From: Mucilaginibacter arboris
Lineage (GTDB): Bacteria; Bacteroidota; Bacteroidia; Sphingobacteriales; Sphingobacteriaceae
DNA: 64,000 bases
Reading direction: 5' to 3'
Assembly: GCF_009754915.1 (NCBI RefSeq)
Contig: NZ_WPIK01000010.1
Location: 62,001-126,000 of the forward strand
Part shown: piece by piece, positions 1 through 64,000 of the stretch
How positions within the stretch are numbered: the first letter of the stretch is position 1
Layout of the letters: each line of letters begins with the position of its first letter
Program-made: the position numbers and the translations under genes
Notes under the pieces: model-generated
Database searches by the model: none
What the model was told of the DNA's origin: nothing
The model's input: only the letters and a program-made list of their open reading frames with translations

Positions 1-255
1 GCCGTTTGCGGAAGCGGCGTTGGTGCCTGCATTGCTGCCAATAAAGTTCATGGCGTTCGGGCAGCTTTAATTACCGATCATTTTTCTGCCCATCAGGGTG
101 TGGAAGATGATAATATGAATGTGATGGCCATTGGCGGCCGTGTTGTTGGTTTCAATGTGGCCCAGGAGCTGGTAAACTCCTTTTTAAAAGCAGCGTTTAT
201 TGGGGCAGAACGACATTTACGGCGCCTGGACAAAGTAGATCAAATAGATAAATAA
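1..255 (+). CDS. rpiB: Ribose-5-phosphate isomerase B, C-terminal part (5' end outside window)
   Basis: The frame is open from base 1 to the TAA at 253-255 and gives 84 residues. It shows the RpiB/LacA family signatures CGSGVGACIAANK near the start, SAHQGVEDDNMN in the middle and ERHLRRLDKV at the end. RpiB interconverts ribose 5-phosphate and ribulose 5-phosphate in the cytosol. The start lies upstream of the window. Transaldolase follows after 19 bp on the same strand, so this is the visible head of a pentose-phosphate operon. Assignment to RpiB rather than LacA rests on the neighbours. Confidence 0.9.
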   Translation, partial: AVCGSGVGACIAANKVHGVRAALITDHFSAHQGVEDDNMNVMAIGGRVVGFNVAQELVNSFLKAAFIGAERHLRRLDKVDQIDK

Positions 256-274
256 ACTTTAAAAGATTAAGATC

Positions 275-1375
275 ATGTCAAACAGAGTAAAAAAAATACA
301 CGATTTCGGCCAAAGCGTTTGGCTGGATTTTATTGACCGTAAAATAATGGATACGGGACAATTGCAAAAACTGATTACTGAAGATGGTGTAAGAGGCGTA
401 ACCTCGAACCCTGCAATCTTTGAAAAAGCTTTCAGCAGCAGTTCTGATTATGATGAAGACATTGCCAAATTAGCTAAAGAAGGCAAAAGCAACGATGATA
501 TTTTTTACGGCGTTGCGGTAGAAGATATCAAACGTGCCGCAGATCTATTTATGCAGGTTTACGAAGATGAAGTAAAAGGCGCTGATGGTTATGTAAGCCT
601 GGAAGTATCGCCGCGTTTGGCTTTGGATACCGAAGGAACAACCAAACAAGCATTAGAACTTTGGAAAGCTGTTCATAAAGATAATGTGATGATCAAAATT
701 CCGGCAACAAAAGAAGGCTTACCGGCCATTCAAAAATGTATCAGCGAAGGTTTGAACATCAATGTTACCCTGCTTTTTGGTTTAGAAAGATATGAAGCCG
801 TTACCGAAGCTTATATTGCAGGCTTGGAAGAACGTGCAGCTGCAGGTAAAACAATAGAATATGTTTCTTCTGTTGCCAGTTTCTTTTTAAGCCGGATTGA
901 CGTTTTGGTTGATCCTTTGCTGAAAGAAAAAGGTTTAGATAATTTAAAAGGAGAAGTAGCAATTGCATCTGCAAAAAAAGCTTATGAAATCTACAAACGT
1001 GTTTTCAGCAGCGAACGCTTTAAAAAGCTGGAAGAAAAAGGCGCAAAACCACAACGTTTGCTTTGGGCAAGTACCGGAAGCAAAGATCCTGCTTTTTCTG
1101 ATGTAAAATATGTAGAAGCTTTAATCGGCCCTGATACGGTAGATACGATCCCGATGGAAACACTGGAAGCTTTCCGCGATCATGGAAATGCAGCTAATAC
1201 TTTAGAAGAAGGTTTAGATAAAGCAAACGAAGTTTTAACAAAGATAAAAGAAGCAGGTATTAATATAGATGCCATCACCCAGCAATTAGAAGACGAAGGA
1301 ATTGAAAAATTCAATAAACCTTACGATAAACTGCTGGCCGCAATTGAAGAACAAAAACAAAAAGCATCAGTCTAA
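275..1375 (+). CDS. tal: Transaldolase
   Basis: Transaldolase moves a dihydroxyacetone unit between sedoheptulose 7-phosphate and glyceraldehyde 3-phosphate in the non-oxidative pentose phosphate pathway. The 366-residue protein has the N-terminal motif GVTSNPAIFEKAF (about residues 41-53) and the motif VMIKIPATKEG, whose K141 is the expected Schiff-base lysine. Its length fits the longer transaldolase class. It lies 19 bp after rpiB and 13 bp before a HAD gene, so co-transcription is likely. The ATG start follows a purine-rich AAGATTAAGATC stretch. Confidence 0.95.
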   Translation: MSNRVKKIHDFGQSVWLDFIDRKIMDTGQLQKLITEDGVRGVTSNPAIFEKAFSSSSDYDEDIAKLAKEGKSNDDIFYGVAVEDIKRAADLFMQVYEDEVKGADGYVSLEVSPRLALDTEGTTKQALELWKAVHKDNVMIKIPATKEGLPAIQKCISEGLNINVTLLFGLERYEAVTEAYIAGLEERAAAGKTIEYVSSVASFFLSRIDVLVDPLLKEKGLDNLKGEVAIASAKKAYEIYKRVFSSERFKKLEEKGAKPQRLLWASTGSKDPAFSDVKYVEALIGPDTVDTIPMETLEAFRDHGNAANTLEEGLDKANEVLTKIKEAGINIDAITQQLEDEGIEKFNKPYDKLLAAIEEQKQKASV

Positions 1376-1388
1376 AACCCTGTAAATA

Positions 1389-2009
1389 ATGGAATCAGGG
1401 TTTCGCAAGTTTGTGTTTCTGGATATTGGAGGCGTTTTGCTAACAAATGGCTGGGGGCACGAATCAAGGCAGTTAGCGGCAGAAAAGTTTGGGGTCGATT
1501 ACCAGGAAATGGAAGTTCTGCACAATCTCATATTTAATATTTATGAGATTGGCAGAATAACTTTAGATGAATATCTGGATAACGTTGTTTTTAACAAAAC
1601 CCGCGATTTTACCCGCGAAGATTTTAAATCATTTATGTTTTCAGAATCCAAAGAACTGCCCGATCTGTTGCAATGGCTGGTGGAATGGAAGAAAGACTTT
1701 CCGTTTAAAATCTTTTCGTTAAACAATGAAGGTAAAGAATTAAATGATTACCGGATCAAGAAATTTAAACTGCACCGTTGCTTCGATGGTTTTATCTCCT
1801 CTTGCGAAGTTGGGATGCGGAAACCTGATCCGGGAATATTTAAAATTGCAATGGGGATAACCCAGGCCAGTCCAGAAGATTGTTTTTATTTTGATGACCG
1901 GCTGATGCTTGCCGAGTCGGCACGCTGGACTGGTATGAATAGTTTTCAGCATATTGGATTTGAATCCACAAAAAAGATTTTAGAAGACATTAAAAGTAAT
2001 CAACTCTAA
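1389..2009 (+). CDS. HAD-superfamily hydrolase (phosphatase-like)
   Basis: This 206-residue haloacid dehalogenase-like protein has motif I as FLDIGGVLL (nucleophile D12, second acid replaced by G as in YihX-type members). Motif II lies in FSLNNEG, motif III is MRKPDPGIF (lysine about 145) and motif IV is FYFDDR. HAD proteins of this class usually dephosphorylate sugar phosphates. Its position between tal and gnd, with 13-bp gaps on both sides, suggests a metabolite-repair or side-product phosphatase for the pentose phosphate pathway. That role is inference and the substrate cannot be read from sequence. Confidence 0.8.
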   Translation: MESGFRKFVFLDIGGVLLTNGWGHESRQLAAEKFGVDYQEMEVLHNLIFNIYEIGRITLDEYLDNVVFNKTRDFTREDFKSFMFSESKELPDLLQWLVEWKKDFPFKIFSLNNEGKELNDYRIKKFKLHRCFDGFISSCEVGMRKPDPGIFKIAMGITQASPEDCFYFDDRLMLAESARWTGMNSFQHIGFESTKKILEDIKSNQL

Positions 2010-2022
2010 ATATAAAAAGACA

Positions 2023-3465
2023 ATGCCAGATACTAAATATAAATTCGGGATGATTGGTTTAGGCACTATGGGGCGCAATTTATTGCTAAACATGGCCGAT
2101 CATGATTTTGCCGGAGCAGGTTATGACAAAAACGCTGACCAAATTGCTTTACTTGAAAAAGAAGGTGATGGCACACCGGTTAAAGGCTTTACAGAACTCC
2201 ATGAGTTTGTACAAAGCCTGCAAACACCAAGAGCCATTATGATGCTGGTACCGGCAGGTAAAATTGTAGATAGCGTTATTGAAGAACTGATTCCGTTATT
2301 GGAAAAGGGGGATATTGTGATAGACGGTGGTAACTCTCATTTTACCGATACCAATGTGCGTGTTGATTACCTGGAAAGTAAAGGCCTGCATTTTTTTGGA
2401 ATGGGGATTTCGGGTGGGGAAGAAGGTGCCAGAAAAGGCCCAAGCATGATGCCCGGCGGCGATAAAGAAGCATATAACTTTGTAAAACCTGTTTTAGAAG
2501 CCATAGCTGCCAAAGTTGATGGCCAGCCTTGTGTAACTTACATCGGTCCGGGTGCTTCAGGCCATTTTGTAAAAATGGTACACAATGGGATTGAATATGC
2601 CATTATGCAATTGATTTCAGAAACTTACGGTATTTTAAAAAATGGTTTAGGTTTTGACAATGATAAAATTGAATCTGTTTTTTCCGGCTGGAGCAAAGGC
2701 AAGCTGCAATCTTTCCTGATGGAAATTACATCAGATATTTTAAAATTCAAAAAACCTGGAAGTGACCATTTGCTGATAGATGATATTAAAGATGAAGCAC
2801 GCGCAAAAGGGACCGGTAAATGGACTTCGCAAATAGCAATGGACTTAGAAACGCCGATTCCGTCTGTTGATGCTGCTGTTTCTACGCGTGATTTATCTAA
2901 ATATAAAGCATTGCGAGTTGAATTATCTGAATTATATGCTGACGTTCAATCAAAAATTAAAACAGAAAATCAGGACGAGTTTGTAAAGCAGTTAGAAGAC
3001 GCACTGTATTTTTCTATGATTACTGCTTATACGCAAGGTATGCACTTGCTGTTTAAAGCATCTATCGCTTATAATTACAAGTTAAATTTAGGTTCTATAG
3101 CACAAATTTGGCGTGGAGGCTGTATTATCCGTTCTGCTTTTTTGGAAGATATTTTTCAGGCCTATCATAAAGACGATGACCTGGAGTTGTTATATACCGA
3201 TGCAAACGTTCAACAAAAAATTAAAGAAACGTTGCCAGCTATAAGGCAAGTATTGGCTTCGGCAACTGTTGCTGGTTTAGCACTTCCGGCACATGCTGCT
3301 TCGTTAAATTATTTTGATAATTTCCGTACAGCCAATATGCCATCTAATTTAATCCAGGCCCAGCGCGATTACTTTGGTGCACATACTTACGAGCTTATTG
3401 GTAAAGAAGGTGTTTTTCACACTGTATGGACGGATGTAGATAAAGACAAAAAAGAGAAGCCATAA
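2023..3465 (+). CDS. gnd: 6-phosphogluconate dehydrogenase (decarboxylating)
   Basis: Gnd converts 6-phosphogluconate to ribulose 5-phosphate and CO2 with NADP+. The protein has 480 residues, a normal family length. Visible features are the Rossmann motif GLGTMGRN at the N terminus, GGNSHF, the signature SGGEEGARKGPSMMPGG around residue 125, and the catalytic-lysine region HFVKMVHNGIEY. It sits in the operon between the HAD gene and zwf. Together with zwf and pgl it makes up the whole oxidative branch. Confidence 0.96.
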   Translation: MPDTKYKFGMIGLGTMGRNLLLNMADHDFAGAGYDKNADQIALLEKEGDGTPVKGFTELHEFVQSLQTPRAIMMLVPAGKIVDSVIEELIPLLEKGDIVIDGGNSHFTDTNVRVDYLESKGLHFFGMGISGGEEGARKGPSMMPGGDKEAYNFVKPVLEAIAAKVDGQPCVTYIGPGASGHFVKMVHNGIEYAIMQLISETYGILKNGLGFDNDKIESVFSGWSKGKLQSFLMEITSDILKFKKPGSDHLLIDDIKDEARAKGTGKWTSQIAMDLETPIPSVDAAVSTRDLSKYKALRVELSELYADVQSKIKTENQDEFVKQLEDALYFSMITAYTQGMHLLFKASIAYNYKLNLGSIAQIWRGGCIIRSAFLEDIFQAYHKDDDLELLYTDANVQQKIKETLPAIRQVLASATVAGLALPAHAASLNYFDNFRTANMPSNLIQAQRDYFGAHTYELIGKEGVFHTVWTDVDKDKKEKP

Positions 3466-3478
3466 GTTCTGTTACCGG

Positions 3479-3501
3479 TTTTTATATTATAAAAGAAGCA
3501 C
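3479..3501 (+). repeat. Dispersed GAAGCAT motif copy (gnd-zwf gap)
   Basis: TTTTTATATTA joined to TAAAAGAAGCAC. It fills about half of the 48-bp gnd-zwf gap and reads toward the zwf start 12 bp downstream. Confidence 0.75.
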
Positions 3502-3513
3502 TGAAAATTTATC

Positions 3514-5022
3514 ATGAAATCAATACAATCCCAGCCTACTATATTTGTTATTTTTGGCGGCACCGGCGATTTAAACTGGCGTAAAATTACGCCCGCCCTT
3601 TACAATTTATTTTTGGATAACTGGTTGCCAGAACATTTTTCTATAATTGGTACCGGTCGGACTAAACTTTCTAATGATGATTTCAAAGGAAAATTATTGG
3701 AAGGTATTAATCAATTTTCAAGAAACGGAAAAGCGAACCCTGAGCAGTGGAAAAAGTTTTCTGATAATATAGTTTATCAGGCTGCAGATTTAAACGATGC
3801 AGAAACATATAATGAGTTTGGAAACCTGATAAAAAACTACGAAAAAGATTTGCAGCAGGAAGCGAACGTCATTTATTATCTGGCTGTTGCACCTCAGTTT
3901 TTTCCGATCATTGCAGAAAATATTTCCAAAAGTCAGTTAGCTACTAATCCCGAAAAAACAAGAATTGTAATTGAAAAACCTTTTGGACACGACCTGGAAT
4001 CAGCTAAATCTTTAAATAAATTACTTTCTGGTATTTTTCAGGAAAAACAGATTTACCGTATCGATCATTATCTGGGTAAAGAAACGGTACAAAACATACT
4101 TACTTTTAGGTTCGCTAATTCGTTAATGGAGCCATTATGGAACCGTAATTATATTGAACACGTACAAATTTCTGTTACAGAACAATTAGGCGTAGCTGAT
4201 CGGGGAGATTATTATGAAGGTGCCGGCGCTATGCGCGATATGATTCAAAACCATATTCTGCAGTTGCTTTGCCTGGTAGCAACAGAAGTTCCGGTAAATT
4301 TTGATGCGGATGAAATCAGGAACAAAAAGGTTGATGTACTGCGCGCCATGCGCCCTTTTACTGCAGAAAACATCAAAGATTCTGCCGTACGCGGACAATA
4401 TGGAAAAGGCTGGATAGAAGGCAAAGAAGTACCAGGTTACCGTCAGGAAGCAAAAGTTGACCCAAACTCTAATACTGAAACTTTTGCTGCAGTAAAGTTT
4501 TTTGTAGATAACTGGCGGTGGCAAGGCGTTCCGTTTTATGTCCGTACAGGTAAAAGGTTGCACCAGTCTGCATCAGTTATCACTATCCAATTTAAAGATG
4601 TCCCTCATTTAGTTTTTCCAAGTGAGGCAACAGATAGCTGGCAGCAAAATCGTTTGATCATCAGTATTCAGCCCGAAATGAGTATCCGTTTACAAGTTCA
4701 GGCAAAGCGCCCAGGTGTAGATATGGTTATTAACACGGTAGATATGGTTTTTGATTATAAAGGAACTTACGACAGTCAGGCACCAGAGGCGTACGAAACT
4801 TTACTATTAGATACCATGCAGGGTGACCAAACCTTATTTATGCGTGCAGACCAGGTAGAAGCAGCATGGGCATTAATTATGCCGATATTAAATTCGTGGG
4901 AATCTACAAAAAGCACCAAGTTCCCTAACTATTCTTCGGATTCCTGGGGGCCGGAAGTGGCAGAAGCATTAATTGCCCGCGATGGCTTCCATTGGTTTAC
5001 ACTACCAGTTAAAGATAAATAA
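3514..5022 (+). CDS. zwf: Glucose-6-phosphate 1-dehydrogenase
   Basis: Zwf oxidises glucose 6-phosphate to 6-phosphogluconolactone with NAD(P)+ as the entry step of the oxidative pentose phosphate pathway. The 502-residue protein has the N-terminal nucleotide motif [11 protein letters not shown] (a variant of GASGDLxxRK) and the substrate/catalytic motif RIDHYLGKE near residue 180. It ends in TAA only 2 bp before the pgl start, so the two genes are translationally close. The upstream gap holds a copy of the dispersed GAAGCAT motif. Confidence 0.96.
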
Positions 5023-5024
5023 GC

Positions 5025-5765
5025 ATGCAAAACGTAAAGTTAAATATCTTCCCTACAGAAGATGAAGTGCTTATTAACATGGCAGCCTATTTTATCGAAA
5101 CAGCAAAAAAAGCTATTTCGGCTAATGGCATGTTCAATGTTTCACTTTCTGGCGGCAGTTCTCCCAAGAAATTATATGAAATGCTGGCATCGTCAGATTA
5201 TAAAGAAAAGGTAGTGTGGGAAAATGTATATTTTTTCTTTGGAGATGAACGCAATGTTCCTGCCGATCATCCTGATAGTAATTTTTTAATGGCAAAAAAA
5301 GCATTATTTGATCCGCTTCAAATTCCTGCTTCACAAATCATTCCGGTCAATACTTCTTTGCCGCCAGAGCAGGCCGCCGAAGCTTATGCTTTAGCTGTTT
5401 ATACTCATTTTAAACCTTACAATGTTAAGTTTGATTTGATTTTGCTTGGTTTAGGAGATAATTCCCATACAGCTTCACTTTTTCCGCATACTTCCATTTT
5501 AGAAGATCAGGAATCCACAGTAAAAGCTGTTTTTCTGGAAGATCAGCAGGTGTACCGTATTTCTATGACTGCTCCCATGATTAACGATGCACATCATATT
5601 GCTTTCTTGGTTTATGGTAAAGGAAAAGCAGAAGCAGTGCATCATGTATTAGAAGATGACACGGATATTGAAGAATACCCTGCCCAGCTTATTCAACCGG
5701 AACAAGGCGCCGTGCAATGGTTTATGGATGAAGCAGCAGCATCTTTGCTAAGTAAAAAAGGATAA
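5025..5765 (+). CDS. pgl: 6-phosphogluconolactonase (SOL/DevB type)
   Basis: Pgl hydrolyses 6-phosphogluconolactone to 6-phosphogluconate, linking Zwf to Gnd. The 246-residue protein belongs to the NagB/RpiA-like DevB family. Visible motifs are SLSGGSSPKKLYEML, FFFGDERNVP and LLGLGDNSHTASLFPHT. It is the last gene of the pentose-phosphate operon. Its TAA stop overlaps a GAAGCAT motif copy, followed at 5802 by a strong hairpin terminator. Confidence 0.95.
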   Translation: MQNVKLNIFPTEDEVLINMAAYFIETAKKAISANGMFNVSLSGGSSPKKLYEMLASSDYKEKVVWENVYFFFGDERNVPADHPDSNFLMAKKALFDPLQIPASQIIPVNTSLPPEQAAEAYALAVYTHFKPYNVKFDLILLGLGDNSHTASLFPHTSILEDQESTVKAVFLEDQQVYRISMTAPMINDAHHIAFLVYGKGKAEAVHHVLEDDTDIEEYPAQLIQPEQGAVQWFMDEAAASLLSKKG

Positions 5766-5789
5766 TGCTTCTTTTATCACCTAAAAATT
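5764..5789 (-). repeat. Dispersed GAAGCAT motif copy overlapping the pgl stop
   Basis: On the minus strand it reads TTTTTAGGTGA joined to TAAAAGAAGCATT, the commonest form in the window. Its last two bases are part of the pgl TAA stop codon. Confidence 0.85.
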
Positions 5790-5801
5790 AATAACCTTTT
5801 A

Positions 5802-5830
5802 AGCGGTGGTTTTACAACCATCGCTTTTTT
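5802..5830 (+). terminator. Intrinsic terminator after the pgl operon
   Basis: A 10-bp stem pairs 5802-5811 (AGCGGTGGTT) with 5816-5825 (AACCATCGCT), with one G-T pair and the loop TTAC. A T run follows at 5824-5831. Confidence 0.85.
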
Positions 5831-5972
5831 TATTTCAGTTTATGTAAACAATAGTTTCATAATCACGTCTGCAATTAAAGCTGGTTCCGATAAAAATTTT
5901 ATGAGATTTAAAATAAAATTTGCTTGGTTACCGAGGCCGATATGATATAGTATAAAACCTTCTTTAGTTGCA

Positions 5973-7172
5973 ATGAGAAATAACTTCATGTTTGCCACAG
6001 GCATAGAAAACAGTTATCCTACTGTTTTTATCGATGGAAAAAAGACCAGGGTAGATGAATTGGAAAAAACCGGCCATTACAAAAGATGGCGGGAAGATTT
6101 TCAGTTGGTTAAAGATATGGATATCGAATATTTACGATACGGCCCGCCTTATTATGCTACTCATTTAGGTCCCGGCCAATACAATTGGGATTTTGCAGAT
6201 GATACTTTTAACCGGTTAAAGGAACTGAAAATTACCCCAATTGTTGACCTTTGCCATTTTGGTGTTCCGGATTGGATAGACAGTTTCCAAAACCCCGACT
6301 TTCCGCAATATTTTGCAGAATATGCTTTTGCTTTTGCTAAACGGTTTCCTCAGCTTAAATTCTATACACCCATAAATGAGATTTTTGTTACTGCTTCATT
6401 TTCAGGTCAGTATGGTTGGTGGAACGAAAGCTTAACCGATGATAAAGGTTTTGTAACAGCCTTGAAACACCTATGTAAAGCCAACGTACTGGCTATGCAA
6501 GCCATTTCAAAAGTTCAGCCGGGTGTAACTTTTATTCAAAGCGAATCATCCGAATATTTTCATGCAGAAGATCCTTCCTGCCGTGAATTAGCCGATTTTC
6601 TAAACCTGAAACGTTATTTATCACTTGATCTTTCTTATGCTCATCCGCTTAAAGTTGATCATTATAAATACTTGCTTCAAAACGGAATGACGGATGCTGA
6701 ATATGAATGGTTTATGAATAATGTAATCCGCGGAAAATGTATTATGGGAACAGATTATTACGTTACCAATGAGCATATTGTCCATGCAGACGGATCTACC
6801 AGTCCGGCTGGCGAAATTTTCGGTTATTATGTTATCACCCAGCAGTATTATACGCGTTACCGTTTGCCGGTAATGCATACGGAAACCAATATTGCCGAAC
6901 CAAATGCAGTAGCCTGGTTGCATAAAGAATGGGCAAATTTGTACCGTTTTAAGCAGGATGGCTTTCCAATTGTTGGTTTTACCTGGTATGGTTTGCTGGA
7001 TCAGGTGGATTGGGATACGGCTCTCCGGCAAAACAATGGTACTGTTAATGCCTTAGGTTTGTATGATTTAGACCGAAAAATACGCCCGGTTGGAGAAGCT
7101 TACCAGAAACTGATTAAAAATTGGAAACATGTTTTGAATGAAGAAGCGTACGGGCTAAACATTATTCCCTAA
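5973..7172 (+). CDS. Glycoside hydrolase family 1-like protein
   Basis: This 399-residue protein resembles GH1 beta-glycosidases. The acid/base motif appears as TPINEIF (E136, in place of NEP) and the nucleophile region as MHTETN (E304, in place of ENG). Aromatic sugar-binding motifs such as GFTWYG also fit. It has no signal peptide, so it is probably cytosolic, cleaving imported glycosides or phosphoglycosides. The start at 5973 (MRNNFMF) has an alternative ATG five codons later. It stands alone after the pgl terminator. Both catalytic motifs are atypical, so the substrate is open. Confidence 0.7.
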   Translation: MRNNFMFATGIENSYPTVFIDGKKTRVDELEKTGHYKRWREDFQLVKDMDIEYLRYGPPYYATHLGPGQYNWDFADDTFNRLKELKITPIVDLCHFGVPDWIDSFQNPDFPQYFAEYAFAFAKRFPQLKFYTPINEIFVTASFSGQYGWWNESLTDDKGFVTALKHLCKANVLAMQAISKVQPGVTFIQSESSEYFHAEDPSCRELADFLNLKRYLSLDLSYAHPLKVDHYKYLLQNGMTDAEYEWFMNNVIRGKCIMGTDYYVTNEHIVHADGSTSPAGEIFGYYVITQQYYTRYRLPVMHTETNIAEPNAVAWLHKEWANLYRFKQDGFPIVGFTWYGLLDQVDWDTALRQNNGTVNALGLYDLDRKIRPVGEAYQKLIKNWKHVLNEEAYGLNIIP

Positions 7173-7195
7173 TTTTATGCCGGTAAAAGAAGCAT
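7173..7195 (+). repeat. Dispersed GAAGCAT motif copy after the GH1 stop
   Basis: TTTTATGCCGG joined to TAAAAGAAGCAT, starting at the base directly after the TAA stop of the GH1-like gene. Confidence 0.85.
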
Positions 7196-7204
7196 CAACA
7201 AAAT

Positions 7205-7681
7205 TTAAAAATTAAAACTGGCATCAGCATCCGGGTTATCAACCTTGGTACTTTTACGCTGATTGTTAATCGTAATGTGTAGCATGTTGATTTGTTCCGG
7301 ATGCTGCTCGTATAACAAATCATCATGCACATTTACCTTTTTAACGCGGTCTATTCCTTTCGCCTCAAAATAACACCAGGCGCCATCTTCCTGAATTTCG
7401 TATCCAACATAATCTAAAGCTAATATTTTTCCATCTGCACGGATTACCAAATGTTTCTTTACATAATCATTAATCAGCTTGTTTAGCTGCGCTTTATCTT
7501 TTGGTTTAACAATATCCAACTGCACATGATATTGTTTTTCCAAAGCTTTTTCCAAATCATCATAAAACATCCGGCAGCTAATTTCAAGTGAATGATTGGC
7601 AGGATTTTGTTTGATTTCGGTAACGCTTACATAAAACGGGTGGAAGAAGCTGAACCATAAAATCAACAGAAAATGTAACAT
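7205..7681 (-). CDS. DUF6702 family protein, exported
   Basis: This 158-residue protein has a hydrophobic N terminus (MLHFLLILWFSFF) and then the HPFYVSVTEI start typical of DUF6702 proteins in Bacteroidota. The function is unknown. It is divergent from the HupE/UreJ_2 and M1 peptidase genes. In related genomes such a protein often neighbours HupE/UreJ-like and peptidase genes (recalled, not checked here), so a shared envelope role is possible. Its C-terminal codons run into the GH1 motif copy region. Confidence 0.75.
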   Translation of the reverse strand: MLHFLLILWFSFFHPFYVSVTEIKQNPANHSLEISCRMFYDDLEKALEKQYHVQLDIVKPKDKAQLNKLINDYVKKHLVIRADGKILALDYVGYEIQEDGAWCYFEAKGIDRVKKVNVHDDLLYEQHPEQINMLHITINNQRKSTKVDNPDADASFNF

Positions 7682-7738
7682 GTTCGTATGCTTTTAAAAA
7701 TATCCCTCAAAAAAAGCTATAATTAAGTACAATTGCGA

Positions 7739-7760
7739 ATACTTCTTTTATGGCAGATTT
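7739..7760 (-). repeat. Dispersed motif copy containing a start codon
   Basis: The plus strand reads ATACTTCTTTTATGGCA. The ATG at 7750-7752 inside it is the start codon of the HupE/UreJ_2 gene, so the motif supplies the translation start context. Confidence 0.7.
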
Positions 7761-8340
7761 TTCTTTATACTTCCAGTTAGGTTTACAGCACATTTGCGAT
7801 TGGCAGGGTTACGATCATATTTTATTTGTAACCGTTCTTTGTGGCATTTACCAACTGCAAGACTGGCGCAAAGTGCTGATATTGGTAACTGCTTTTACCA
7901 TCGGCCATTCCATAACACTTGCTTTAAGCGTTTTTAACATCCTCCACATCAATACTTCTTTAATCGAGTTTTTAATTCCGGTAACTATCGTTATTACAGC
8001 TATAAATAATATCATTAAAAGAAGCATCCCACAAAAAAATATTAACCTAACTTATTTTTTAGCTTTATTTTTTGGGTTGATACATGGTTTAGGTTTTTCT
8101 AACTATTTAAAAAGCCTTTTAGGTAAAAGTACCAATATTGTTGCCCAGTTATTTGCTTTTAATATAGGTTTAGAATGCGGGCAAGTAATAATTGTAATTT
8201 CTGTATTGTTTTTATCCTTTTTGCTGATCAAACTTTTTAAAATTAAACCCGCCAAATGGAGTTTTTTTCTATCTTCGGCTATCTTCGGCATTGCCTTAAT
8301 GATGTGTATAGATCGTTTTCACCAAATAATTTTTAAATGA
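7750..8340 (+). CDS. HupE/UreJ_2 family membrane protein
   Basis: This 196-residue, almost entirely hydrophobic protein has about six membrane segments. It carries the HupE/UreJ-like histidine pattern GYDHILFV near residue 21, FTIGHSITLALS near 57 and HGLGFSNYL near 115. Such proteins are proposed nickel/cobalt or other metal permeases, but many Bacteroidota members are uncharacterised. The gene overlaps the M1 peptidase start by 4 bp (ATGA at 8337), indicating translational coupling. A KEA-like coding stretch at 8016-8027 also matches the motif TAAAAGAAGCAT. Confidence 0.8.
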   Translation: MADFSLYFQLGLQHICDWQGYDHILFVTVLCGIYQLQDWRKVLILVTAFTIGHSITLALSVFNILHINTSLIEFLIPVTIVITAINNIIKRSIPQKNINLTYFLALFFGLIHGLGFSNYLKSLLGKSTNIVAQLFAFNIGLECGQVIIVISVLFLSFLLIKLFKIKPAKWSFFLSSAIFGIALMMCIDRFHQIIFK

Positions 8341-10679
8341 AGAAAGTTTATTTAGCCATTTCCTGTTTTTTTTTGATCGGTTCTGCTGCCCATGCCCAGT
8401 ATGATAACAATCCGGGATCAAATCATGGGAACAAGTTTGAACAATTGGGCACCATGATTTCTGATCCAAATATGTACCGTTCTGCTTCTGGTGCTCCCGG
8501 CCCAAAATATTGGCAGCAACGTGCAGATTATGAAATTAATGCTTCGCTGAATGATGATAAACAACGTTTAGACGGAACAGAAACCATAACTTATTTTAAT
8601 AATTCGCCAGATCCTTTAACCTATTTATGGCTGCAGTTGGATGAGAACCAGCACCGCAAAGATTCACAGGGCAGTACTGCCGGCGAAAGTAAAATGCAGG
8701 ACAAAATGAGTTTGCGCCAGTTGCAGATGATAATGGGCAACAACCTGGATCTGGGCGATCATATTTTGAGTGTAAAAGATGCAAACGGAAACCCAATTCC
8801 ATATACCATCAACGAAACGATGATGCGTTTGGAGTTACCAAAAACATTAAAACCTGGCGAAAAGTTTAAATTTAAAGTTGCCTGGTTTTATAATATTTCT
8901 GATCGTTTAACGATTGGAGGAAGAGGTGGTTACGAGTATTTTCCGGAAGATAAAAACTATTTATACACCATGGCGCAATGGTATCCGCGTATGGCTGTTT
9001 ACAGTGATTTCCAGGGATGGCAAAACAAACAGTTCATCGGCAGCGGCGAGTTTGCTTTAGTTTTCGGAAATTTTAAAGTAAACCTGGATGTACCTGCAGA
9101 CCATGTGGTAGGCGCAACCGGATTATGCCAAAATTACAGCCAGACATTATCAGCAGCACAATTAAAACGCTGGAACCAGGCTCAAACATCCAAAGAACCG
9201 GTAGAAATAATAACACTGGCAGAAGTGAAAGACCGGATGAAAGGCCATGCACAAGCACGAAAAACATGGGTTTATGAAGCAGAAAATGTGCGTGATTTTG
9301 CCTGGGTTTCTTCCAGACGGATTGTTTGGGATGGTATGTCAACGCAAATTGAAGGCGGCAAAAAAGTAATGGCCATGTCGTATTATAGCCCGGAAGCATA
9401 CCCGCTTTACCGCCGTTATTCTACCAAAGTGGTAGCACATACGCTTAAAGTTTATTCGCAGCATACTTTTCCTTATCCTTACCCAAGCGCTATTTCTGTT
9501 GAAGCATCTAACGGAATGGAATACCCGATGATTTGCTTTAACTACGGCCGGACAGAAAAAGACGGAACTTACAGCGAAGCAACCAAAAATGGGATGATCG
9601 GTGTGATCACACATGAAGTTGGGCACAACTTTTTCCCGATGATTGTAAATTCTGATGAACGCCAGTGGACCTGGATGGATGAAGGTTTAAATACCTTTTG
9701 CCAGTTTTTAGCAGAACAGGACTGGGACAATAATTTCCCATCGCAGCGCGGCCCGGCTTACAAAATAGTGGATTACATGAAACTGCCGAAAAACGAGCTG
9801 GAACCGATCATGACTAATTCTGAAAATATTGCCCGTTTCGGGCCGAATGCATATGCAAAGCCTGCAACTGCATTAAATATTCTTAGAGAAACGGTAATGG
9901 GAAGGAAGCTTTTTGATTATGCTTTTAAAACTTATGCACAGCGTTGGGCTTTTAAACATCCAACGCCCGCAGATTTTTTCAGGACGATGGAAGATGCTTC
10001 TGCAGTTGACCTGGACTGGTTTTGGCGCGGCTGGTTCTATGGAACTGATCCGGTTGATATTTCTTTAGACAGCGTTAAACTTTATACGTTGGATACTAAA
10101 AACCCTCAAATTAATGCCAGGTACGACAAAGAGCAATTTGACCACAACTTACAGCACATCAGCGCGCAAAGAAACCGGGAAGAAGGAACGCGTTTTGCAG
10201 TAGAAGCTGATACCTCTTTAAAAGACTTTTACAGCAAGTTTGATCGTTTTGCTGCAACACCGCTTACGCAGGAAAGCTACCAGGCGATGTACAATGCATT
10301 ATCTCCTGAGGAAAGGAGTTTTTATGAAAGCAAGAACTATTTTTACCAGTTAACTTTAAGCAATAAAGGCGGACTGGTAATGCCGGTAATTATAGAATGG
10401 ACATATACAGACGGAACGAAAGAAGTAGATCGTATTTCTGCTTATGTTTGGCGCAAAAACGAACAGAAAATAGACAAAGTTTTTGCTAAAACAAAAGAAG
10501 TAAAGTCGATCAGGCTTGACCCATATCGTGAAACGGCGGATATTGATGAAGACAATAACAGCTGGCCGAGAACACTTACGCCATCCAGGTTTGAATTATT
10601 CAAACAACAAAACCTGCCGCGCGGCGCTACTGCTGGCGCAAACCCTATGCAGCAGCAGTCCATAAAAAAACAGCCGTAA
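8337..10679 (+). CDS. M1 family zinc metallopeptidase, secreted
   Basis: This 780-residue protein begins with the signal peptide MKKVYLAISCFFLIGSAAHA. The zinc site is HEVGH at residues 426-430 with the third ligand E449 (WMDEG), exactly the HEXXH-X18-E spacing of M1 aminopeptidases. The exopeptidase GAMEN motif is degenerate, seen as SNGMEYP near 391. It is probably a periplasmic or surface aminopeptidase. It is coupled by ATGA overlap to the HupE/UreJ_2 gene. Its TAA stop is part of a GAAGCAT motif copy. Confidence 0.9.
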   Translation: MKKVYLAISCFFLIGSAAHAQYDNNPGSNHGNKFEQLGTMISDPNMYRSASGAPGPKYWQQRADYEINASLNDDKQRLDGTETITYFNNSPDPLTYLWLQLDENQHRKDSQGSTAGESKMQDKMSLRQLQMIMGNNLDLGDHILSVKDANGNPIPYTINETMMRLELPKTLKPGEKFKFKVAWFYNISDRLTIGGRGGYEYFPEDKNYLYTMAQWYPRMAVYSDFQGWQNKQFIGSGEFALVFGNFKVNLDVPADHVVGATGLCQNYSQTLSAAQLKRWNQAQTSKEPVEIITLAEVKDRMKGHAQARKTWVYEAENVRDFAWVSSRRIVWDGMSTQIEGGKKVMAMSYYSPEAYPLYRRYSTKVVAHTLKVYSQHTFPYPYPSAISVEASNGMEYPMICFNYGRTEKDGTYSEATKNGMIGVITHEVGHNFFPMIVNSDERQWTWMDEGLNTFCQFLAEQDWDNNFPSQRGPAYKIVDYMKLPKNELEPIMTNSENIARFGPNAYAKPATALNILRETVMGRKLFDYAFKTYAQRWAFKHPTPADFFRTMEDASAVDLDWFWRGWFYGTDPVDISLDSVKLYTLDTKNPQINARYDKEQFDHNLQHISAQRNREEGTRFAVEADTSLKDFYSKFDRFAATPLTQESYQAMYNALSPEERSFYESKNYFYQLTLSNKGGLVMPVIIEWTYTDGTKEVDRISAYVWRKNEQKIDKVFAKTKEVKSIRLDPYRETADIDEDNNSWPRTLTPSRFELFKQQNLPRGATAGANPMQQQSIKKQP

Positions 10680-10688
10680 AAGAAGCAT
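10674..10688 (+). repeat. Dispersed GAAGCAT motif copy supplying the M1 peptidase stop
   Basis: CCGTAAAAGAAGCAT. The TAA at 10677-10679, which ends the M1 peptidase frame, lies within the motif core. Confidence 0.8.
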
Positions 10689-10713
10689 TGGTTTAAAACC
10701 AGTTAACGACTAC

Positions 10714-10762
10714 TTTAAACAGAGAAGCCGGAATATATTTTATTCCGGCTTCTCTGTTTAAA
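10714..10762. terminator. Bidirectional terminator, 22-bp perfect stem
   Basis: Bases 10714-10735 are perfectly complementary to 10741-10762, with a 5-nt loop (TATTT). The arms start TTTAAAC and contain AGAGAAGCCGG. It lies between the convergent M1 peptidase and lipoprotein genes. Confidence 0.85.
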
Positions 10763-10780
10763 CACTTTTATGCTGTTTGC

Positions 10781-10951
10781 TTAGTGCTTAACGGTATCTG
10801 GTGAAGTTACCTTATTTTGGATGTTATTTGTACTATCGCCAGCATTTACAGTATCTTGCCGTTCCAGCCCGTAATTTTTATGTTTTTCGTTGCATGCAGT
10901 TGCTATACAAAGTATTACTAAGGCAGAAAATAAAATAGATTTGTTTTTCAT
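10781..10951 (-). CDS. Small lipoprotein, 56 residues
   Basis: A 57-codon minus-strand frame runs from ATG at 10951 to TAA at 10783-10781. It begins MKNKSILFSALVILCIATAC, a lipoprotein signal peptide with the acylated cysteine at residue 20. A short polar chain rich in Asn, Asp and Thr follows (LERQDTVNAGDSTNN). The start abuts a GAAGCAT motif copy, reading GCATTATG. It is convergent with the M1 peptidase and shares its terminator. The function is unknown; small Bacteroidota lipoproteins of this kind are common. Confidence 0.75.
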   Translation of the reverse strand: MKNKSILFSALVILCIATACNEKHKNYGLERQDTVNAGDSTNNIQNKVTSPDTVKH

Positions 10952-10975
10952 AATGCTTCTTTTACCGGTAAAAAA
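10952..10975 (-). repeat. Dispersed GAAGCAT motif copy abutting the lipoprotein start
   Basis: On the minus strand, TTTTTACCGG joins TAAAAGAAGCATT and runs straight into the ATG of the lipoprotein. The core TTTTACCGGTAAAA is a perfect palindrome. Confidence 0.85.
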
Positions 10976-11048
10976 TAATGTGTACTGTTCTACTCTTTTA
11001 ACAAGTGGCGAACAAAAAGTTTATAATTGTTTATAAAGTTATTTACAA

Positions 11049-14000
11049 TTACCGAATAACGGTAACATAACCGCCATAATTTTTTGTGCCGTCTTTTAAA
11101 TTCAGTACGTAATAATATGTACCAACAGGTACTTCCTGTCCGTTATACCGGCCGTCCCAGGCAGTACCGTAACCTATGGAATGGAACATCCTTACACCAT
11201 AACGGTTGTAAATATCCATGATACAATCCGGGTACCTGTCTAAATTCTGTATGTTCCATACATCGTTTACCCCGTCATTATTAGGCGTAAAAGTATTTGG
11301 GATAACCGGGATCTTTAAAATCCGAATGGCAACTGTATCTACAGCAGTACAGCTATCGGTAGAAGTTACGGTAAGCCGGTACGTAATATCATCCGAAGGC
11401 GTAGCAATAGGGTTAGCAATATGATCGTTGCTTAACCCAGTGGCAGGTGTCCATTTATAACTAAAAATTTTACCGGTAATTTTTGGGGAAAGCCTTACAA
11501 TATCGCCAATGTGGACCCGGATAAGTTTTCCAGCATCTACTACAGGCGTAGGGTTTACGGTGATGTTTTGAGTAAGCGAATCGGCACAACCGGTGCTGGA
11601 TGTGAAAACATATTTAATTTGATGTGTACCAATACCTGCAGCAGCCGGATTAAAAATGCCAGCAGTAACACCTGCGCCTGTATATACGCCTTTACCATTA
11701 GCACCACTAACATCTTCGGCCTGGGTTAACTGAAACGGATTAACTTCCTGGCAAACGCTTCCTAATGCCGTAAATACTACTTTTGGATTAGCATTTAAGG
11801 TGATGGTTTTTTCAGTTATATCAATACAGGTAATGCCTGAATACGCTACCATTCTAACTGTAAAAGTTTTAGTTGCAGGCATATTAAAAATGTCGTACTG
11901 GTGTATATAACGTTTTCCGGCTACCGGGTTTACATCTGTTACCACAACGCCCAGCTGGTTCTGGTAATCGAAATACCATTCAATTTTAGTAATGCTGCCA
12001 ATATCTACGGTAGATTGATTTTCAAAAGTAATGGGTTGATTGCTGCAAACATTGCCGGGGGTAATAATATTGAAAGCGGCTTTTGGCATAGAACCATTTA
12101 CCTGGAAAGGTTTAGTGATGCTTGCAGAACTGCTATCGCCGGCTGTAACTGTAAGGGTAACCTGATAAATTTGAGCTTTGCTAAACCGGTGTGCCGGATT
12201 TTTATCTGTAGAAGTATTTGGGTTAGCGGCTGTTGCATCTGCATCACCAAAATTCCATAAATAAGTTAAAGCTACATTTGTGCCAACGCTATCCGCAGTG
12301 AGGTCAAAAAATTGTGCACTTAAATCAGCGGAGCAAACCTGAGGCGATCTAAAATCAGGCTTATAGGCAGGTTTAGCTGTTACCGACTTTGATATTGTGT
12401 CCTGACACCCCAGATCAGAAGTTACGATTAGCTTAACCTGATAAGTTCCGGCGGCAGTATAATCATGTTCAAAAGTGAGATTATTACTTTTGGTAGCTGT
12501 ACTGCCATCACCAAAAGTCCAGGCCCATCTAACAATTTTACCGTTTACTATTGTTGAAGCATCTTTGAAAAATACAGCAAAATTTTTAAATACAGCATTT
12601 GTATAGGTAAAAGCAGCAACAGGTAAATTATTTACAGTTAAATATTTCTGGGTAGTAGTTTGGCATCCGCTTTCAGAAATTGCAGTTAAACTAACGGTAT
12701 CTATGCCAGGCTTGCTGTAAGTATGTGTTGGGTTTTGCAGGGTAGAAGTAGTGCCATCGCCAAATTTCCAGATCCAGCTTTTAATTACTTTGCTGCTGTC
12801 GGTACTTTTATCAGCAAAAGTAACTGCCGAACCGGCACAAACACTTGCAGGCATGGTAAAAGCGGTAATTGGTGCGCTGTAAACGGTAAAAGGAAAATTA
12901 AAATTCTGATCACCTATCGTACAACCGCCAGTTGAAGGTGGTAAATCTGCCACAATATTAACATTATATAACCCTGCTTTATTGAAAATAGCAGGTTTAG
13001 GTATTACATAAATGTAGTAAGGCTTTGTGTTAATGATCGTATCTTTAGCAACAGGGTTAAGTGTGTTAATTACGGTTGCGGGATTAGACGGAGTGATAGT
13101 CCAAACTATTTTTTGGGTAGGAACATTTAAAGTTACCTGCAGATTGTAATTATCATAAACACAAGCAGATGTAATTGGTAAATTAGTTACCGGATCAACT
13201 GCATTGGCAGTAACGGTTGTTGCCAGGTTTGTTCCGGCAGAGTAGGAATAGGATTCAACCTGACCAAAACCATAGGCTACGGCATTAAAACCATCATCAG
13301 CCGTAAGGTTGAAATTATTAGTGCGATAACCGTTTAAATTAAGCTGTAAATAGGAGTAGCCAGGCAAAGTAGCCATGGGCACAAAAGCCGTAGTTGGTAC
13401 AGCGCCGTTAATACGGAAGCTCGCTACAGATGCTGTTTTTATCAACACATTTATATATTGCTCAGTAATTGCTTCACGGGTAGAAGAATAAACAGTAATG
13501 TTTTTAATACTGTATTCGATAGGATTTAGGATAACCATATCAGGATCTCCTAAAGTCTGAGCTCCATTTATATTAGAGCAACTTGCTGTTAAAGCATATT
13601 GGGCTACACTGATCGGTTTATCGGCAGAAATACTGGCAGGCTGACTTAACGGGGTTGGAGACGAATAAAAGCCGCCTTTATTAAGTGTAGCAACCGTTAC
13701 CCCGTTAATTTGCACGTTTGTATTATCTGCTTCAGCAACTACACGCACGTAATCTCCCAATGTTCTTTCTGTAGCAACATTGCTACCCGGCGCTTTCATG
13801 CTAAAAGGAATAAAGCCGTAAGTTTTTCCCCAGCTTTCAATAGGATAATTTTGCTGATATAATGGATCAATAGAATGTGGCGAGCAACTCGGATCAGCAA
13901 TTGCATCGCCGCTGCTTCCGGAAAACATAGCAAAACGCTTACATCCTGAGGTAGTGCTATCAACCGTTACTGAGGCTCCGGTTAAATCGCTATTAGATAA

Positions 14001-14606
14001 GTATTCGTACACATCTCCAATATTGGTAAGTGTAATCCCTCCGGAAACCAAATCTGTATTTCCCTTCTTAATAAATATTTTTGTATTTGCCTCACTTGCT
14101 ACCAATACTATAAAATTTTGGCCGCCAGAAACTACGGCTGGCGTTTGCTGGTAGTTCATGCTGTAATACTGTTGGCCTAAAGCTTTAACAGGTAAAATAA
14201 GCGAAGCTGCTGACCGCGCGCCTGCAAATATATGTGCATAAACTACTACGGCAGGTTGCCCGTTATCTACCACAATATGAATAGCCCGATTAGTAAGGAC
14301 TGTACCACCTTCAAAATCATTAATATAAGCATTTGCCCGTGGTACCTGAATTTCGGTAACAGTGTTGGCAACAACCGTAAATTTTTGTGAATAACTCCCA
14401 ACTGAAACCGTTCCGGTAGAAGCTTGACTGCCGGTGATAAAAATACTGATGTTAGCAAGTTGTGTTGGTTGATTAGGAACGTGTGTAGGAAAAACAGACC
14501 AAAACTCCGTACCTTCATTAGATACACTTTGTGCCTTAACTAAATTTATAGCAGTTAAACACAGTACCAGTAAGGCCAGTATAAATTTAGGTAATTGTTT
14601 AATCAT
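11049..14606 (-). CDS. PKD-domain surface protein with T9SS type B C-terminal sorting domain
   Basis: The protein has 1185 residues. The signal peptide is about residues 1-25, ending LVKAQ. Residues about 30-470 resemble the IgGFc-binding/adhesion-like N-terminal region found in many Bacteroidota surface proteins (NEGTEFWSVFP near the start). Several PKD-like beta domains follow, marked by WKFGDGT, WTFGDGS and WNFGDAD with tyrosines in HTYSKPG and HDYTAAG contexts. The last about 85 residues are the gliding-motility-associated CHU_C/type B sorting domain (FTPNNDGVNDVW, IYNRYG, WDGRYNG, PVGTYYY). It is expected to be secreted by the type IX system and attached to the surface, probably as an adhesin. 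It appears monocistronic. Confidence 0.9.
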   Translation of the reverse strand: MIKQLPKFILALLVLCLTAINLVKAQSVSNEGTEFWSVFPTHVPNQPTQLANISIFITGSQASTGTVSVGSYSQKFTVVANTVTEIQVPRANAYINDFEGGTVLTNRAIHIVVDNGQPAVVVYAHIFAGARSAASLILPVKALGQQYYSMNYQQTPAVVSGGQNFIVLVASEANTKIFIKKGNTDLVSGGITLTNIGDVYEYLSNSDLTGASVTVDSTTSGCKRFAMFSGSSGDAIADPSCSPHSIDPLYQQNYPIESWGKTYGFIPFSMKAPGSNVATERTLGDYVRVVAEADNTNVQINGVTVATLNKGGFYSSPTPLSQPASISADKPISVAQYALTASCSNINGAQTLGDPDMVILNPIEYSIKNITVYSSTREAITEQYINVLIKTASVASFRINGAVPTTAFVPMATLPGYSYLQLNLNGYRTNNFNLTADDGFNAVAYGFGQVESYSYSAGTNLATTVTANAVDPVTNLPITSACVYDNYNLQVTLNVPTQKIVWTITPSNPATVINTLNPVAKDTIINTKPYYIYVIPKPAIFNKAGLYNVNIVADLPPSTGGCTIGDQNFNFPFTVYSAPITAFTMPASVCAGSAVTFADKSTDSSKVIKSWIWKFGDGTTSTLQNPTHTYSKPGIDTVSLTAISESGCQTTTQKYLTVNNLPVAAFTYTNAVFKNFAVFFKDASTIVNGKIVRWAWTFGDGSTATKSNNLTFEHDYTAAGTYQVKLIVTSDLGCQDTISKSVTAKPAYKPDFRSPQVCSADLSAQFFDLTADSVGTNVALTYLWNFGDADATAANPNTSTDKNPAHRFSKAQIYQVTLTVTAGDSSSASITKPFQVNGSMPKAAFNIITPGNVCSNQPITFENQSTVDIGSITKIEWYFDYQNQLGVVVTDVNPVAGKRYIHQYDIFNMPATKTFTVRMVAYSGITCIDITEKTITLNANPKVVFTALGSVCQEVNPFQLTQAEDVSGANGKGVYTGAGVTAGIFNPAAAGIGTHQIKYVFTSSTGCADSLTQNITVNPTPVVDAGKLIRVHIGDIVRLSPKITGKIFSYKWTPATGLSNDHIANPIATPSDDITYRLTVTSTDSCTAVDTVAIRILKIPVIPNTFTPNNDGVNDVWNIQNLDRYPDCIMDIYNRYGVRMFHSIGYGTAWDGRYNGQEVPVGTYYYVLNLKDGTKNYGGYVTVIR

Positions 14607-15157
14607 GTCATCCTTACAATAATAAAGCTTACACTTATGGTAAAATATTATTTATATTAACTTACCTACGTAATAGTAAGTATTCAGGCTTTTAGCTATA
14701 TAACGCAACATTTTTAGTACATATTATTTTAGTAGTAACTAAATAGCTATTTAACTTTAGTAATTCCAATAACCTAATTATGTCAATGAATAACCTGCTA
14801 CTCTCTTTCATTTTTGCTGATGCTGGCAGGTACTATTGTTAAACTTATTACAGCTACCAATAGTTTAACAACAGCTACAAATAATAACGGTTACTACAAT
14901 TTTAGTAAGGTAAAAACAGCTCTATTCGCTTTAAAAAGCAGGTTAATTGGCTTTAACGAATATATAAATCATTATTAGTTTAATAACAATTTAAGCTGAT
15001 AAAAAATATAGCCTGTATAGTTAAAAGAAACGGTTCATCAGCTTAAAAAAAAGGTTAATGTAGTAGATGCCACTGATGAAAGAGGGATCTTATCCAAAGT
15101 GAGCGATTGTAAAAGTTCGAAGAAATTTCTCTTATGGTGAAAATGATAAAACGTATA
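14607..15157. other. 550-bp AT-rich region without a supported gene
   Basis: This is the upstream region of the PKD gene. It contains AT-rich sequence with repeated ACAGCTAC and TAATAGT words. A 52-codon open frame at 14820-14978 (MLAGTIVKLI...) has no recognisable domain and no promoter. No RNA gene was recognised. Confidence 0.5.
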
Positions 15158-15181
15158 TTTTTAGGCGATAAAAGAAGCATT
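15158..15181 (+). repeat. Dispersed GAAGCAT motif copy overlapping the ung stop
   Basis: TTTTTAGGCGA joined to TAAAAGAAGCATT. The final T and following TA (15180-15182) are the reverse complement of the ung TAA stop. Confidence 0.85.
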
Positions 15182-15857
15182 AGGTAATTTGCCAATCAAT
15201 GGGCTTCAATTTTTTCCCCTCTAAAATTAAATTCGTTTTTAAAAAATGTCTGCAACCAAAAAAACCATTGTGTGCAGCAAGCGGAGAAGGATGCGCGGCT
15301 TTTAACAAATGATGTTTCTGCGAGTCGATCAGTTCGCTTTTGGCTTGTGCAAATTTCCCCCATAATAAAAAAACGACATCTTGTTTCCGGTTCGATATTT
15401 CTTCAATTACTTTATTGGTAAAAATTTCCCATCCTTTTTTTTGATGGGAACCAGCCTGGTTGGCACGAACGGTTAAAGTTGCATTCAGCAGTAAAACGCC
15501 TTGCCCAGCCCATTGCGTTAAATCTCCATCTTTCGGAATTTTAAAATCAATAAATTCCTGCTTTAACTCTTTAAAAATATTTTGTAAAGAAGGCGGAACG
15601 GCAACTCCCTTTTGTACAGAAAACGCCAGTCCGTGCGCTTGTCCTGGCCCATGGTATGGGTCTTGTCCGATGATTACTACCTTAACATCATCAAAAGGCG
15701 TTTTGGCAAAAGCATTAAAAATATCCTTGCTTTTTGGATAAATAGTATAACCAGCTTCTTTTTCCTGCTGCAAAAAAGCTTTCAGTTTGATCATGTAATC
15801 TTTTTCAAATTCATCCTTTAAAATTTCCAGCCAGGAAGGTTCTAATGCAATCGACAT
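15180..15857 (-). CDS. ung: Uracil-DNA glycosylase, family 1
   Basis: Ung removes uracil from DNA to start base-excision repair. The 225-residue protein has the catalytic water-activating motif GQDPYHG at residues 64-70 (D66) and the C-terminal HPSPLAAH motif carrying the catalytic histidine. Length is normal for the family. The stop codon is supplied by the edge of a GAAGCAT motif copy. It is divergent from the downstream-numbered hypothetical gene at 15928. Confidence 0.95.
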   Translation of the reverse strand: MSIALEPSWLEILKDEFEKDYMIKLKAFLQQEKEAGYTIYPKSKDIFNAFAKTPFDDVKVVIIGQDPYHGPGQAHGLAFSVQKGVAVPPSLQNIFKELKQEFIDFKIPKDGDLTQWAGQGVLLLNATLTVRANQAGSHQKKGWEIFTNKVIEEISNRKQDVVFLLWGKFAQAKSELIDSQKHHLLKAAHPSPLAAHNGFFGCRHFLKTNLILEGKKLKPIDWQIT

Positions 15858-15927
15858 AAAATGTTTGGAATAATTGATTTAACGTACAAATAAGCAGATA
15901 TTTGCTTAATAATTTTATATACATCAA

Positions 15928-16482
15928 ATGCGTAATATTGTTCGGTTAGTTATTGCCTGTGTTATCCTGGGCGCTGCAGTTACCCTGGCTGCTTTTGGTT
16001 TCTGGTGGTGGGCTGTTTTGGTTTTCCTGATTGGAGGACTGGTTTTGGTTACTTTCTTTTTTAACGAAAATATGCTGATTGCGCAATATTTTATGCGGAA
16101 AGAAAATATGCCGAAAGCAGAGCAATTTTTGATGAAGATTACCGATTACGAAAAGCAATTGTTCCACACGCAGCATGGTTATTACAATTTGTTGCTGGGT
16201 TTAATCGAATCCAATAAATCACCGCTTAAATCTGAGAAATACTTTAAGAAAGCATTGTCTTTAGGCATGACCATGTCACACAATATTGCCTTAGCTAAAT
16301 TAAGCCTGGCTGGAATTTCGATGTCAAAACGCAATAAGCGCGAAGCCGAAATGTATTTAAAGGAAGCGCAAAAAGCCGATAAAAATAAGTTATTGGCCGA
16401 GCAGATCAAGATGATGAAAGGCCAGATGGCCCAAATGGATAAACAACAAGTTGTTCGGGGCGGTTACAGAAATAAGTTCTAA
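15928..16482 (+). CDS. Membrane-anchored protein with TPR-like helical tail, unknown function
   Basis: This 184-residue protein has two hydrophobic segments (about residues 5-25 and 27-46, rich in W, G and V). They are followed by a helical region with TPR-like spacing (KAEQFLMKITDY, LKSEKYFKKAL, REAEMYLKEAQKA) and a basic C terminus. It is divergent from ung. No family name can be assigned with confidence. The repeats suggest a membrane-tethered protein-binding role. Confidence 0.7.
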   Translation: MRNIVRLVIACVILGAAVTLAAFGFWWWAVLVFLIGGLVLVTFFFNENMLIAQYFMRKENMPKAEQFLMKITDYEKQLFHTQHGYYNLLLGLIESNKSPLKSEKYFKKALSLGMTMSHNIALAKLSLAGISMSKRNKREAEMYLKEAQKADKNKLLAEQIKMMKGQMAQMDKQQVVRGGYRNKF

Positions 16483-16491
16483 ACCTATATT

Positions 16492-16701
16492 CTATTTTTC
16501 GTCGAGGTGGCTAAAATAGTCATCTTTATAAAAATTATCTTCCGCATCTTTCACGTTTCCTGTTTCTGTTGATGCTTCTTTTACCGACAATTTTTGGTTG
16601 ATAAAAGCTAAAATACTTTTTACAAAGTCTATATCAAATTGCTGTTTGCTAAATTTGATTAAGTATTCAGAATCTTTTATTTCAAGGCTTGAGTTTGTCA
16701 T
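16492..16701 (-). CDS. Hypothetical small protein, 69 residues
   Basis: I set the start at the ATG at 16701 (MTNSSLEIKD). The longer frame begins with a TTG inside the lysS terminator stem and is unlikely. The protein is acidic and helical, containing FSKQQFDIDFVKSILAFINQ, and resembles the small proteins that precede PIN or RelE toxins, but no toxin follows. Codons for LSVKEASTE coincide with a GAAGCAT motif copy at 16572-16595, so the frame has either absorbed the repeat or matches it by chance. It is convergent with the 15928 gene. Confidence 0.55.
   Translation of the reverse strand: MTNSSLEIKDSEYLIKFSKQQFDIDFVKSILAFINQKLSVKEASTETGNVKDAEDNFYKDDYFSHLDEK
16572..16595 (-). repeat. Dispersed GAAGCAT motif copy inside a coding frame
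   Basis: The minus strand reads TTTTTGTCGG joined to TAAAAGAAGCAT, translated in the 16492 frame as SVKEAS. Confidence 0.65.
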
Positions 16702-16729
16702 TGCTTCAATATTAAATCTTTTCAAAAAC

Positions 16730-16760
16730 AAAGACCGGCAATTGTTATTAACCGGTCTTT
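16730..16760. terminator. Hairpin between lysS and the small gene
   Basis: AAAGACCGG at 16730-16738 pairs with CCGGTCTTT at 16752-16760. T-rich sequence lies on both sides, so it may serve lysS on the minus strand and transcripts from the plus strand. Confidence 0.7.
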
Positions 16761-16795
16761 AATTTTATGTTAAGATTTGATGAAGTTGATAATGT

Positions 16796-18517
16796 TTATT
16801 CAAACCAACTCATCACCGTTTCTTTTGCAGGAATAGTCATATCCAATTTCAGCTTTTTCCGCATTCCGCCCAGATCATTAAATACTTTGTTGGGCACTGC
16901 TTTTTTCAGGTCATCAACGGTGTGAAACCCCATTTTCTGAATTACCGGAACCCATTCTTCCGGAACGCCAATTTTTACAAAATCTTCTGTTGAAGAAACT
17001 ACCGCTTTATTTTCTGGCCGCATTTGCGGGAAGAACAAAACTTCCTGGATTGTACTTTGGTTAGTCATCAGCATTACCAAACGGTCAATACCGATACCTA
17101 AACCAGAAGTTGGCGGCATCCCGTATTCCAAAGAGCGCAAAAAATCCTCATCCACAACCATTGCTTCTTCGTCGCCACGGCTGGCTAATAATAATTGTTC
17201 CTCAAAACGTTCCCGCTGATCAATCGGATCATTCAATTCAGAGTAAGCATTTGCAATTTCTTTTCCGTTTACAAACAACTCAAAACGCTCTACCAAACCT
17301 TCTTTACTACGATGTTTTTTGGCAAGCGGTGTCATTTCAATAGGATAATCAGTGATATAAGTTGGCTGGATTAATTGCGCTTCTACTTTTTCGCTGAAAA
17401 TTTCATCGATCAGTTTTCCTTTTCCCATAGACGGATCAACTTCAATCTGCAGATTTTTACAAGTTTCTCTTAAAGCCGCTTCATCCATTGCTGAAACATC
17501 GATGCCTGTATATTTCAAAATAGAATCATACATGGAAAGTTTTTCATACGGTCCTGCAAATTCTATCTCATTTTTTCCAACCTGAATTTTAGTTTTTCCG
17601 TGGATAGCCAAGGCTACTTTTTCCAGGCATTCTTCTACCATGCCCATCATCCAGATGTAATCCTGATAAGCTACGTAAATTTCCAACCCGGTAAATTCAG
17701 GATTATGCGTACGGTCCATTCCTTCATTCCGGAACATTTTTCCGAATTCATACACACCGTCAAATCCTGCAACAATCAGTTTTTTCAGATACAATTCATT
17801 GGCAATCCGCAGGAAAAGCGGAACATCTAAAGCATTATGATGTGTTTTAAACGGACGGGCAGCAGCACCGCCATGCACGGATTGTAAAATTGGTGTTTCT
17901 ACTTCCATCCAGCCCTGGTCGTCAAAATAACTACGCATAGTTTTGATCACTTTAGAGCGGTTGATGAAGATCTGCTTGAATTCCGGGTTAACCGTTAAAT
18001 CAACATAACGTTGTCGGTAACGCAATTCAGGATCGGTAAAACTATCGAAAATATGTCCTTCTTCATCACGTTTTACAACAGGAAGTGGTTTTAAAGATTT
18101 CGATAGGATCGTTAATTCCTGTACATGGACAGAAATTTCTCCGGTTTGCGTAATAAAAACAAAGCCTTTAACACCCAAAAAATCACCAATATCTAAAAGC
18201 TTTTTAAAAACAGTATTGTATAAAGTTTTATCCTCAGTCGGACAAATATCATCACGTTTTACATAAACCTGGATACGGCCAGTTGAATCCTGCAACTCTG
18301 CAAAAGAAGCGCTGCCCATAATACGGCGGCTCATGATGCGGCCGGCAATTTGAACGGATTTATATTTCTCCGGATTTTTTTCAAATTCCTGCAAAATCTC
18401 CTGTGCAGTTGCAGTAACCGGAAAAGCTTCGGCAGGATAAGGGTTAATACCTAAATTACGTATGTTTTGAAGCGCCTCGCGGCGTAGGACTTCCTGTTCG
18501 GATAGATTTGTACTCAT
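16796..18517 (-). CDS. lysS: Lysine--tRNA ligase (class II)
   Basis: LysRS charges tRNA-Lys with lysine. Starting at the ATG at 18517 ([16 protein letters not shown]) gives 573 residues. The longer frame from a TTG at 18547 lies within the -7 promoter box and is rejected. Visible features are the OB-fold anticodon domain ([17 protein letters not shown] near 40-60), motif 2 ([15 protein letters not shown]) and motif 3 ([13 protein letters not shown]). A C-terminal extension of about 70 residues ending in FE is normal for Bacteroidota LysRS. Transcription ends at the 16730 hairpin. Confidence 0.96.
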
Positions 18518-18544
18518 TATATTTTCACCAAAGATTGTAGCTGG

Positions 18545-18552
18545 CAAAAATA
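18545..18552 (-). promoter_or_regulatory. lysS promoter -7 box
   Basis: The minus strand reads TATTTTTG, matching the Bacteroidota -7 consensus TAnnTTTG, 27 bp upstream of the chosen ATG. A near-identical orphan copy lies at 25925-25932. Confidence 0.65.
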
Positions 18553-18556
18553 GGTT

Positions 18557-18590
18557 TTAATGCTAAATTTTAGGTGGTAAAAGAAGTATT
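18557..18590 (+). repeat. Left 33-bp direct repeat around the PIN toxin-antitoxin module
   Basis: It starts TTAATGCTAAATTTTAGG and ends TAAAAGAAGTATT. It matches 19454-19486 at 31 of 33 positions. The toxin-antitoxin genes lie between the two copies. Confidence 0.8.
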
Positions 18591-18650
18591 AATAAAGAAG
18601 GGATTTTTAGATGTCTTGTATTACTCAAAAGGCGGATTTATAAAATCAGA

Positions 18651-19076
18651 CTAACGGTTAATAATTCTCATTTCTAAATAATCGTCAGGTGTCATTACTG
18701 CCAAAGCACTATTTTTATAGTCTTTTGTATTTCTGGTAACAATTAAATCTATTTCCTTACTCAGTTCTGCCGTATAATTTTGTAAGGCATCTTCAAAATC
18801 TTTAAAATCTGAACTTAAAGCCTGTACAACTGCATTTCTGTCAATCACTAATATTTCGGTAATAGAAATTAACATTTTCAATTTTTCTATAACCTTTTCG
18901 TGTTTTGCTGTTTGCCTTAAAAGGTAATAAACGTTACTGATTATTACAGGTGTTATACTACCGGTAATTTGCTTTGATTCACAAAGAGACAATATCTTGG
19001 CAGCAACGTTCGAAAATGGTTGCCTGTCAAAAAAGAAGTCCAAGATAATATCGGTATCAATTAAAATTCTTGTCAT
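18651..19076 (-). CDS. PIN-domain toxin (VapC-like RNase)
   Basis: This 141-residue PIN-domain protein has the first acidic motif ILIDTDIILDFFF (D8) and later acidic residues in DFEDALQNYTA (about 92-102). The last strand is IDLIVTRNTKDYKNSALAVMTPDDYL. PIN toxins are Mg2+-dependent ribonucleases. It lies 3 bp after the antitoxin gene on the same strand, as expected for a type II pair. The module is flanked by 33-bp direct repeats carrying the dispersed motif. Confidence 0.88.
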   Translation of the reverse strand: MTRILIDTDIILDFFFDRQPFSNVAAKILSLCESKQITGSITPVIISNVYYLLRQTAKHEKVIEKLKMLISITEILVIDRNAVVQALSSDFKDFEDALQNYTAELSKEIDLIVTRNTKDYKNSALAVMTPDDYLEMRIINR

Positions 19077-19079
19077 TGC

Positions 19080-19328
19080 CTACAAATACTTTTCGGACAA
19101 CCGTTTTGAAAGTTCTTTATTATAATCAAGATCTGCTGGGCCAGTAAAAGAGCCTTTTAGTAATTTTACAGTTGGCGTAATTTCGATAGTTTCCGGACCG
19201 CTATCTTTTGTAATTGCTTTAAGATAGTTCTCAATTAAATCTGATAAGCTGCGCCCTTTATCTTTGGCATATTTTTTTGCTTTTTCTATTATGGCTTGTT
19301 CAATTGTTAAAGTTAATTTCGTATTCAT
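19080..19328 (-). CDS. Antitoxin of the PIN module (DUF6364-like)
   Basis: The start at the ATG at 19328 (MNTKLTLTIEQAIIEKAKKYAK) gives 82 residues. The longer frame runs into the promoter. The sequence looks like a ribbon-helix-helix-type DNA-binding N terminus (KLTLTIEQAIIEKAKKYA, GRSLSDLIENYLKAI) with a C-terminal tail that would bind the toxin. Such antitoxins usually repress their own promoter. The stop is 3 bp from the toxin start. Confidence 0.82.
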   Translation of the reverse strand: MNTKLTLTIEQAIIEKAKKYAKDKGRSLSDLIENYLKAITKDSGPETIEITPTVKLLKGSFTGPADLDYNKELSKRLSEKYL

Positions 19329-19329
19329 G

Positions 19330-19369
19330 ATATACGTGTTTATTTTATTTTTTTTATACGTATAAAGAT
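19330..19369 (-). promoter_or_regulatory. Possible operator for the toxin-antitoxin operon
   Basis: Two TATACGT words (19331-19337 and 19357-19363), the second within the palindrome TATACGTATA, are separated by an A/T tract. They lie immediately upstream of the antitoxin ATG, where an autoregulatory operator would be expected. Confidence 0.4.
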
Positions 19370-19453
19370 AATAGGTTTTTCTTATATAAACAATATAGCC
19401 AAAGCAATACATTGTTTTTTGCCGCTTCAGCTAAGATCATAGTATTTGAAAAA

Positions 19454-19590
19454 TTAATGCCAAATTTTAGGTGATAAAAGAAGTATCGATAGAAAGGACA
19501 GGAAAAATCTACTATTTTGATTTCAAGAAACAGGATCACAGATCCTAAGCTCAAAAGATTGTGATTGTAAATCCCAACCAGTCGAGATTT
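19454..19590 (+). repeat. Right direct repeat plus 100-bp repeated tail
   Basis: The first 33 bp repeat 18557-18589. The following sequence (GACAGGAAAAATCTACTATT ... GGATCACAGATCCTAAGC ... TGTAAATCCCAACCAG) is repeated nearly exactly at 25970-26065. It includes the palindromic word GGATCACAGATCC. Confidence 0.8.
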
Positions 19591-19682
19591 ACTTGATAAG
19601 TCGTTATAGATCAAATATACAATTTTGATTTGAATAGTAAGTTAAGTAGCTGAATTGCAAATCCCAACCAGAGGATTAACAC

Positions 19683-19704
19683 TTTTAGGCGATAAAAGAA
19701 GCAT
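19683..19704 (+). repeat. Dispersed GAAGCAT motif copy with extended tail
   Basis: CTTTTAGGCGA joined to TAAAAGAAGCAT. The downstream 35 bp (CAACCCAAAAAAGAGGGC ... AAAAGTTTAA) recur after the copy at 22273. It is preceded by another GCAAATCCCAACCAGAGGAT word of the second repeat family. Confidence 0.75.
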
Positions 19705-19819
19705 CAACCCAAAAAAGAGGGCTAGAAAAAAAGTTTAAGATTGAGATTAAAAATCCTTAGCCCGAAAGGGCCGGACTGTAAATTAGAAGCATTGTGATCA
19801 GTGGGATTTCAGAGCAAAG

Positions 19820-19942
19820 TCAAAGATCTTTCATCATCAAACGTTCCTTTACCGTAAATATCCCTGCTTTTACCGCTTCACTCATCTGCTTTGCCTGTTT
19901 AAGATTGTGCTTCGTTTGGCTTCGGTTTAGTTTTGGTACATG
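19820..19942 (-). pseudogene. Possible 3' remnant of an unknown gene
   Basis: A minus-strand frame ends with TGA at 19822-19820 and reads KQAKQMSEAVKAGIFTVK then ERLMMKDL. This looks protein-like, but the frame has no clear start before it runs into the oppositely oriented monooxygenase gene. It may be the C-terminal end of a gene truncated when the monooxygenase segment arrived. The evidence is compositional only. Confidence 0.3.
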
Positions 19943-21115
19943 AAAACAAAAAAAGTATTAATATCCGGCGCCAGTGTGGCCGGGCCGGCACTGGCCTTTT
20001 GGTTGAACCGCTATGGCTTTAAGGTGACCGTGGTAGAGCGGGCGCCAGGTATCCGGCCAGGTGGCTATGCTATAGACTTTCGTGGCCCCGCCATGCAGGT
20101 ATTGGAGCGGATGAATATCGTGGACGCAATTAAAAAATTCGAAACCCGCGCGGGTAAGATCACTATCGTAGATAAAAACAATAAAAAGGTGGCCAGTATG
20201 CCGGATGGTTTTACCAGCGGCAAGTTGGAGATTATGCGCGGTGACTTAGCGAATGTTTTTTACGAGGCTACAAAAGATGATACCGAATATATTTTTGATG
20301 ACAGTATCACAGCTTTAAAGGAAGATGAGGCCGGCGTAGAGGTAAGCTTCAGCCGGAATAAACCCTGTCGCTTTGACCTGGTGGTTGGTGCGGACGGGCT
20401 GCATTCCAATGTACGGACAATAGCCTTTGGCGATGAAGCGCAGTTCTTGCATCACTTGGGAATATACTTCGCCATTTTTACCACGCCTAATTTTATGGAA
20501 CTGAAAGAAATGGCAGGCTTGTATTATGGAACATTGGGCAAGCGCATTGGCGTTTTTAGTGCGAAACAGGATACCGAGGCCAGGGCTAGTTTATATTTTG
20601 CCTCGCCTGCAATTACTTATAATTACCGAGATATCGGCCAGCAAAAGGCAATGGTCCGTGAGCGGTTTGAGGGGGAAGAATGGCAGGTGCCGCAATTGCT
20701 GAAATTTATGAGCGGTGCATCTGATTTTTATTTTGATTCGGTAAGCCAGATTAAAATGAACCGTTGGTCGCGGGGACGGGTGGTGCTAATGGGAGACGCA
20801 GCTCACTGTGCCTCGCCCATGTCAGGAATGGGCACCAGTATGGCAGTTATAGGCGCTTATATTTTAGCAGGCGAGTTGCAGATGGCGCATGACGATCATA
20901 CCAGGGCTTTTAACAGCTATGAAGGACAAATGCGACCCTTGGTTGCATCGTGCCAAAAATTAGCCGAAGGGGCGGAATGGTTTTTGCCCACCACTTGGGT
21001 TAAGCTATGGCTTAGTCAGCAGATATGGAAGATCTTACCTTACACGCCCTGGAAGAATATGATGATTGAAATGCCCCTGAAAGCGGCTAATTCCATCAGC
21101 CTGAAGAATTATTAA
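19940..21115 (+). CDS. FAD-dependent monooxygenase (TetX/PHBH-type)
   Basis: This 391-residue class A flavin monooxygenase has an N-terminal Rossmann motif (LISGASVAGPALAFWL, a GxGxxG variant), the DG motif region LVVGADGLHSNVR near residue 150, and the GD motif GRVVLMGDAAHCASPMSGMG near 285. Such enzymes hydroxylate aromatic compounds, or antibiotics in the case of TetX. The substrate is not predictable here. The gene is flanked by dispersed repeats, and its coding composition (GGCCGGG-rich start) is more GC-rich than its neighbours, which suggests acquisition. Confidence 0.85.
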   Translation: MKTKKVLISGASVAGPALAFWLNRYGFKVTVVERAPGIRPGGYAIDFRGPAMQVLERMNIVDAIKKFETRAGKITIVDKNNKKVASMPDGFTSGKLEIMRGDLANVFYEATKDDTEYIFDDSITALKEDEAGVEVSFSRNKPCRFDLVVGADGLHSNVRTIAFGDEAQFLHHLGIYFAIFTTPNFMELKEMAGLYYGTLGKRIGVFSAKQDTEARASLYFASPAITYNYRDIGQQKAMVRERFEGEEWQVPQLLKFMSGASDFYFDSVSQIKMNRWSRGRVVLMGDAAHCASPMSGMGTSMAVIGAYILAGELQMAHDDHTRAFNSYEGQMRPLVASCQKLAEGAEWFLPTTWVKLWLSQQIWKILPYTPWKNMMIEMPLKAANSISLKNY

Positions 21116-21188
21116 ATAACCACCTGAGTGAAAGTGATGGGCAATTAGTTGGGGATCGACAGATCTTAAGTTTAAAGGTCGTAATTGC

Positions 21189-21266
21189 AGGATCATAGGT
21201 CCTAAGCTTGAAAGATCGTGATTACAAATCCCCGATCAGAGGATTACAAATCCCGACCCGAGGGGA
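21189..21266 (+). repeat. Second dispersed repeat family (GATCC-TAAGCT / AAATCCC words)
   Basis: It contains GGATCATAGGTCCTAAGCTT, GAAAGATCGTGATTACAAAT and a second ATTACAAATCCCGACC. Related copies lie at 19543-19590, 19658-19680, 25857-25890 and 26012-26065. All are intergenic and lie in the accessory region. Confidence 0.65.
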
Positions 21267-21297
21267 TAACTGCAAAACGATGCTGAAAATTTTTTGA

Positions 21298-21972
21298 TTA
21301 AAAAATATAAGGAATAAAGCGATAGCGAACTTTCTTTAAGTAATCGATATATCCAGTCAAATCTCTTGCTAACACTTTTTCTTCATTTATTGCCCTGGCA
21401 ACAACTAAGCATGAAATGATAATTGCAGGCAATAAAGCAATATACGACCCCAGACATAAAGGGGTAAACAGTATAATCAGGTAAGCGCCGCTATACATAG
21501 GATGACGGACCCATGCGTATAATCCAGTAGTAATAACCCTCTGCCCCTGATAAGCTTTAATATTGCTTGCCAGATATGTATTTTGCTTGAATACGATAAA
21601 TACGATCAGAAATCCTGTCGATACAACCACCTCGGAGAGTAACGTTATATAAAAAGGGATAGTTGACCAATGCTGCCTGAAATCAATGCCGGGAAGTATG
21701 AGCATCAAAACAAATAGCAAGCCATTTACAGATTGCAGCATTATTTGTGTCTTATTTGTTTCCGTATGTGTTCTACGCTCAATTAATTTTGGGTCTGTTT
21801 TTAGAAAATAGAAAGTCAATATAGATGTTCCGCAAATGAAGACCATTAAATAAATCCATGCTGCCTTATATTTAGTTGTTCCTGCCGGGACGAATAATGA
21901 TAAAGCCAATATCAGGTATAACAAGGCAAGCAATGCGCTAACTTTAAAAGTCAACATTCTTTTAAAATTCAT
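21298..21972 (-). CDS. Isoprenylcysteine carboxyl methyltransferase-family membrane protein
   Basis: I chose the ATG at 21972 (MNFKRMLTFKVS), giving 224 residues; the longer frame uses TTG. There are five to six hydrophobic segments. The C terminus has the ICMT/PEMT signature VRHPMYSGAYLI near 165 and NEEKVLARDLTGYIDYLKK near 200, which bind S-adenosylmethionine. The natural substrate of bacterial members is generally unknown. It stands alone between repeat-rich gaps. Confidence 0.8.
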   Translation of the reverse strand: MNFKRMLTFKVSALLALLYLILALSLFVPAGTTKYKAAWIYLMVFICGTSILTFYFLKTDPKLIERRTHTETNKTQIMLQSVNGLLFVLMLILPGIDFRQHWSTIPFYITLLSEVVVSTGFLIVFIVFKQNTYLASNIKAYQGQRVITTGLYAWVRHPMYSGAYLIILFTPLCLGSYIALLPAIIISCLVVARAINEEKVLARDLTGYIDYLKKVRYRFIPYIF

Positions 21973-22150
21973 AAGCTTTATGGTAAGCAACAAAAGTGAT
22001 TAAAATGACTGGCAGTAGTATCGATTTTTAATTTTAGCCGAAAATATTATTTGCCGATTTATTCTATCAACTTATTAAGGTGAAATTGAAACTGGCTAGA
22101 CTCATTCTTAGCTTTACATTAAAAAATAAAAGTTGAAGATTAAACTTTTA

Positions 22151-22337
22151 GGTTTCTGTTTAAATTTTTAAAGACTCCTTCGATATTCTCAGGATTGGTA
22201 CCCATGCTTCTTTTACCAGGTAAAAATTGATGTTTGAATGTATTTAATCAATCAAAAAAACAACGGTTAACATTTTTAGGTGATAAAAGAAGCATCAACC
22301 CAAAAAAGAGGGCCAGGAAAAAAGTTTAAACAACTTC
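22151..22337. mobile_element. MITE-like element A
   Basis: The ends are imperfect inverted repeats built on CTGTTTAAA: left TTCTGTTTAAATTTTT, right AAAAAAGTTTAAACAACTTC. Inside are two GAAGCAT motif copies facing outward as inverted repeats (22204-22228 minus, 22273-22295 plus). A word CTTCGATATTCTCAGGATTG at 22178-22197 is also present in element B. There is no coding sequence. Confidence 0.5.
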
Positions 22338-22397
22338 ATTGAAACAAATGTGAAATTTTTGTGTGTTAGCTTTTTTTACAAGTTTATTCAAATGCCG

Positions 22398-22420
22398 ATG
22401 CTTCTTTTATCGCTGAATTT
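22398..22420 (-). repeat. Dispersed GAAGCAT motif copy
   Basis: Minus strand AAATTCAGCGA joined to TAAAAGAAGCAT. The following bases (CAGGAACTGAAG) resemble the sequence after the copies at 26091 and 26958. Confidence 0.75.
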
Positions 22421-22538
22421 ATTAAGTAAAGCAGGAACTGAAGTTAGAAAACTTTCAGATGAAGACCTTTTCCCACTTGACACAAAACCACTATTAGCGG
22501 GCCGTTGTTGTTGCATCGTCAGTTCGTGGTGTTATTTC

Positions 22539-22910
22539 TTACTCCGATACAATGATATAATAACCGTCCAAGTCCCTTAGAATAAATTGTTGCTTTCCTG
22601 AATTAGGATTGTAGTGCAGTTCTTGTTCAATGTTCAGTTTTAAACGAACTGCGTTTCTCCAAATCTCTTGAAAGTTAGACACTTTAAAATACAGAATAAG
22701 CCCGTTGCCAACAGTAACTTTAGGATTTGTCATTGTCGGGTGATCGTGTTCTCCCCATTTATGCAGGCATAAGATAACTGTTCCGTCTTTATCGGTTAAT
22801 ATTTCAAAAGTGTCACCACCGTGATTGCTTTTACAATCTAACAGATCTTGATACCATTTTGAACTTATGGGAACGTCTTTTACTGCAATTATAGTTTCGC
22901 TTCTTGTCAT
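22539..22910 (-). CDS. VOC-family (glyoxalase/bleomycin resistance-like) protein
   Basis: This 123-residue protein with one vicinal-oxygen-chelate module begins with ETIIAVKDVPISSKWYQDLL, the classic beta-alpha start. It ends with FILRDLDGYYIIV, which carries the usual terminal metal-ligand position replaced by Y. The function is unspecific: lyase, dioxygenase or binding protein. It is the last gene of the ECF42 sigma operon. Its ATG overlaps the stop of a short upstream frame (ATGA), indicating coupling. Confidence 0.8.
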   Translation of the reverse strand: MTRSETIIAVKDVPISSKWYQDLLDCKSNHGGDTFEILTDKDGTVILCLHKWGEHDHPTMTNPKVTVGNGLILYFKVSNFQEIWRNAVRLKLNIEQELHYNPNSGKQQFILRDLDGYYIIVSE

Positions 22911-23038
22911 TCTACTACTTTGAGATTCTCATAGCTTTCAATTTTTTCCAATTGTTGTTGGCTGCAAACTTCTCGTATTCTTCCACCCGAACTTATGCCA
23001 ATAAAATTACAAGTTTTGATGTTAAAACTAATGCCCAT
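22907..23038 (-). CDS. Small protein or 3' gene fragment, 43 residues
   Basis: The frame MGISFNIKTCNFIGISSGGR then IREVCSQQQLEKIESYENLK ends in TGA overlapping the VOC start. The same frame stays open upstream to about 23119 without an ATG (GIILNICSLSDF), so this may be the tail of a truncated gene rather than a complete small gene. The residue pattern looks like real protein. No family was recognised. Confidence 0.45.
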   Translation of the reverse strand: MGISFNIKTCNFIGISSGGRIREVCSQQQLEKIESYENLKVVE

Positions 23039-23135
23039 TGAAAAACTTCTGCCCAAACTAAAATCCGATAAAGAACAAATGTTGAGAATTATTCCGTCCG
23101 CCTCACGAAAAAACCCATCTTATCTGCTGTTTTTA

Positions 23136-23450
23136 TTAAACGCTAACTGTATCATATAAATAAATTTGTACATCGCCATTGTCAGGTGCTAATATTTTTC
23201 TGTCTTCTGCACATTGTCTGCCAATATCTGTATCAAATGCTTTTTTTATCGCTTCTAAATTGTCAAAATATAAATTGCCAATCCAAAACGTTTCCTCATT
23301 ACCTGAAGGTGAGATAATGTTCCCTTTATTTACTATATATTTTCTTAAACCCGGAAGCTGCTTTGCAAGTGGAATGTGAACGTTATAATAATGTTTTTCA
23401 AATGCTTCTTTATTTTTTGGTGTTTTGTAGATCACTGTCATGTTTGCCAT
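23136..23450 (-). CDS. EthD-family protein
   Basis: This 104-residue ferredoxin-like dimeric alpha-beta barrel protein has the EthD pattern VIYKTPKNKEAFEKHYYNVHIP followed by LAKQLPGLRKY, and F/Y-rich strands later. EthD proteins accompany degradative or stress-response enzymes and their biochemical role is unclear. It lies 34 bp after the ECF sigma gene and shares its strand, so it probably belongs to that operon. Confidence 0.82.
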   Translation of the reverse strand: MANMTVIYKTPKNKEAFEKHYYNVHIPLAKQLPGLRKYIVNKGNIISPSGNEETFWIGNLYFDNLEAIKKAFDTDIGRQCAEDRKILAPDNGDVQIYLYDTVSV

Positions 23451-23484
23451 AATAATTCTATTTCTGTTTTGATGAAAATTTTTT

Positions 23485-24735
23485 CTAAATTGTTTTTTTG
23501 TCCTTTTTTAGTTTTAATAATTCAATTTCCTTTGTTAGCGTTTGTTTTTCAATCTTGGATGTTGTAAGCTTAATGGCATGTTGGTAATGAGAAATCGCTT
23601 TTTCTATGTCCGTGCCTGCATATAAGTAGCCTAACAATCCGTGATAATAGTTGCTGTCTGTCAGGTTAAGTTTTTCGGCTTCTGTAATAGCTTTTTTGTG
23701 TCCGTAAACTTTGGCATAAGCAAATACCCTGTTCAACATCGCTATGGGCGAATACTCAATAAGAATAAGCTGATTGTATAACTGTAAAATGTGTTGCCAT
23801 TTGTTTTTCTCTGTTGGTGTTGTGTGCCAATAGGCAATGGCAGCTTCCAAATGATATTTTGAAACTTCGTTTCCGTTGCAGGCATTTATCAAATAGTTGT
23901 TGCCTTTTTCAATTAACCATTTGTCCCACAAATTTTTGTTTTGTTCGTTAAAAAGAATTGCTTCGCCTTTTTCGTTTGTTCTTGCATCAAGTCTTGAACT
24001 TTGAAAGTACATTAACGCCAATAAAGCATTTGTTTGCGGTGTATTGGTCAATATGTTTTCTGTCAATGTCAAAGTCAGTCTGATGGCTTCCAGACAAAGT
24101 TCTTTTCTGATAGGTAGATTATTGGTTTTGGAAAAATAGCCTTCGTTAAACAGCAAGTATAAAGTTTTCAAAACGGTATTTAACCGTAATTTGATTTCAG
24201 GTTGGCTTAACGATTTGATTTGAAAATTATCGTTGCGAAGATTATTCCTTGCCCGCTGCAAACGTTTTTTAATAGTTTCGGTTTTTGTAAGAAAAGCATT
24301 AGCGATTTCTTCAATGCTAAAACCACAAAGAATTTGTAGTGCTAAACATATTTGCGCCCCGGCAGAATTGATTGGATTGCAAACTAAAAAAATCATTGCT
24401 AATTGGCTATCTGCAATATTTTGATTGGTGAATTCAAAATCACATTCAGCTTCAATTCCACCTGGTTTTATCGCTTTCTGAACCTGTGTTTCAAACACGG
24501 CAAAGTGCTTGAAATAATCTTTGGCTTTATTTTTGGCAACAGCGTAAAGCCACGCTGTTGGGTTTTCCGGTATTCCGTGAACAGCCCAACTTTCAGATGC
24601 TTTTAAAAAAGTTTCGCTTGCAATATCTTCTGCAATTTCAATATTTTTTAATTGAAATGTTTTACAAAGTACAGCTACAATTTTGCTATACTCTGTCCTA
24701 AACAAATGTGGGGTTATTTCATTTTGTTTCATCAT
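23485..24735 (-). CDS. ECF42-type RNA polymerase sigma factor with TPR-like C-terminal extension
   Basis: This 416-residue protein has sigma region 2 at about residues 10-75 (EDIASETFLKASESW, WLYAVAKNKAKDYFK) and sigma region 4 at about 130-180 (GFSIEEIANAFLTKTETIKKRLQRAR). A roughly 230-residue helical, TPR-like tail follows. That long tail and the adjacent DGPF-domain gene are the hallmarks of ECF42 sigma factors, which lack a classical anti-sigma factor and whose tail controls activity. It lies 42 bp after the DGPF gene and is expected to regulate its own operon. Confidence 0.88.
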   Translation of the reverse strand: MMKQNEITPHLFRTEYSKIVAVLCKTFQLKNIEIAEDIASETFLKASESWAVHGIPENPTAWLYAVAKNKAKDYFKHFAVFETQVQKAIKPGGIEAECDFEFTNQNIADSQLAMIFLVCNPINSAGAQICLALQILCGFSIEEIANAFLTKTETIKKRLQRARNNLRNDNFQIKSLSQPEIKLRLNTVLKTLYLLFNEGYFSKTNNLPIRKELCLEAIRLTLTLTENILTNTPQTNALLALMYFQSSRLDARTNEKGEAILFNEQNKNLWDKWLIEKGNNYLINACNGNEVSKYHLEAAIAYWHTTPTEKNKWQHILQLYNQLILIEYSPIAMLNRVFAYAKVYGHKKAITEAEKLNLTDSNYYHGLLGYLYAGTDIEKAISHYQHAIKLTTSKIEKQTLTKEIELLKLKKDKKTI

Positions 24736-24777
24736 AGAAAATGCCTTTGCATTGTCTGCAAAGGCTTTTGCAAAAAG

Positions 24778-25119
24778 TTACATTGCACTAATTTCTCTAA
24801 TTTCCACGCTACCGCCAATAGAAAGAATTGGACAATCTTGAACCAAAGCTGTTGCTTCTTCAAGCGATGTAGATTTAATGAGTGTATAACCCATAATTGA
24901 TTCCTTGATTTCAGTATATGGCCCGTCTGAAATTATGCCATCGCTTTTCAATACTTTGCCTGAACTTACCAAACGGTTTCCCCTGTCAGATAATTTGTTT
25001 TGTGCTGCAAAGCCTGCAATCCAATTCATCCATATTTGGGTGTTTGCCTGCATTTCTTCAGGTGATGCTTTAGGCATAGACTGGTAATCTGCCCTAAATA
25101 CTAATAAAAATTCTTTCAT
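24778..25119 (-). CDS. YCII/DGPF-domain protein
   Basis: This 113-residue protein has the motif DGPYTEIKE (about residues 67-75) that names the DGPF family, followed by GYTLIKSTSLEEA. Such genes are the conserved partners of ECF42 sigma factors, usually cotranscribed and thought to be targets or modulators. It is the first gene of the operon DGPF - sigma - EthD - VOC. It has an ATG start with no obvious ribosome-binding site, as usual in Bacteroidota. Confidence 0.88.
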   Translation of the reverse strand: MKEFLLVFRADYQSMPKASPEEMQANTQIWMNWIAGFAAQNKLSDRGNRLVSSGKVLKSDGIISDGPYTEIKESIMGYTLIKSTSLEEATALVQDCPILSIGGSVEIREISAM

Positions 25120-25218
25120 TTGTTTAAAATTTTATTGTTCGTCTTAATAACGATCGACATTCCAAACAGGGGACAAAGTCCGTTAGTTTTTTTTGTAGGA
25201 ACGTATCGGTTTATATAA

Positions 25219-25400
25219 GAAGCCGTTTAAATTTATATCAGATCCTTCGATATTCTCAGGATTGATCCTGATGCTTCTTTTAGCACTATAAAATTAGCAT
25301 TTGCCCTTTGCCAAAAGATACAAAAAGCAAATGACCTTGCAGATTTTTAGGTGATAAAAGAAGCATATCAAATAATTTGAACAAAATTTAAAACAGCTTC
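25219..25400. mobile_element. MITE-like element B
   Basis: The left end is GAAGCCGTTTAAATTT (25219-25234). The right end is the reverse complement of GAAGCTGTTTTAAATTT (25384-25400), differing by one base and one inserted T. Two outward-facing GAAGCAT copies lie inside (25271-25294 minus, 25344-25366 plus). It shares the internal word CTTCGATATTCTCAGGATTG with element A. There is no coding capacity. Confidence 0.6.
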
Positions 25401-25537
25401 TAACAGGTAACGTTCCTGGGTTGATGAAGAACTGATATTTAAAATCTGTCAGCCCAAAAACACTTACTAAAGATAAGCAAGATTACAAATATCGGATAAC
25501 TTCCGGCCATTGGTTTTTGTCAAACCAAATGTTTCAA
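25398..25537 (-). other. attC-like arms, degenerate
   Basis: TTCTAAC (25398-25404) is followed by TTGATGAAGAACTGATATTT (25421-25440) and GTCAGCC. It then continues to a GGCCATTGGTTTTTGTCAAA CCAAATG arm at 25513-25537. The same two arms occur in better form at 26883-26919 and 27041-27072. Confidence 0.4.
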
Positions 25538-26068
25538 ACAGTTTATTTAAAAGCGTCAAATACAAATTTTGATTTTTTAAAACCTGCCAGAAGCGGTAAA
25601 AAACATACTTGAACATTTAAGCTTAAAGACGGCGGTTTAAAAGTCCGGGATTGTTTTTTGTGTAGCCAAAACCGTAAAGTTGATTTGTTATTTAGAACTT
25701 CCAAGTTGCATTTTAGCAACTTAAAGTTGGCTGGCAATACTGTTTTTACCACCCAAAAACTTGTTTACAGATTTTACACTGATAAAAACAGCATTGCGAA
25801 AAAGTCAGTGTAAACTTTTAACTGTTGCCAGAAACCGGCCTTGTGTAGGCGCTTTGAGGATCACAGATCCTAAGCTCAAAAGATGGTGATTACTCATAAA
25901 TTTTTCACCAAAAATTGTAGCTGGCAAAAATAGGTTTAATGCCAAATTTTAGGTGATAAAAGAAGTATTAATAGAAAAGACAGGAAAAATCTACTATTTT
26001 GATTTCAAGAAACAGGATCACAGATCCTAAGCTCAAAAGATCATGATTGCAAATCCCGACCAGGCGAG
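25538..26068. repeat. Non-coding repeat mosaic
   Basis: No supported gene. It contains two motif variants of the TAAAAACAG type (25737-25760 minus, 25771-25795 plus) and a second-family repeat at 25857-25890. An 80-bp copy of the lysS promoter and first codons lies at 25891-25972. This is joined directly, through one GAAGTAT motif copy (25946-25969), to a 100-bp copy of 19487-19590. Confidence 0.7.
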
Positions 26069-26206
26069 TTAAATTAATATTCAAATGTTAATGCTTCTTT
26101 TATCAGCTAAATTTTATTCCTTCCGCTGGAACTGAAGCAAAATAGCAAAACAAAAGTTGATATTTAATCCGTCAGCCAGTTTTTTGCCAAACCAATGTTA
26201 GCGGTA
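26069..26206 (-). repeat. 135-bp intercassette repeat, copy 1
   Basis: It is nearly identical to 26934-27074. From the GAAGCAT copy (26091-26113) it runs through TTCCTTCCGCTGGAACTG, AGCAAAATAGCAAAACAAAA and GTCAGCCAGTTTTTTGCC to GTTAGCGGTA at 26197-26206. The last 10 bp are the perfect inverse of 26873-26882 across the next gene. Confidence 0.7.
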
Positions 26207-26214
26207 GTTTTTTA

Positions 26215-26823
26215 TTAAATTATATTGGCAGTTTTTAAAATCAGATAAATTGCCATAGTTGATAAACCTATAATTATTATTCGAGTTACAAGTTTTGTAT
26301 AACCTTTTTCATTCCACTCCTCCCAATGAGTTGTTACTCGTATCGATTTTTCTTTACAAAGATCATCTAAATAGTCTATCAAATTTAAAATATCACCTCG
26401 GAAGAATTTGTTGTCATAGGAGTTTATGTAAAAACTGTTTGTTTGGTTATTGGTAGTTGGTGTATCGAAATAAATTTTAACACTGCGTTGGTTACTATTT
26501 AACTGTCGATCGATCCGGATCTTTTTAATGTCTTTAAAATGAATTGTCTCGGTTTTAACAAAGTTAAACGGAAGTTTTCTAATCCATTCGATTTTGAATT
26601 TTTCATTATCTACAATTATTGAGAATTGGCTATAAATGAAATAATAAAACAGTCCAAAAGTAAGAGCAAGCAAGCTCAGAATTAAGATAACAGTAAATGC
26701 GGCATTTGGAACCCATTTATTTATTTCAAGAGAAATCAGCAATAGTCCAAAGGTTACAAAAGGAAATAAAATAAGACCTCTATAAGGTTGGATTGATTTT
26801 ATGTCAAACCTCATTTGTGTCAT
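26215..26823 (-). CDS. Membrane protein of unknown function (cassette-like unit 1)
   Basis: This 202-residue protein has two N-terminal membrane segments (about 15-33 and 40-62), a soluble beta-rich middle region resembling a bacterial PH-like fold (SIIVDNEKFKIEWIRKLPF, FKDIKKIRIDR), and a C-terminal hydrophobic segment (about 178-198). No family is assigned. It lies alone between 10-bp perfect inverted repeats, as in an integron gene cassette, and reads toward the attC-like repeat at its 3' end. The start abuts a truncated GAAGCAT motif (AAGAAGCATTATG). Confidence 0.7.
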   Translation of the reverse strand: MTQMRFDIKSIQPYRGLILFPFVTFGLLLISLEINKWVPNAAFTVILILSLLALTFGLFYYFIYSQFSIIVDNEKFKIEWIRKLPFNFVKTETIHFKDIKKIRIDRQLNSNQRSVKIYFDTPTTNNQTNSFYINSYDNKFFRGDILNLIDYLDDLCKEKSIRVTTHWEEWNEKGYTKLVTRIIIIGLSTMAIYLILKTANII

Positions 26824-26872
26824 AATGCTTCTTAATGTGCTTTAGTAATGCAATCTGGTTGTGTGTCAAAAT

Positions 26873-27074
26873 TACCGCTAACGGAAAAGGCTTGGCGAAG
26901 AACTGATATTTGAAACCCGTCAGCCAAAACCAGAGTTAAATTTATAATCAAATGTTGATGCTTCTTTTATCAGCTAAATTTATGTTCCTTCCGCTGAAAC
27001 TGCAGCAAAATAGCAAAACAAAAGCTGATAAAACATTCGTCGGCCAGTTTTTTGCCAAACCAATGTTGGGCGTA
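26873..27074 (-). other. attC-like recombination site between two cassette-like genes
   Basis: The outer core sites are TACCGCTAAC (26873-26882) and GTTGGGCGTA (27065-27074), with GCCCAAC fitting RYYYAAC on the minus strand. Inner arms TTGGCGAAGAACTG (26892-26905) and CAGTTTTTTGCCAA (27045-27058) pair over 14 bp with two G-T pairs. The site is long for an attC (about 200 bp) because a GAAGCAT copy (26958-26980) and spacer lie in its loop. Confidence 0.45.
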
Positions 27075-27084
27075 GGCTTTTTAG

Positions 27085-27237
27085 TCAGCGTGTTTTCGGT
27101 TGCAATTTTGTTTTGTCCAGATAAGCTTGCAATTGTTCAAAAGTCATTCCTTGTATGTCTTTTGAAATATTCTCTTTAATTTCCCTAAAAAATTTGACAG
27201 TGTCAAACTCTTTTTCTTTTTTATCAATTGTTTTCAT
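27085..27237 (-). CDS. Small partner (likely antitoxin) of the PIN protein, 50 residues
   Basis: A frame from ATG at 27237 to TGA at 27085-27087 reads MKTIDKKEKEFDTVKFFREI followed by a helical stretch (KENISKDIQGMTFEQLQAYL). This pattern resembles the small antitoxins that accompany PIN proteins in Bacteroidota. It overlaps the 3' end of the toxin gene by 14 bp, so the two are translationally coupled, with the toxin first. It lies just inside the cassette-like boundary at 27074. Confidence 0.72.
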   Translation of the reverse strand: MKTIDKKEKEFDTVKFFREIKENISKDIQGMTFEQLQAYLDKTKLQPKTR

Positions 27238-27688
27238 AACCTACAATTTCTTTTGGTGAACGGATGTCAATGGTTGAATATCCTAACCGTAAATTTACAG
27301 AATTGTACCCACGGATTCTATAAACATTTACAATGTGTTTAAAGTTCCAGCTTACTAAAATGTCAACCTTGCTTAAAGTTGCAGTTGCAATGTGGATGCA
27401 ATCATCTAAACTTGTTTGCCCAACTACATTTTCGTCAATATAAGTTTGGGCAAGTTTTAAAGCTTCCGGCGTAACGCGTATAACTTCTTTTTGTTCATCT
27501 TTCAGGTCTTGGAAAAAGTCTTTGACACGTTGTGGCGCTTTTTGAAGTTCGCTTTCTGTCAGGTTTGAATAAACACAGACGATTTGTCCCAAAGCAACTT
27601 TTTCAAAAAGCATTGTAGTTTCTTTTTCGAATTCAATATCATATAAACCGCCGAAAACAGAAGTGTCAAAATAGAAGCGTTGGGTCAT
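27224..27688 (-). CDS. PIN-domain toxin (cassette-like unit 2)
   Basis: The start at the ATG at 27688 (MTQRFYFDTSVFGGLYD) gives 154 residues; the longer frame uses TTG. PIN features are FDTSVFGG with the first aspartate, TESELQKAP, TSLDDCIHIATA and VDILVSWNFKHI. It is likely an RNase toxin paired with the overlapping 50-residue gene downstream. The whole pair sits between GTTGGGCGTA and its perfect inverse TACGCCCAAC, as toxin-antitoxin cassettes in chromosomal integrons do. Confidence 0.85.
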   Translation of the reverse strand: MTQRFYFDTSVFGGLYDIEFEKETTMLFEKVALGQIVCVYSNLTESELQKAPQRVKDFFQDLKDEQKEVIRVTPEALKLAQTYIDENVVGQTSLDDCIHIATATLSKVDILVSWNFKHIVNVYRIRGYNSVNLRLGYSTIDIRSPKEIVGYENN

Positions 27689-27738
27689 GGGCGAATTTAC
27701 GAAAATCAATTTTATGTTCGATAGGTTTCACGTAAGCT

Positions 27739-27748
27739 TACGCCCAAC
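27739..27748 (-). other. Cassette-like boundary, outer core site
   Basis: TACGCCCAAC is the exact reverse complement of 27065-27074. The match continues for five more bases with one mismatch. It marks the 5' edge of the PIN unit on the minus strand. Confidence 0.5.
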
Positions 27749-27862
27749 TCTTTTATTGACGAAAGTCTCATAAATATTATTGAATTCCAATCCATTCCTC
27801 AGTCATAACTTTTATTCAAATCGCTATTGCAAACCCGATTAAATTATATTATAATATTTCAA

Positions 27863-27884
27863 ATACTTCTTTTACTACTAATAA
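27863..27884 (-). repeat. Dispersed GAAGTAT motif copy
   Basis: The minus strand reads TTATTAGTAG joined to TAAAAGAAGTAT, just downstream of the acyl-CoA ligase stop codon. Confidence 0.7.
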
Positions 27885-27891
27885 ACCCTCA

Positions 27892-29805
27892 TCAAACCAT
27901 ATCAATCTCCTGCAAATACAATTGATCAATTGCTTCCGCATATTTCTTCTCAATCACCTTTCTTTTGGCTTTTAAAGTTGGCGTAATTTCGCCTGCTTCC
28001 ATGCTGAAAGGGTTGCGTTTTACTTTGAAGTTTTTGATCCGTTCAAACTTGGCCAGTTCGTTAGATAGTTTTTTTACATCTTCATTCATCCAATCCACAA
28101 TACGTTTATCTTCAATAAAAACATCTGGTTGTTCAAAGTAAGCTTCATTTAAACCAAAAGTTTCCTGCAATATTTCTTTGGAAGGAATAATAAAAGCGGT
28201 AACATATTCGCGTTTATCGCCGATTAAAAATATCTGTTCTATTTTCGGACTTTTTAAATAGGTGTTTTCTACAGGAGTTGGATAAACATTTTTACCGAAA
28301 GAATTAACCAACATGTTTTTTAATCGGTCTGTTATCTGCAAGTTTCCTTTGTAAAAGCGGCCAATATCGCCTGTATGGAACCAGCCATCAGCATCAATTA
28401 CATTCCGGGTTTCTTCCGGTTTGTTCCAGTAACCTTTCATTACACAATGGCCGCGCGTGATAATTTCGCCTTCTTCTGATTCAAAATCAGGTTTAAAAGT
28501 ATCGTGGGTTTGGATGGTGTATATTTTTTGGGTATCAATGTTCTGGATTGCTACTTCTATGCGCGGAATAATCCTGCCTACGGTTCCATAAACCTGTCTG
28601 TCATATTCGGTAACAGACATTACCGGCGAAGTTTCCGTCAATCCAAATCCTTCCAAAACTTTAATGCCTAAATCTCCAAAAAACTCGCCTACGTTTTTTG
28701 GTAAAGCACCTCCGCCGGAGAGCATGAATTTTAATTTTCCGCCTGTTTTTTCTTTAATTTTGCTGAAAACCAATTTGTCCGCTAATTTATTTTCGGCACT
28801 TAAAATCAAGCCCGGGTTTTTGCCTGCTTCTTTTAGTACCCTAAATTTCCGGCCTTTCTCTAAACTCCATAAAAATAATTTGGTTTTGATCCCTCCGGAA
28901 GCTTGTCCGCTTTTCATAGCACGGTCGTGTATCCTTTCCAGCAACCTGGGTACACAACTTACTACCGTTGGCTTAATTTCGGCCATGTTTTTAGCCAGTA
29001 GTTCCAGGCTTTGTGCAAATGCAATTTTAGATCCTGTTGCCAAACAAACGTGGTAGGTTGCCGTACGCTCAAAAACATGTGAAAGCGGTAAAAAGGAAAG
29101 GAATACATCCTCTTTAGTGATAACTGTAATCTGGTCCAGAGAGGCACGCACATTTTGCGTTAAGTTATAGTGGGTAAGCATTACACCTTTTGGTGTTCCG
29201 GTTGTGCCGGAAGTATAAATTAAAGTAGAAACATCGGAAGTTAAAATGCTTTCGCGACAACTGTTGATGGTTGATAGATAAGCATTTAATACTTGTTTTC
29301 CTTCTGTAATTAAAGCTGAAAAGGAAATGATGCCTGCATTAAATTTAGCTTTTTCGGTATATTTCTGATAGTCATCAAAAATTGGGATAATGCGAATTAA
29401 TTCGGTACAGCTATTGGCAATTTTTAGTATTTTTTTGAGGAGAAACGGACTGCCAATCAATAAAGTTTTAGCGCCGGAATCATTCAGGATATATTCTATT
29501 TCTGTTTCTGAAAGGGTAGGATAGATGGAAGTATTTACTGCACCGATTTGCTGCAAAGCCTGATCGTAATATACATAATCCGGGCCGTTATCCAGAATTA
29601 GCGCTAAACGATCATTTTTCTTTATCCCCATATCTAAAAAATAGGCAGAAATGGCATTGATCTTTTCCAAAGCTTGTTTGTAAGTAATGTCTTCCCAAAC
29701 TTCGCCCACTTTATGGGTCATAAAAACAGCACTATCGGGATGGATATGATGAATAATATTTTGTAAAAGACTGGGAACAGTGGAATATTCGGTAACCGGG
29801 TTCAT
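27892..29805 (-). CDS. AMP-dependent long-chain acyl-CoA synthetase
   Basis: The enzyme activates fatty acids to acyl-CoA through an acyl-adenylate. The 637-residue protein shows the phosphate-binding loop YTSGTTGTPKGVMLTH near 195-210 and the adenylate motif GFGLTETSPV near 390. It also has WFHTGDIG near 465 and the C-terminal lysine domain. Its length and the LSGGGALP motif match the FadD15/bubblegum-type long-chain ligases of Bacteroidota. It is monocistronic, facing away from the isc genes. Confidence 0.9.
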   Translation of the reverse strand: MNPVTEYSTVPSLLQNIIHHIHPDSAVFMTHKVGEVWEDITYKQALEKINAISAYFLDMGIKKNDRLALILDNGPDYVYYDQALQQIGAVNTSIYPTLSETEIEYILNDSGAKTLLIGSPFLLKKILKIANSCTELIRIIPIFDDYQKYTEKAKFNAGIISFSALITEGKQVLNAYLSTINSCRESILTSDVSTLIYTSGTTGTPKGVMLTHYNLTQNVRASLDQITVITKEDVFLSFLPLSHVFERTATYHVCLATGSKIAFAQSLELLAKNMAEIKPTVVSCVPRLLERIHDRAMKSGQASGGIKTKLFLWSLEKGRKFRVLKEAGKNPGLILSAENKLADKLVFSKIKEKTGGKLKFMLSGGGALPKNVGEFFGDLGIKVLEGFGLTETSPVMSVTEYDRQVYGTVGRIIPRIEVAIQNIDTQKIYTIQTHDTFKPDFESEEGEIITRGHCVMKGYWNKPEETRNVIDADGWFHTGDIGRFYKGNLQITDRLKNMLVNSFGKNVYPTPVENTYLKSPKIEQIFLIGDKREYVTAFIIPSKEILQETFGLNEAYFEQPDVFIEDKRIVDWMNEDVKKLSNELAKFERIKNFKVKRNPFSMEAGEITPTLKAKRKVIEKKYAEAIDQLYLQEIDMV

Positions 29806-29869
29806 GAAACAACAAGTTTATAATGTATAATTTGGCAAGCCAAACTTAAATTATTTACGCACTAAAACA

Positions 29870-29901
29870 AAAAAGGGGTGCTAAAAGAAGCATCCCTTTT
29901 T
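29870..29901 (-). terminator. Terminator of the isc operon, built on a GAAGCAT motif
   Basis: AAAAAGGGGTGCT and AGCATCCCTTTTT form a hairpin around the loop AAAAGA. The core TAAAAGAAGCAT spans loop and one arm. On the minus strand it ends in a T run and lies about 22 bp after the iscA stop. Confidence 0.75.
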
Positions 29902-29922
29902 AAATAATATTTGTAAAGATTT

Positions 29923-30249
29923 TTATACGGAAAAACTTTCGCCACAACCGCAGGTACGGCTGGCATTTGGATTATGAAAGTTAAAGCCTTTTCCGTTTAA
30001 ACCGTCAGAAAAATCAAGTTCTGTACCGGCTAAGTAAAGGAAAGATTTCATGTCTAATGATATTTTAATCCCTTTATCTTCAAAAAACTGGTCTCCAGGT
30101 TTTATTTCGTTGTCGAAATCGAGTTTATATGACAAACCAGAACATCCTCCACCAGCAACAGAAACCCGCAGAAAATACGATTCGTTCAAGTTTGAAGCTT
30201 TAATCAGCTCTTCTACTTTACTTTTTGCTTTATCGGTTACGGTAATCAT
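29923..30249 (-). CDS. iscA: Iron-sulfur cluster assembly protein IscA/HesB
   Basis: This 108-residue A-type carrier has the three conserved cysteines C36 (GGGCSGLSYKL), C100 and C102 (RTCGCGESF). It delivers Fe-S clusters from the scaffold to target proteins in the cytosol. It is third in the order iscS-iscU-iscA on the minus strand. ErpA versus IscA cannot be separated by sequence reading. The operon ends at the 29870 hairpin. Confidence 0.92.
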   Translation of the reverse strand: MITVTDKAKSKVEELIKASNLNESYFLRVSVAGGGCSGLSYKLDFDNEIKPGDQFFEDKGIKISLDMKSFLYLAGTELDFSDGLNGKGFNFHNPNASRTCGCGESFSV

Positions 30250-30389
30250 TTATATGAGTTTTAAGTATTACGTTGTAAGTTTTATGTTGCTCAGCAATAC
30301 ATAAAAAAGTATGCTAAAAACAGTATGAGTGAATTTAAAAGTTGAAGCTTTAAAAACTTACAACCTATAACTCATCACTTACAACTCTC

Positions 30390-30803
30390 TTAATGGTGTA
30401 CTTTTTCCGATACTATCGGTGCAAAACCATTTTTAACGCGGTAATCATTGATGGCTGCTTTAATGGCATCTTCTGCCAAAACAGAGCAATGGATTTTTAC
30501 CGGTGGCAATGCTAATTCTTCAACAATATCCATATTATCAATTTTCATGGCATCGTCAATGCTCTTTCCTTTTAACCATTCGGTTGCCAAAGAAGAAGAA
30601 GCAATGGCAGAACCGCAGCCAAAAGTTTTAAATTTTGCGTCTTTTATCACGTTGTTTTCGTCAACTTCAATTTGTAAACGCATTACGTCGCCGCATTCTG
30701 GTGCGCCAACTAATCCGGTTCCTACTTTACTGCTGCTTTTATCCAAAGTACCAACGTTACGTGGGTTTGAATAATGATCGATTACTTTATCTGAATAAGC
30801 CAT
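30390..30803 (-). CDS. iscU: Fe-S cluster scaffold IscU
   Basis: This 137-residue scaffold has the three cluster cysteines at C37 (GAPECGDVM), C63 (TFGCGSAIASS) and C106 (KIHCSVLAEDA). The LPPVK motif next to C106 is the binding site for the HscA-type chaperone. It accepts sulfur from IscS and assembles [2Fe-2S]. It lies 95 bp after iscS and 140 bp before iscA. The iscU-iscA gap contains a weak TAAAAACAGTAT motif variant at about 30314-30325. Confidence 0.95.
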   Translation of the reverse strand: MAYSDKVIDHYSNPRNVGTLDKSSSKVGTGLVGAPECGDVMRLQIEVDENNVIKDAKFKTFGCGSAIASSSLATEWLKGKSIDDAMKIDNMDIVEELALPPVKIHCSVLAEDAIKAAINDYRVKNGFAPIVSEKVHH

Positions 30804-30875
30804 AGCTTTAAATTTTAATAGTTGTTTATGTAATTCAAAAATCTTGCCTTTGTATTATTAACAGACAAGATGACA

Positions 30876-30900
30876 ATGCTGTTTTTACCGGGTAAAAATT
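30876..30900 (-). repeat. Dispersed motif copy (TAAAAACAGCAT form) overlapping the iscS stop
   Basis: Plus strand ATGCTGTTTTTACCGGG then TAAAAATT. Its last two bases are part of the reverse complement of the iscS TAA stop. Confidence 0.75.
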
Positions 30901-32110
30901 AGTGTTCTGCCCACTCGATAGAATCCAGGTCGATACCTTCTTTAAACATTTCCCAAAGCGGGGAAAGTTCGCGAAGATGCGTTACTGCATTTTTAGTTAC
31001 TTCAATTGCGCGGTCAACTTCTGCTTCAGTTGTAAACCTTCCTAAACCAAAACGGATAGAAGAGTGTGCCAGATCATCAGATAAACCTAAGCTTTTCAGA
31101 ACGTAAGAAGGCTCTAAAGAAGCAGAAGTACAGGCAGATCCTGAAGAAACTGCTAAATCTTTCATCGCCATCATCAAACCTTCACCTTCAACATATTTAA
31201 AAGAAATATTTGCAGTGTGAGGCAAACGATGTTCCCGGTTTCCGTTTACGTAAGACTCTTCCAACTCTAATAAAGAATTTTCCAATTTATCACGTAATTT
31301 AGAAAGTCTTTCTGCATCCTGTTGCATTTCTAAACGTGCCAGTTCGCAAGCTTTACCTAAACCTACAATCCCCGGAACGTTTAACGTACCAGAACGCATT
31401 CCACGCTCGTGGCCGCCGCCGTCCATTTGTGCAGTAACTTTAACACGTGGGTTTTTACGGCGAACATATAAAGCACCAACACCTTTTGGCCCGTACATTT
31501 TATGTGCTGATAATGCTAATAAATCAATTCCGTCTGCAATTACGTCAACCGGAATTTTTCCCACAGCCTGAGTTGCGTCAGTCATAAACAAAGCGCCAAA
31601 CTGATGGGCAATTTTTGCAATTTCTTTAACTGGCTGGATTACACCGATCTCGTTGTTACCATACATGATAGAAACCAGAATAGTTTCCTGCGACATGGCT
31701 GCAACCAATTCTTCCAGGTTAATTAGACCATCCGGTTGTGGGGAAAGGTAAGTAACACGTGCGCCCAATTTTTCCAGGTGCTTGCAGGCATCTAAAACAG
31801 CTTTATGCTCGGTAGTCATCGTAATAATATGATTACCTTTTTCCTGGTACATTTCAAAAACGCCTTTTAAAGCAAGGTTATCAGATTCTGTAGCACCGGA
31901 CGTAAAAATGATTTCTTTTTCGTTTGCACCAATTAGCTGGGCAACCTGCTCGCGGGCATAATCAACAGCTTCTTCGGCAACCCAGCCAAAAGCGTGGTTA
32001 CGGCTGGCAGAATTACCAAATTTTTGTACAAAATAAGGTAACATCGCTTCCAAAACCCGTGGGTCCATCGGCGTAGTAGCATTATTATCAAGATAGATAG
32101 GAAGATCCAT
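30899..32110 (-). CDS. iscS: Cysteine desulfurase IscS
   Basis: IscS removes sulfur from cysteine and feeds it to IscU and other acceptors, including thiolation of tRNA by MnmA at 45103. The 403-residue protein has the PLP lysine K204 in [10 protein letters not shown] and the active-site loop cysteine C327 in [14 protein letters not shown], typical of group I enzymes. It begins [14 protein letters not shown]. It is the first gene of the isc operon, with a -7 box at 32143. Confidence 0.95.
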
Positions 32111-32142
32111 AGTCTTAATTAGATTAAGTATAAATGTTGACG

Positions 32143-32150
32143 CAAATATA
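32143..32150 (-). promoter_or_regulatory. isc operon promoter -7 box
   Basis: The minus strand reads TATATTTG (TAnnTTTG consensus), 33 bp upstream of the iscS ATG. Confidence 0.65.
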
Positions 32151-32309
32151 AGTAATTCTTTTAGGTTAAATTTCCAAATTGCTGCTTAAAAAGCTCTTTC
32201 AAAGTCATGAAGTTGCAATTTTAAAAGGAGTTGGTTTCCGGCCTTCAAGTTCATTTATCCCGATTGTGCTAAAATTTGAATTGCTGTTTTTTTAATCTGT
32301 AAAAAAAAC

Positions 32310-32317
32310 TATATTTG
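32310..32317 (+). promoter_or_regulatory. rpmE promoter -7 box
   Basis: TATATTTG matches TAnnTTTG and is followed by CGCC. It lies 30 bp before the rpmE start. Confidence 0.7.
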
Positions 32318-32346
32318 CGCCTGTTTTTGAAAAGAACTCAACTAAA

Positions 32347-32595
32347 ATGAAAAAAGAAATTCACCCATCCAACTATAGATTAGTGGTTTTTAAAGATATG
32401 TCTAACGAATACTCTTTCTTAACTAAGTCTTGTATTGATTCAAAAGAAACCGTTAAATGGGAAGACGGCCAAGAATATCCGTTAGTTAAACTGGAAATTT
32501 CCCATACCTCACATCCGTTTTACACTGGTAAAATGAAGTTAGTTGATACAGCAGGACGTATTGATAAATTCCGTACCCGTTACAACAAAAAATAA
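32347..32595 (+). CDS. rpmE: Ribosomal protein bL31, type B (zinc-free)
   Basis: bL31 is a small 50S subunit protein at the central protuberance. The 82-residue protein begins [20 protein letters not shown] and ends [13 protein letters not shown]. It has the insertion typical of type B L31 and lacks the CxxC zinc ribbon of type A. It is a single-gene transcript with its own TATATTTG promoter and a hairpin terminator at 32617. Confidence 0.93.
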
Positions 32596-32616
32596 TCTGT
32601 TTTTAAAATATTTGAC

Positions 32617-32647
32617 AGTCCCGGTCCTACAGCCGGGACTTTTTTTA
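32617..32647 (+). terminator. rpmE intrinsic terminator
   Basis: AGTCCCGG (32617-32624) pairs with CCGGGACT (32633-32640), followed by seven T. Confidence 0.88.
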
Positions 32648-32653
32648 TTTTTG
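32646..32653 (+). promoter_or_regulatory. -7 box for the GlmU-like gene, suggesting a leaderless mRNA
   Basis: TATTTTTG ends 4 bp before the ATG at 32658 and overlaps the rpmE terminator T run. With usual -7 spacing the transcript would start at or next to the ATG. Confidence 0.5.
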
Positions 32654-32657
32654 CCAA

Positions 32658-33839
32658 ATGGGAATTATCCTTTTTGATGGTGCCGAACAACAAACTTTAT
32701 TGCCGCTCATGTTTACACGACCGGTTGCTGACCTGCGCATCGGGATTCTCACCATTGCCGAAAAATGGCAGAAATACCTTAACCAGCCCATCTCTTTTTT
32801 AACGCAACCCTATCTTCAGGAAAAGTTTCCGCTTACAATTGCTGATGAAAATTTACTGATAAACGGTTCTGTTTGCCCCGATGAAGCTTTGGTGGATGCT
32901 GTAACTTATTTGCAGGAAGGCGAAGTTTTGAAACAGAACAGTTTTTTGATTGCTGCAAAAGTTTCATCAGGTGATGTTAAAACCTGGCAAGCGGTAATTG
33001 CTTCTTTTAAGGCCATAAATTATACGCCTGAATTTGTCCGGTTGGTTTTCCCCGAAGATATTTTTAGGCTGAATGAAACAGAGCTGCGTAAAGATTTTGC
33101 TTTTTTAACTAAAGGAAAAACAAGTGCCAGCATCAGTAATACCAATACCATTTTGGGAAATGCTTTTTTTGCAGAAGAAGGTGCAGCAGCAGAATGTGCT
33201 ACTTTTAACACGCGTTTGGGCCCAATTTATCTCAGTAAAACTTCGGAAGTTTTTGAGGGCGCAAACATACGTGGCAGTTTTTTTCTGGGCGAATGCTCGC
33301 AGGTAAAAATGGGTGCTAAAATTTATGGCGCTACTACCGTTGGCCCGCATTGTACTATCGGCGGAGAGGTTAAAAATGCAGTAATCTGGGGTTATTCTTC
33401 TAAAGGGCACGAAGGTTATTTAGGAAATTCGGTTTTGGGCGAATGGTGCAACATCGGCGCTGATTCTAATAATTCTAACCTTAAAAATACTTATGCCGAG
33501 GTAAAATTGTGGGATTATCCAACCCAAAAACTGCGTGGCACAGGATTGCAGTTTTGTGGATTAATTATGGCTGACCATGCAAAATGCGGTATTAATACTA
33601 TGTTTAACACTGGTACAGTTGCCGGTGTTAACAGTAATATTTTTGGTGCCGGCTATCCGCAAAAATTTATTCCTGATTTTTCCTGGGGCGGAATTGAGGA
33701 CACAGAAATTTATGCCATAAACAAAGCATTAGAAACTGCTAAACGTGTTTTTGAACGAAAGAACCGTGAGTTTAATGAAACAGAAGCCAATATCCTAAAA
33801 CATATTTTTGAATTAACTACACTTAACACATCAAAATAA
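32658..33839 (+). CDS. GlmU-like sugar nucleotidyltransferase/acyltransferase (Bacteroidota alternative GlmU family)
   Basis: This 393-residue protein begins MGIILFDGAEQQTLLPLMFT RPVADLRIG, the start of the alternative bacterial GlmU family. It has a degenerate nucleotidyltransferase-like N-terminal half and a left-handed beta-helix C-terminal half with hexapeptide-like turns (about 190-340; GEVKNAVIWGYSSKG, GEWCNIGADSNNSN). The presumed role is UDP-GlcNAc formation for peptidoglycan, but this is assigned by family and not shown. tpiA follows after 9 bp. Confidence 0.82.
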   Translation: MGIILFDGAEQQTLLPLMFTRPVADLRIGILTIAEKWQKYLNQPISFLTQPYLQEKFPLTIADENLLINGSVCPDEALVDAVTYLQEGEVLKQNSFLIAAKVSSGDVKTWQAVIASFKAINYTPEFVRLVFPEDIFRLNETELRKDFAFLTKGKTSASISNTNTILGNAFFAEEGAAAECATFNTRLGPIYLSKTSEVFEGANIRGSFFLGECSQVKMGAKIYGATTVGPHCTIGGEVKNAVIWGYSSKGHEGYLGNSVLGEWCNIGADSNNSNLKNTYAEVKLWDYPTQKLRGTGLQFCGLIMADHAKCGINTMFNTGTVAGVNSNIFGAGYPQKFIPDFSWGGIEDTEIYAINKALETAKRVFERKNREFNETEANILKHIFELTTLNTSK

Positions 33840-33848
33840 TAAAACTAC

Positions 33849-34613
33849 ATGAGACAAAAAATAGTAGCCGGAAACTGGAAAATGAACCTGGAATATAACG
33901 AGGGCCTATCCATTTTTTCGGAAGTAATAAACATGGTAAATGATGAAGTTACCGGAAAACAAAGCGCAATTGTGTGCTGCCCATACACTTATTTGCACAG
34001 CTTGGCACAATTAGCAAAAAACCATCCTAAGGTTTCTGTTGGTGCACAAAACTGCCATCAGGAAGAAGCAGGTGCTTTTACCGGAGAAATATCTGCCCGG
34101 ATGATCCGGTCTGTTGGCGCTGAATACGTGATATTGGGCCATTCGGAACGCCGCCAGTATTTTGGTGAAACCAATGAACTGCTGGCTAAAAAAGCAGATG
34201 TTGTGCTCAACAACTCTTTAAAACCTATTTTTTGTGTGGGCGAAACACTGGAGGAGCGCGAGTCTGGGCAGCATTTTGAGGTGATTAAAACCCAGTTAAA
34301 AGAAGGTATTTTCCATTTATCAACAGAACAATTTGGGCAGGTAATCATTGCTTACGAACCCGTTTGGGCAATTGGGACAGGCAAAACAGCTACTGCACAG
34401 CAGGCACAGGAAATCCATGCTTTCATTCGCAATGAAATTGCTGCCAATTACAACCAGGAAGTTGCTGATGACACTACCATTTTGTATGGTGGAAGCTGCA
34501 ATACTAAAAATGCACATGAGCTTTTTTCCCAGGCAGATATCGACGGCGGACTAATAGGCGGCGCTTCTTTAAAATCCCGTGATTTTGTAGATATTATTAA
34601 AGCGTTCAATTAA
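33849..34613 (+). CDS. tpiA: Triose-phosphate isomerase
   Basis: TpiA interconverts dihydroxyacetone phosphate and glyceraldehyde 3-phosphate. The 254-residue TIM barrel has the substrate lysine in GNWKMN (residues 8-13), the catalytic histidine in LGHSERR (near 98) and the catalytic glutamate in AYEPVWAIGTGK (near 170). The phosphate loop GGS lies near the C terminus. It is cotranscribed with the GlmU-like gene (9-bp gap). Confidence 0.96.
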   Translation: MRQKIVAGNWKMNLEYNEGLSIFSEVINMVNDEVTGKQSAIVCCPYTYLHSLAQLAKNHPKVSVGAQNCHQEEAGAFTGEISARMIRSVGAEYVILGHSERRQYFGETNELLAKKADVVLNNSLKPIFCVGETLEERESGQHFEVIKTQLKEGIFHLSTEQFGQVIIAYEPVWAIGTGKTATAQQAQEIHAFIRNEIAANYNQEVADDTTILYGGSCNTKNAHELFSQADIDGGLIGGASLKSRDFVDIIKAFN

Positions 34614-34730
34614 GTACAGTTGTCAGTTGCGGGTTTTCTGTTGTCGGTTCTTAAACCAATATTATCCTAATAGCTTTTTTACTGCGATACAAACTGACAA
34701 CAGGCAACATAACACTCACAACTTTCCACA

Positions 34731-35567
34731 ATGAATTACATCGAGCTTCTTTTTACCACTATTTTTCAGGATGAATACCAGCAGGATTTGCTGATGAACG
34801 AGCTGGCAGAAGCCGGTTGTGATACTTTTGAAGAAGTTGATTTTGGCTTTAAAGCTTACCTTCCTGCTGCTTTTTTTAATAAGGAAAAGTTGGATGAACG
34901 TTTGGAAACTTTCCACGATATGCTGACTTTTTCTTATGAAGTTAACCTTATCCCGCAAAAAAACTGGAATGCTGTCTGGGAAAGCAATTTTCAGCCTATT
35001 CAAATAAAAGACCAGGTTTGGGTTCGTGCAACTTTTCATGAACCACGGCCGGATTTTCCTTTTGAAATTGTAATCGATCCTAAAATGGCTTTCGGCACAG
35101 GGCATCATCAAACCACTTCCACGATGATGGATTTTATGTTAGATACTGTTTTTACCGGTAAAAAAGTGCTGGATATGGGTTGTGGTACTGGCATTCTGGC
35201 TGTTTTGGCAGCAAAAAAAGGCGCAACAGAAATTGTAGCAATTGATTATGACCTGGTTTGCTATGAAAGCACTGTAGAAAATGCAGCATTAAATCATGTT
35301 AAAGATATGAGGATTTTATGCGGATCAAAAGAAGCAATACCTGAAGAACAATTTGATATTATCCTCGCAAATATCAACCGAAATATCTTGCTTGACCAGA
35401 TGGAAACTTACCAGCGCAGTTTAAAGCCTGGTGGGTTGCTGTTTTTAAGCGGTTTTTATGAAGATCCGGACCTGGATATTTTAAAAGCAAAAGCGTCGCA
35501 ATACCAGTTGCGCTATTTGGAACATAAAAAAAACCAAAACTGGGTTGCAGCAAAATTTATTCTTTAA
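34731..35567 (+). CDS. prmA: Ribosomal protein L11 methyltransferase
   Basis: PrmA trimethylates ribosomal protein L11 using S-adenosylmethionine. The 278-residue protein has an N-terminal substrate-recognition domain and a Rossmann methyltransferase domain. The SAM motif is VLDMGCGTGILAVLAAKKGA (near 145) and the catalytic-side motif is ILANINRNILLDQM. The preceding 117-bp gap contains an inverted TGTCAGTTGCGGG/CTGACAACAGGCAAC word pair that could fold as a terminator for tpiA. Confidence 0.92.
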   Translation: MNYIELLFTTIFQDEYQQDLLMNELAEAGCDTFEEVDFGFKAYLPAAFFNKEKLDERLETFHDMLTFSYEVNLIPQKNWNAVWESNFQPIQIKDQVWVRATFHEPRPDFPFEIVIDPKMAFGTGHHQTTSTMMDFMLDTVFTGKKVLDMGCGTGILAVLAAKKGATEIVAIDYDLVCYESTVENAALNHVKDMRILCGSKEAIPEEQFDIILANINRNILLDQMETYQRSLKPGGLLFLSGFYEDPDLDILKAKASQYQLRYLEHKKNQNWVAAKFIL

Positions 35568-35646
35568 ACTATCGTTAATTTTCTTAGTCTTAAAATAATT
35601 AGTTTGGAATAGGATATTCTAACTAAAAATTAACTTCTATTTATAC

Positions 35647-37002
35647 ATGAAGGTACATTTTATAGCAATGGGCGGAAGTGCCATGCACAATCTGGCTATT
35701 GCTTTACATAAAAAAGGCATTACGGTTACCGGTTCTGATGATGTTTTTACAGAACCATCAAAATCAAGGTTAGACAGGTTTGGACTGCTTCCTGCAAATC
35801 AGGGCTGGGATGCAGAAAGAATTACGAATGATTTGGATGCAGTAATCCTTGGCATGCATGCTAAAGCAGATAACCCGGAATTACTGGAAGCTCAGCAAAA
35901 AGGTATCCGCATATTTTCTTATCCAGAGTATGTTTACGAGCAGTCCTGCAATAAAACGCGCGTTGTAATAGGAGGGAGCCATGGTAAAACAACCATTACT
36001 TCCATGATTTTACATGTGCTAAAAGAAGCATCGGTTGATTTTGACTATCTGGTTGGCGCACAGTTGGAAGGTTTTGATACGATGGTAAAAATTACAGAAG
36101 AAGCGCCTTTAATTGTGATTGAAGGAGATGAATACTTGTCTTCACCGATAGACAGAAGGCCAAAGTTTCATCTGTATAAAGCAAATATTGGATTGATCAG
36201 CGGTATTGCCTGGGACCATATTAACGTTTTTCCAACTTTTGATATTTATCTGGACCAGTTTGCTTTGTTTATCGATACAATTTCTGAAGATGGAAAACTG
36301 ATTTATTGTGAACAAGATGAAGTGCTGAAGAAATTGGTAGAAACGCATCCTGCTGCTGTTGAAAAGATTGCTTATCATTTACCTTCTTTTAAAATTAATA
36401 ACGGCGTTACCAGTTTGGTTTATCAGGGCCAGGCATATCCTTTGCAAGTTTTTGGTGATCATAATTTATTAAATATTGAGGCAGCAAAAGCAGTATGTAC
36501 TGCATTAAATATAGAGGAAGAAACATTTTACAAGGCCATCAGCAGTTTTAAAGGTGCAGCAAAACGGCTGGAACTAATTGGAAGCAATGCAGAAACTAAT
36601 GTTTACAAAGATTTTGCCCATTCCCCTTCTAAACTTTCGGCTACCATTAACGCGGTAAAAAACCAGTTTCCCGACCGTAAATTAATAGCTTGTATCGAGC
36701 TTCACACTTTTAGCAGCCTGAATAAAGCTTTTCTGCAGGAATATGCAGGCACAATGGACACTGCAACCGATGCAATTGTTTTTATTGATAAACACACGTT
36801 TGAACAAAAAAACATGGAACCTTATACCGCGCAGGAAGTAAAAGAGGCATTTGCAAAAGAAGGGCTGCTTTTTTTTGATGATCCGAAATTATTGTTCAGG
36901 TATCTTAAACAATTGAATTATAAGGAGAGCAATTTGTTGCTGATGAGTTCGGGCACTTTTGCCGGTACTGATTTGGCCTCATTTACTGAAAGTATTTTAT
37001 AA
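35647..37002 (+). CDS. mpl: UDP-N-acetylmuramate:tripeptide ligase Mpl (murein recycling)
   Basis: Mpl joins recycled L-Ala-gamma-D-Glu-meso-DAP to UDP-MurNAc. This 451-residue Mur-ligase-family protein begins MKVHFIAMGGSAMHNLAIAL, characteristic of Mpl rather than MurC. The ATP loop is GGSHGKTTITSM near residue 108 and a central domain motif is VIEGDEYLSSP. The KEAS codons at about 36021 match the dispersed motif core only by coding chance. It has its own short upstream region. Confidence 0.92.
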   Translation: MKVHFIAMGGSAMHNLAIALHKKGITVTGSDDVFTEPSKSRLDRFGLLPANQGWDAERITNDLDAVILGMHAKADNPELLEAQQKGIRIFSYPEYVYEQSCNKTRVVIGGSHGKTTITSMILHVLKEASVDFDYLVGAQLEGFDTMVKITEEAPLIVIEGDEYLSSPIDRRPKFHLYKANIGLISGIAWDHINVFPTFDIYLDQFALFIDTISEDGKLIYCEQDEVLKKLVETHPAAVEKIAYHLPSFKINNGVTSLVYQGQAYPLQVFGDHNLLNIEAAKAVCTALNIEEETFYKAISSFKGAAKRLELIGSNAETNVYKDFAHSPSKLSATINAVKNQFPDRKLIACIELHTFSSLNKAFLQEYAGTMDTATDAIVFIDKHTFEQKNMEPYTAQEVKEAFAKEGLLFFDDPKLLFRYLKQLNYKESNLLLMSSGTFAGTDLASFTESIL

Positions 37003-37097
37003 TGCAATTAATTTTTTCATAAACCAATAACCAATTGCTAAAGTAGCCGTATAAATTGTAACTATTATAAATTGCTTTAAACTAATAATTAAGCTCT

Positions 37098-37439
37098 ATG
37101 AAGTCTTTAGGAAAAAAAATCAGGTTGTTACGTCATCAAAAAGGTTGGAGCCAGGAAGATGTAGCTAAACAATTAGATATATCTATACCTGCATTTTCGA
37201 AAATTGAAACCGGTATTACAGATATTAATTTATCCAGGCTGGAACAAATTTCGAAACTCTACGAAATGTCTGTGGTACAGTTGTTAACATTTAATGATAC
37301 AGAGCAGGAACAAAAGTCGGCTTCTGAAATTGAATGTATGCAGAAAAAGCTGTTAGAAAGAGAAGCACAGTTATTGGAGCTGCAAAAAAAGGTGATCGAA
37401 TTGTATGAAGAGTTAAGGCACCCGAAAGCGATTGCATAG
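37098..37439 (+). CDS. XRE-family transcriptional regulator with coiled-coil tail
   Basis: This 113-residue protein has a Cro/CI-type helix-turn-helix at residues about 8-62 (IRLLRHQKGWSQEDVAKQLD, SIPAFSKIETGITDINLSRL) and a C-terminal heptad-rich helix (MQKKLLEREAQLLELQKKVI). It probably acts as a dimeric DNA-binding regulator. Its targets are unknown. It is convergent with the GNAT-like gene, with a 27-bp gap. Confidence 0.85.
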   Translation: MKSLGKKIRLLRHQKGWSQEDVAKQLDISIPAFSKIETGITDINLSRLEQISKLYEMSVVQLLTFNDTEQEQKSASEIECMQKKLLEREAQLLELQKKVIELYEELRHPKAIA

Positions 37440-37466
37440 TTATTGTTGCTGTAAATTATCCTGAAT

Positions 37467-38588
37467 TTACTTAAACAAATAACGCATTGTAACGTGTCTT
37501 TTCCCAAATTCTACATTCATAGCTTCGTGCAGGGCAAGCATTTTATCATTAAAATCTCCAACCCACGATAGTTCCAGTTCCTTGTATTGTTTTAAAGGAA
37601 GCACATATTCTTTCAGTTTGATAAATATTGCCGATTCTAAACCATGTTTCTGGAATTTTTGCTTGGTGCCCATAACCACTGCCCTCATTCGGTCAACACC
37701 GTGGTATCTGCGGTAAAGAAATTTTAGTTTGCCAATCAGGTTTAATTTGCCGTTCAGGCCTTTAATCATCTGGTTGGCATCTGGTAACATAACGATAAAA
37801 GCAGCAGGTTCTTTATCAATATAAACAAACCATATTAGTTTAGGGTCCATAATTACCTTCATTTTTTCGAAGGTTTCTAATATGGTTTCTTGATTGATAG
37901 GGGTAAAGTTTTTAAAATTCTGCCAGGCGTCGTTATAAATCTCGATAAAATCAGCAGCGAAGCTTTTTATTTTTTTAGCATCGAAACTTCTGAATTCATA
38001 CCCTGGTTTTTTAGTTACCCAATTGGCTATTTTTGTAAAACGCTCTGGAAAAGGTTTGTTCACATCTAAATGATTGCTGATTTGCTCATAAAGGATGTAA
38101 AAGCCATAATGATCAAAAAAAGCTTTATAATAAGGATGATGATAGTTCATGCCGAAAGCAGGAACTGTAAAACCTTCTACCAGCAATCCCCAGAAAGAAT
38201 CGTTCTCGCCGAAGTTGATCGGGCCGTCCATTGCCTGCATACCGTGTTCTTTTAACCATTTTTGTGCGGTATCAAAAAGTTGGAAAGCAACAGTTTCGTC
38301 ATTAATGCATTCAAAAAAACCAATACCGCCTGTGGGCTGCTCGTTTTGGTAAGCTTTTTTTTCATTAATAAAAGCAGCAATACGGCCAATTAACTCGCCT
38401 TTATCGTTCTTAACAACCCAACGTGTACAATCTCCATGCTGGAAAAAGTTATTTTTTTTAGGATCAAAAACAGCTTCTATACTTTCATCAAGCGGACAAA
38501 TCCAATTCGGATCGTTTTTATAGATAATTTTTGCTGCGTTTAAAAAATCTTTCCGGCTTTTTTTATCCTTTACTTCTGTGATAACCAT
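37467..38588 (-). CDS. GNAT-superfamily-like protein, unknown substrate
   Basis: This 373-residue protein is a member of a widespread Bacteroidota family with a GNAT-like fold. Visible motifs include DPNWICPLDESIE near residue 30, GRIAAFINEKK near 85 and GPINFGENDSFWGLLVEGF near 140. The C-terminal half has WVGDFNDKMLALHEAMN, a typical GNAT end strand. The substrate is unknown. It has its own -7 box at 38607. Confidence 0.72.
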   Translation of the reverse strand: MVITEVKDKKSRKDFLNAAKIIYKNDPNWICPLDESIEAVFDPKKNNFFQHGDCTRWVVKNDKGELIGRIAAFINEKKAYQNEQPTGGIGFFECINDETVAFQLFDTAQKWLKEHGMQAMDGPINFGENDSFWGLLVEGFTVPAFGMNYHHPYYKAFFDHYGFYILYEQISNHLDVNKPFPERFTKIANWVTKKPGYEFRSFDAKKIKSFAADFIEIYNDAWQNFKNFTPINQETILETFEKMKVIMDPKLIWFVYIDKEPAAFIVMLPDANQMIKGLNGKLNLIGKLKFLYRRYHGVDRMRAVVMGTKQKFQKHGLESAIFIKLKEYVLPLKQYKELELSWVGDFNDKMLALHEAMNVEFGKRHVTMRYLFK

Positions 38589-38606
38589 TTTTCTTCCTTA
38601 AAAGCC

Positions 38607-38614
38607 CAAAGATA
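38607..38614 (-). promoter_or_regulatory. -7 box for the GNAT-like gene
   Basis: The minus strand reads TATCTTTG (TAnnTTTG), 19 bp upstream of the ATG. Confidence 0.6.
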
Positions 38615-38682
38615 AAAAATGCGTTGGCTTTAAGTAGTTTATCCTGTTTTTCCATTTTTAAAACATCCTGCTATACTTTACA

Positions 38683-38712
38683 ATGCTGTTTTTATACCGG
38701 TAAAAGCAGTAT
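38683..38712. repeat. Head-to-head pair of motif arms
   Basis: ATGCTGTTTTTA, TACCGG and TAAAAGCAGTAT form a near-perfect palindrome in which both arms of the dispersed motif are kept. It may fold as a terminator-like hairpin. Confidence 0.7.
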
Positions 38713-39113
38713 CAGAATTACCGGCTTTTTTATTTTCAGTTGGATTTATGCAAAAAACAAAATACAATTTACTGCTGCCAAAACAAATGCTGTTCCTGAT
38801 TAAATAAGTTCGCTTTTTAAAATCTTACTATTTTTAAAATGAGCTTCCTCAACCAATATTTTAATTCCTTTTAGTTAAAAACTATTCTTTAAGGCTTCTA
38901 AGTAAATAATATAGTTAGTAGGCACAAACAAAAGCATGCGAACATAGTTTCTCCATTCAAGCAGTATCCGTTGAATATTAGTAGTTGTAAATTAATTGTT
39001 TTTTGGCTGTTAATTACTTTTTAAATAACTGAATAATTCGAAACTGCCAATAAACATTAACCGTATATACATTTAATTATCAACTATAAAACTAATAATC
39101 AACTAAAAAAATC
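38713..39113. other. 400-bp AT-rich intergenic region
   Basis: No open frame or RNA gene was recognised. It probably holds the promoter of the ferritin-like pair, but no clear TAnnTTTG box was seen close to the start. Confidence 0.5.
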
Positions 39114-39836
39114 ATGGAAATTTTCACAAAAAAAGGTGATCAGCTCCTAACTTCTCCGGAAGCAGAGCCATCACAAAGAATGCAAAGGAGACAGTTTTTG
39201 CGTTATGCAGGTGCAGGTACTGCTGCTGTAGGTTTACTTGCAGCCGAAGCTTGTAAAAAAGACAGGAATTCATACACAGGCGTATATTTAGGAAGCGGCG
39301 ATATTGGTATTTTAAATTATGCTTATGCTTTAGAGCAACTCGAAGCTGCTTTTTACATACAAGTTGTTGGAAACACTAATTTTAAAACAATTTTTCCAAG
39401 TACCAGCGAGCAAAATTTATTTACTGATATCCGTGATCATGAAGTTGCGCATAGAGAATTTTTTAAGGCTGCTTTAGGTACAAGTGCTATACCTGCATTA
39501 CAGGTTAATTTTACGTCTATTGATTTTACAACTCGTGCAGGTGTGTTAGCTGCTTCAAAATCTTTTGAAGATTTAGGGGTTTCTGCTTATAATGGTGCCG
39601 GTTACTTAATTCAAAATCCGGATTATTTAACATTTGCCGGTAAAATTGTTTCTGTTGAAGCAAGACATGCTGCATACATTAGAGATTTGATAGCACCTAA
39701 CAGCTTTGTTGGAAGCGATGTAGTTGACATTGCTTCAACCGGTAAGGAAATGGAAAGAACTCCGGCACAAGTATTAGCTATCGCTGGTACTTACATCACT
39801 ACTAAAATTAACGCAGACGATTTACCTACTTCTTAA
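39114..39836 (+). CDS. Ferritin-like domain lipoprotein, Tat-exported
   Basis: This 240-residue protein has a twin-arginine region QRRQFLRYAG at residues 25-33 and a lipobox ending at C47 (LLAAEAC), so it is probably a Tat-exported lipoprotein. The mature part is a ferritin_2-like four-helix bundle with the metal-site patterns LEQLEAAFY, HEVAHREFF and VSVEARHAAYIRDL. Function is unknown; possibly metal binding or protection from oxidation and desiccation. It is paired with a second ferritin-like gene 12 bp downstream. Confidence 0.85.
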   Translation: MEIFTKKGDQLLTSPEAEPSQRMQRRQFLRYAGAGTAAVGLLAAEACKKDRNSYTGVYLGSGDIGILNYAYALEQLEAAFYIQVVGNTNFKTIFPSTSEQNLFTDIRDHEVAHREFFKAALGTSAIPALQVNFTSIDFTTRAGVLAASKSFEDLGVSAYNGAGYLIQNPDYLTFAGKIVSVEARHAAYIRDLIAPNSFVGSDVVDIASTGKEMERTPAQVLAIAGTYITTKINADDLPTS

Positions 39837-39848
39837 AAAAAACTAATC

Positions 39849-40700
39849 ATGGACTTATTAAATATAATTGAAGAAATAGAAAAAGTTGATCCTGAATTTC
39901 AGGAAAAAATCAGCCCGCGCCGTGCTGCAATAAAGAATATCACCAGCTTTGGTTCAAAGGTAGCTGTTGCTGCTTTGCCCTTTGCTTTAGGTTCTTTGTT
40001 TAAGAAAGCTTATGCACAGCAGTCTACAAGCGCTATTGTTGGTGTGTTAAACTATGCGTTACAATTAGAGTTTTTGGAAGCTAATTTTTATAACGCCGGA
40101 TTAACTTCAACCACATTTGCCACAATGAAAGCTGGTCTTAGTGCAAGCGAATTAGCAGGTTTAACCTTAATACAGACAGACGAAAATAACCACGTGAAAT
40201 ATTTACAAGGTGTAATTACTCAGTTAGGCGGTACACCGGTTAATTTTACAGCTGCAAATTTTGACTTTACTGCCAAAGGAACTTTCCCTATGGTTTACAC
40301 CAGCAGTGATATCTGGCTGGCTGTTGCCGAAACTTTTGAAGATACAGGCGTAAGAGCTTATAAAGGACAAGCTACAGCTCTACTTCGTAACAAAACTGTT
40401 TTAACGGCTGCTTTGAATATCCATTCTGTAGAAGCCCGTCATGCTTCACATTTAAGAATGTTGCGCAGGGCAAGAGGTGTTAGTATTAAACCTTGGATTA
40501 CCGGTGCAAACGATACAGGTATTGGAACTTCGGTTAATGCCAGCTATGCTGGAGAAGATAATGTGGTTCAAGGTCCGGTTACCATTACAAACTTGCCTGG
40601 AGTTAGCGGAAATACATCTGTTAATGCTGCAACAGAGGCTTTTGATGAGCCATTAACTATGCCGCAAGTAGTGCAAATTGTAACGCCATTCTTTAAATAG
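39849..40700 (+). CDS. Ferritin-like domain protein, Tat-exported
   Basis: This 283-residue paralogue of the preceding protein has the Tat-like signal SPRRAAIKNITSFGSK followed by a hydrophobic stretch ending in KKAYAQ. The four-helix bundle signatures are LQLEFLEANFY, DENNHVKYLQ and HSVEARHASHLRML. A C-terminal extension rich in Gly, Asn and Thr contains PLTMPQVVQI. The two genes are likely cotranscribed and may form a heteromeric envelope ferritin-like complex (inference). A terminator follows at 40730. Confidence 0.83.
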   Translation: MDLLNIIEEIEKVDPEFQEKISPRRAAIKNITSFGSKVAVAALPFALGSLFKKAYAQQSTSAIVGVLNYALQLEFLEANFYNAGLTSTTFATMKAGLSASELAGLTLIQTDENNHVKYLQGVITQLGGTPVNFTAANFDFTAKGTFPMVYTSSDIWLAVAETFEDTGVRAYKGQATALLRNKTVLTAALNIHSVEARHASHLRMLRRARGVSIKPWITGANDTGIGTSVNASYAGEDNVVQGPVTITNLPGVSGNTSVNAATEAFDEPLTMPQVVQIVTPFFK

Positions 40701-40729
40701 GAATAGCTTAAAATTTTATAATAAAAAAT

Positions 40730-40757
40730 AGAGCGAAAATTTTTCGCTCTTTTTTTA
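40730..40757 (+). terminator. Intrinsic terminator after the ferritin-like pair
   Basis: AGAGCGAAAA and TTTTCGCTCT form the stem, followed by a T run (40748-40757). The T run also makes the TTTTTA arm of the next motif copy. Confidence 0.82.
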
Positions 40758-40775
40758 TGCCATAAAAGAAGCATC
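40752..40775 (+). repeat. Dispersed GAAGCAT motif copy overlapping the mqnC stop
   Basis: TTTTTATGCCA joined to TAAAAGAAGCATC. Its final TC and the next A are the reverse complement of the mqnC TGA stop. Confidence 0.85.
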
Positions 40776-41898
40776 AATAATTAATCACCTGCTCTTCTAA
40801 CTGGGCAGGAAGTTCCCGCCACTGGTATTTCTGGTTGCGTAATTGTGGTTCAAAACCTGCTTCAATAATCGCATCCTGTATTCCTTTTGCGGTAAAACGA
40901 TGCGGTGCGCCGGCTGCTGATACTACATTCTCTTCAATCATAATAGAACCAAAATCATTTGCACCAGCCTGTAAACACAGTTGCGCAACTTGTTTTCCAA
41001 CCGTTAACCAGGAAGCCTGAATATTTTTAATATTCGGCAGCATAATCCTGCTTAATGCAATCATCCGGATATATTCGTTTCCGCTAACATTATTGGTGAT
41101 GCCACGGACTTTACGCAGCAAAGTCCCGTCATCCTGAAAAGGCCATGGAATAAAAGCTACAAAACCATAAGCATCAGCAGGTTTTTCGGCTTGTACTTCG
41201 CGGATCCAAACCAAATGCTCAAAACGTTCTTCTAACGTTTCTACATGGCCAAACATCATAGTTGCAGAACTTGGCAAATTAAGCTGATGGGCAGCACGCA
41301 TTACATCCAACCATTCTTTTCCGCCGCATTTTCCTTTTGAGATTAAACGACGGACGCGGTCATTTAAAATTTCTGCGCCTGCTCCGGGAAGCGAATCTAA
41401 ACCTGCTTCTTTTAAGGCAGATAAAACTTCTGTATGGCTTAACTTGTCCAATTTGGCAATATGTGCAATTTCCGGCGGACCCAAAGAATGTAGTTTTAAA
41501 TCAGGATAAAGCTCTTTTAATTGCTTAAATAAATCTACATAAAACTGTAAACCCAAATCGGGATGGTGGCCGCCCTGTAACAGCAACTGGTCTCCACCGT
41601 AACGAAAAGTTTCTTCAATTTTTTGTTTGTAGGTTTCTATGTCGGTAATGTAACTGTCTTCGTGTCCCGGCCGCCGAAAAAAGTTACAGAACTTGCAGTT
41701 GGCAATACAAACATTGGTCGTGTTTACATTTCGGTCTATTTGCCAGGTAACTTTGCCGTGAGGGACCTGGATTTTTCTTAACTCATTGGCCGTAAACATC
41801 AGTTCGGCTGTAGAAGCATTGTTGTAAAGAAAAAGGCCTTCTTCAACCGTTAAAAACTCAAACTTGCTTACGCGGCCTAACAGTTCTGCTGTTTTCAT
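40774..41898 (-). CDS. mqnC: Cyclic dehypoxanthine futalosine synthase
   Basis: MqnC is a radical SAM enzyme that cyclises dehypoxanthine futalosine in the futalosine route to menaquinone. The 374-residue protein has the CX3CX2C cluster motif at C64, C68 and C71 (CIANCKFC) and ends with the MqnC-like IMIEENVVSAAGAPHRF region. The presence of this route fits a Bacteroidota respiring with menaquinone. Its stop lies in a GAAGCAT copy. A TATCTTTG box ends 5 bp before the ATG, suggesting a leaderless transcript. Confidence 0.93.
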   Translation of the reverse strand: MKTAELLGRVSKFEFLTVEEGLFLYNNASTAELMFTANELRKIQVPHGKVTWQIDRNVNTTNVCIANCKFCNFFRRPGHEDSYITDIETYKQKIEETFRYGGDQLLLQGGHHPDLGLQFYVDLFKQLKELYPDLKLHSLGPPEIAHIAKLDKLSHTEVLSALKEAGLDSLPGAGAEILNDRVRRLISKGKCGGKEWLDVMRAAHQLNLPSSATMMFGHVETLEERFEHLVWIREVQAEKPADAYGFVAFIPWPFQDDGTLLRKVRGITNNVSGNEYIRMIALSRIMLPNIKNIQASWLTVGKQVAQLCLQAGANDFGSIMIEENVVSAAGAPHRFTAKGIQDAIIEAGFEPQLRNQKYQWRELPAQLEEQVINY

Positions 41899-41903
41899 AA
41901 TAA

Positions 41904-41911
41904 CAAAGATA
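41904..41911 (-). promoter_or_regulatory. mqnC -7 box close to the start codon
   Basis: The minus strand reads TATCTTTG (TAnnTTTG), ending 5 bp upstream of the mqnC ATG. Confidence 0.55.
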
Positions 41912-41996
41912 AGTAGAAGCAGTTGATATAAAATAAATGCTGAATTAAACTTACAATCCGGTGGAGAAGGAGAGAAGCATCAGCAAAATATGCTGA

Positions 41997-42151
41997 TTTT
42001 TAGGTGATAAAAGAAGCATTGTGATTGTCATCCTGAACTTGTTTCAGGATTCTCAGGATCTATAAAGATGCTTTTCACGAGAGGACCTGAAACAAGTTCA
42101 GGACAACAGAACTTAATTCAATATTAATTTTTAGGCGATAAAAGAAGCATC
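41997..42151. repeat. Inverted 18-bp repeat bracketed by two direct GAAGCAT motif copies
   Basis: Motif copies at 41997-42020 and 42128-42151 (both plus) flank an exact 18-bp inverted pair: TCCTGAACTTGTTTCAGG at 42031-42048 and its complement at 42086-42103. Similar CCTGAACTTG words are known as intergenic repeats in Bacteroidota. The unit fills the mqnC-42178 gap. Confidence 0.75.
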
Positions 42152-42177
42152 GGTAATAATTAAAGCTTTTTAGTTTT

Positions 42178-42582
42178 TCATCGGATCATTACGCCAGGTT
42201 TATTTAAAACCGGTAAACGGATAAAGTTGGATTCGACAATACTTTCGGGCAGAAAAATAAATTTTTTATCGAAAATCTGGTCTTTGATATAATAGCTCAG
42301 CCAGTATTCGTTGTTAAGGCCAAAAGTTTGTTCGTCAATTGGTTCAATCAAAGCAAAACTCCGGGCTTCTACTTTTGGAAAAACATGACGTAATGTAGAG
42401 GTTTTTACTTCTTCGCCATCTTTGTAACCGTATCCGCGGGAAGTAATCAGCGCATTTTCAATTTCCTGGTTTTTTAGGTTGATGAGGTAAACATACCAAA
42501 CTTTACTTTCCACGTTTTCAGCTTCCAGTGCTACGGCAATAGCTACGTCTTCAACTTTATTTTGAGGCAGGTCTTTAAGCAT
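42178..42582 (-). CDS. Conserved hypothetical protein, 134 residues
   Basis: This beta-rich soluble protein begins MLKDLPQNKVEDVAIAVALE and contains WYVYLINLKNQEIENALITS followed by RGYGYKDGEEVKTSTLRHVF. No signal peptide or membrane segment is seen. I recognise it only as a conserved Bacteroidota protein, often near topA. It lies 46 bp downstream of topA on the same strand, so the two may be cotranscribed. No function is assigned. Confidence 0.72.
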   Translation of the reverse strand: MLKDLPQNKVEDVAIAVALEAENVESKVWYVYLINLKNQEIENALITSRGYGYKDGEEVKTSTLRHVFPKVEARSFALIEPIDEQTFGLNNEYWLSYYIKDQIFDKKFIFLPESIVESNFIRLPVLNKPGVMIR

Positions 42583-42628
42583 TTAATATTACAAAGTAAA
42601 CCTGTTAACTAATGCCAACAGGTTGAGA

Positions 42629-44971
42629 TTATTTTTTCTTAGCAAATTTTTTCGCCGGTTTTTTAGGCTCTTTTTCAGCAGCATCTGCTAAAACTTTACA
42701 ATCTTCGTAGGTCAGTTCTGCTGCTTCTTTTCCTTTTGGGATTTTTACGTTGAGTTTTCCGGATTTGATGTACGGTCCCCAACGTCCATTTTCAATACGC
42801 ATTTCCGGATCTTCTTTAAAAGATTTGATCAGCTTATCTGCATCGGCCTGGCGTTTGTTTTCAATAATTTCGATACCGGCTTTTTCATCTACATCCAAAG
42901 GGTCAACACCTTTTGGCAGCGAATAAAACATGCTGTTATGGCGGATATAAGGCCCAAATTTACCGATGGCAACCGTCATCTCTTTATCTTCAAAAACACC
43001 GATCTTTTTCGGAAGCTTAAACAGTTCAAGCGCTTCTTCTAAAGTAATGGTTTCAATCATTTGTCCGGCACGAAGACTGGCATAAGCAGGTTTTTCTTCA
43101 CCTTCCACGGCTTCGCCAATTTGTACAAATGGCCCGTAACGGCCAATTCGTACAGATACTTTTTTGTCGCTTTTTGGGTCGATTCCTAAATCGCGTTCGC
43201 CTCTTGCCTTATCAGCCGTTTTAATGGTTTCTTCTACTTCCTGATGAAAAGGCTCATAAAATTTATGGAGCATTTTTGTCCAGTCTTCCAAACCTTGTGC
43301 AATTTCATCAAACTTTTTTTCTACGCCTGCTGTAAAATGATAATCTACAATGCCGTTAAAATGCTGTACCAGAAAATCATTTACCACAACACCAATATCT
43401 GTCGGGAATAATTTTGCTTTTTCGGCACCTGTAATTTCTGATTTCTGCTCTTTAACAACTTTTTTATTTATCAGCGTTAACACATGGTAATTGCGCGTTT
43501 TGCCTTCGCGGTCTTCCTTTACTACATAACCACGGTTTTGGATGGTAGAAATAGTAGGAGCGTAGGTTGATGGCCGGCCGATGCCCAGTTCTTCCAGTTT
43601 TTTAACTAAGCTTGCTTCGGTATTTCGGGCTGGCGGACGGGTAAAACGTTCAGTTGCATTCAAATCCCGCAGGTTTAACTGCTGGCCTTTTGTTAGCGGC
43701 GGTAAAATGGCATTCTCACTGTTGTGATCGTTTTTGTTTTCCTCTTCCTCATCAGATGATTCTAAGTAAACTTTTAAAAAACCGTCAAACCTTAATACTT
43801 CGCCGTTTGCAACCAGCTCATCTTTCCTGGTCGAGATGCTGATTTTAGCAGTTGTTTTTTCAAATAAAGCTTCGCTCATTTGCGAAGCGATAGAACGTTT
43901 CCAGATCAGTTCATACAAACGTACTTCAGCAGAATCGCCATCGGTAGTATGATGGTTGAAGTAGGTTGGACGAATAGCTTCGTGTGCTTCCTGTGCACCG
44001 GCTGATTTGGTTTTATATTTTCTGAACTGATAATATTTCTCGCCAAAGGCAGAATTAATTTCTTTTGCTGCTGCGTCCAAAGCTGTATCCGATAAGTTAA
44101 CCGAATCGGTACGCATATAAGTAATCTTTCCGGATTCGTATAAACGTTGTGCTAAAGACATTGTTCTGGATACCGAAAAGCCCAGTTTTCTGCTTGCTTC
44201 CTGTTGCAATGTAGAAGTAGTAAATGGTGCAGCCGGGGCACGTTTAGAAGGTTTGGTTTCTAAACTGCTAATGTTGAAGATAGCATCGGCACAATCATTC
44301 AGAAATTTTTCTGCATCGCTTTGCTGTACAAAACGTGTTGGTAACTCTGCTTTAAATACTTCCCTGTTTTTTCCGGTGGTAAAAACAGCAACCACGCGGT
44401 AAGCAGCTTCAGGTTTAAATTTGTTGATTTCCCGTTCGCGCTCTACAATTAACCGGACCGCAACAGATTGTACGCGTCCTGCAGAAAGTGAAGGTTTTAT
44501 CTTTTTCCATAGCACAGGAGACAGTTCAAAACCAACCAAACGGTCTAATACCCGGCGTGCCTGTTGGGCATTTACTAAGTTATAATCTATTTTTCGTGGA
44601 GATTCAATCGCTTTTAAAATTGCCGGTTTGGTAATTTCATGAAAAACAATACGGCGGGTATTGGCATCTTTTAAACCTAAAGTTTCAAACAAATGCCAGG
44701 AAATGGCTTCGCCTTCACGGTCTTCATCGGAAGCGAGCCATATAATGTCTGCTTCTTTAGCTAATTTCTTTAACTCGTTCACCACCTGCTTTTTATCAGC
44801 AGGAACTTCATATTTTTGTGTAAAGCCGTTAGCAATATCAATGGCGTCTTCAGATTTTACTAAATCGCGAATATGTCCATAGCTCGATTTCACAGTAAAA
44901 TCTTTGCCCAGATATCCTTCAATGGTTTTGGCTTTTGCCGGTGATTCTACAATTAGTAAATTTTTTGCCAT
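42629..44971 (-). CDS. topA: DNA topoisomerase I (type IA)
   Basis: TopA relaxes negative supercoils. The 780-residue protein has the Toprim start LLIVESPAKAKTIEGYLG, the SDEDREGEAISWHL acidic triad and the active-site tyrosine in ITYMRTDSVNLS (near 295). The C terminus has three topoisomerase-I repeat modules without cysteines (RIGRYGPFVQIGE, AIGKFGPYIRH, ENGRWGPYIKSGK) and a lysine-rich tail (KKPAKKFAKKK). This zinc-free tail is normal for Bacteroidota. Confidence 0.96.
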   Translation of the reverse strand: MAKNLLIVESPAKAKTIEGYLGKDFTVKSSYGHIRDLVKSEDAIDIANGFTQKYEVPADKKQVVNELKKLAKEADIIWLASDEDREGEAISWHLFETLGLKDANTRRIVFHEITKPAILKAIESPRKIDYNLVNAQQARRVLDRLVGFELSPVLWKKIKPSLSAGRVQSVAVRLIVEREREINKFKPEAAYRVVAVFTTGKNREVFKAELPTRFVQQSDAEKFLNDCADAIFNISSLETKPSKRAPAAPFTTSTLQQEASRKLGFSVSRTMSLAQRLYESGKITYMRTDSVNLSDTALDAAAKEINSAFGEKYYQFRKYKTKSAGAQEAHEAIRPTYFNHHTTDGDSAEVRLYELIWKRSIASQMSEALFEKTTAKISISTRKDELVANGEVLRFDGFLKVYLESSDEEEENKNDHNSENAILPPLTKGQQLNLRDLNATERFTRPPARNTEASLVKKLEELGIGRPSTYAPTISTIQNRGYVVKEDREGKTRNYHVLTLINKKVVKEQKSEITGAEKAKLFPTDIGVVVNDFLVQHFNGIVDYHFTAGVEKKFDEIAQGLEDWTKMLHKFYEPFHQEVEETIKTADKARGERDLGIDPKSDKKVSVRIGRYGPFVQIGEAVEGEEKPAYASLRAGQMIETITLEEALELFKLPKKIGVFEDKEMTVAIGKFGPYIRHNSMFYSLPKGVDPLDVDEKAGIEIIENKRQADADKLIKSFKEDPEMRIENGRWGPYIKSGKLNVKIPKGKEAAELTYEDCKVLADAAEKEPKKPAKKFAKKK

Positions 44972-45070
44972 TTAATAGGATAGTTTTTGCAAAGTAAGCA
45001 TATACAAACTCCAAACGCAATATTTGCTGCTATTTATTATATATAGCAAAATTGCATTTAGAAAAAAGTA

Positions 45071-45087
45071 TCGATAAAAGAAGTAGT
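45071..45087 (+). repeat. Partial GAAGTAG motif copy
   Basis: TCGATAAAAGAAGTAG, close to the mnmA stop; the left TTTTTA arm is not kept. Confidence 0.5.
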
Positions 45088-45102
45088 TGATATTGTTATC
45101 GG

Positions 45103-46191
45103 TCAAATTAAAAATCCTCCGCCCAGCAGATCATTCCCTTCATAAAAAACAGCTGATTGTCCAGGTGCAATACCTGCAACTTTGTGATGAAAATCTATTT
45201 TCAGATGGTCGTTCATTTGAGTAACTGTACTTAAAGCCCCCTGGTCTTTATAACGTATTTTGGTAATTGCATCAACGCTGTTATTCAAATTATCGTATTT
45301 GATCAGATTAAAATCACGTACCCAGGCTTCACTGCTTTCCAAGTCTTCCTGTTCACCTAAAACAACAGTATTTGTATTTGGGTCGATTTTAGTAACAAAC
45401 ATCGGTTTTCCTAAAGCAATACCCAAACCTTTGCGTTGGCCGATCGTGTAAAAAGGATAGCCCTGATGCTTGCCAACTATTGTTCCGTCACCTAAAACAA
45501 AATTTCCGCCTGCAACCCTTTCTTCCAGATCTTCTACCTGATGCTTTAAAAAGGCACGGTAATCGTTATCAGGCACAAAACAAATTTCATAGCTTTCGCT
45601 TTTGTTAGCCAGTTCTAACTGCCCCATTTCTACGGCCATACTCTTAATCTCAGCTTTAGTGTACGATCCTAGTGGAAAATGGGTCCGGGCTAAGTTTTTT
45701 TGAGAAACGCCCCATAAAACATAAGATTGGTCTTTGTGTTCGTCGCGGCCTTTAGAAATTACATAACGGCCGTTATGCTGCTTCCTGATATTAGCGTAAT
45801 GGCCTGTTGCAATAAATTCGCAGTCTAATTTGTCCGCTCTTTTTAATAAAGCTTCCCATTTAATGTGGGTGTTGCAGAGCACGCAGGGGTTTGGTGTACG
45901 GCCTGAGAGGTATTCACCTACAAAATTATTGATGATAGAACCACCAAATTCGCTTCGGATATCCAGGATGTAATGCGGAAAACCATATCCAACAGCCAGT
46001 GCACGCGCATCATTGATGCTATCTAAACTGCAACAGCCTGTTTCTTTAGAACTGGAGCCGGAGGAAGCATAATCCCAGGTTTTCATGGTCAGGCCAATCA
46101 CTTCGTAGCCCTGCTCGTGCAGCATTACTGCTGCTACCGAACTATCAACCCCGCCGCTCATGGCTACTAATATTCTTCCGTGCTTACTCAT
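45103..46191 (-). CDS. mnmA: tRNA-specific 2-thiouridylase MnmA
   Basis: MnmA thiolates U34 of tRNA-Lys, -Glu and -Gln, taking sulfur relayed from IscS. I place the start at the ATG at 46191 (MSKHGRILVAMSGGVDSS), 362 residues. The longer frame from 46209 overlaps the promoter box. Visible are the PP-loop VAMSGGVDSSVAAVML, the cysteine-bearing TPNPCVLCNTHIKW, TGHYANI and the second catalytic cysteine near YEICFVPDNDYRAFL. Confidence 0.95.
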   Translation of the reverse strand: MSKHGRILVAMSGGVDSSVAAVMLHEQGYEVIGLTMKTWDYASSGSSSKETGCCSLDSINDARALAVGYGFPHYILDIRSEFGGSIINNFVGEYLSGRTPNPCVLCNTHIKWEALLKRADKLDCEFIATGHYANIRKQHNGRYVISKGRDEHKDQSYVLWGVSQKNLARTHFPLGSYTKAEIKSMAVEMGQLELANKSESYEICFVPDNDYRAFLKHQVEDLEERVAGGNFVLGDGTIVGKHQGYPFYTIGQRKGLGIALGKPMFVTKIDPNTNTVVLGEQEDLESSEAWVRDFNLIKYDNLNNSVDAITKIRYKDQGALSTVTQMNDHLKIDFHHKVAGIAPGQSAVFYEGNDLLGGGFLI

Positions 46192-46206
46192 CTGTAATTT
46201 AAAGTG

Positions 46207-46214
46207 CAAAAGTA
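46207..46214 (-). promoter_or_regulatory. mnmA -7 box
   Basis: The minus strand reads TACTTTTG (TAnnTTTG). Because it overlaps the upstream ATG at 46209, it supports the internal start at 46191. Confidence 0.65.
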
Positions 46215-46298
46215 ATATATGAATTTAACATATAAAAAGAGCATGGGTCAGGCTTAGGTAAATACTGAAGCAACAACACTTATCTCTAATGAGGTTTA

Positions 46299-46620
46299 GG
46301 ATCTGTTTAAAATTTATTCCCCATTTTTTGTATGCTTCTTTTTTGGCTAAAGCCGCTACCTGCGTTTATACAACCCACGGCCTAAAGGCCGTGGCAATTT
46401 CAAAGCTTGGTTTTACGACAGATTTTCTGTTTGTCGATACCAATCGCCCTGTATAGATAAGAGCTCCCAGTCAGGTTTAAATTACAGTTGCCACGGCCTT
46501 CAGGCCGTGGACAAAGGATAACCGACAACAGGCTTTAGCCAAAAAACCAAAAGCACAGGGCATTTAAAATTTATGGCATAAAAGGAGCATCAAACAAAAG
46601 GACAAAATTTAAACAGGCCC
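46299..46620. mobile_element. MITE-like element C with nested palindromes
   Basis: The ends are inverted: GGATCTGTTTAAAATTT (46299-46315) and AAAATTTAAACAGGCCC (46604-46620). Inside come outward-facing GAAGCAT-type copies (about 46331-46346 and 46575-46591), a GGCTAAAGCC / GGCTTTAGCC pair, and two identical-stem hairpins CCACGGCC...GGCCGTGG (46375-46394 and 46491-46510). No open frame is present. Confidence 0.65.
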
Positions 46621-46621
46621 T

Positions 46622-46629
46622 TAAATTTG
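46622..46629 (+). promoter_or_regulatory. Possible -7 box for the sugar-oxidation cluster
   Basis: TAAATTTG matches TAnnTTTG directly after element C, 127 bp before the first GMC gene. The long leader makes this uncertain. Confidence 0.35.
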
Positions 46630-46756
46630 CAGACACTATTTCTGCAAATGATAGTCATTTTATAACTTTTTTTATCTTTAAAAAGAAATAGTAAAAGTAA
46701 TTTCTACATTAGCCTTTACAACCAGTTAACTTTTTATAATCTTCTTATTTTAATTT

Positions 46757-48436
46757 ATGGCCAGCAACGTGTATGATGCTATTGTTATTGGTTCCGGTAT
46801 TTCTGGCGGCTGGGCCGCCAAAGAACTTACGGAAAAGGGGCTAAAAACCATCCTTTTAGAACGCGGTAGAAATATTGAGCACATCAAAGATTATGTAAAT
46901 GCCAATAAAGCGCCTTGGGAGTTTCCGCACCGCGGAGGTAAAACCCAGGAAATGATCAAGGATTATCCCGTTTTAAGCAGAGATTATACTTTGAACGAAA
47001 TGAACCTCGATTACTGGACAAATGAAAAGGAAAGCCCTTATGTCGAAGTAAAACCGTTTGATTGGTTTCGCGGCTATCATGTTGGCGGACGCTCTTTAAT
47101 GTGGGGCAGGCAATCTTACCGCTGGAGCGATTATGATTTTGAAGCGAATGCTAAAGATGGTATTGCTATTGACTGGCCTATCCGTTACAAGGATTTAGCT
47201 CCCTGGTACAGTTATGTAGAAAAATTTGCAGGAATTAGTGGCAACCGCGATGGCTTGCCGCAATTGCCGGATGGCGATTTTATGCCGCCTATGGAAATGA
47301 ACGTGGTAGAAAAAGACGTAGCTGCACGTATCAAATCACATTATAAAAATATGCGCCACATGGTTATTGGAAGAGTAGCCAATATTACCGAAGCGCTTAA
47401 AAACAGGACTAACTGCCAATATAGAAATAAATGCTGGCTGGGTTGCCCTTTTGGTGCTTATTTCAGCACGCAATCTTCTACTTTGCCAGCAGCTGTGGCC
47501 ACGGGTAATTTAACGCTTCGCCCGTTTTCTATCGTTACTAAAATTTTGTATGATAAAAACAGCAAGAAGGCAACCGGAGTGGAAGTGCTTGATGCAGAAA
47601 CCAATCAAACTTACGAGTACAAAGCGAAAGTAATTTTCCTGAATGCTTCTACCTTAAACTCTGCCTGGGTTTTAATGAATTCTGCTACCGATGTCTGGCC
47701 GGATGGTTTAGGCAGCAGCAGTGGCGAACTGGGCCATAATTTAATGGACCATCACTTTCGTTGTGGTGCAAAAGGCAGGGTTGAAGGGTTTGAAGATAAA
47801 TACTACTTTGGCCGCCGTGCCAATGGTATTTATGTACCCCGTTTCCGCAATTTATTTGGTGATAAAAGAGATTATATCCGCGGTTTTGGATACCAGGGAA
47901 GTGCGAGCAGGGAAGGCTGGAGCCGTGAAATTGCCGAAATGAATATTGGCGGAGATTTTAAAGATGCACTATCAGAACCAGGAAGCTGGACGATGGGTTT
48001 AGGTGCCTTTGGCGAAACGCTGCCTTATCATGAAAACCGTACTTATCTCGATAAAACAAAAAAAGATAAATGGGGACTGCCGGTTTTGGCAATGGACGCA
48101 ACCATTAAAGATAACGAGCAGAAAATGCGTGTAGATATGATGCAGGATGCCAAAGAAATGATGGAAATTGCCGGTTTAAAAGATGTAAAAGTTTATAATA
48201 ATGGTTATAATTTAGGTGGAGGTATCCACGAAATGGGAACTGCACGTATGGGCCTTGATCCGAAAACCTCCGTATTAAACAAGCACAACCAGGTTTGGGA
48301 TGCAACCAATGTTTACGTAACAGATGGTGCTGCCATGACATCGGCTGCTTGCCAGAACCCTTCGCTTACTTATATGGCACTTACCGCCCGTGCTGTTGAC
48401 CATGCTGTTGGTGAAATGAAAAAGTTGAATGTTTGA
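46757..48436 (+). CDS. GMC-family oxidoreductase, large subunit of a glucoside/sugar 3-dehydrogenase-type complex (copy 1)
   Basis: This 559-residue FAD protein has the dinucleotide motif IGSGISGGWAAKEL at the N terminus. Its hinge CX5CX3C is at C220, C226 and C230 (CQYRNKCWLGC), the pattern that binds a [3Fe-4S] cluster in bacterial FAD glucose and glucoside dehydrogenases. The C-terminal active-site region is GIHEMGTARMG with NPSLTYMALTARA. It lacks a signal peptide; partners of this type are exported with a Tat-signal small subunit, here probably the 49931 product. It is the first gene of the cluster. Confidence 0.88.
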   Translation: MASNVYDAIVIGSGISGGWAAKELTEKGLKTILLERGRNIEHIKDYVNANKAPWEFPHRGGKTQEMIKDYPVLSRDYTLNEMNLDYWTNEKESPYVEVKPFDWFRGYHVGGRSLMWGRQSYRWSDYDFEANAKDGIAIDWPIRYKDLAPWYSYVEKFAGISGNRDGLPQLPDGDFMPPMEMNVVEKDVAARIKSHYKNMRHMVIGRVANITEALKNRTNCQYRNKCWLGCPFGAYFSTQSSTLPAAVATGNLTLRPFSIVTKILYDKNSKKATGVEVLDAETNQTYEYKAKVIFLNASTLNSAWVLMNSATDVWPDGLGSSSGELGHNLMDHHFRCGAKGRVEGFEDKYYFGRRANGIYVPRFRNLFGDKRDYIRGFGYQGSASREGWSREIAEMNIGGDFKDALSEPGSWTMGLGAFGETLPYHENRTYLDKTKKDKWGLPVLAMDATIKDNEQKMRVDMMQDAKEMMEIAGLKDVKVYNNGYNLGGGIHEMGTARMGLDPKTSVLNKHNQVWDATNVYVTDGAAMTSAACQNPSLTYMALTARAVDHAVGEMKKLNV

Positions 48437-48443
48437 TACTGAA

Positions 48444-48466
48444 ATTTAAGTGATAAAAGAAGCATT
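48444..48466 (+). repeat. Dispersed GAAGCAT motif copy before a start codon
   Basis: ATTTAAGTGA joined to TAAAAGAAGCATT, 8 bp upstream of the ATG at 48475. Confidence 0.8.
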
Positions 48467-48474
48467 TTATTCTC

Positions 48475-49902
48475 ATGACTAAAGAAAACGATCAGCAAAA
48501 AACAGTAAACCGGCGCATTTTTATAAAAAATGCTGCAATTACTGCTGCGGCTTTTACCATCGTTCCGCGCTTTGTTTTAGGCGGAAAAGGATACACAGCA
48601 CCAAGTGATAAATTGATAATTGCCGGCATCGGCGTTGGTGGAAAAGGTGAAAGTGATCTAACCAATTTTTATAAAAGCGGTAAGGCTGAAATTGGTTTTT
48701 TGTGTGATGTGGACGATCGTCGTGCTGCAAAATCTGTAGCAAGTTTTCCGAAAGCAAAATACTACAAAGACTGGCGGAAACTTTTTGATAAAGAAGCAAA
48801 ACACATAGATGCGGTTTCAGTATCAACACCAGATCATAACCATGCCATTATTACTTTGGCTGCCATGCAACACCACAAACATGTGTACGTGCAAAAGCCG
48901 TTAACACATGATATTTACGAAGCGCGGATGTTAACGGAAGCAGCTAAGAAATATAAAGTGGTAACCCAAATGGGCAACCAGGGCGCATCGAATGACGGAA
49001 CACGGCAATTAACAGAATGGTACGATAATGATTTGATTGGAGATGTGCATACGGTTTACTGCTGGACAAATCGCCCGGTCTGGCCGCAAGGTATTCCATG
49101 GCCAACAACAAAAGCAGAAGTTCCTAAAGAGTTAGATTGGGATTTGTGGTTAGGCACAGCTCCTCAGAAAGATTATGTAGATAAACTAATCCCTTTTAAC
49201 TGGCGCGGCTGGTGGGATTACGGTACGGGCGCTTTAGGCGATATGGGTTGCCATTTGGTAGAAGCGCCTTTCCGGGTATTGGGTTTGCAATACGCAAAAG
49301 ATGTACAGGCAAGTGTGGGAAGTGTTTATGTAGATGAATTTAAACGCGGTATTTTTCCGGATAGTTGTCCGCCTTCCAGCCATATTACCCTAACTTTCCC
49401 CAAAACAAACAAAACAAAAGGAGATATAACGCTGCATTGGATGGATGGGGGCATACAGCCGGAAAGGCCTGAAGAATTAGGCGCAAACGAAAAGTTTGGC
49501 GACGACGGAAACGGAACGCTATTTATCGGTACAAAAGGAAAAATGATTGCCAGTACTTATTCTGCTGATCCTAAATTATTACCAACATCCCGCACCAATG
49601 AAGTACAGGTTAAGCAAACCATAGAGCGTGTGCCAGGCCAGGCCGAAGGCCATTACGGACAATGGGTAGAAGCATGTTTGGCAGGTTATGGCAAAAAACA
49701 AGTGAGTTCACCATTTGAAGTTGCCGGCCCGTTAACAGAAGCATTACTGATGGCAAATTTAGCAGTAAGGGGAAATGATTTAAAAGGCGGCCATATAAAA
49801 ATGCTTTGGGATAACCAAAATATGAAGATTACCAATTTTGATGATGTAAACCGTTTTGTAAAACGCGATTACCGTCAGGGCTGGAATAATTTAAAAGTTT
49901 AA
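48475..49902 (+). CDS. Gfo/Idh/MocA-family oxidoreductase, Tat-exported
   Basis: This 475-residue protein has the Tat signal NRRIFIKNAAITAAAFTIVP. The NAD(P)-binding motif is GIGVGGKG near residue 52, and the family EKP motif appears as VQKPLTHD near 142. A long C-terminal beta-sheet domain has TNRPVWPQGIPWP. Family members interconvert hydroxyl and keto groups on sugars or hydrolyse glycosides through redox intermediates. In this cluster it may reduce or process 3-keto-glycosides in the periplasm. Confidence 0.85.
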   Translation: MTKENDQQKTVNRRIFIKNAAITAAAFTIVPRFVLGGKGYTAPSDKLIIAGIGVGGKGESDLTNFYKSGKAEIGFLCDVDDRRAAKSVASFPKAKYYKDWRKLFDKEAKHIDAVSVSTPDHNHAIITLAAMQHHKHVYVQKPLTHDIYEARMLTEAAKKYKVVTQMGNQGASNDGTRQLTEWYDNDLIGDVHTVYCWTNRPVWPQGIPWPTTKAEVPKELDWDLWLGTAPQKDYVDKLIPFNWRGWWDYGTGALGDMGCHLVEAPFRVLGLQYAKDVQASVGSVYVDEFKRGIFPDSCPPSSHITLTFPKTNKTKGDITLHWMDGGIQPERPEELGANEKFGDDGNGTLFIGTKGKMIASTYSADPKLLPTSRTNEVQVKQTIERVPGQAEGHYGQWVEACLAGYGKKQVSSPFEVAGPLTEALLMANLAVRGNDLKGGHIKMLWDNQNMKITNFDDVNRFVKRDYRQGWNNLKV

Positions 49903-49906
49903 TAAC

Positions 49907-49930
49907 ATACTGTTTTTATGCACTAAAAAT
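49907..49930 (-). repeat. Motif variant (TAAAAACAGTAT) abutting a start codon
   Basis: Plus strand ATACTGTTTTTA, TGCAC, TAAAAAT, ending immediately before the ATG at 49931. Confidence 0.7.
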
Positions 49931-50503
49931 ATGGATAGAAGAGAAGCTGTTACCAAAATTGCCTGGCTGCTTGGCGGAACAATAGTAGGCGCCGAGCTTT
50001 TTGTACAAGGTGGATGTAAATCAACGCACGAAAAAGTAAGCGAACTATTTAGTAAAGAGCAAATTAGTTTTTTAGATGAAGTGGGCAATACTATTTTCCC
50101 TGCTACCAATACGCCTGGTGCTAAAGCTGCCGGTATTGGTAAGTTTATGGCGGTAATGGTAAAAGATTGTTATTTGCCAAAAGACCAGAAAGTGTTTACC
50201 AAAGGCTTATCCCAGTTGGATGAAGCAAGCCAGAAAAAGAACGGCAAGAAGTTTTTAGAGTCCGACCCGAAACAGCGTACAGCTTTGCTGGTAGATTTGG
50301 ATAACGAGCAGAAAGCCTATCAAAAAACTAAAAAGAAAGAAGACCCGAACCATTATTTCAGGATGATGAAAGAGCTCACGATGTTAGGCTATTTCACTTC
50401 AGAAGTTGGCGCAACCAAAGCTTTACATTATTTGCCGGTTCCTGGAAAATATGATGGCGATGTGCCTTATAAAAAAGGTGAAAAAGCCTGGGCACTTTCC
50501 TAA
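49931..50503 (+). CDS. Gluconate 2-dehydrogenase subunit 3-family protein, Tat lipoprotein (small subunit 1)
   Basis: This 190-residue protein has the twin-arginine start MDRREAVTKIAWLLGG and a lipobox ending at C29 (FVQGGC). The mature helical domain matches the gluconate dehydrogenase subunit 3 family (FLDEVGNTIFPATNTPGAKA, FLESDPKQRTALL, YFTSEVGATKAL). Such subunits bind the GMC flavoprotein and carry it across the membrane. Likely partner: the 46757 or 57825 product. The next gene starts 20 bp later. Confidence 0.88.
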   Translation: MDRREAVTKIAWLLGGTIVGAELFVQGGCKSTHEKVSELFSKEQISFLDEVGNTIFPATNTPGAKAAGIGKFMAVMVKDCYLPKDQKVFTKGLSQLDEASQKKNGKKFLESDPKQRTALLVDLDNEQKAYQKTKKKEDPNHYFRMMKELTMLGYFTSEVGATKALHYLPVPGKYDGDVPYKKGEKAWALS

Positions 50504-50522
50504 TCAATACAAAAAGTTAATA

Positions 50523-51674
50523 ATGAGACTAAGATTAGGAATGATTGGTGGCGGACAAGGTGCTTTTATTGGTGCTGTTCATCGCATTGCTGCACGAATG
50601 GACGATCAGTATGAATTAGTTTGTGGCGCTTTCAGCAGTGATCCTGCAAAATCAAAAGCAAGCGGTTTGTTACTAAATTTGCCCGACAATCGGATTTATA
50701 ATTCCTGGCAGGAACTGATCGAAAAAGAAAAGCAACTTCCGGAAAACGAACGGGTACAGGTTATCAGCATTGTTACACCAAACCATGTCCATTTTGCACC
50801 TGCAAAAGAAGCATTGGAAAATGGTTTTCATGTTATCCTGGATAAACCTGCAACTTTTTCGCTTCAGGAAGCAAAAGACTTACAGCAAGTAATTGAACAA
50901 ACCGGAAATCTTTTCTGCCTCACCCATACTTATACCGGTTATCCGATGGTAAAAGAAGCAAGGCAGATTGTTTTGTCTGGCAAACTTGGAAAAATCAGAA
51001 AAGTTTATGTAGAATATCCGCAAGGCTGGTTAAGTAAATTTGAAGAAGGAACAGACAATAAACAAGCATCCTGGCGCACAGACCCGACAAAAAGCGGCAT
51101 TGCCGGGGCAATGGGCGATATTGGCACACATGCTTTTAATTTATGCGAATATGTTTCCGGTTTACAAATTGAAAAGCTTTGTGCTGATATAAATATAATG
51201 GTACAAGGCCGTCAGTTAGATGATGACGGTGCCGTATTGTTAAAATTCAGCAACGGAGCAAGCGGTATTTTAGTAGCCACGCAAGTTGCTGCCGGAGAAG
51301 AAAACAATGTTAAAATAAGAGTTTACGGAGAAAAAGGAGGATTAGAGTGGCAACAGGCAGATGCAAATACTTTAAAGGTAATGCTGCTCGACAAACCGGT
51401 AGAAATCTGGCGTACGGGCGGAGGTTATACCAGTTCTTTTGCGCAACAAAATACACGGACACCTGCTGGCCATCCCGAAGGTTACCTGGAAGCTTTTGCC
51501 AATCTTTATAAAAATTTCGCTTTTACTATAAAAGCAGGTTTAGAAGGAAAAAAGCCTGAAAAAGAATGGTTGGATTTTCCGGGAATTGAAGAAGGCGTGC
51601 GCGGAATGGCATTTATAGAAAACGTAATTGCTTCCGGCAAATCAGAAAAAAAATGGACTGATTTTACCATATAA
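50523..51674 (+). CDS. Gfo/Idh/MocA-family oxidoreductase (cytoplasmic)
   Basis: I choose the ATG at 50523 (MRLRLGMIGGGQGAFIG), giving 383 residues. The longer frame overlaps the previous gene and lacks homology-like sequence. The dinucleotide motif is GMIGGGQG, the EKP-like motif is LDKPATF near residue 112, and GDIGTHAFNL marks the C-terminal domain. No signal peptide. It probably oxidises or reduces the imported keto-sugar with NAD(P). It lies 6 bp before an isomerase/epimerase gene. Confidence 0.86.
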   Translation: MRLRLGMIGGGQGAFIGAVHRIAARMDDQYELVCGAFSSDPAKSKASGLLLNLPDNRIYNSWQELIEKEKQLPENERVQVISIVTPNHVHFAPAKEALENGFHVILDKPATFSLQEAKDLQQVIEQTGNLFCLTHTYTGYPMVKEARQIVLSGKLGKIRKVYVEYPQGWLSKFEEGTDNKQASWRTDPTKSGIAGAMGDIGTHAFNLCEYVSGLQIEKLCADINIMVQGRQLDDDGAVLLKFSNGASGILVATQVAAGEENNVKIRVYGEKGGLEWQQADANTLKVMLLDKPVEIWRTGGGYTSSFAQQNTRTPAGHPEGYLEAFANLYKNFAFTIKAGLEGKKPEKEWLDFPGIEEGVRGMAFIENVIASGKSEKKWTDFTI

Positions 51675-51680
51675 TTTACT

Positions 51681-52733
51681 ATGACTACTTTATTAGGCCC
51701 AGCTATATTTTTAGCACAATTTATTGGTGATGAAGCACCTTTTAACAGTTTAGATGCTATTTGTCGCTGGGCTGCCGATCTTGGTTTTCAGGGCATCCAG
51801 TTACCTACTAACAATGCTTCTTTTATCGACCTAAAATTAGCAGCAGAAAGTAAAACATATGCGGATGACTTGAAAGGAAAAGTAAATAGTTTCGGGTTAG
51901 AAATAACGGAACTATCAACGCATTTACAGGGACAGTTAGTTGCTGTAAATCCTGTTTACGATACTTTATTTGATGCTTTCGCGCCTGAGCAATATCGTAA
52001 CAATCCAAACGCCCGGAAAGAATGGGCAATTCAGCAATTAAAATATGCCGCAAAAGCATCACAGAATTTAGGATTAAAAGCACATGCTACTTTTAGCGGT
52101 GCTTTATTATGGCCGATGGTTTATCCCTGGCCGCAACGGCCGGCTGGTTTGGTAGAAACTGGTTTTACAGAATTAGCAAATCGATGGTTACCTATTTTAA
52201 ATGAGTTTGATGAATGCGGAATAGATTTATGTTATGAAATCCATCCGGGAGAAGACCTGCATGATGGCATAAGCTACGAAATGTTCTTGGAAAAAGTGAA
52301 TAACCATCCTCGTGCCTGCCTGCTTTATGATCCTTCGCATTTTGTATTGCAGTGTTTGGATTACTTGGCTTACATCGACAATTACCACGAACGCATTAAA
52401 ATGTTTCATGTAAAAGATGCAGAATTTAACCCAACAGGAAAACAAGGCGTTTACGGCGGTTACCAAAATTGGATTGATCGTGCCGGCCGTTTCCGTTCTT
52501 TAGGCGATGGCCAGGTTGATTTCAAAGCTATTTTTAGTAAAATGGCTGCTTACGATTACAAAGGCTGGGCAGTTTTAGAATGGGAGTGCGCACTTAAAAA
52601 TCAGAAAGACGGCGCTAGGGAAGGGGCAGAATTTATCAGAAACCATATTATCCGGGTAACCGACAAAGCATTTGATGATTTTGCCGCTTCCGGTGCGGAT
52701 GCTTCTTTTAACAGAACTTTATTAGGAATATAA
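51681..52733 (+). CDS. Sugar phosphate isomerase/epimerase (TIM barrel), cytoplasmic
   Basis: This 350-residue AP-endonuclease-2-like TIM barrel has no signal peptide. Metal-site motifs are CYEIHPGEDLHDG near 190, LLYDPSHF near 215, FHVKDAEF near 250 and WAVLEWECAL near 295. The C terminus is FNRTLLGI. It probably isomerises the keto-sugar together with the adjacent Gfo/Idh/MocA enzyme. Codons for NNASFIDLKL near residue 45 coincide with a near-perfect GAAGCAT motif copy. Confidence 0.83.
   Translation: MTTLLGPAIFLAQFIGDEAPFNSLDAICRWAADLGFQGIQLPTNNASFIDLKLAAESKTYADDLKGKVNSFGLEITELSTHLQGQLVAVNPVYDTLFDAFAPEQYRNNPNARKEWAIQQLKYAAKASQNLGLKAHATFSGALLWPMVYPWPQRPAGLVETGFTELANRWLPILNEFDECGIDLCYEIHPGEDLHDGISYEMFLEKVNNHPRACLLYDPSHFVLQCLDYLAYIDNYHERIKMFHVKDAEFNPTGKQGVYGGYQNWIDRAGRFRSLGDGQVDFKAIFSKMAAYDYKGWAVLEWECALKNQKDGAREGAEFIRNHIIRVTDKAFDDFAASGADASFNRTLLGI
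51814..51838 (-). repeat. GAAGCAT motif copy within coding sequence
   Basis: The minus strand reads AATTTTAGGTCGA joined to TAAAAGAAGCAT, inside the isomerase gene, translated on the plus strand as ASFIDLK. Confidence 0.55.
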
Positions 52734-52824
52734 ATTAAATACAAACTATTGTAGTTGTAAAGGAAATCAGACGAAAAGCTTTTCTCGATAATACTTCAGC
52801 AGCTTCAAAAATTAAATTATCACC

Positions 52825-53262
52825 ATGAAAAAAACAGCTATTATCCTTAGCCTTTGTGCCGTTATTGCCGCATGCAGTAACAATAAGTCTGATCAAAATG
52901 TAAGCAACGACAGTACAACAGCAGCCAATCAAAGCGCAAAAAGCCAGGAAAGCGACGCCGATACCAATGCGACTAAAATTGGTACAGATTCTAATGCAGG
53001 CAACGCCCCTTCAAAAGGTGCACAATTAATTGCTTCGGCTGATTGTTTGGGTTGCCACAAAGAGCAGGAAAAATTAGTCGGGCCGGCTTATAAAGATGTT
53101 GCTAAAAAATATCCTTCAAACGATAAAAATATCACTTATCTGGCTAATAAAATCATTTCCGGCGGTAAAGGTGTTTGGGGCGATGTACCGATGACCCCAC
53201 ATCCAAATTTAGCTTTAGCTGATGCTAAGGAAATGGCAAAATATGTTCTGTCTTTAAAATAA
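52825..53262 (+). CDS. c-type cytochrome lipoprotein
   Basis: This 145-residue protein has the lipoprotein signal MKKTAIILSLCAVIAAC (C17), a low-complexity Ser/Asn/Asp linker, then one cytochrome c domain. The haem site is CLGCH at residues 74-78 and the methionine ligand region is GDVPMTPH. It is the natural electron acceptor for the GMC/small-subunit dehydrogenases encoded around it, passing electrons to the respiratory chain from the envelope. Confidence 0.9.
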   Translation: MKKTAIILSLCAVIAACSNNKSDQNVSNDSTTAANQSAKSQESDADTNATKIGTDSNAGNAPSKGAQLIASADCLGCHKEQEKLVGPAYKDVAKKYPSNDKNITYLANKIISGGKGVWGDVPMTPHPNLALADAKEMAKYVLSLK

Positions 53263-53296
53263 ATCCAATTTAATCTAACCTTAAACTAAACCAATT

Positions 53297-54559
53297 ATGA
53301 CTGCTGCTATCCGCACCAAGTTATCTGCCATGATGTTCCTGGAATTTTTTATCTGGGGCGGATGGTTTGTAACTTTAGGAACATATCTATTAAAAGACTT
53401 AAAAACATCCGGAATAGAAGTCGGTGCGGCTGTTACCACACAATCCATCGGCGCTATTGTTGCGCCGTTTATTATCGGTTTAATTGCCGATAAGTTTTTC
53501 TCCGCACAAAAAATCCTGGGTGTTTTGCATTTATTAGGCGGGGCGCTGCTTTGGTGGGCATCAACAGCAACAAATTTCAGTTCTTTTTACCCGGTTATTT
53601 TAGTTTACATGATTCTGTACATGCCAACGCTGGCATTGGTTAATTCTGTTTCTTTCCGGCAAATGCAAAACCCAAGTAAAGAATTTCCGCCAATCCGGGT
53701 ATTAGGAACTATTGGATGGATCGTGGCAGGAGCATTAATCAGTTGGTTAAACTGGGACAAACAAGGCGGAGAAGCAGCATTGGTAAACACTTTTAAAATG
53801 GCTGCTATTGCATCTGTTGTGCTTGGTTTATTCAGTTTTACGCTGCCTTCAACACCTCCTGTTAAACGTGGGGAAAGTACAACTATTGGCGAAATTTTAG
53901 GTTTGGATGCTATCCGTTTGCTTAAAAACAGTTCTTATCTCATTTTTTTTATTGCTTCTATAGCCATTTGTATTCCGCTTGCATTCTATTATGGTTTTGC
54001 CAATCCTTTTTTCCAGGAAAAAGGCATGCAGGCAACAACGGTAACGCAATCACTTGGGCAGGTATCAGAAATATTATTTATGGTGATGATCCCTTTCTTT
54101 TTTGTAAGGTTAGGTGTTAAAAAAATGCTTGCTGTAGGAATGCTGGCCTGGGCTTTACGCTACGTTTTGTTTGCCTATGGCGATGCCAATTCCAATTACT
54201 GGATGCTAATTTTAGGTATTGTTTTACATGGCGTTTGTTATGATTTCTTCTTCGTTACCGGACAAATTTATACGGATAACCTGGCAGGAGAACGTTTTAA
54301 AAGTGCCGCCCAGGGTTTTATTACTTTAGCTACTTATGGTGTCGGAATGCTGATTGGTTCTTTAATTGCCGGACGTATTGTTGATCAATATAAAACATCA
54401 GAAACAGCCCATAACTGGCAAACCATTTGGCTGATACCGGCAGGAATAGCCGCAGTAGTTATGGTTTTGTTCCTCTTATTTTTTAGGGATAAAAACAGCA
54501 TGGCAACTGATCCTGCTTTGAACCTCGACGAGCAAAAAGATATGCGTTTAGATGTTTAA
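53297..54559 (+). CDS. MFS transporter, nucleoside/H+ symporter (NupG)-like
   Basis: This 420-residue protein has about 12 membrane segments and begins with the family motif LSAMMFLEFFIWGGWFVTLG. It resembles the nucleoside:H+ symporter family. In Bacteroidota, members are often found in carbohydrate clusters and may carry sugars rather than nucleosides. Its position between the cytochrome and the isomerases suggests uptake of the keto-sugar or its cleavage product. The substrate is inferred only. Confidence 0.82.
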   Translation: MTAAIRTKLSAMMFLEFFIWGGWFVTLGTYLLKDLKTSGIEVGAAVTTQSIGAIVAPFIIGLIADKFFSAQKILGVLHLLGGALLWWASTATNFSSFYPVILVYMILYMPTLALVNSVSFRQMQNPSKEFPPIRVLGTIGWIVAGALISWLNWDKQGGEAALVNTFKMAAIASVVLGLFSFTLPSTPPVKRGESTTIGEILGLDAIRLLKNSSYLIFFIASIAICIPLAFYYGFANPFFQEKGMQATTVTQSLGQVSEILFMVMIPFFFVRLGVKKMLAVGMLAWALRYVLFAYGDANSNYWMLILGIVLHGVCYDFFFVTGQIYTDNLAGERFKSAAQGFITLATYGVGMLIGSLIAGRIVDQYKTSETAHNWQTIWLIPAGIAAVVMVLFLLFFRDKNSMATDPALNLDEQKDMRLDV

Positions 54560-54570
54560 CCGATAAAATT

Positions 54571-55452
54571 ATGGCATCAAAACAAAACCGCCGTTCTGCT
54601 ATCAAAAACTTACTTGCCGGTACAGCAACTGTTGCTGCCGGCAGTACAATTGCTTCTTTTACCACACTAAAAATGGAACCCTTAGCACTTAAAGGAAACA
54701 TCAATCATTCGGTTTGCCGTTGGTGCTATAATGATTTATCGTTGGATGAACTTTGCATACAGGCAAAAAAAATCGGTATTAAAGGAATCGATCTGATCGG
54801 TCCAAAAGAATGGCCAATCCTGAAAAACCATGGAATGGATTCACCCATGTGCAACGGTGCCGAGATTAGTTTGACGGAAGGTTTCAACAATAAAAAATAC
54901 CACGAAACTTTGGTGAAGAATTATTCTGAGATGATTCCGCTGGTTGCAAAAGCCGGATACAAAAACCTGATCTGTTTCAGCGGAAGCAGGGAAGGTATGG
55001 ATAACGAAACCGGCTGGAACAATTGTGTAGAAGGTTTAAAAAAAGTAATTGGCCTGGCCGAAAAACACAAAGTGGTGCTGGTAATGGAACTGCTAAACAG
55101 TAAAATTAACCATAAAGATTACCAGTGCGACCGTACTTCATGGGGCGGAGAATTAGCTAAAAGAATGGGTTCTGAAAATTTTAAATTGCTGTTCGATATT
55201 TACCACATGCAAATTGACGAAGGCGATATCATCAGAAATATTACAGATTATCATCAATACATTGCGCATTACCATACTGGCGGCGTGCCGGGCAGAAATG
55301 AGATTGATGATACTCAGGAATTATATTATCCGGCTATTATGCGGGCAATTGTAAAAACCGGCTTTAAAGGTTATGTGGCCCAGGAGTTTATTCCGAAGCA
55401 AAAAGATAAAATTGCATCGCTAAAAAAAGCAATTGAAATATGTGATGTGTAA
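54571..55452 (+). CDS. Hydroxypyruvate isomerase-like TIM-barrel protein with Tat-type signal
   Basis: This 293-residue protein has an N-terminal NRRSAIKNLLAGTATVAAG twin-arginine signal. The barrel motifs are MELLNSKINHKDY near 172, LLFDIYHMQ near 208, HYHTGGVPGRNE near 235 and YVAQEFIP near 270, typical of the hydroxypyruvate isomerase branch. It probably works on an aldose/ketose pair in the periplasm. Its signal-peptide end (IASFTTLK) coincides with a GAAGCAT motif copy. Confidence 0.82.
   Translation: MASKQNRRSAIKNLLAGTATVAAGSTIASFTTLKMEPLALKGNINHSVCRWCYNDLSLDELCIQAKKIGIKGIDLIGPKEWPILKNHGMDSPMCNGAEISLTEGFNNKKYHETLVKNYSEMIPLVAKAGYKNLICFSGSREGMDNETGWNNCVEGLKKVIGLAEKHKVVLVMELLNSKINHKDYQCDRTSWGGELAKRMGSENFKLLFDIYHMQIDEGDIIRNITDYHQYIAHYHTGGVPGRNEIDDTQELYYPAIMRAIVKTGFKGYVAQEFIPKQKDKIASLKKAIEICDV
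54649..54673 (-). repeat. GAAGCAAT motif copy within a signal-peptide coding region
   Basis: The minus strand reads TTTTTAGTGTGG joined to TAAAAGAAGCAAT, in the linker after the Tat hydrophobic segment. Confidence 0.5.
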
Positions 55453-55488
55453 GTTCCAGTTTCCAATTATAAAACCTATTGACCAAGA

Positions 55489-56364
55489 ATGACAACAAGA
55501 AGAAGTTTTTTAGCACAAACCAGTTTTGCTGCTGCTGCCCTGTGGCTTCAGCCAGATTTACTTTTTGCCAAACCTGCTTATAAAGTTGGCTTGCAATTGT
55601 ATAGCTTACGCGATGAAATTGGTAAAGATATAAAAGGAGTAATTGCAAAAGCTGCAAAAGCTGGCTATCAGGAACTGGAAACTTTTGGTTACGATAAAGA
55701 AAAAGGATTTTTTGGTTTAAGCCCGAAAGAGTTTAAACAAACTTTAGCAGACAATGGAATGGTTACGCCAAGTGGCCATTACGGGATTGATCCGTTTTTA
55801 AATGGCGGAAGCAGTGATGACCTGAAAACTTATATTGAAGTTGCTAAAACAGCAGGCCAAAGTTATTTAACCGTTCCTTATTTAGGTGCAGATATGCGCA
55901 AATCGGTGGACGACTTTAAAAAGCTTGCATCAAATATGAACAAGGCAGCAGAACTTTGTAAGCAATCAGGTTTAAAATTAGCTTATCATAATCATGATTT
56001 TGAATTTAAGCCAATTGATGGAACCATGTTGTATGATGTTTTGCTAAAAGAAACCGATCCAAAATTAGTGAGTTTTGAAATGGATATTTATTGGGTTGTA
56101 CGCGCAGGCCAAGACCCAGAAAAGTTAATTAAAGCATATCCCGGCCGTTTTCCAATGTGGCACATTAAGGATATGGATAAAACCAAGCCTGAATTAAATA
56201 CCGAGATTGGCAGCGGCAGCATTGATTTCAAAAAGATTTTTGCTTTGGCACAAGTTTCAGGGTTGAAGCATATTTTTATGGAACAGGAAAATTTTACCAA
56301 TATCGATCCTTATCAAAGCATCGCCCAAAGCTCAACTTACATCAAAAACGAACTGCTTAAATAA
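55489..56364 (+). CDS. Sugar phosphate isomerase/epimerase, Tat-exported (paralogue 1)
   Basis: This 291-residue TIM barrel has the Tat signal TTRRSFLAQTSFAAAALWL ending near FAKPAYK. Motifs are VGLQLYSLRDEIG, LAYHNHDFEF near 165, FEMDIYWVVRAG, MWHIKDMD and a final EQENF. It is closely similar in plan to the 60535 protein. In 3-keto-glycoside pathways such exported barrels act as keto-glycoside lyases or isomerases. Confidence 0.86.
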   Translation: MTTRRSFLAQTSFAAAALWLQPDLLFAKPAYKVGLQLYSLRDEIGKDIKGVIAKAAKAGYQELETFGYDKEKGFFGLSPKEFKQTLADNGMVTPSGHYGIDPFLNGGSSDDLKTYIEVAKTAGQSYLTVPYLGADMRKSVDDFKKLASNMNKAAELCKQSGLKLAYHNHDFEFKPIDGTMLYDVLLKETDPKLVSFEMDIYWVVRAGQDPEKLIKAYPGRFPMWHIKDMDKTKPELNTEIGSGSIDFKKIFALAQVSGLKHIFMEQENFTNIDPYQSIAQSSTYIKNELLK

Positions 56365-56373
56365 ATTTAGTTC

Positions 56374-56397
56374 ATGCTTCTTTTATCTGCAAAAAAT
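56374..56397 (-). repeat. GAAGCAT motif copy just upstream of the DUF1080 start
   Basis: Plus strand ATGCTTCTTTTATCTGC then AAAAAAT. It contains an in-frame ATG at 56374, but the following ATG at 56398 gives the signal peptide. Confidence 0.8.
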
Positions 56398-57171
56398 ATG
56401 CGTAAATCTATTTTGTTGACAACCATTTTAGCAGGGGGTTTTTTTATGGCCAATGCACAACAAACTGCAAAACATGAAGATACCGAGTTTTACGAACCTG
56501 TTCCGCCTGTAGTAACTCCCGGAAAAACCAATACCGATCCGCCTTCAGACGCGATCATCTTGTTTAGCAAAGGCAACCTTAACCAATGGGTTTCTACGGA
56601 AGATAATAGTAAACCGGCTGACTGGACTGTGGAAGGCGATTATTTTACGGTTAAAAAAGGAACGGGAAATATTGAAACGAAGAGAAAATTTAGCAATTAC
56701 CAGTTGCATGTGGAGTGGAAAATCCCAACAAATATTACCGGTGAAGGCCAGCTTCGTGGAAACAGCGGTGTTTTTTTAGCTTCTACCGGAAAAGGCGATG
56801 CAGGTTACGAACTGCAAATCCTGGATTCGTACAACAACAAAACTTATGTAAACGGGCAGGCAGGCAGTATCTATAAACAATTTATTCCGCTGGTAAACGC
56901 AAACAAAAAACCAGGCGAGTGGCAAACGTACGATGTAATCTGGCAGGCGCCAACTTTTAAAACAGACGGTTCTGTTAATACACCTGCAACTGTAACGGTT
57001 ATATTTAATGGCGTATTGGTGCAAAACCATATTGTTTTAAAAGGAGAAACGCTTTATGTTGGCCAGCCGGTTTACAAAGCTTACAGTGGCGGCGCACCTA
57101 TTAAATTGCAAGCCCATGGTGATAAAAGTGAACCAATTAGCTATCGTAATATTTGGGTGAGGGAATTGTAA
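56398..57171 (+). CDS. DUF1080 protein (3-keto-glycoside hydrolase family), secreted
   Basis: I place the start at the ATG at 56398 (MRKSILLTTILAGGFFMANA signal peptide), 257 residues. The earlier ATG at 56374 would translate a dispersed repeat (MLLLSAKN). The mature lectin-like jelly roll has LFSKGNLNQWVS, WTVEGDYFTVKKG, LHVEWKIPT and YELQILDSY, the DUF1080 pattern. Members act on 3-keto-glycosides, cleaving the glycosidic bond. It lies in the centre of the dehydrogenase/isomerase cluster. Confidence 0.87.
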   Translation: MRKSILLTTILAGGFFMANAQQTAKHEDTEFYEPVPPVVTPGKTNTDPPSDAIILFSKGNLNQWVSTEDNSKPADWTVEGDYFTVKKGTGNIETKRKFSNYQLHVEWKIPTNITGEGQLRGNSGVFLASTGKGDAGYELQILDSYNNKTYVNGQAGSIYKQFIPLVNANKKPGEWQTYDVIWQAPTFKTDGSVNTPATVTVIFNGVLVQNHIVLKGETLYVGQPVYKAYSGGAPIKLQAHGDKSEPISYRNIWVREL

Positions 57172-57181
57172 ATGCAGGTAA

Positions 57182-57205
57182 ATTTTAGGCCGGTAAAAGA
57201 AGCAT
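57182..57205 (+). repeat. Dispersed GAAGCAT motif copy
   Basis: ATTTTAGGCCGG joined to TAAAAGAAGCAT, 10 bp after the DUF1080 stop. Confidence 0.85.
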
Positions 57206-57274
57206 GAGGTTTATGCCCGCTTCTTATTCTTCAGCCTGAAACAGCTAAACAACATAAAAACTTAAAGTACACAG

Positions 57275-57832
57275 ATGATGAACAGGCGATCTGCTATTAA
57301 AAACATGACCATTTTAGCCAGTGGTGTTTTTCTTTTTCCTTCGTGTTTAAAGCATGAGGACGGAAAGGTTTCGATCAAGCTAAATAAAATGCACATTAAC
57401 GCTGCGCAGGAAAAACTGGTTGCAAATGTTGCCGAAACGATCATTCCGCAAACAGATTCTCCCGGTGCTAAGGCTTTAAATGTGCATCAGTTTGTATTGA
57501 AGATGATGGACGATTGCCATAATAAAAAAGACCAGGACAATTTTATAAAAGGATTGGCGCAACTGGAAGATTTTACAAAAGCACGTTATAAACATTCTTT
57601 TGCTGAATGTACACCAAAACAACGGGAAGATGTATTGCTCAGCATAGAGCAAAACAAGCAGACAGAACCTGCTTTAACAGCTTTTTACCAGATGCAAAAG
57701 CAGTTAACGGTGCAGGGTTACGGCATGTCTAAATATGTTATGACAACAAAACTTCCTTACGAACTGGTTCCGGGAAGGTACAATGGTTATTTTCCTGTTA
57801 AAAATTTAAAAAATCACGCTAAAAATGGCTAA
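57275..57832 (+). CDS. Gluconate 2-dehydrogenase subunit 3-family protein, Tat lipoprotein (small subunit 2)
   Basis: This 185-residue protein has NRRSAIKNMTILASGVFLF and a lipobox ending at C24 (FPSC). The mature helical domain matches small subunit 1 in pattern (VANVAETIIPQTDSPGAKAL, YKHSFAECTPKQREDVL, YGMSKYVMTTKLPYELVPG). Its stop overlaps the start of the 57825 GMC gene by 8 bp, so the pair is coupled and forms the second dehydrogenase complex. Confidence 0.88.
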   Translation: MMNRRSAIKNMTILASGVFLFPSCLKHEDGKVSIKLNKMHINAAQEKLVANVAETIIPQTDSPGAKALNVHQFVLKMMDDCHNKKDQDNFIKGLAQLEDFTKARYKHSFAECTPKQREDVLLSIEQNKQTEPALTAFYQMQKQLTVQGYGMSKYVMTTKLPYELVPGRYNGYFPVKNLKNHAKNG

Positions 57833-59543
57833 TCTTAATATAGACAGCATTAAGACACAAACTTTTGATGCTATTGTAATTGGTTCTGGAATGAGCGGTG
57901 GCTGGGCAGCAAAAGAACTGACCGGAAAAGGACTTAAAACGTTAATGATAGAACGGGGCCGGGATGTAAAGCATATTAAAGATTATCCAACTACAAACAA
58001 ATATCCCTGGGAATTTGAACATCGCGGAGAAATTCCGCTGGATATTCGCGAAGCAAACCCTTCTGTAAGCAGGTGTTATGCTTTCCGTGAAGATGCGGAA
58101 CATTTTTTTGTAAAAGATACAGACCATCCTTATGTTCAAACTAAACCTTTTGATTGGATCCGCGGCTATCAGGTTGGAGGAAAATCATTGCTTTGGGCAA
58201 GGCAAACACAACGCTGGAGCGATTTTGATTTTGAAGGGCCTGCACGTGATGGTTTTGCTGTAGATTGGCCTATCCGTTATAAAGATATTGCTCCCTGGTA
58301 TAGTTATGTAGAAAAGTTTGCCGGTATTTCGGGAAACCGCGATGGTATTGATAATTTGCCTGACGGCGAATTTTTACCAGCTTATCCGCTTAGTTGTGTG
58401 GAAGATTACTTTAAAAAACAAGTAAACGCTAACTATAAAAACAGGCATGTTATCAGTGCCCGTTGTGCGCATTTATCAAAACCCAACAAAATTCATTACG
58501 ATCAGGGCAGAGGCCAATGCCAGAACCGGGTTTTATGCCAGCGCGGTTGCCCGTTTGGTGGATATTTTAGCGCAAATTCGTCAACTATTCCATGGGCAGA
58601 AAAATCGGGTAATTTAACCATGCGTACTAACGCAGTTGTGCAAGCTATAATTTACGATGAACAAAAAGGCAAAGCCACAGGTGTAAGGGTGATTGATGCC
58701 CACACTAAAGAAACAACAGAGTACTATGCTAAAATTATTTTTGTAAACGCAGCCGCCATCAATACTAATTTATTGTTGCTCAATTCAACTTCAAACCGTT
58801 TTCCAAATGGTTTAGGTAATGATAGCGGTTTGTTAGGCAAATACGTTGCTTTTCATAACTATCGGGCAAGGATTAATGCAGAATACGATGGGTTTAAAGA
58901 TCTGACAATAGATGGCAGAAACCCCGCAGGCGGAGGTTACATGCCGCGTTTCAGAAATGTTTATAAACAGGAAACGGACTTTTTGCGCGGCTACGCAGCA
59001 GGTTTTGGTTCTTACAGAAGTTCTATTGCCGATTCAAAAGGCGTTGGCAGCAGTTTTAAAGAAAACATGCTGCATCCGCAATTATCGCCCTGGAAAGTTG
59101 GGTCGCACATGATGGGGGAAACAATCCCAAAAGAAACAAACTTTGTAAGATTGGATAAAAACCGGAAAGACGATTGGGGAATGCCGCTGCTTGATATTTC
59201 TATCGCTTATGATGACAATGATGAAAAAATGGTGAAAGATTTCTTTGAACAGTTTACAGAAATGTACACCAAGGCTGGTTTTACAAATATCAAGATCAGT
59301 GATTCGCATCAGGCACCTGGTTTAGATATTCATGAAATGGGCGGCGTAAGAATGGGCAAAGACCCAAAAACCTCCCTGCTAAATAAATGGAACCAGTTGC
59401 ACGAATGCAAAAATGTTTTTGTAACGGATGGCGCCTGCATGACTTCCACTTCATCACAAAACCCTTCGCTTACTTATATGGCTTTAACTGCCCGCGCTGC
59501 TGATTATGCTGTTGACCAGTTAAACCGGAAGGAACTGGCCTGA
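57825..59543 (+). CDS. GMC-family oxidoreductase, large subunit of a second sugar dehydrogenase complex (copy 2)
   Basis: This 572-residue paralogue of the 46757 protein has the FAD motif IGSGMSGGWAAKEL. The CX5CX3C hinge is at C232, C238 and C242 (CQNRVLCQRGC), expected to hold a [3Fe-4S] cluster. The C-terminal DIHEMGGVRMG and NPSLTYMALTARA motifs are present. No signal peptide; export is expected with the coupled small subunit. Its TGA stop overlaps a GAAGCAT motif copy. Confidence 0.89.
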   Translation: MANLNIDSIKTQTFDAIVIGSGMSGGWAAKELTGKGLKTLMIERGRDVKHIKDYPTTNKYPWEFEHRGEIPLDIREANPSVSRCYAFREDAEHFFVKDTDHPYVQTKPFDWIRGYQVGGKSLLWARQTQRWSDFDFEGPARDGFAVDWPIRYKDIAPWYSYVEKFAGISGNRDGIDNLPDGEFLPAYPLSCVEDYFKKQVNANYKNRHVISARCAHLSKPNKIHYDQGRGQCQNRVLCQRGCPFGGYFSANSSTIPWAEKSGNLTMRTNAVVQAIIYDEQKGKATGVRVIDAHTKETTEYYAKIIFVNAAAINTNLLLLNSTSNRFPNGLGNDSGLLGKYVAFHNYRARINAEYDGFKDLTIDGRNPAGGGYMPRFRNVYKQETDFLRGYAAGFGSYRSSIADSKGVGSSFKENMLHPQLSPWKVGSHMMGETIPKETNFVRLDKNRKDDWGMPLLDISIAYDDNDEKMVKDFFEQFTEMYTKAGFTNIKISDSHQAPGLDIHEMGGVRMGKDPKTSLLNKWNQLHECKNVFVTDGACMTSTSSQNPSLTYMALTARAADYAVDQLNRKELA

Positions 59544-59566
59544 TGCTTCTTTTATGCCGATAATTT
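59543..59566 (-). repeat. Dispersed GAAGCAT motif copy overlapping the GMC stop
   Basis: Plus strand ATGCTTCTTTTATGCCGA then TAATTT; the A at 59543 is the last base of the TGA stop. Confidence 0.82.
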
Positions 59567-59601
59567 GATTAATAAAGTAACATCAATTAAAAACTAAAAT
59601 C

Positions 59602-60393
59602 TTGAAAAGAAGCTCTTTTATTAAAACTGCTGTAACTGCAGGATTAACAGCTAATGTTTTATCGGCTGTTGCAGATGTAGATGCTCAGAAAAAAACAGCT
59701 ACCGAATTTTATGAGTTGAGGGTTTATAAACTGAAAGACCAGGCCCAGCAAAAACTGGTGGAAGATTATTTTCAGCAGGCAGCCATTCCGGCATTAAATA
59801 AATTAGGAAGCAAAAATATCGGTGTGTTTACAGAAATGAAACCGGAAGGGCAAACGCGCATTTTTGTGCTGATACCTTTTGCCTCTTTAGAAGCTTTTTT
59901 AAAAGTTCAGGATAATTTATTAAAAGATGCAACTTATCAAAAAGCAGGTGCGGCATATTTGCAAGCGCAGGCAACAGGCCCGGCTTACGACCGGATAGAA
60001 AGTTCCCTTTTGCAGGCTTTTGCATCTACCCCAAAACTAATGGCACCTGAAAAAAAGGAACGTTTTTTTGAATTGAGACGATATGAAAGCGCAAGCGAAC
60101 TCACCGGGAAAAAGAAGATCGAGATGTTTAACGAGGCGGGAGAAGCAGCCATATTTAAAAGGCTCAATTTTAAACCGGTATTTTTTGCGGAAACTTTGAT
60201 TGGAGAGATGCGGCCGAATTTAACTTACCTAATTACGTTTGACAACATGGAAGACCACGATGCTAAATGGAAGGCCTTTGGCAGCGATCCGGATTGGAAA
60301 AGGATCAGTTCCATGCCCGAATATTCAGACAAAAAAAATGTTTCCCGCATTACCTCCACGTTTCTTGTTCCGGCTCCTTACTCTCAAATATAA
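59602..60393 (+). CDS. NIPSNAP-family protein, exported, with a TTG start
   Basis: This 263-residue protein has no in-frame ATG near the N terminus; the best start is TTG at 59602 (MKRSSFIKTAVTAGLTAN). This gives a signal with a KR pair and hydrophobic core ending at VDAQ. Two dimeric alpha-beta barrel NIPSNAP modules follow (TEFYELRVYKLKDQAQQKL and RFFELRRYESASELTGKKKI). The biochemical role is unknown, but these genes frequently accompany such sugar clusters. Confidence 0.8.
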   Translation: MKRSSFIKTAVTAGLTANVLSAVADVDAQKKTATEFYELRVYKLKDQAQQKLVEDYFQQAAIPALNKLGSKNIGVFTEMKPEGQTRIFVLIPFASLEAFLKVQDNLLKDATYQKAGAAYLQAQATGPAYDRIESSLLQAFASTPKLMAPEKKERFFELRRYESASELTGKKKIEMFNEAGEAAIFKRLNFKPVFFAETLIGEMRPNLTYLITFDNMEDHDAKWKAFGSDPDWKRISSMPEYSDKKNVSRITSTFLVPAPYSQI

Positions 60394-60399
60394 GTGTTC

Positions 60400-60443
60400 A
60401 TACTGTTTTTACCATGCTAATTTTGTACTGGTAAAAGCAGTAT
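60400..60443. repeat. Head-to-head pair of motif copies, hairpin-forming
   Basis: ATACTGTTTTTACCA (60400-60414) pairs with TGGTAAAAGCAGTAT (60429-60443) with one T-G pair. It lies 7 bp after the NIPSNAP stop, where it could act as a terminator or mRNA end. Confidence 0.75.
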
Positions 60444-60534
60444 TTGTGTTTATATATACAAGCTTAAATTTCTATAATTGAAAAGCATTTCCTTTGATGC
60501 TAACCAATCAATAAACCATTTTAATACTTAAATC

Positions 60535-61419
60535 ATGACTACCAGACGTTCGTTTATCAAATCTTCTGCTGTTTATTCTGCCAGTTTGTTAGTAGCACCA
60601 AGTTTACTAAATTACAACCATAAATACATTGGCCTGCAATTATATACGGTGCGGGATGCTATGCAAAGCGATCCTGCCGGTACATTGGCACGTGTAGCTA
60701 AAATTGGATACAATTCTGTAGAGGGTGCAACTTATACCGGCACGCAAAAGTTTTATGGGATGGAAGCGCCAGCATTTTCGCGCTTGCTAAAACAAAATGG
60801 ATTGGTAATGTTAAGCAGCCATTATCGCTTAGGCGAGGAAAAAGCAAATGGCGAAACCGTAAAAGGAACGTTAATGACAGACTGGGACAAAGCCGTGGAT
60901 GATGCTGCCGCTGTTGGTATCAAATACATGGTTTGTGCTTTTTTGGCAGAATCAGAACGCGGAGGGTTAGACCATTACAAACAAATAGCAGAACAGTTTA
61001 ACAAAGCAGGCGAAAGGTGTAAAAAAGCCGGTATCCAGCTTTGTTACCATAACCATGCTTTTGAGTTTGATAAACAGGGCGGCAAATACCCTTATGAAAT
61101 ATTGCTGGATGATACAGACAAAAACCTGGTAAAAATGGAAATGGATATTTACTGGGTAAGCAAAGCAGGGCAGGACCCAATTGCTATCATCAACCAGCAT
61201 CCGGGCCGTTTTCCACTATGGCATGTAAAAGATATGGACAAAACGCCGGAACATAATTTTACAGAAGTTGGAAATGGTTCTATCGATTTTAAAAAAATAT
61301 TTAAATATGCCGATAAAGCCGGTTTACAATATTTTTTTGTAGAACAGGATAAAACCCCCGGCGATCCGTTTAACAGCATCGCCCAAAGTATTAACTACAT
61401 CAAAAAAAACCTGGTGTAA
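60535..61419 (+). CDS. Sugar phosphate isomerase/epimerase, Tat-exported (paralogue 2)
   Basis: This 294-residue protein has the Tat signal TTRRSFIKSSAVYSASLLVA. Barrel motifs are IGLQLYTVRDAM, CYHNHAFEF near 165, MEMDIYWVSKAG, LWHVKDMD and VEQDKTPGDPF. It matches the 55489 protein in length, signal and motif order, so the two arose by duplication within or between such clusters. It is expected in the periplasm, acting on keto-sugars. Confidence 0.86.
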   Translation: MTTRRSFIKSSAVYSASLLVAPSLLNYNHKYIGLQLYTVRDAMQSDPAGTLARVAKIGYNSVEGATYTGTQKFYGMEAPAFSRLLKQNGLVMLSSHYRLGEEKANGETVKGTLMTDWDKAVDDAAAVGIKYMVCAFLAESERGGLDHYKQIAEQFNKAGERCKKAGIQLCYHNHAFEFDKQGGKYPYEILLDDTDKNLVKMEMDIYWVSKAGQDPIAIINQHPGRFPLWHVKDMDKTPEHNFTEVGNGSIDFKKIFKYADKAGLQYFFVEQDKTPGDPFNSIAQSINYIKKNLV

Positions 61420-61483
61420 AAAGTATTAGAAGGTAAGCCTTTTTGCCGCCTTTCTATTGTTTAGACAAGTCTGCCAGTGGCTT

Positions 61484-61502
61484 CCCTCTCCTTTGGAGAG
61501 GG
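61484..61502 (+). terminator. Short hairpin of a common intergenic repeat
   Basis: CCCTCTCC, TTT, GGAGAGGG: an 8-bp perfect stem, a word often seen between Bacteroidota genes. No T run follows, so termination is uncertain. Confidence 0.45.
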
Positions 61503-61522
61503 GCCGAGGCTTATAATAAACA

Positions 61523-61546
61523 TTTTTATGCCATAAAAGAAGCATC
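61523..61546 (+). repeat. Dispersed GAAGCAT motif copy
   Basis: TTTTTATGCCA joined to TAAAAGAAGCATC; same spacer as the copy at 40752. Confidence 0.85.
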
Positions 61547-61620
61547 AAAAGAGAAAACCCTACACAACTTCAAAATTAAATCCTTTGGCCCCTGTTGTTA
61601 AACATAATAAAATGGCAGGC

Positions 61621-61644
61621 TTTTTTACCGATAAAAAACAGTAT
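61621..61644 (+). repeat. Motif variant (TAAAAAACAGTAT) overlapping a start codon
   Basis: TTTTTTACCGA joined to TAAAAAACAGTAT. Its last two bases belong to the ATG at 61643. Confidence 0.7.
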
Positions 61645-63163
61645 GAAAACAAAGCATCTATTTAAAACAGCTTTACCGGTGCTGGTATCGCTGTTGTCTT
61701 ATGCTGCATCAGCACAAAAAATTGGAATATTTGACGGGCAGGCCGATGTTGGCAAAAATGTAAAACCTGGTTCGGGTACTTTTATCCCGCAAACGCAGCA
61801 GTATGTTATTTCTGGTGCCGGTTATAATATTTGGTTCGATCATGATGAATTCCATTATGTATGGAAGAAAATGAAAGGCGATTTTATACTCTACACCAAA
61901 GCAGAATTTGCGGGCTGGAACGGGGTAGAAGAACACCGGAAAGTTGGCTGGATGGTACGTAAAAGTTTAGACGGAAATTCGGCACAAATTAACGCGGTAG
62001 AACATGGCGACGGTTTAACTTCTTTGCAATTCAGAAGGACAGCAGGTGCAACAACCGAAGAAATAAAATCTAAAATTAACCATGCCAACATTATCCAGTT
62101 AGAAAGAAAAGGCAATACTTACACCATGCGCGTAGCAAAATACGGCGAACCTTTTGTTACTGAAGAAGTATCCGATTTAGATTTAGGCGATGACGTTTAT
62201 GTTGGGTTATTTGTTGGTTCACACAATGCTGATGTTGCCGAAACGGGTATTTTCCGTGATGTTCGTATTACCGTTCCGTTTGCAGGAAATGCCGATCAAC
62301 GGACACAAATGACTTTGGGCAGTAACCTCGAACTAATGGAAATAGCAACCGGAAACCGGGAGATCATTTATACTGTTCCTTATTCTATCCAGGCACCTAA
62401 CTGGACTAAAGACGGTAAAAGCCTTATTTTTAACGATAGCAAAGGCTTACTGTACAACTTTGACCTGGCTAACCGTCAGCCTAAATTGTTAAACACGGGC
62501 GACGTTAAAAACAACAATAACGACCATGTTCTTTCTTTTGATGGAAAAATGCTCGGCCTAAGCAGTTCGGTAAATACTTTGGGCGGGTCTATTGTTTACA
62601 CGGTTCCGGTTACTGGCGGAACACCAAAACAAATTACACCCAAAGGGCCTTCTTACCTGCATGGCTGGTCGCCGGATGGCAAAAGCTTGGTTTTCTGCGG
62701 AGAAAGGGACGGCGAATTTGACGTATATAAAGTACCTGCAACCGGCGGAAAAGAAGTTAGGTTAACTACTGAAAAAGGTTTAGATGACGGGCCAGAATAC
62801 ACGCCCGATGGCAAATATATCTACTTTAATTCTGTTCGTTCTGGCTTGATGCAGATTTGGCGGATGAAACCCGACGGCAGCGAACAGGAGCAGGTAACCA
62901 AAGACGATTATGATAACTGGTTTGCACATATTTCTCCGGACGGAAAATCCATGGTGTTTTTATCTTTTCTAAAAACAGAAGTAGAACCTGGCATTCATCC
63001 GCCTTACAAACATGTTTATATCCGGATGTTGCCCATTAGCGGGCAAGGAACGCCAAAAGTGCTGGCTTATATTTATGGCGGGCAAGGTTCTATCAACACA
63101 CCTTCCTGGTCGCCTGATAGCAAGCATATTGCTTTCATTAGCAACAGCGATATGAGCAAGTAA
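61643..63163 (+). CDS. Secreted TolB/PD40 beta-propeller protein
   Basis: I place the start at 61643 (MKTKHLFKTALPVLVSLLSY signal, ending ASAQ), 506 residues. The earlier ATG at 61595 adds 16 residues that destroy the signal. The N-terminal half is a concanavalin-like domain (FDHDEFHYVWKKMKGDFILY). The C-terminal half has TolB-like PD40 repeats (WSPDGKSLVFCGERDG, YTPDGKYIYFNSVRSG, ISPDGKSMVFLSF). It probably binds carbohydrate or protein in the periplasm. It ends at a strong terminator. Confidence 0.84.
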   Translation: MKTKHLFKTALPVLVSLLSYAASAQKIGIFDGQADVGKNVKPGSGTFIPQTQQYVISGAGYNIWFDHDEFHYVWKKMKGDFILYTKAEFAGWNGVEEHRKVGWMVRKSLDGNSAQINAVEHGDGLTSLQFRRTAGATTEEIKSKINHANIIQLERKGNTYTMRVAKYGEPFVTEEVSDLDLGDDVYVGLFVGSHNADVAETGIFRDVRITVPFAGNADQRTQMTLGSNLELMEIATGNREIIYTVPYSIQAPNWTKDGKSLIFNDSKGLLYNFDLANRQPKLLNTGDVKNNNNDHVLSFDGKMLGLSSSVNTLGGSIVYTVPVTGGTPKQITPKGPSYLHGWSPDGKSLVFCGERDGEFDVYKVPATGGKEVRLTTEKGLDDGPEYTPDGKYIYFNSVRSGLMQIWRMKPDGSEQEQVTKDDYDNWFAHISPDGKSMVFLSFLKTEVEPGIHPPYKHVYIRMLPISGQGTPKVLAYIYGGQGSINTPSWSPDSKHIAFISNSDMSK

Positions 63164-63164
63164 A

Positions 63165-63188
63165 TTTTTTGCTGGTAAAAATAGTATC
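63165..63188 (+). repeat. Motif variant (TAAAAATAGTAT) before a terminator
   Basis: TTTTTTGCTGG joined to TAAAAATAGTAT, directly followed by the hairpin at 63189. Confidence 0.65.
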
Positions 63189-63227
63189 AACAACAAAGGC
63201 GGCCAGATTTGGCCGCCTTTGTTGTTT
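63189..63227. terminator. Bidirectional terminator, 17-bp perfect stem
   Basis: 63189-63205 pairs perfectly with 63210-63226 around the loop GATT (arms contain AAAGGCGGCCA). It separates the convergent TolB-like and hydrolase genes. Confidence 0.88.
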
Positions 63228-63236
63228 CAATAAAAA

Positions 63237-64000
63237 TTATGGTTTACTTGTTGTGGTAACAGGCTGTAAAATGTGTGTATCAGAAAGCCAGTCGGCCATG
63301 CGTTGCGGCCATGTATTGATCGATTTTAATTTAGAACGGTTGCCCATATTAAAGCCATGGTCACCATGCGCAAACAAGTGCATTTCTACAGGTACTTTAG
63401 CAGCACGGTAACGTTCAAGCAATTGGATAATACTGATGGAACAGCAGGCATCATCATTGGCAGCCGTTAAAAAAACAGGAGGTGCATCGGATGGAATAGT
63501 TTCCGGAATATATTTAGGCCCCGGATAAACCAGCATTAAAAAATCAGGACGGCCGTTTAAGCGGTCAATCGGGTCAAGCGCTTTCGGGTTTCCTTTTCCG
63601 GGTGCAAAAGCAATCATGTCTGCTACTTCGCCACCGGCAGAAAAGCCAAGCATGCCAATCCGGTTAGTATCCAAACCAAATTCTTTTGCCCGGCTTCTTA
63701 CCAGCCGCATTGCACGGTAAGCATCCTGTTTTGGATGAATATCCACACTGTACGGCGAGTTTTCTTCGCGGCCTAACCGGTACTTCAATACAAAAGCAGC
63801 AATACCTAAACTGTTTAAAAACCGGGCTGGTTCTACGCCTTCTGCAGTATATACTAATAAACTGTGTCCGCCGCCGGGGCAAATAATTACGGCTGCACCG
63901 GTAGCTTTTTCTTTTGGAGGCAGAAAAGCAGTAACAGAAGGGTTATTTATATTTTTTACCCAGTAATCTTTAGCTTCTTCCGGAATGTTGCGCCTGCTTT
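63237..64000 (-). CDS. Alpha/beta-fold hydrolase/esterase, 5' end outside window
   Basis: The minus-strand frame is open from 64000 to the stop at 63237, about 254 codons visible. It contains an oxyanion motif ICPGGGHSLLVY, the nucleophile elbow GFSAGGEVAD, the acid in LTAANDDACC and the histidine in HGDHGFNMGN. This pattern fits dienelactone hydrolase/acetyl-xylan-esterase-like enzymes that deacetylate sugars. The TTG at 63788 is internal, not the start. Placement next to the sugar cluster supports a role in glycan or acyl-sugar hydrolysis. Confidence 0.85.
   Translation of the reverse strand, partial: SRRNIPEEAKDYWVKNINNPSVTAFLPPKEKATGAAVIICPGGGHSLLVYTAEGVEPARFLNSLGIAAFVLKYRLGREENSPYSVDIHPKQDAYRAMRLVRSRAKEFGLDTNRIGMLGFSAGGEVADMIAFAPGKGNPKALDPIDRLNGRPDFLMLVYPGPKYIPETIPSDAPPVFLTAANDDACCSISIIQLLERYRAAKVPVEMHLFAHGDHGFNMGNRSKLKSINTWPQRMADWLSDTHILQPVTTTSKP

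Follow-up and report, generated by a model that had tools for sequence, protein, structure and literature searches.

How did a small toxin-antitoxin module come to lie between two copies of a 33-bp repeat upstream of the essential gene lysS in Mucilaginibacter arboris, and what is the dispersed motif that both copies contain? We analysed a stretch of 64,000 nucleotides around this locus (the window) and compared it with related genomes. Within the genus, the comparison covers three species only: M. arboris itself (G000), an uncultured Mucilaginibacter sp. (CALMAT; G001), and Lichen_MAGs_lobaria3 (CAHJWG; G002). We propose a joint explanation, to which we assign a probability of about 0.5: the gap beside lysS would be a hotspot for accessory DNA, the motif would act as an uptake sequence, and the cargo in the gap would have arrived by transformation.

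A toxin-antitoxin module in a variable gap beside lysS

The module consists of a PIN_3-domain toxin gene with an antitoxin gene directly upstream, as in type II toxin-antitoxin pairs (Table 1). The longest open reading frame of the antitoxin starts at 19412, but the gene probably begins at the ATG given in the table, which matches the length and start of an 82-aa homologue in G001. As far as can be read from the genes alone, the pair shares with VapBC-like type II systems the small antitoxin gene immediately 5' of a PIN_3 toxin gene, and differs from them in its antitoxin, for which the Pfam match is DUF6364 and not a named VapB family. Scanning the window for Rfam families and tRNAs found nothing.

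Table 1. Features of the lysS/acyl-CoA synthetase region, in window coordinates
Feature	Position	Strand	Basis or remarks
lysS (lysyl-tRNA synthetase), left border gene	16796..18517	-	Pfam tRNA-synt_2
Left 33-bp repeat, the native lysS-upstream copy of the genus motif	18557..18589	+	TAAAAGAAGTAT at 18578; also at the orthologous place in G001 and G002
9.27-kb insertion separating lysS from the acyl-CoA synthetase gene	18594..27862		blastn against G002
PIN_3-domain toxin, 141 aa	18651..19076	-	Pfam PF13470, E 7.5e-20
DUF6364 antitoxin, 82 aa from ATG at 19328	19080..19328	-	Pfam PF19891, E 1.8e-26
Right 33-bp repeat	19454..19486	+	genus motif TAAAAGAAGTAT at 19475
Second dispersed repeat, AGGATCACAGATCCTAAGCTCAAAAGAT	25857..25884	+	repeat search of the window
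Module-free junction	25891..26065	+	lysS-upstream segment, one motif, right flank
Truncated attC (R'' CCGCTAAC), genus motif inside	26068..26204	-	matches attC sites of the L151 array at up to 94% identity
Cassette gene, 202 aa, no Pfam match	26215..26823	-	cassette start GTTAGCGG (26882-26875), complementary to R'' CCGCTAAC
Complete attC, about 195 bp (R'' CGCCCAAC ... R' GTTAGCGG), motif in the middle	26875..27072	-	
Second cassette gene, weak PIN match below the Pfam cut-off	27224..27709	-	cassette start GTTGGGCG (27748-27741), complementary to R'' CGCCCAAC
Copy of the genus motif at the insertion's right edge	27863..27874	-	G001 and G002 have it at this position too
Long-chain acyl-CoA synthetase, right border gene	27892..29805	-	name read from sequence

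In G002 and in many relatives, lysS adjoins the acyl-CoA synthetase gene, and the synthetase protein near lysS in G001 and G002 is 85-87% identical. Homology between M. arboris and G002 ends at 18593 and resumes at 27863 (blastn), with only 48 bp between these points in G002. Neither sister species has the module at lysS: G002 is truly empty, and G001 contains a different insert of 2.9 kb between lysS and the synthetase gene. The comparison of close relatives recommended in the preliminary description has thus yielded empty, differently filled, and filled alleles, which, in conjunction with the module-free junction and the empty G002 site of a second module described below, support gain, or differential retention, of the module at this site. 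In Pedobacter and other relatives, lysS and the synthetase gene commonly lie 61-253 bp apart, and 1.3-4.7 kb separate the two genes in several relatives that are free of the motif. The gap therefore accepts inserts with or without the motif, and these alleles identify it as a likely insertion hotspot for accessory DNA. The G001 insert carries a TIR-domain-like gene (L032 15276-16124) and an acyltransferase-like gene (16573-17673), both named from sequence.

The PIN and antitoxin genes do lie between direct repeats, as first described: the left and right copies are identical at 31 of 33 positions, and the motif occurs in both. At 25936-25968 lies a third copy, which is identical to the right one at all 33 positions and to the left one at 31. 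Pairwise comparison over the same 33-bp window of 463 motif sites from sampled parts of the M. arboris genome gave a mean identity of 18.8; only 20 of the 106,953 pairs reached 31 or more, and the majority of these involve integron attC sites or other duplications. The similarity of the repeats thus exceeds what a shared motif would confer and is not due to chance.

The third copy forms part of a junction at which, again as described, the lysS-side flank and the right flank of the module are joined through a single motif. From the lysS start codon to the motif, the 25.9-kb copy is 91% identical to the left copy, and to the right of the motif the identity is 92% (19487-19583 versus 25969-26065); the other two flanks gave no meaningful alignment (45% and 58% in forced global alignments). 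This arrangement is what would be expected of the same locus without the module. Its interpretation as an empty site holds in that a module-free junction exists, but the junction is located inside the 9.27-kb insertion of M. arboris itself and not elsewhere in the genome. Within the 33-mer, the 25.9-kb copy shares both variable bases with the right copy, while the bases that follow directly (TAAT) match the left copy; with so few informative bases, this mixed agreement does not distinguish a site that predates the gain from a product of loss. At its left edge, the segment is joined at the lysS start codon to the repeat AGGATCACAGATCCTAAGCTCAAAAGAT. This second repeat is found four times in the island (19532, 21189, 25857, and 26014), twice more on the contig, and also in the G001 insert.

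A dispersed motif in three Mucilaginibacter genomes

The 12-letter motif TAAAARMAGYAT occurs 3,246 times in M. arboris, compared with 21 occurrences of its reversed control, and 3,710 and 2,655 times in G001 and G002, respectively, with 12-21 occurrences of the reversed pattern across the three genomes. Among about 400 genomes of the family Sphingobacteriaceae that were searched, high counts are confined to these three; the remainder are at background, with at most about 95 copies per genome. A longer form of the motif is present 926 times in M. arboris versus 0-5 times in 249 other genomes of the order, and viral contigs contained no match to a 22-nt form. Copies in M. arboris are divided equally between the strands (1,626 and 1,620). 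A polar motif of the Chi or KOPS type was considered and rejected, as no clear strand bias was seen per contig.

Further statistics were obtained from 509-609 kb of M. arboris in addition to the whole-genome counts, with genes called crudely as longest open reading frames. In 509 kb, 164 of 396 motif sites (41%) fall in called genes and 232 (59%) are intergenic. Close pairs (<80 bp) are more often inverted than direct (39 versus 9), and, once clusters are collapsed, the sites are spaced a little more evenly than at random (CV 0.91, P 0.01). The consensus comprises an A/T tract at -12 to -7, a G at -2, TAAAA, either GA or AC at positions 6-7, AG, C/T, and AT; the core TAAAARMAGYAT has a T-tract upstream, and little sequence is conserved beyond about 24 bp around the motif. 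In 609 kb there are 273 exact occurrences of the form TAAAAGAAGCAT and none of its reversed control, whereas variants with one change at the seven strictest positions (2-5, 8, 9, and 11) amount to about 14 in total. Intergenic inverted motif pairs about 80 bp apart lie at 22204-22295 and 25271-25366 in the window and recur elsewhere in M. arboris and in the sister species.

Between M. arboris and G002, the motif is kept at 87 of 114 aligned sites, with flanks about 74% identical. At 12 of the 87 kept sites the GA and AC forms have replaced each other in place, which argues for recognition of both by one factor. Loss at the remaining 27 sites occurred by substitution without a gap in the core in 20 cases and with a core gap in seven. 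Motif density is 0.76-0.82 per kb in accessory regions versus 0.65 per kb in shared regions; since it is no lower in the former, the motif does not mark shared as opposed to newly arrived DNA here, a point against the joint explanation.

The motif as a candidate DNA uptake sequence

What is the function of a motif with these properties? Its abundance, lineage restriction, strand balance, and conservation in place match the properties of DNA uptake sequences, and our analysis points to a role in natural transformation as the most likely one. In the uptake signal sequences (USS) of Pasteurellaceae, an A/T tract adjoins the motif. The genus motif resembles the known DNA uptake sequences (DUS) of Neisseriaceae and these USS in being short, in occurring in thousands of copies on both strands and in both coding and intergenic DNA, in forming inverted pairs, in its restriction to one lineage, in the A/T tract alongside (as in USS), and in its retention at orthologous sites. 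It differs in its host, a member of the Bacteroidota and not of the Pseudomonadota, in its sequence, in having two forms, with GA or AC at positions 6-7, that can replace each other, and in belonging to a genus in which no type IV pilus ATPase was found. DUS, too, form inverted pairs that are associated with terminators (PMC3630211). As of 2025, Neisseriaceae and Pasteurellaceae were stated to be the only families known to have uptake motifs (PMC12616744), and, judging provisionally from the open-licence papers that we searched, an uptake motif in Bacteroidota would be new. A function in termination, in chromosome organisation, or as the site of an unspecified DNA-binding protein could alternatively account for the conservation of the motif.

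ComEC is present, but the genus lacks the type IV pilus ATPase family. This absence speaks against an uptake function but is not fatal to it, since Riemerella, also of the Bacteroidota, is transformable with no pilus homologue found, and a novel uptake machinery has been hypothesised for it (PMC8459023). We speculate, at slightly less than even odds, that the motif belongs to a third, independently evolved DUS system, the first outside Pseudomonadota and in a genus lacking the type IV pilus ATPase, in which even attC sites bear the motif, which would mark cassettes and toxin-antitoxin pairs for exchange. If so, self-tagging of DNA would have evolved repeatedly, even in a lineage seemingly without the pilus that binds the motif elsewhere; the motif would provide a handle on the machinery hypothesised for Riemerella (PMC8459023) and would help to explain the presence of small modules at different places in sister species without an adjacent transposase.

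Applied to the lysS locus, the joint explanation would involve the following steps. Motif-tagged DNA from related cells would have been taken up; one of its ends would then have recombined by way of the homology at lysS and the opposite end with short homology or none; and the toxin-antitoxin pair would have remained, along with other cargo and, at 25.9 kb, a second stretch of lysS-upstream DNA that lacks the module. Homology-facilitated illegitimate recombination is a known process in transformation. The island shares with it one homologous end (lysS), one end with short or no homology, and a duplicated flank at the junction, and differs in that it presents a pattern in the DNA and not an observed event. 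It is on this one duplicated junction that we suggest such a process. A further point against the joint explanation is that the hotspot takes inserts in motif-free relatives too.

Other routes for the module

Is the motif itself the site of recombination, with the module entering or leaving by exchange between motif copies, as the preliminary description proposed? Direct repeats identical at 31 of 33 positions and a module-free junction with one copy are what such a mechanism would leave, and, for the 25.9-kb junction alone, a short-repeat deletion between the two 33-mers is possible. A second locus offers a similar picture. Contig C139 of G001 encodes a homologous module (75% DNA identity, 72% for the toxin), and the orthologous site in G002 is an empty intergenic region with one motif, compared with two in the filled G001 allele. 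The G001 copies, however, are an upstream minus-strand and a downstream plus-strand motif, and hence inverted rather than direct. Bracketing of a module by motif copies comes cheaply, since 55% of intergenic gaps of at least 60 bp contain a motif.

Breakpoints argue in the same direction. For 37 gaps of at least 300 bp in either genome that separate collinear aligned blocks of M. arboris and G002, the ends were set against random intergenic positions; they fall within 200 bp of a motif in 58% versus 56% of cases, within 100 bp in 43% versus 41%, and within 20 bp in 24% versus 14%. The excess at 20 bp is expected, because the motif itself is conserved and alignments tend to stop just past it. 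Breakpoints are thus not enriched near motifs, and the motif was rejected as a general site-specific insertion site. Considering also that motif-free relatives carry inserts at the same lysS position, and that the motif occurs in coding sequence as well and stays in place between species, we regard gain or loss of the module by recombination at the motif as unlikely.

As the G001 module lies elsewhere in the genome and its site lacks the module in both G002 and M. arboris, the same toxin-antitoxin family occupies different intergenic sites in two sister species. At the site of the G001 module, M. arboris has an unrelated 230-aa gene with a signal-peptide-like start (L145 16076-16768).

The 25.9-kb junction could also be an assembly artefact that joins the alleles of two strains. 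The M. arboris assembly comprises 83 contigs, the island could be a mixture of strains, and the duplicated parts differ by 8-9%, as those of strains might. Yet the island runs into conserved genes on both sides, and the segment 25999-26094 recurs at 82% identity in the G001 insert at the same place, which makes an artefact improbable.

A further route is suggested by the right part of the island, where two integron cassettes at 26068-27748 on the minus strand are delimited by the complementary cores GTTGGGCG/CGCCCAAC and GTTAGCGG/CCGCTAAC, the pairing that defines attC sites. The truncated attC ends where it meets the 25.9-kb segment, and the island's attC sites match, at up to 94%, those of an array that opens contig C5 (L151 1-6600). 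An array on contig C13 (L214, G000:C13:45000-57444, 7852-12445) follows the gene for a 368-aa tyrosine recombinase, which overlaps ssb; ssb adjoins the recombinase gene in each of the three species and also in a single genome that is more distant. A search allowing up to three mismatches detected 68 attC half-sites in M. arboris, five in G001, 32 in G002, and none in G013. M. arboris has at least 68 half-sites, and most of those inspected carry the genus motif. The DNA fold of one attC, assessed as a single site, was not significant (z -1.46).

In its two cassettes with R''/R' complementarity, its half-sites, and the array that accompanies a tyrosine recombinase at another place in the genome, the system resembles chromosomal integrons and isolated attC clusters. 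It differs in the ssb gene next to the recombinase, in the genus motif inside attC, and in the putative integrase, which scores 187.8 bits against the integron-integrase model TIGR02249 (cut-off 265) with a match that skips positions 180-240, and has no counterpart of the stretch at about residues 207-246 of IntI4 (2a3v), the IntI-specific insertion in the region of the I2 helix. This helix has been described as necessary for cassette capture and as occurring in no other protein (eLife, PMC7790495). For Bacteroidetes proper, IntegronFinder 2.0 listed a single complete integron, that of Salinibacter (PMC9024848). At E up to 1e-30, relatives of the recombinase were found in 129 of the 395 Bacteroidota genomes searched, a few of them with an attC-like site within 1.5 kb, which is a hint only as our home-made finder is too strict for the sites of M. 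arboris itself.

It is conceivable, then, that the toxin-antitoxin pair is itself a cassette inserted by the integrase of the genus, given that the same island and genome hold cassettes, a putative integrase next to ssb, and abundant attC half-sites, and that other cassettes carry PIN/VapC toxins. Since no attC half-site is found around 18.6-19.45 kb, nor close to the G001 homologue, we rejected the pair as a cassette and consider this origin very doubtful.

Finally, the motif as the end of a transposable repeat of the MITE or REP type, with the module carried along, would fit the recurring intergenic repeats with a motif pair (22.20-22.30 and 25.27-25.37 kb) and the presence of the motif in attC and other repeats, but is largely refuted by sites that stay orthologous while their flanks diverge and that differ mostly by substitutions and not insertions, the location of many sites in called genes and the scarcity of conserved sequence outside the motif also standing against it.

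Follow-up and report, generated by a model that had tools for sequence, protein, structure and literature searches.

An operon built around an extracytoplasmic-type (ECF) sigma factor gene in Mucilaginibacter arboris raises the question of which sigma class it represents and of how, and as what unit, it came to its present site. We analysed the surrounding 64,000 nucleotides (the window). The order DGPF, sigma, EthD, fragment and VOC on one strand, as proposed by an earlier sequence-only reading, was confirmed, with all genes on the minus strand:

24778–25119, minus strand: YCII/DGPF gene, the operon's first (PF03795 over cut-off, E=5e-7)
23485–24735, minus strand: putative ECF42-type sigma, 416 aa, with regions 2 and 4 and a DUF6596 tail
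23136–23450, minus strand: EthD-family reductase gene, 34 bp 3' of the sigma gene (TIGR02118 over cut-off, 7e-25)
22539–22910, minus strand: VOC/glyoxalase-family gene, the operon's last (PF00903 over cut-off, 5e-5)
25149–25175, minus strand: predicted ECF42-type promoter TGTC-N19-CGTT, a conserved motif upstream of YCII

Profile search identified the ECF core, regions 2 and 4, in the sigma (PF04542 over cut-off; PF08281 with 22.7 bits against a cut-off of 25.7), followed by DUF6596 (PF20239, 1.4e-31, over cut-off). The C-terminal extension described earlier as TPR-like is present; its TPR character is not confirmed, no TPR model being called in the tail at E<=1 (the ECF42 definition includes a TPR-rich extension of about 200 residues). 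The ECF42 sigmas Sven_0747 of S. venezuelae, ECF-10 of P. putida and RpoE10 of S. meliloti combine a C-terminal extension with a YCII neighbour and no anti-sigma factor, their published promoter is TGTC-N19-CGTC, and glyoxalase-like genes are among the RpoE10 targets (PMC6180224, PMC8999054). The window operon resembles them in its extension, its YCII neighbour, the lack of any anti-sigma gene within the operon and its TGTC-N19 promoter. The latter, found upstream of 25119 where the sequence-only reading had suggested looking, has the N19 spacing of two S. meliloti RpoE10 promoters, a -10 element of CGTT compared with CGTC in the published motif, and no other exact copy in the genome; for S. 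meliloti, transcript starts are tabulated about 8 bp beyond CGTC. Of 59 upstream regions (duplicates L083, L113 and L122 and regions <120 bases omitted), 39 contain TGTC-N19-CGYY, against an expectation of 0.1, and 20 lack it; a separate promoter set of 39 regions contains L003/L032 and L004/L033 twice each. Neighbourhood comparison placed the YCII gene before the sigma gene in most relatives. The tail, the YCII neighbour, the promoter spacing and the missing anti-sigma gene together support the proposed assignment to ECF42, and the positions of EthD and VOC fit the suggestion that they are regulon members. The YCII-sigma pair in the window might be a mosaic, but a single YCII replacement in the sister clade accounts just as well for the trees (Bacteroidota relatives only; duplicates L083, L113 and L122 and the partial or odd L059, L112 and L057 omitted).

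As to how the operon moves, it had been suggested that it is embedded between two MITE-like elements, A and B, and can be mobilized with them. The relevant features are as follows:

18594–27862, no strand: variable island of 9.27 kb, flanked by genes for a class II tRNA synthetase (left) and an acyl-CoA-synthetase-like protein (right)
22204–22295, no strand given: repeat A
25271–25366, no strand given: repeat B
25216–25403, minus strand: dispersed palindromic repeat immediately within the cassette start, comprising element B and its outer inverted ends
25404–25411, minus strand: cassette start G^TTACCTG, identical to the start in relatives L036 and L032

The accessory, mobile nature of the operon is supported by comparison of the flanks: the island (left neighbour PF00152; right neighbour labelled by eye) is missing from both same-genus genomes, of which G002 has 49 bp and G001 2.9 kb of other sequence in its place, and not all relatives share the operon's synteny, contrary to one of the refuting outcomes named in the sequence-only reading. 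Both repeats exist, close to the operon and 79% identical over 71 bp, left flank included, and repeat arms coincide with the island edges, as a composite bounded by A and B would have it. On the other hand, rather than being specific to the unit's ends, their half-site recurs 635 times in the genome at <=2 mismatches (reversed pattern, 0), on which grounds A and B were rejected as ends of a mobile unit, and the subfamily core occurs at three more places in 220 kb sampled beyond the window. Since the repeats are genome-wide and element B lies within the cassette, 8 bp inside its start, the pair does not delimit what moves; the cassette-borne relatives, moreover, end at a G^TT crossover, and movement as an A/B composite appears highly improbable. 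Separately, an idea that the repeat arms represent balanced nested insertions was based on a chosen subset of arms.

The borders are better described by cassettes of the integron type, which start with the reverse complement of their own end at an attC-like site:

27065–27748, minus strand: PIN-domain cassette (PIN gene 27709–27224), start GTTGGGCGTA against own end TACGCCCAAC, 10/10
26873–27075, minus strand: intact attC-like site 1 (149 bits, part of the training set of site model R1)
26197–26882, minus strand: ORF202 cassette (202-aa protein, 26823–26215), start/end match 10/10
26029–26207, minus strand: attC-like site closing the ORF202 cassette (58.5 bits; 5' half recognisable, 3' half poor)
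25402–25541, minus strand: decayed attC-like site immediately 5' of where the operon's cassette starts (40.2 bits, E=6.3e-8, model positions 1–187)
22996–23129, minus strand: apparent decayed attC-like site, formerly the 'truncated frame' (32.5 bits, E=3.2e-6, R1, filters off)
22472–22501, minus strand: candidate 5' end of another attC-like site beyond VOC, by eye

Such complementarity was found in two window cassettes, the PIN-domain cassette and that of ORF202, whose start GTTAGCGGTA and own end TACCGCTAAC are reverse complements of each other. ORF202 has no Pfam family over cut-off, and the PIN gene matches PF01850 with 20.7 bits, under the cut-off of 23.6; a small ORF was seen by eye 3' of it. 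The operon comes after these two closed cassettes. Its own start is present and no complement of it was seen after either sigma or VOC, so that the window's ECF42 cassette does not close and the copy is read as decayed and fused. The site after VOC is weak with the model (22340–22503, 12.1 bits, E=0.11), and 25402–25541 may be a complete site of the short type or else belong, as its 3' half, to the 26029–26207 site, split by repeats. The gap between EthD and VOC contains a 70-codon open stretch, previously noted as a truncated frame. A truncated gene was rejected, as the stretch had no Pfam match at E<=5 and none among the 149 further genomes searched, and because it matches the attC covariance model it is best interpreted as the remnant of an attC-like site. 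By model R1, the sites at 26873–27075 (intact), 26029–26207, 25402–25541 and 22996–23129 thus form a CALIN, at least two attC sites close together with no integrase nearby; contig C2 gave no recombinase match and 15000–33000 no Rfam match. The intact site was also recovered by a model-free stem scan, which returned 12 rows compared with 3 in shuffled sequence, three of the 12 being duplicate hits from loci that overlap (L137 twice, L136) and the four lowest looking like chance.

The same borders delimit the YCII-sigma block in relatives. In L036 (a Chitinophagaceae MAG), L032 (Pedobacter BS3) and L059, the block starts at G^TT. Its own end, at which an attC-like palindrome sets in, reads as the exact reverse complement of this start. 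L036 is 91.6% identical in DNA to L032 over 4204–5907 (L036 cassette, 4204–5898), the identity beginning at the crossover and stopping 9 bp beyond the cassette end, and 89.7% identical to L059 over 4199–5905; L036 and L059 are MAG contigs, and their assigned family could therefore be a binning error. In L038, an EthD homologue (62% identical) directly follows sigma, with a full attC-like site between the two genes.

Could this be an ordinary ECF42 operon, inherited vertically or plainly transferred, with palindromes that are terminators or unrelated nearby repeats? Palindromes 3' of genes can act as transcription terminators; eight Chryseobacterium sigma loci, furthermore, are mutually syntenic and all without a site match. 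Among the named sigma loci, 5 of 29 have a site match beside YCII-sigma, three of the five (L033, L036 and L038) having contributed sites to the model. Terminators, however, do not explain the complementarity between neighbouring sites in arrays of the host genome: of 92 pairs of consecutive sites, 70 close with 9 or 10 of 10 bases matching (no more than 16 in any permutation) and 47 with all 10 (no more than 6), whereas pairs taken within the same site do so in 7 and 3 of 93 cases, respectively. The count was based on 106 rows (99 ending in AAC, 99 starting with GTT; 92 consecutive pairs with clean ends) from arrays picked because the genome survey with the site model pointed there, and it supersedes a cruder one (20/85 exact; permuted maximum, 6) through model-fitted ends. 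Nor does an ordinary operon account for homology of L036 to L032 or L059 that ends at the crossover, and we regard this explanation as quite unlikely.

The training set of model R1 comprised 12 sites, taken from L032, L033, L036, L038 and the window, which match by construction; L036_5889, partly misaligned in alignment A1, was retained. The model matched in at least 57 of 100 genomes, the host genome included, with at most 25 candidates scored per genome, so that site counts are lower bounds. In the host genome, arrays on contigs C13, C21, C26, C24 and C29 break off where the contigs end. Covariation points to a folded attC with R and L helices: in the structure concerned, itself derived from the same sequences, 87.1% of cells are paired and 40 are double-change cells, compared with 14.5 in shuffles. 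Ten pairs with a double change are not an unusual count, however (65/500 shuffles), and a single L036 site, when folded as DNA, was not stabler than shuffles (z=-1.0). An attC scan by R-box pairing inside single sites gave nothing above chance; the two R boxes of one array site belong to different cassettes.

A tyrosine recombinase adjoins one array, the sites following its gene in G000, and would be the agent that moves the cassettes. Sites were present in 19/19 genomes with this recombinase and at least 38/81 without it (P=5e-6; kinship uncorrected), and in the examined flanks of 12/20 recombinase loci compared with 0/4 control loci (two IntI, two Xer); in L194, a 62-bit site match between recombinase and first cassette may be attI or attC. 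The family does not have the IntI insertion: 91–97 residues separate the catalytic motifs in 18 members (L215 and L224 omitted), as opposed to ~133 and ~128 in two IntI proteins of G029, and the middle of IntI4 (2a3v) is unmatched. Its best NCBIfam match is XerA_Arch, with 203 bits (cut-off, 220), and the integron integrase model TIGR02249 gives 188 (cut-off, 265). Alternatively, the cassettes could be true integron cassettes moved by a canonical IntI, acting in trans or formerly present. Two such genes exist in G029, of the same family, which has at least four site matches elsewhere in its genome, and at least 38 of 57 site-bearing genomes lack the array recombinase at E<=1e-70; without it, G027 and G339 have at least 18 and 21 sites, respectively. 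Against this, IntI scores over cut-off in only that one of 200 genomes, the flanks of its two genes yielded no site, and it is the array recombinase that co-occurs with the sites and adjoins them; we consider a role for IntI rather doubtful.

With cassette borders, arrays, promoter conservation and absence from two same-genus genomes that can be read directly from the DNA, the operon is probably a self-regulating ECF42 module that arrived in this lineage as integron-type cassettes and now lies, in part decayed, within a short integrase-free cassette cluster at a variable site. From this we infer how the sigma acts, what it regulates, how the fusion arose and what the recombinase does: (i) the cassette would move by G^TT recombination at attC-like palindromes, most likely through the tyrosine recombinase encoded beside the same-genome array; (ii) it would carry its own promoter close behind its start, from which the sigma would transcribe YCII-sigma-EthD-VOC, with no other strong site in the genome; (iii) the sigma would be controlled via its C-terminal tail, an involvement of YCII having been proposed in the literature; (iv) loss or decay of sites would have fused the YCII-sigma, EthD and VOC cassettes into a single operon; and (v) dispersed palindromic repeats may have entered the cassette start and site loops.

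We lean, by a little, towards a broader reading as well, namely, a widespread Bacteroidota integron system that spreads self-regulating sigma cassettes by means of a recombinase without the integron-specific insertion. Surveys would have missed it because integrons are recognised by that insertion, and a cassette bringing its own promoter and its own sigma could be expressed wherever it lands. If this is true, the step from Xer recombinases to integrons becomes directly testable, surveys that select integrases by the I2 domain undercount Bacteroidota integrons, and ECF42 gains a mobile setting in which regulator, promoter and one or more likely target genes move together. No printed description of the system was found in the open-licence PMC literature, where most subscription papers are missing, and cassette systems seem hardly to have been noticed so far in this bacterial group.

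Earlier reports place integrons in Bacteroidota or the Bacteroidetes/Chlorobi group (PMC9668308, PMC8618304, PMC2426708), and the IntegronFinder 2.0 paper names one complete integron there, in Salinibacter ruber (PMC9024848). The arrays resemble chromosomal integrons and CALINs in their short, same-orientation cassettes, attC-like palindromes, G^TT crossover, complementarity of start and own end, and, in the case of chromosomal integrons, adjoining tyrosine recombinase; they differ in that this recombinase lacks the integron-specific insertion and that most sites in the host genus have ~64 extra bp with a repeat arm. The I2 domain is considered specific to integron integrases, accommodating the extrahelical bases of folded attC (Escudero et al., PMC4792948). 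According to Smyshlyaev et al. 2021 (PMC8138268), the insertion is incompletely conserved within their integron-like subgroup. With that subgroup and with simple XerA/XerC-like recombinases the array enzyme shares its catalytic motifs, but it differs in having ~99 N-terminal residues outside matched domains and in being encoded beside cassette arrays. Compared with known ECF42 systems, finally, the core is found as an integron-type cassette in relatives, the -35 element is extended to TGTCCCC, the promoter lies within the mobile unit, and EthD and VOC are joined to the operon.

The features named in the sequence-only reading are present in the window where it placed them, and its gene-family assignments agree with profile matches: the minus-strand operon comprises genes for YCII/DGPF (25119-24778), an ECF42-type sigma (24735-23485), EthD (23450-23136) and VOC (22910-22539). 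The proposal that two MITE-like elements, A (22204-22295) and B (25271-25366), are the ends of a mobile operon does not stand, because their repeat arm, ATTTTTAGGTGATAAAAGAAGCAT, is dispersed genome-wide (635 half-sites at two or fewer mismatches in 4.16 Mb; 0 for the reversed pattern), and with so many copies such elements cannot mark one unit. In its compact form the repeat makes up a palindrome some 92 bp long, bearing outer inverted ends GTTTAAATTT. Ahead of the operon and within it lie integron-type cassettes and attC-like sites, the palindromes that end such cassettes, with crossover at G^TT:

27748-27065, minus strand: PIN-domain cassette, start/end match 10/10
26882-26197, minus strand: ORF202 cassette, start/end match 10/10
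25541-25402, minus strand: decayed attC-like site, leading into cassette start G^TTACCTG
22996-23129: decayed attC-like site between EthD and VOC
22204, 22272, 25271, 25343 and others, window-wide: dispersed repeat arms

Both closed cassettes lie ahead of the operon. Sequence from 26029 to 25541 is rich in repeats, and 25402-25541 may represent either a separate site or the distal half of the ORF202 site. The cassette start, at 25411, is identical to those of two sigma loci in relatives, L036 (Chitinophagaceae MAG) and L032 (Pedobacter BS3); a dispersed repeat (25403-25216) begins 8 bp inside it and is followed by the promoter and then the operon. In a third relative, L038, a full attC-like site lies between sigma and EthD. 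We infer that the window operon arose by fusion of three or more cassettes.

Palindromes occur at one or both flanks of YCII-sigma in some relatives, and the borders can be read directly in three of them: (i) L036, with start GTTACCTGCC and end GGCAGGTAAC, the sigma stop codon lying within the end; (ii) L032, with start GTTACCTGCT and end AGCAGGTAAC; and (iii) L059 (Arachidicoccus MAG), with start GTTAGCGGC and end GCCGCTAAC, where the sigma frame is broken. The borders of L033 and L035 look decayed, and the YCII-sigma start and end of L038 do not match. DNA identity to L036, whose cassette spans 4204-5898, is 91.6% for L032 (L036 4204-5907) and 89.7% for L059 (4199-5905); it is 80.6% for L034 (4238-5910) and 79.3% for L035 (4253-5899), in neither of which a site was detected, so that similar limits persist even where sites are unseen. 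An operon-blind cassette scan of 350 kb returned 13 rows versus 0 in two Markov-shuffled sets. Among the 13 are the ECF42 cassette of L036 and other cassettes from L032, L036 and L038, several of them seen twice; the rows in the window, in L052 and one in L038 look like chance, and one in L035 is ambiguous.

An alignment and a covariance model were built from 12 attC-like sites. The structure, tested for covariation on the same sequences from which it was derived, has 87.1% of cells paired and 40 double-change cells versus 14.5 in shuffles, and pairing falls sharply when partners are slid; by the number of pairs showing a double change, the alignment does not stand out (65 of 500 shuffles). 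On arrays of the host and two same-genus genomes (G001 and G002), the model gave 106 matches in 126 kb, on one strand throughout within each locus. For 70 of 92 consecutive pairs with clean ends, a cassette start paired with its own end at 9 or 10 of 10 bases, 47 of them at all ten; permuted ends reached at most 16 and 6, and pairing the boxes within one site gave 7/93 and 3/93. The median cassette size is 474 bp. The repeat arm occurs in 66 of 85 sites longer than 180 bp and in 0 of 18 shorter than 150 bp (arrays L194-L204), so a site of the genus type resembles a short one whose loop carries about 64 bp of the repeat. Long sites (about 200 bp) may mark cassettes made in the genus Mucilaginibacter.

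Site matches at E<=0.001 were found in 57 of 100 genomes, own included. A site adjoins YCII-sigma in 5 of 29 named ECF42 loci (L032, L033, L036, L038 and L059), those of L032 and L059 being outside the training set, and in 0 of 8 Chryseobacterium loci; the cassette form is part, not the whole, of ECF42 family history here. The sigma is the sole one of its kind in its genome, where the one other match is weak and generic ECF. Sixty genomes, including the host's, were searched: relatives of 46-79% identity occur in 9 of the family's 36 other genomes and more distant ones (33-36%) in G025, G028 and G037, and the two same-genus genomes gave nothing beyond weak generic matches. Across the class, 47 of 295 genomes, the host's among them, have a DUF6596 match above cut-off. 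In trees, the window YCII clusters with Chryseobacterium (support 100/98) and the window sigma with a group that includes Pedobacter (89/95): the two genes are not strictly co-inherited.

Both same-genus genomes align collinearly with the window over about 15160-18593 and again from 27863 onward. The interval between these blocks measures 9.27 kb in the window and 49 bp in G002; G001 has 2.9 kb of different sequence there. The left neighbour of this island is a class II tRNA synthetase, in our reading of lysyl type, and the right neighbour resembles, by eye, an acyl-CoA synthetase. The block shared with G001 begins exactly at a repeat arm (15157). At the island position, G001 (L134, between 8912 and 11839) carries, as judged by eye, an acyltransferase-like ORF and one resembling a TIR-domain protein. 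The island also holds a FAD monooxygenase (19940-21115), which matches general FAD-binding families better than tetracycline destructase (sub-cut-off, 296 of 550 bits).

TGTCCC is present in 30 of 39 upstream regions, a set with two places counted twice, at a constant distance ahead of TCGTYAT in close relatives. TGTC-N19-CGYY occurs in 39 of 59 upstream regions versus 0.1 expected from shuffling, and in 28 of those 39 it stands 54-58 bp 5' of the start codon; 19 of the 20 regions that lack it belong to sigmas of <=56% identity, the remaining one being L053. A promoter table for S. meliloti contains two RpoE10 promoters with identical spacing (PMC6180224). The host genome has one exact copy, upstream of the YCII-sigma-EthD-VOC operon, and its 2 two-mismatch sites are below the 6 of the reversed control. 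Judged from sequence, sigma and promoter would form a single-operon, self-regulating switch. In several relatives the -10 region and start form, by eye, the dyad TCGTC-N5-GACGA; the window version (25130-25155) is imperfect.

The integron integrase IntI is above cut-off in 1 of 200 genomes, G029, with two genes (L170, L171) and no attC-like site seen in the flanks of either. Both are canonical and In0-like, and that genome has 4 site matches elsewhere. On host contig C13, a 368-residue tyrosine recombinase is followed by a 62-bit site and then by cassettes and sites to the contig end. It falls under every NCBIfam cut-off (XerA_Arch, 203 of 220; TIGR02249, 188 of 265). Matches to it at E<=1e-70 occur in 19 of 100 genomes; sites are present in 19/19 of these versus 38/81 without it (P=5e-6, kinship uncorrected). 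A site lies in the fetched flanks of 12 of 20 recombinase loci at E<=0.1, ten at E<=0.001, and of 0 of 4 control loci. The gene points along the array in G000 (the host) and G002; in G337, G338 and G342 it faces the opposite way, away from the array.

Against IntI4 (2a3v), the C13 recombinase matches in two pieces with the middle omitted. Counted from GxRxxE to HxLRH, the spacing in 18 members is 91-97 residues; two Xer-like host proteins have 96 and 98, and the IntI pair of G029 has about 133 and 128. In a tree the 18 members separate from both IntI and Xer-like proteins; support is modest (85/87) and the outgroups sit on long branches. Bacteroidota are listed among integron-bearing phyla (PMC9668308, PMC8618304), and for Bacteroidetes proper the IntegronFinder 2.0 paper names a single complete integron, that of Salinibacter (PMC9024848). 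In open-licence PMC literature we found no report linking enzymes without the full insertion to these cassette arrays. An early survey used the additional domain or patch as its criterion for integrases (PMC2426708); according to Smyshlyaev et al., the insertion is incompletely conserved within their integron-like subgroup (PMC8138268), and on that account such enzymes have already been seen.
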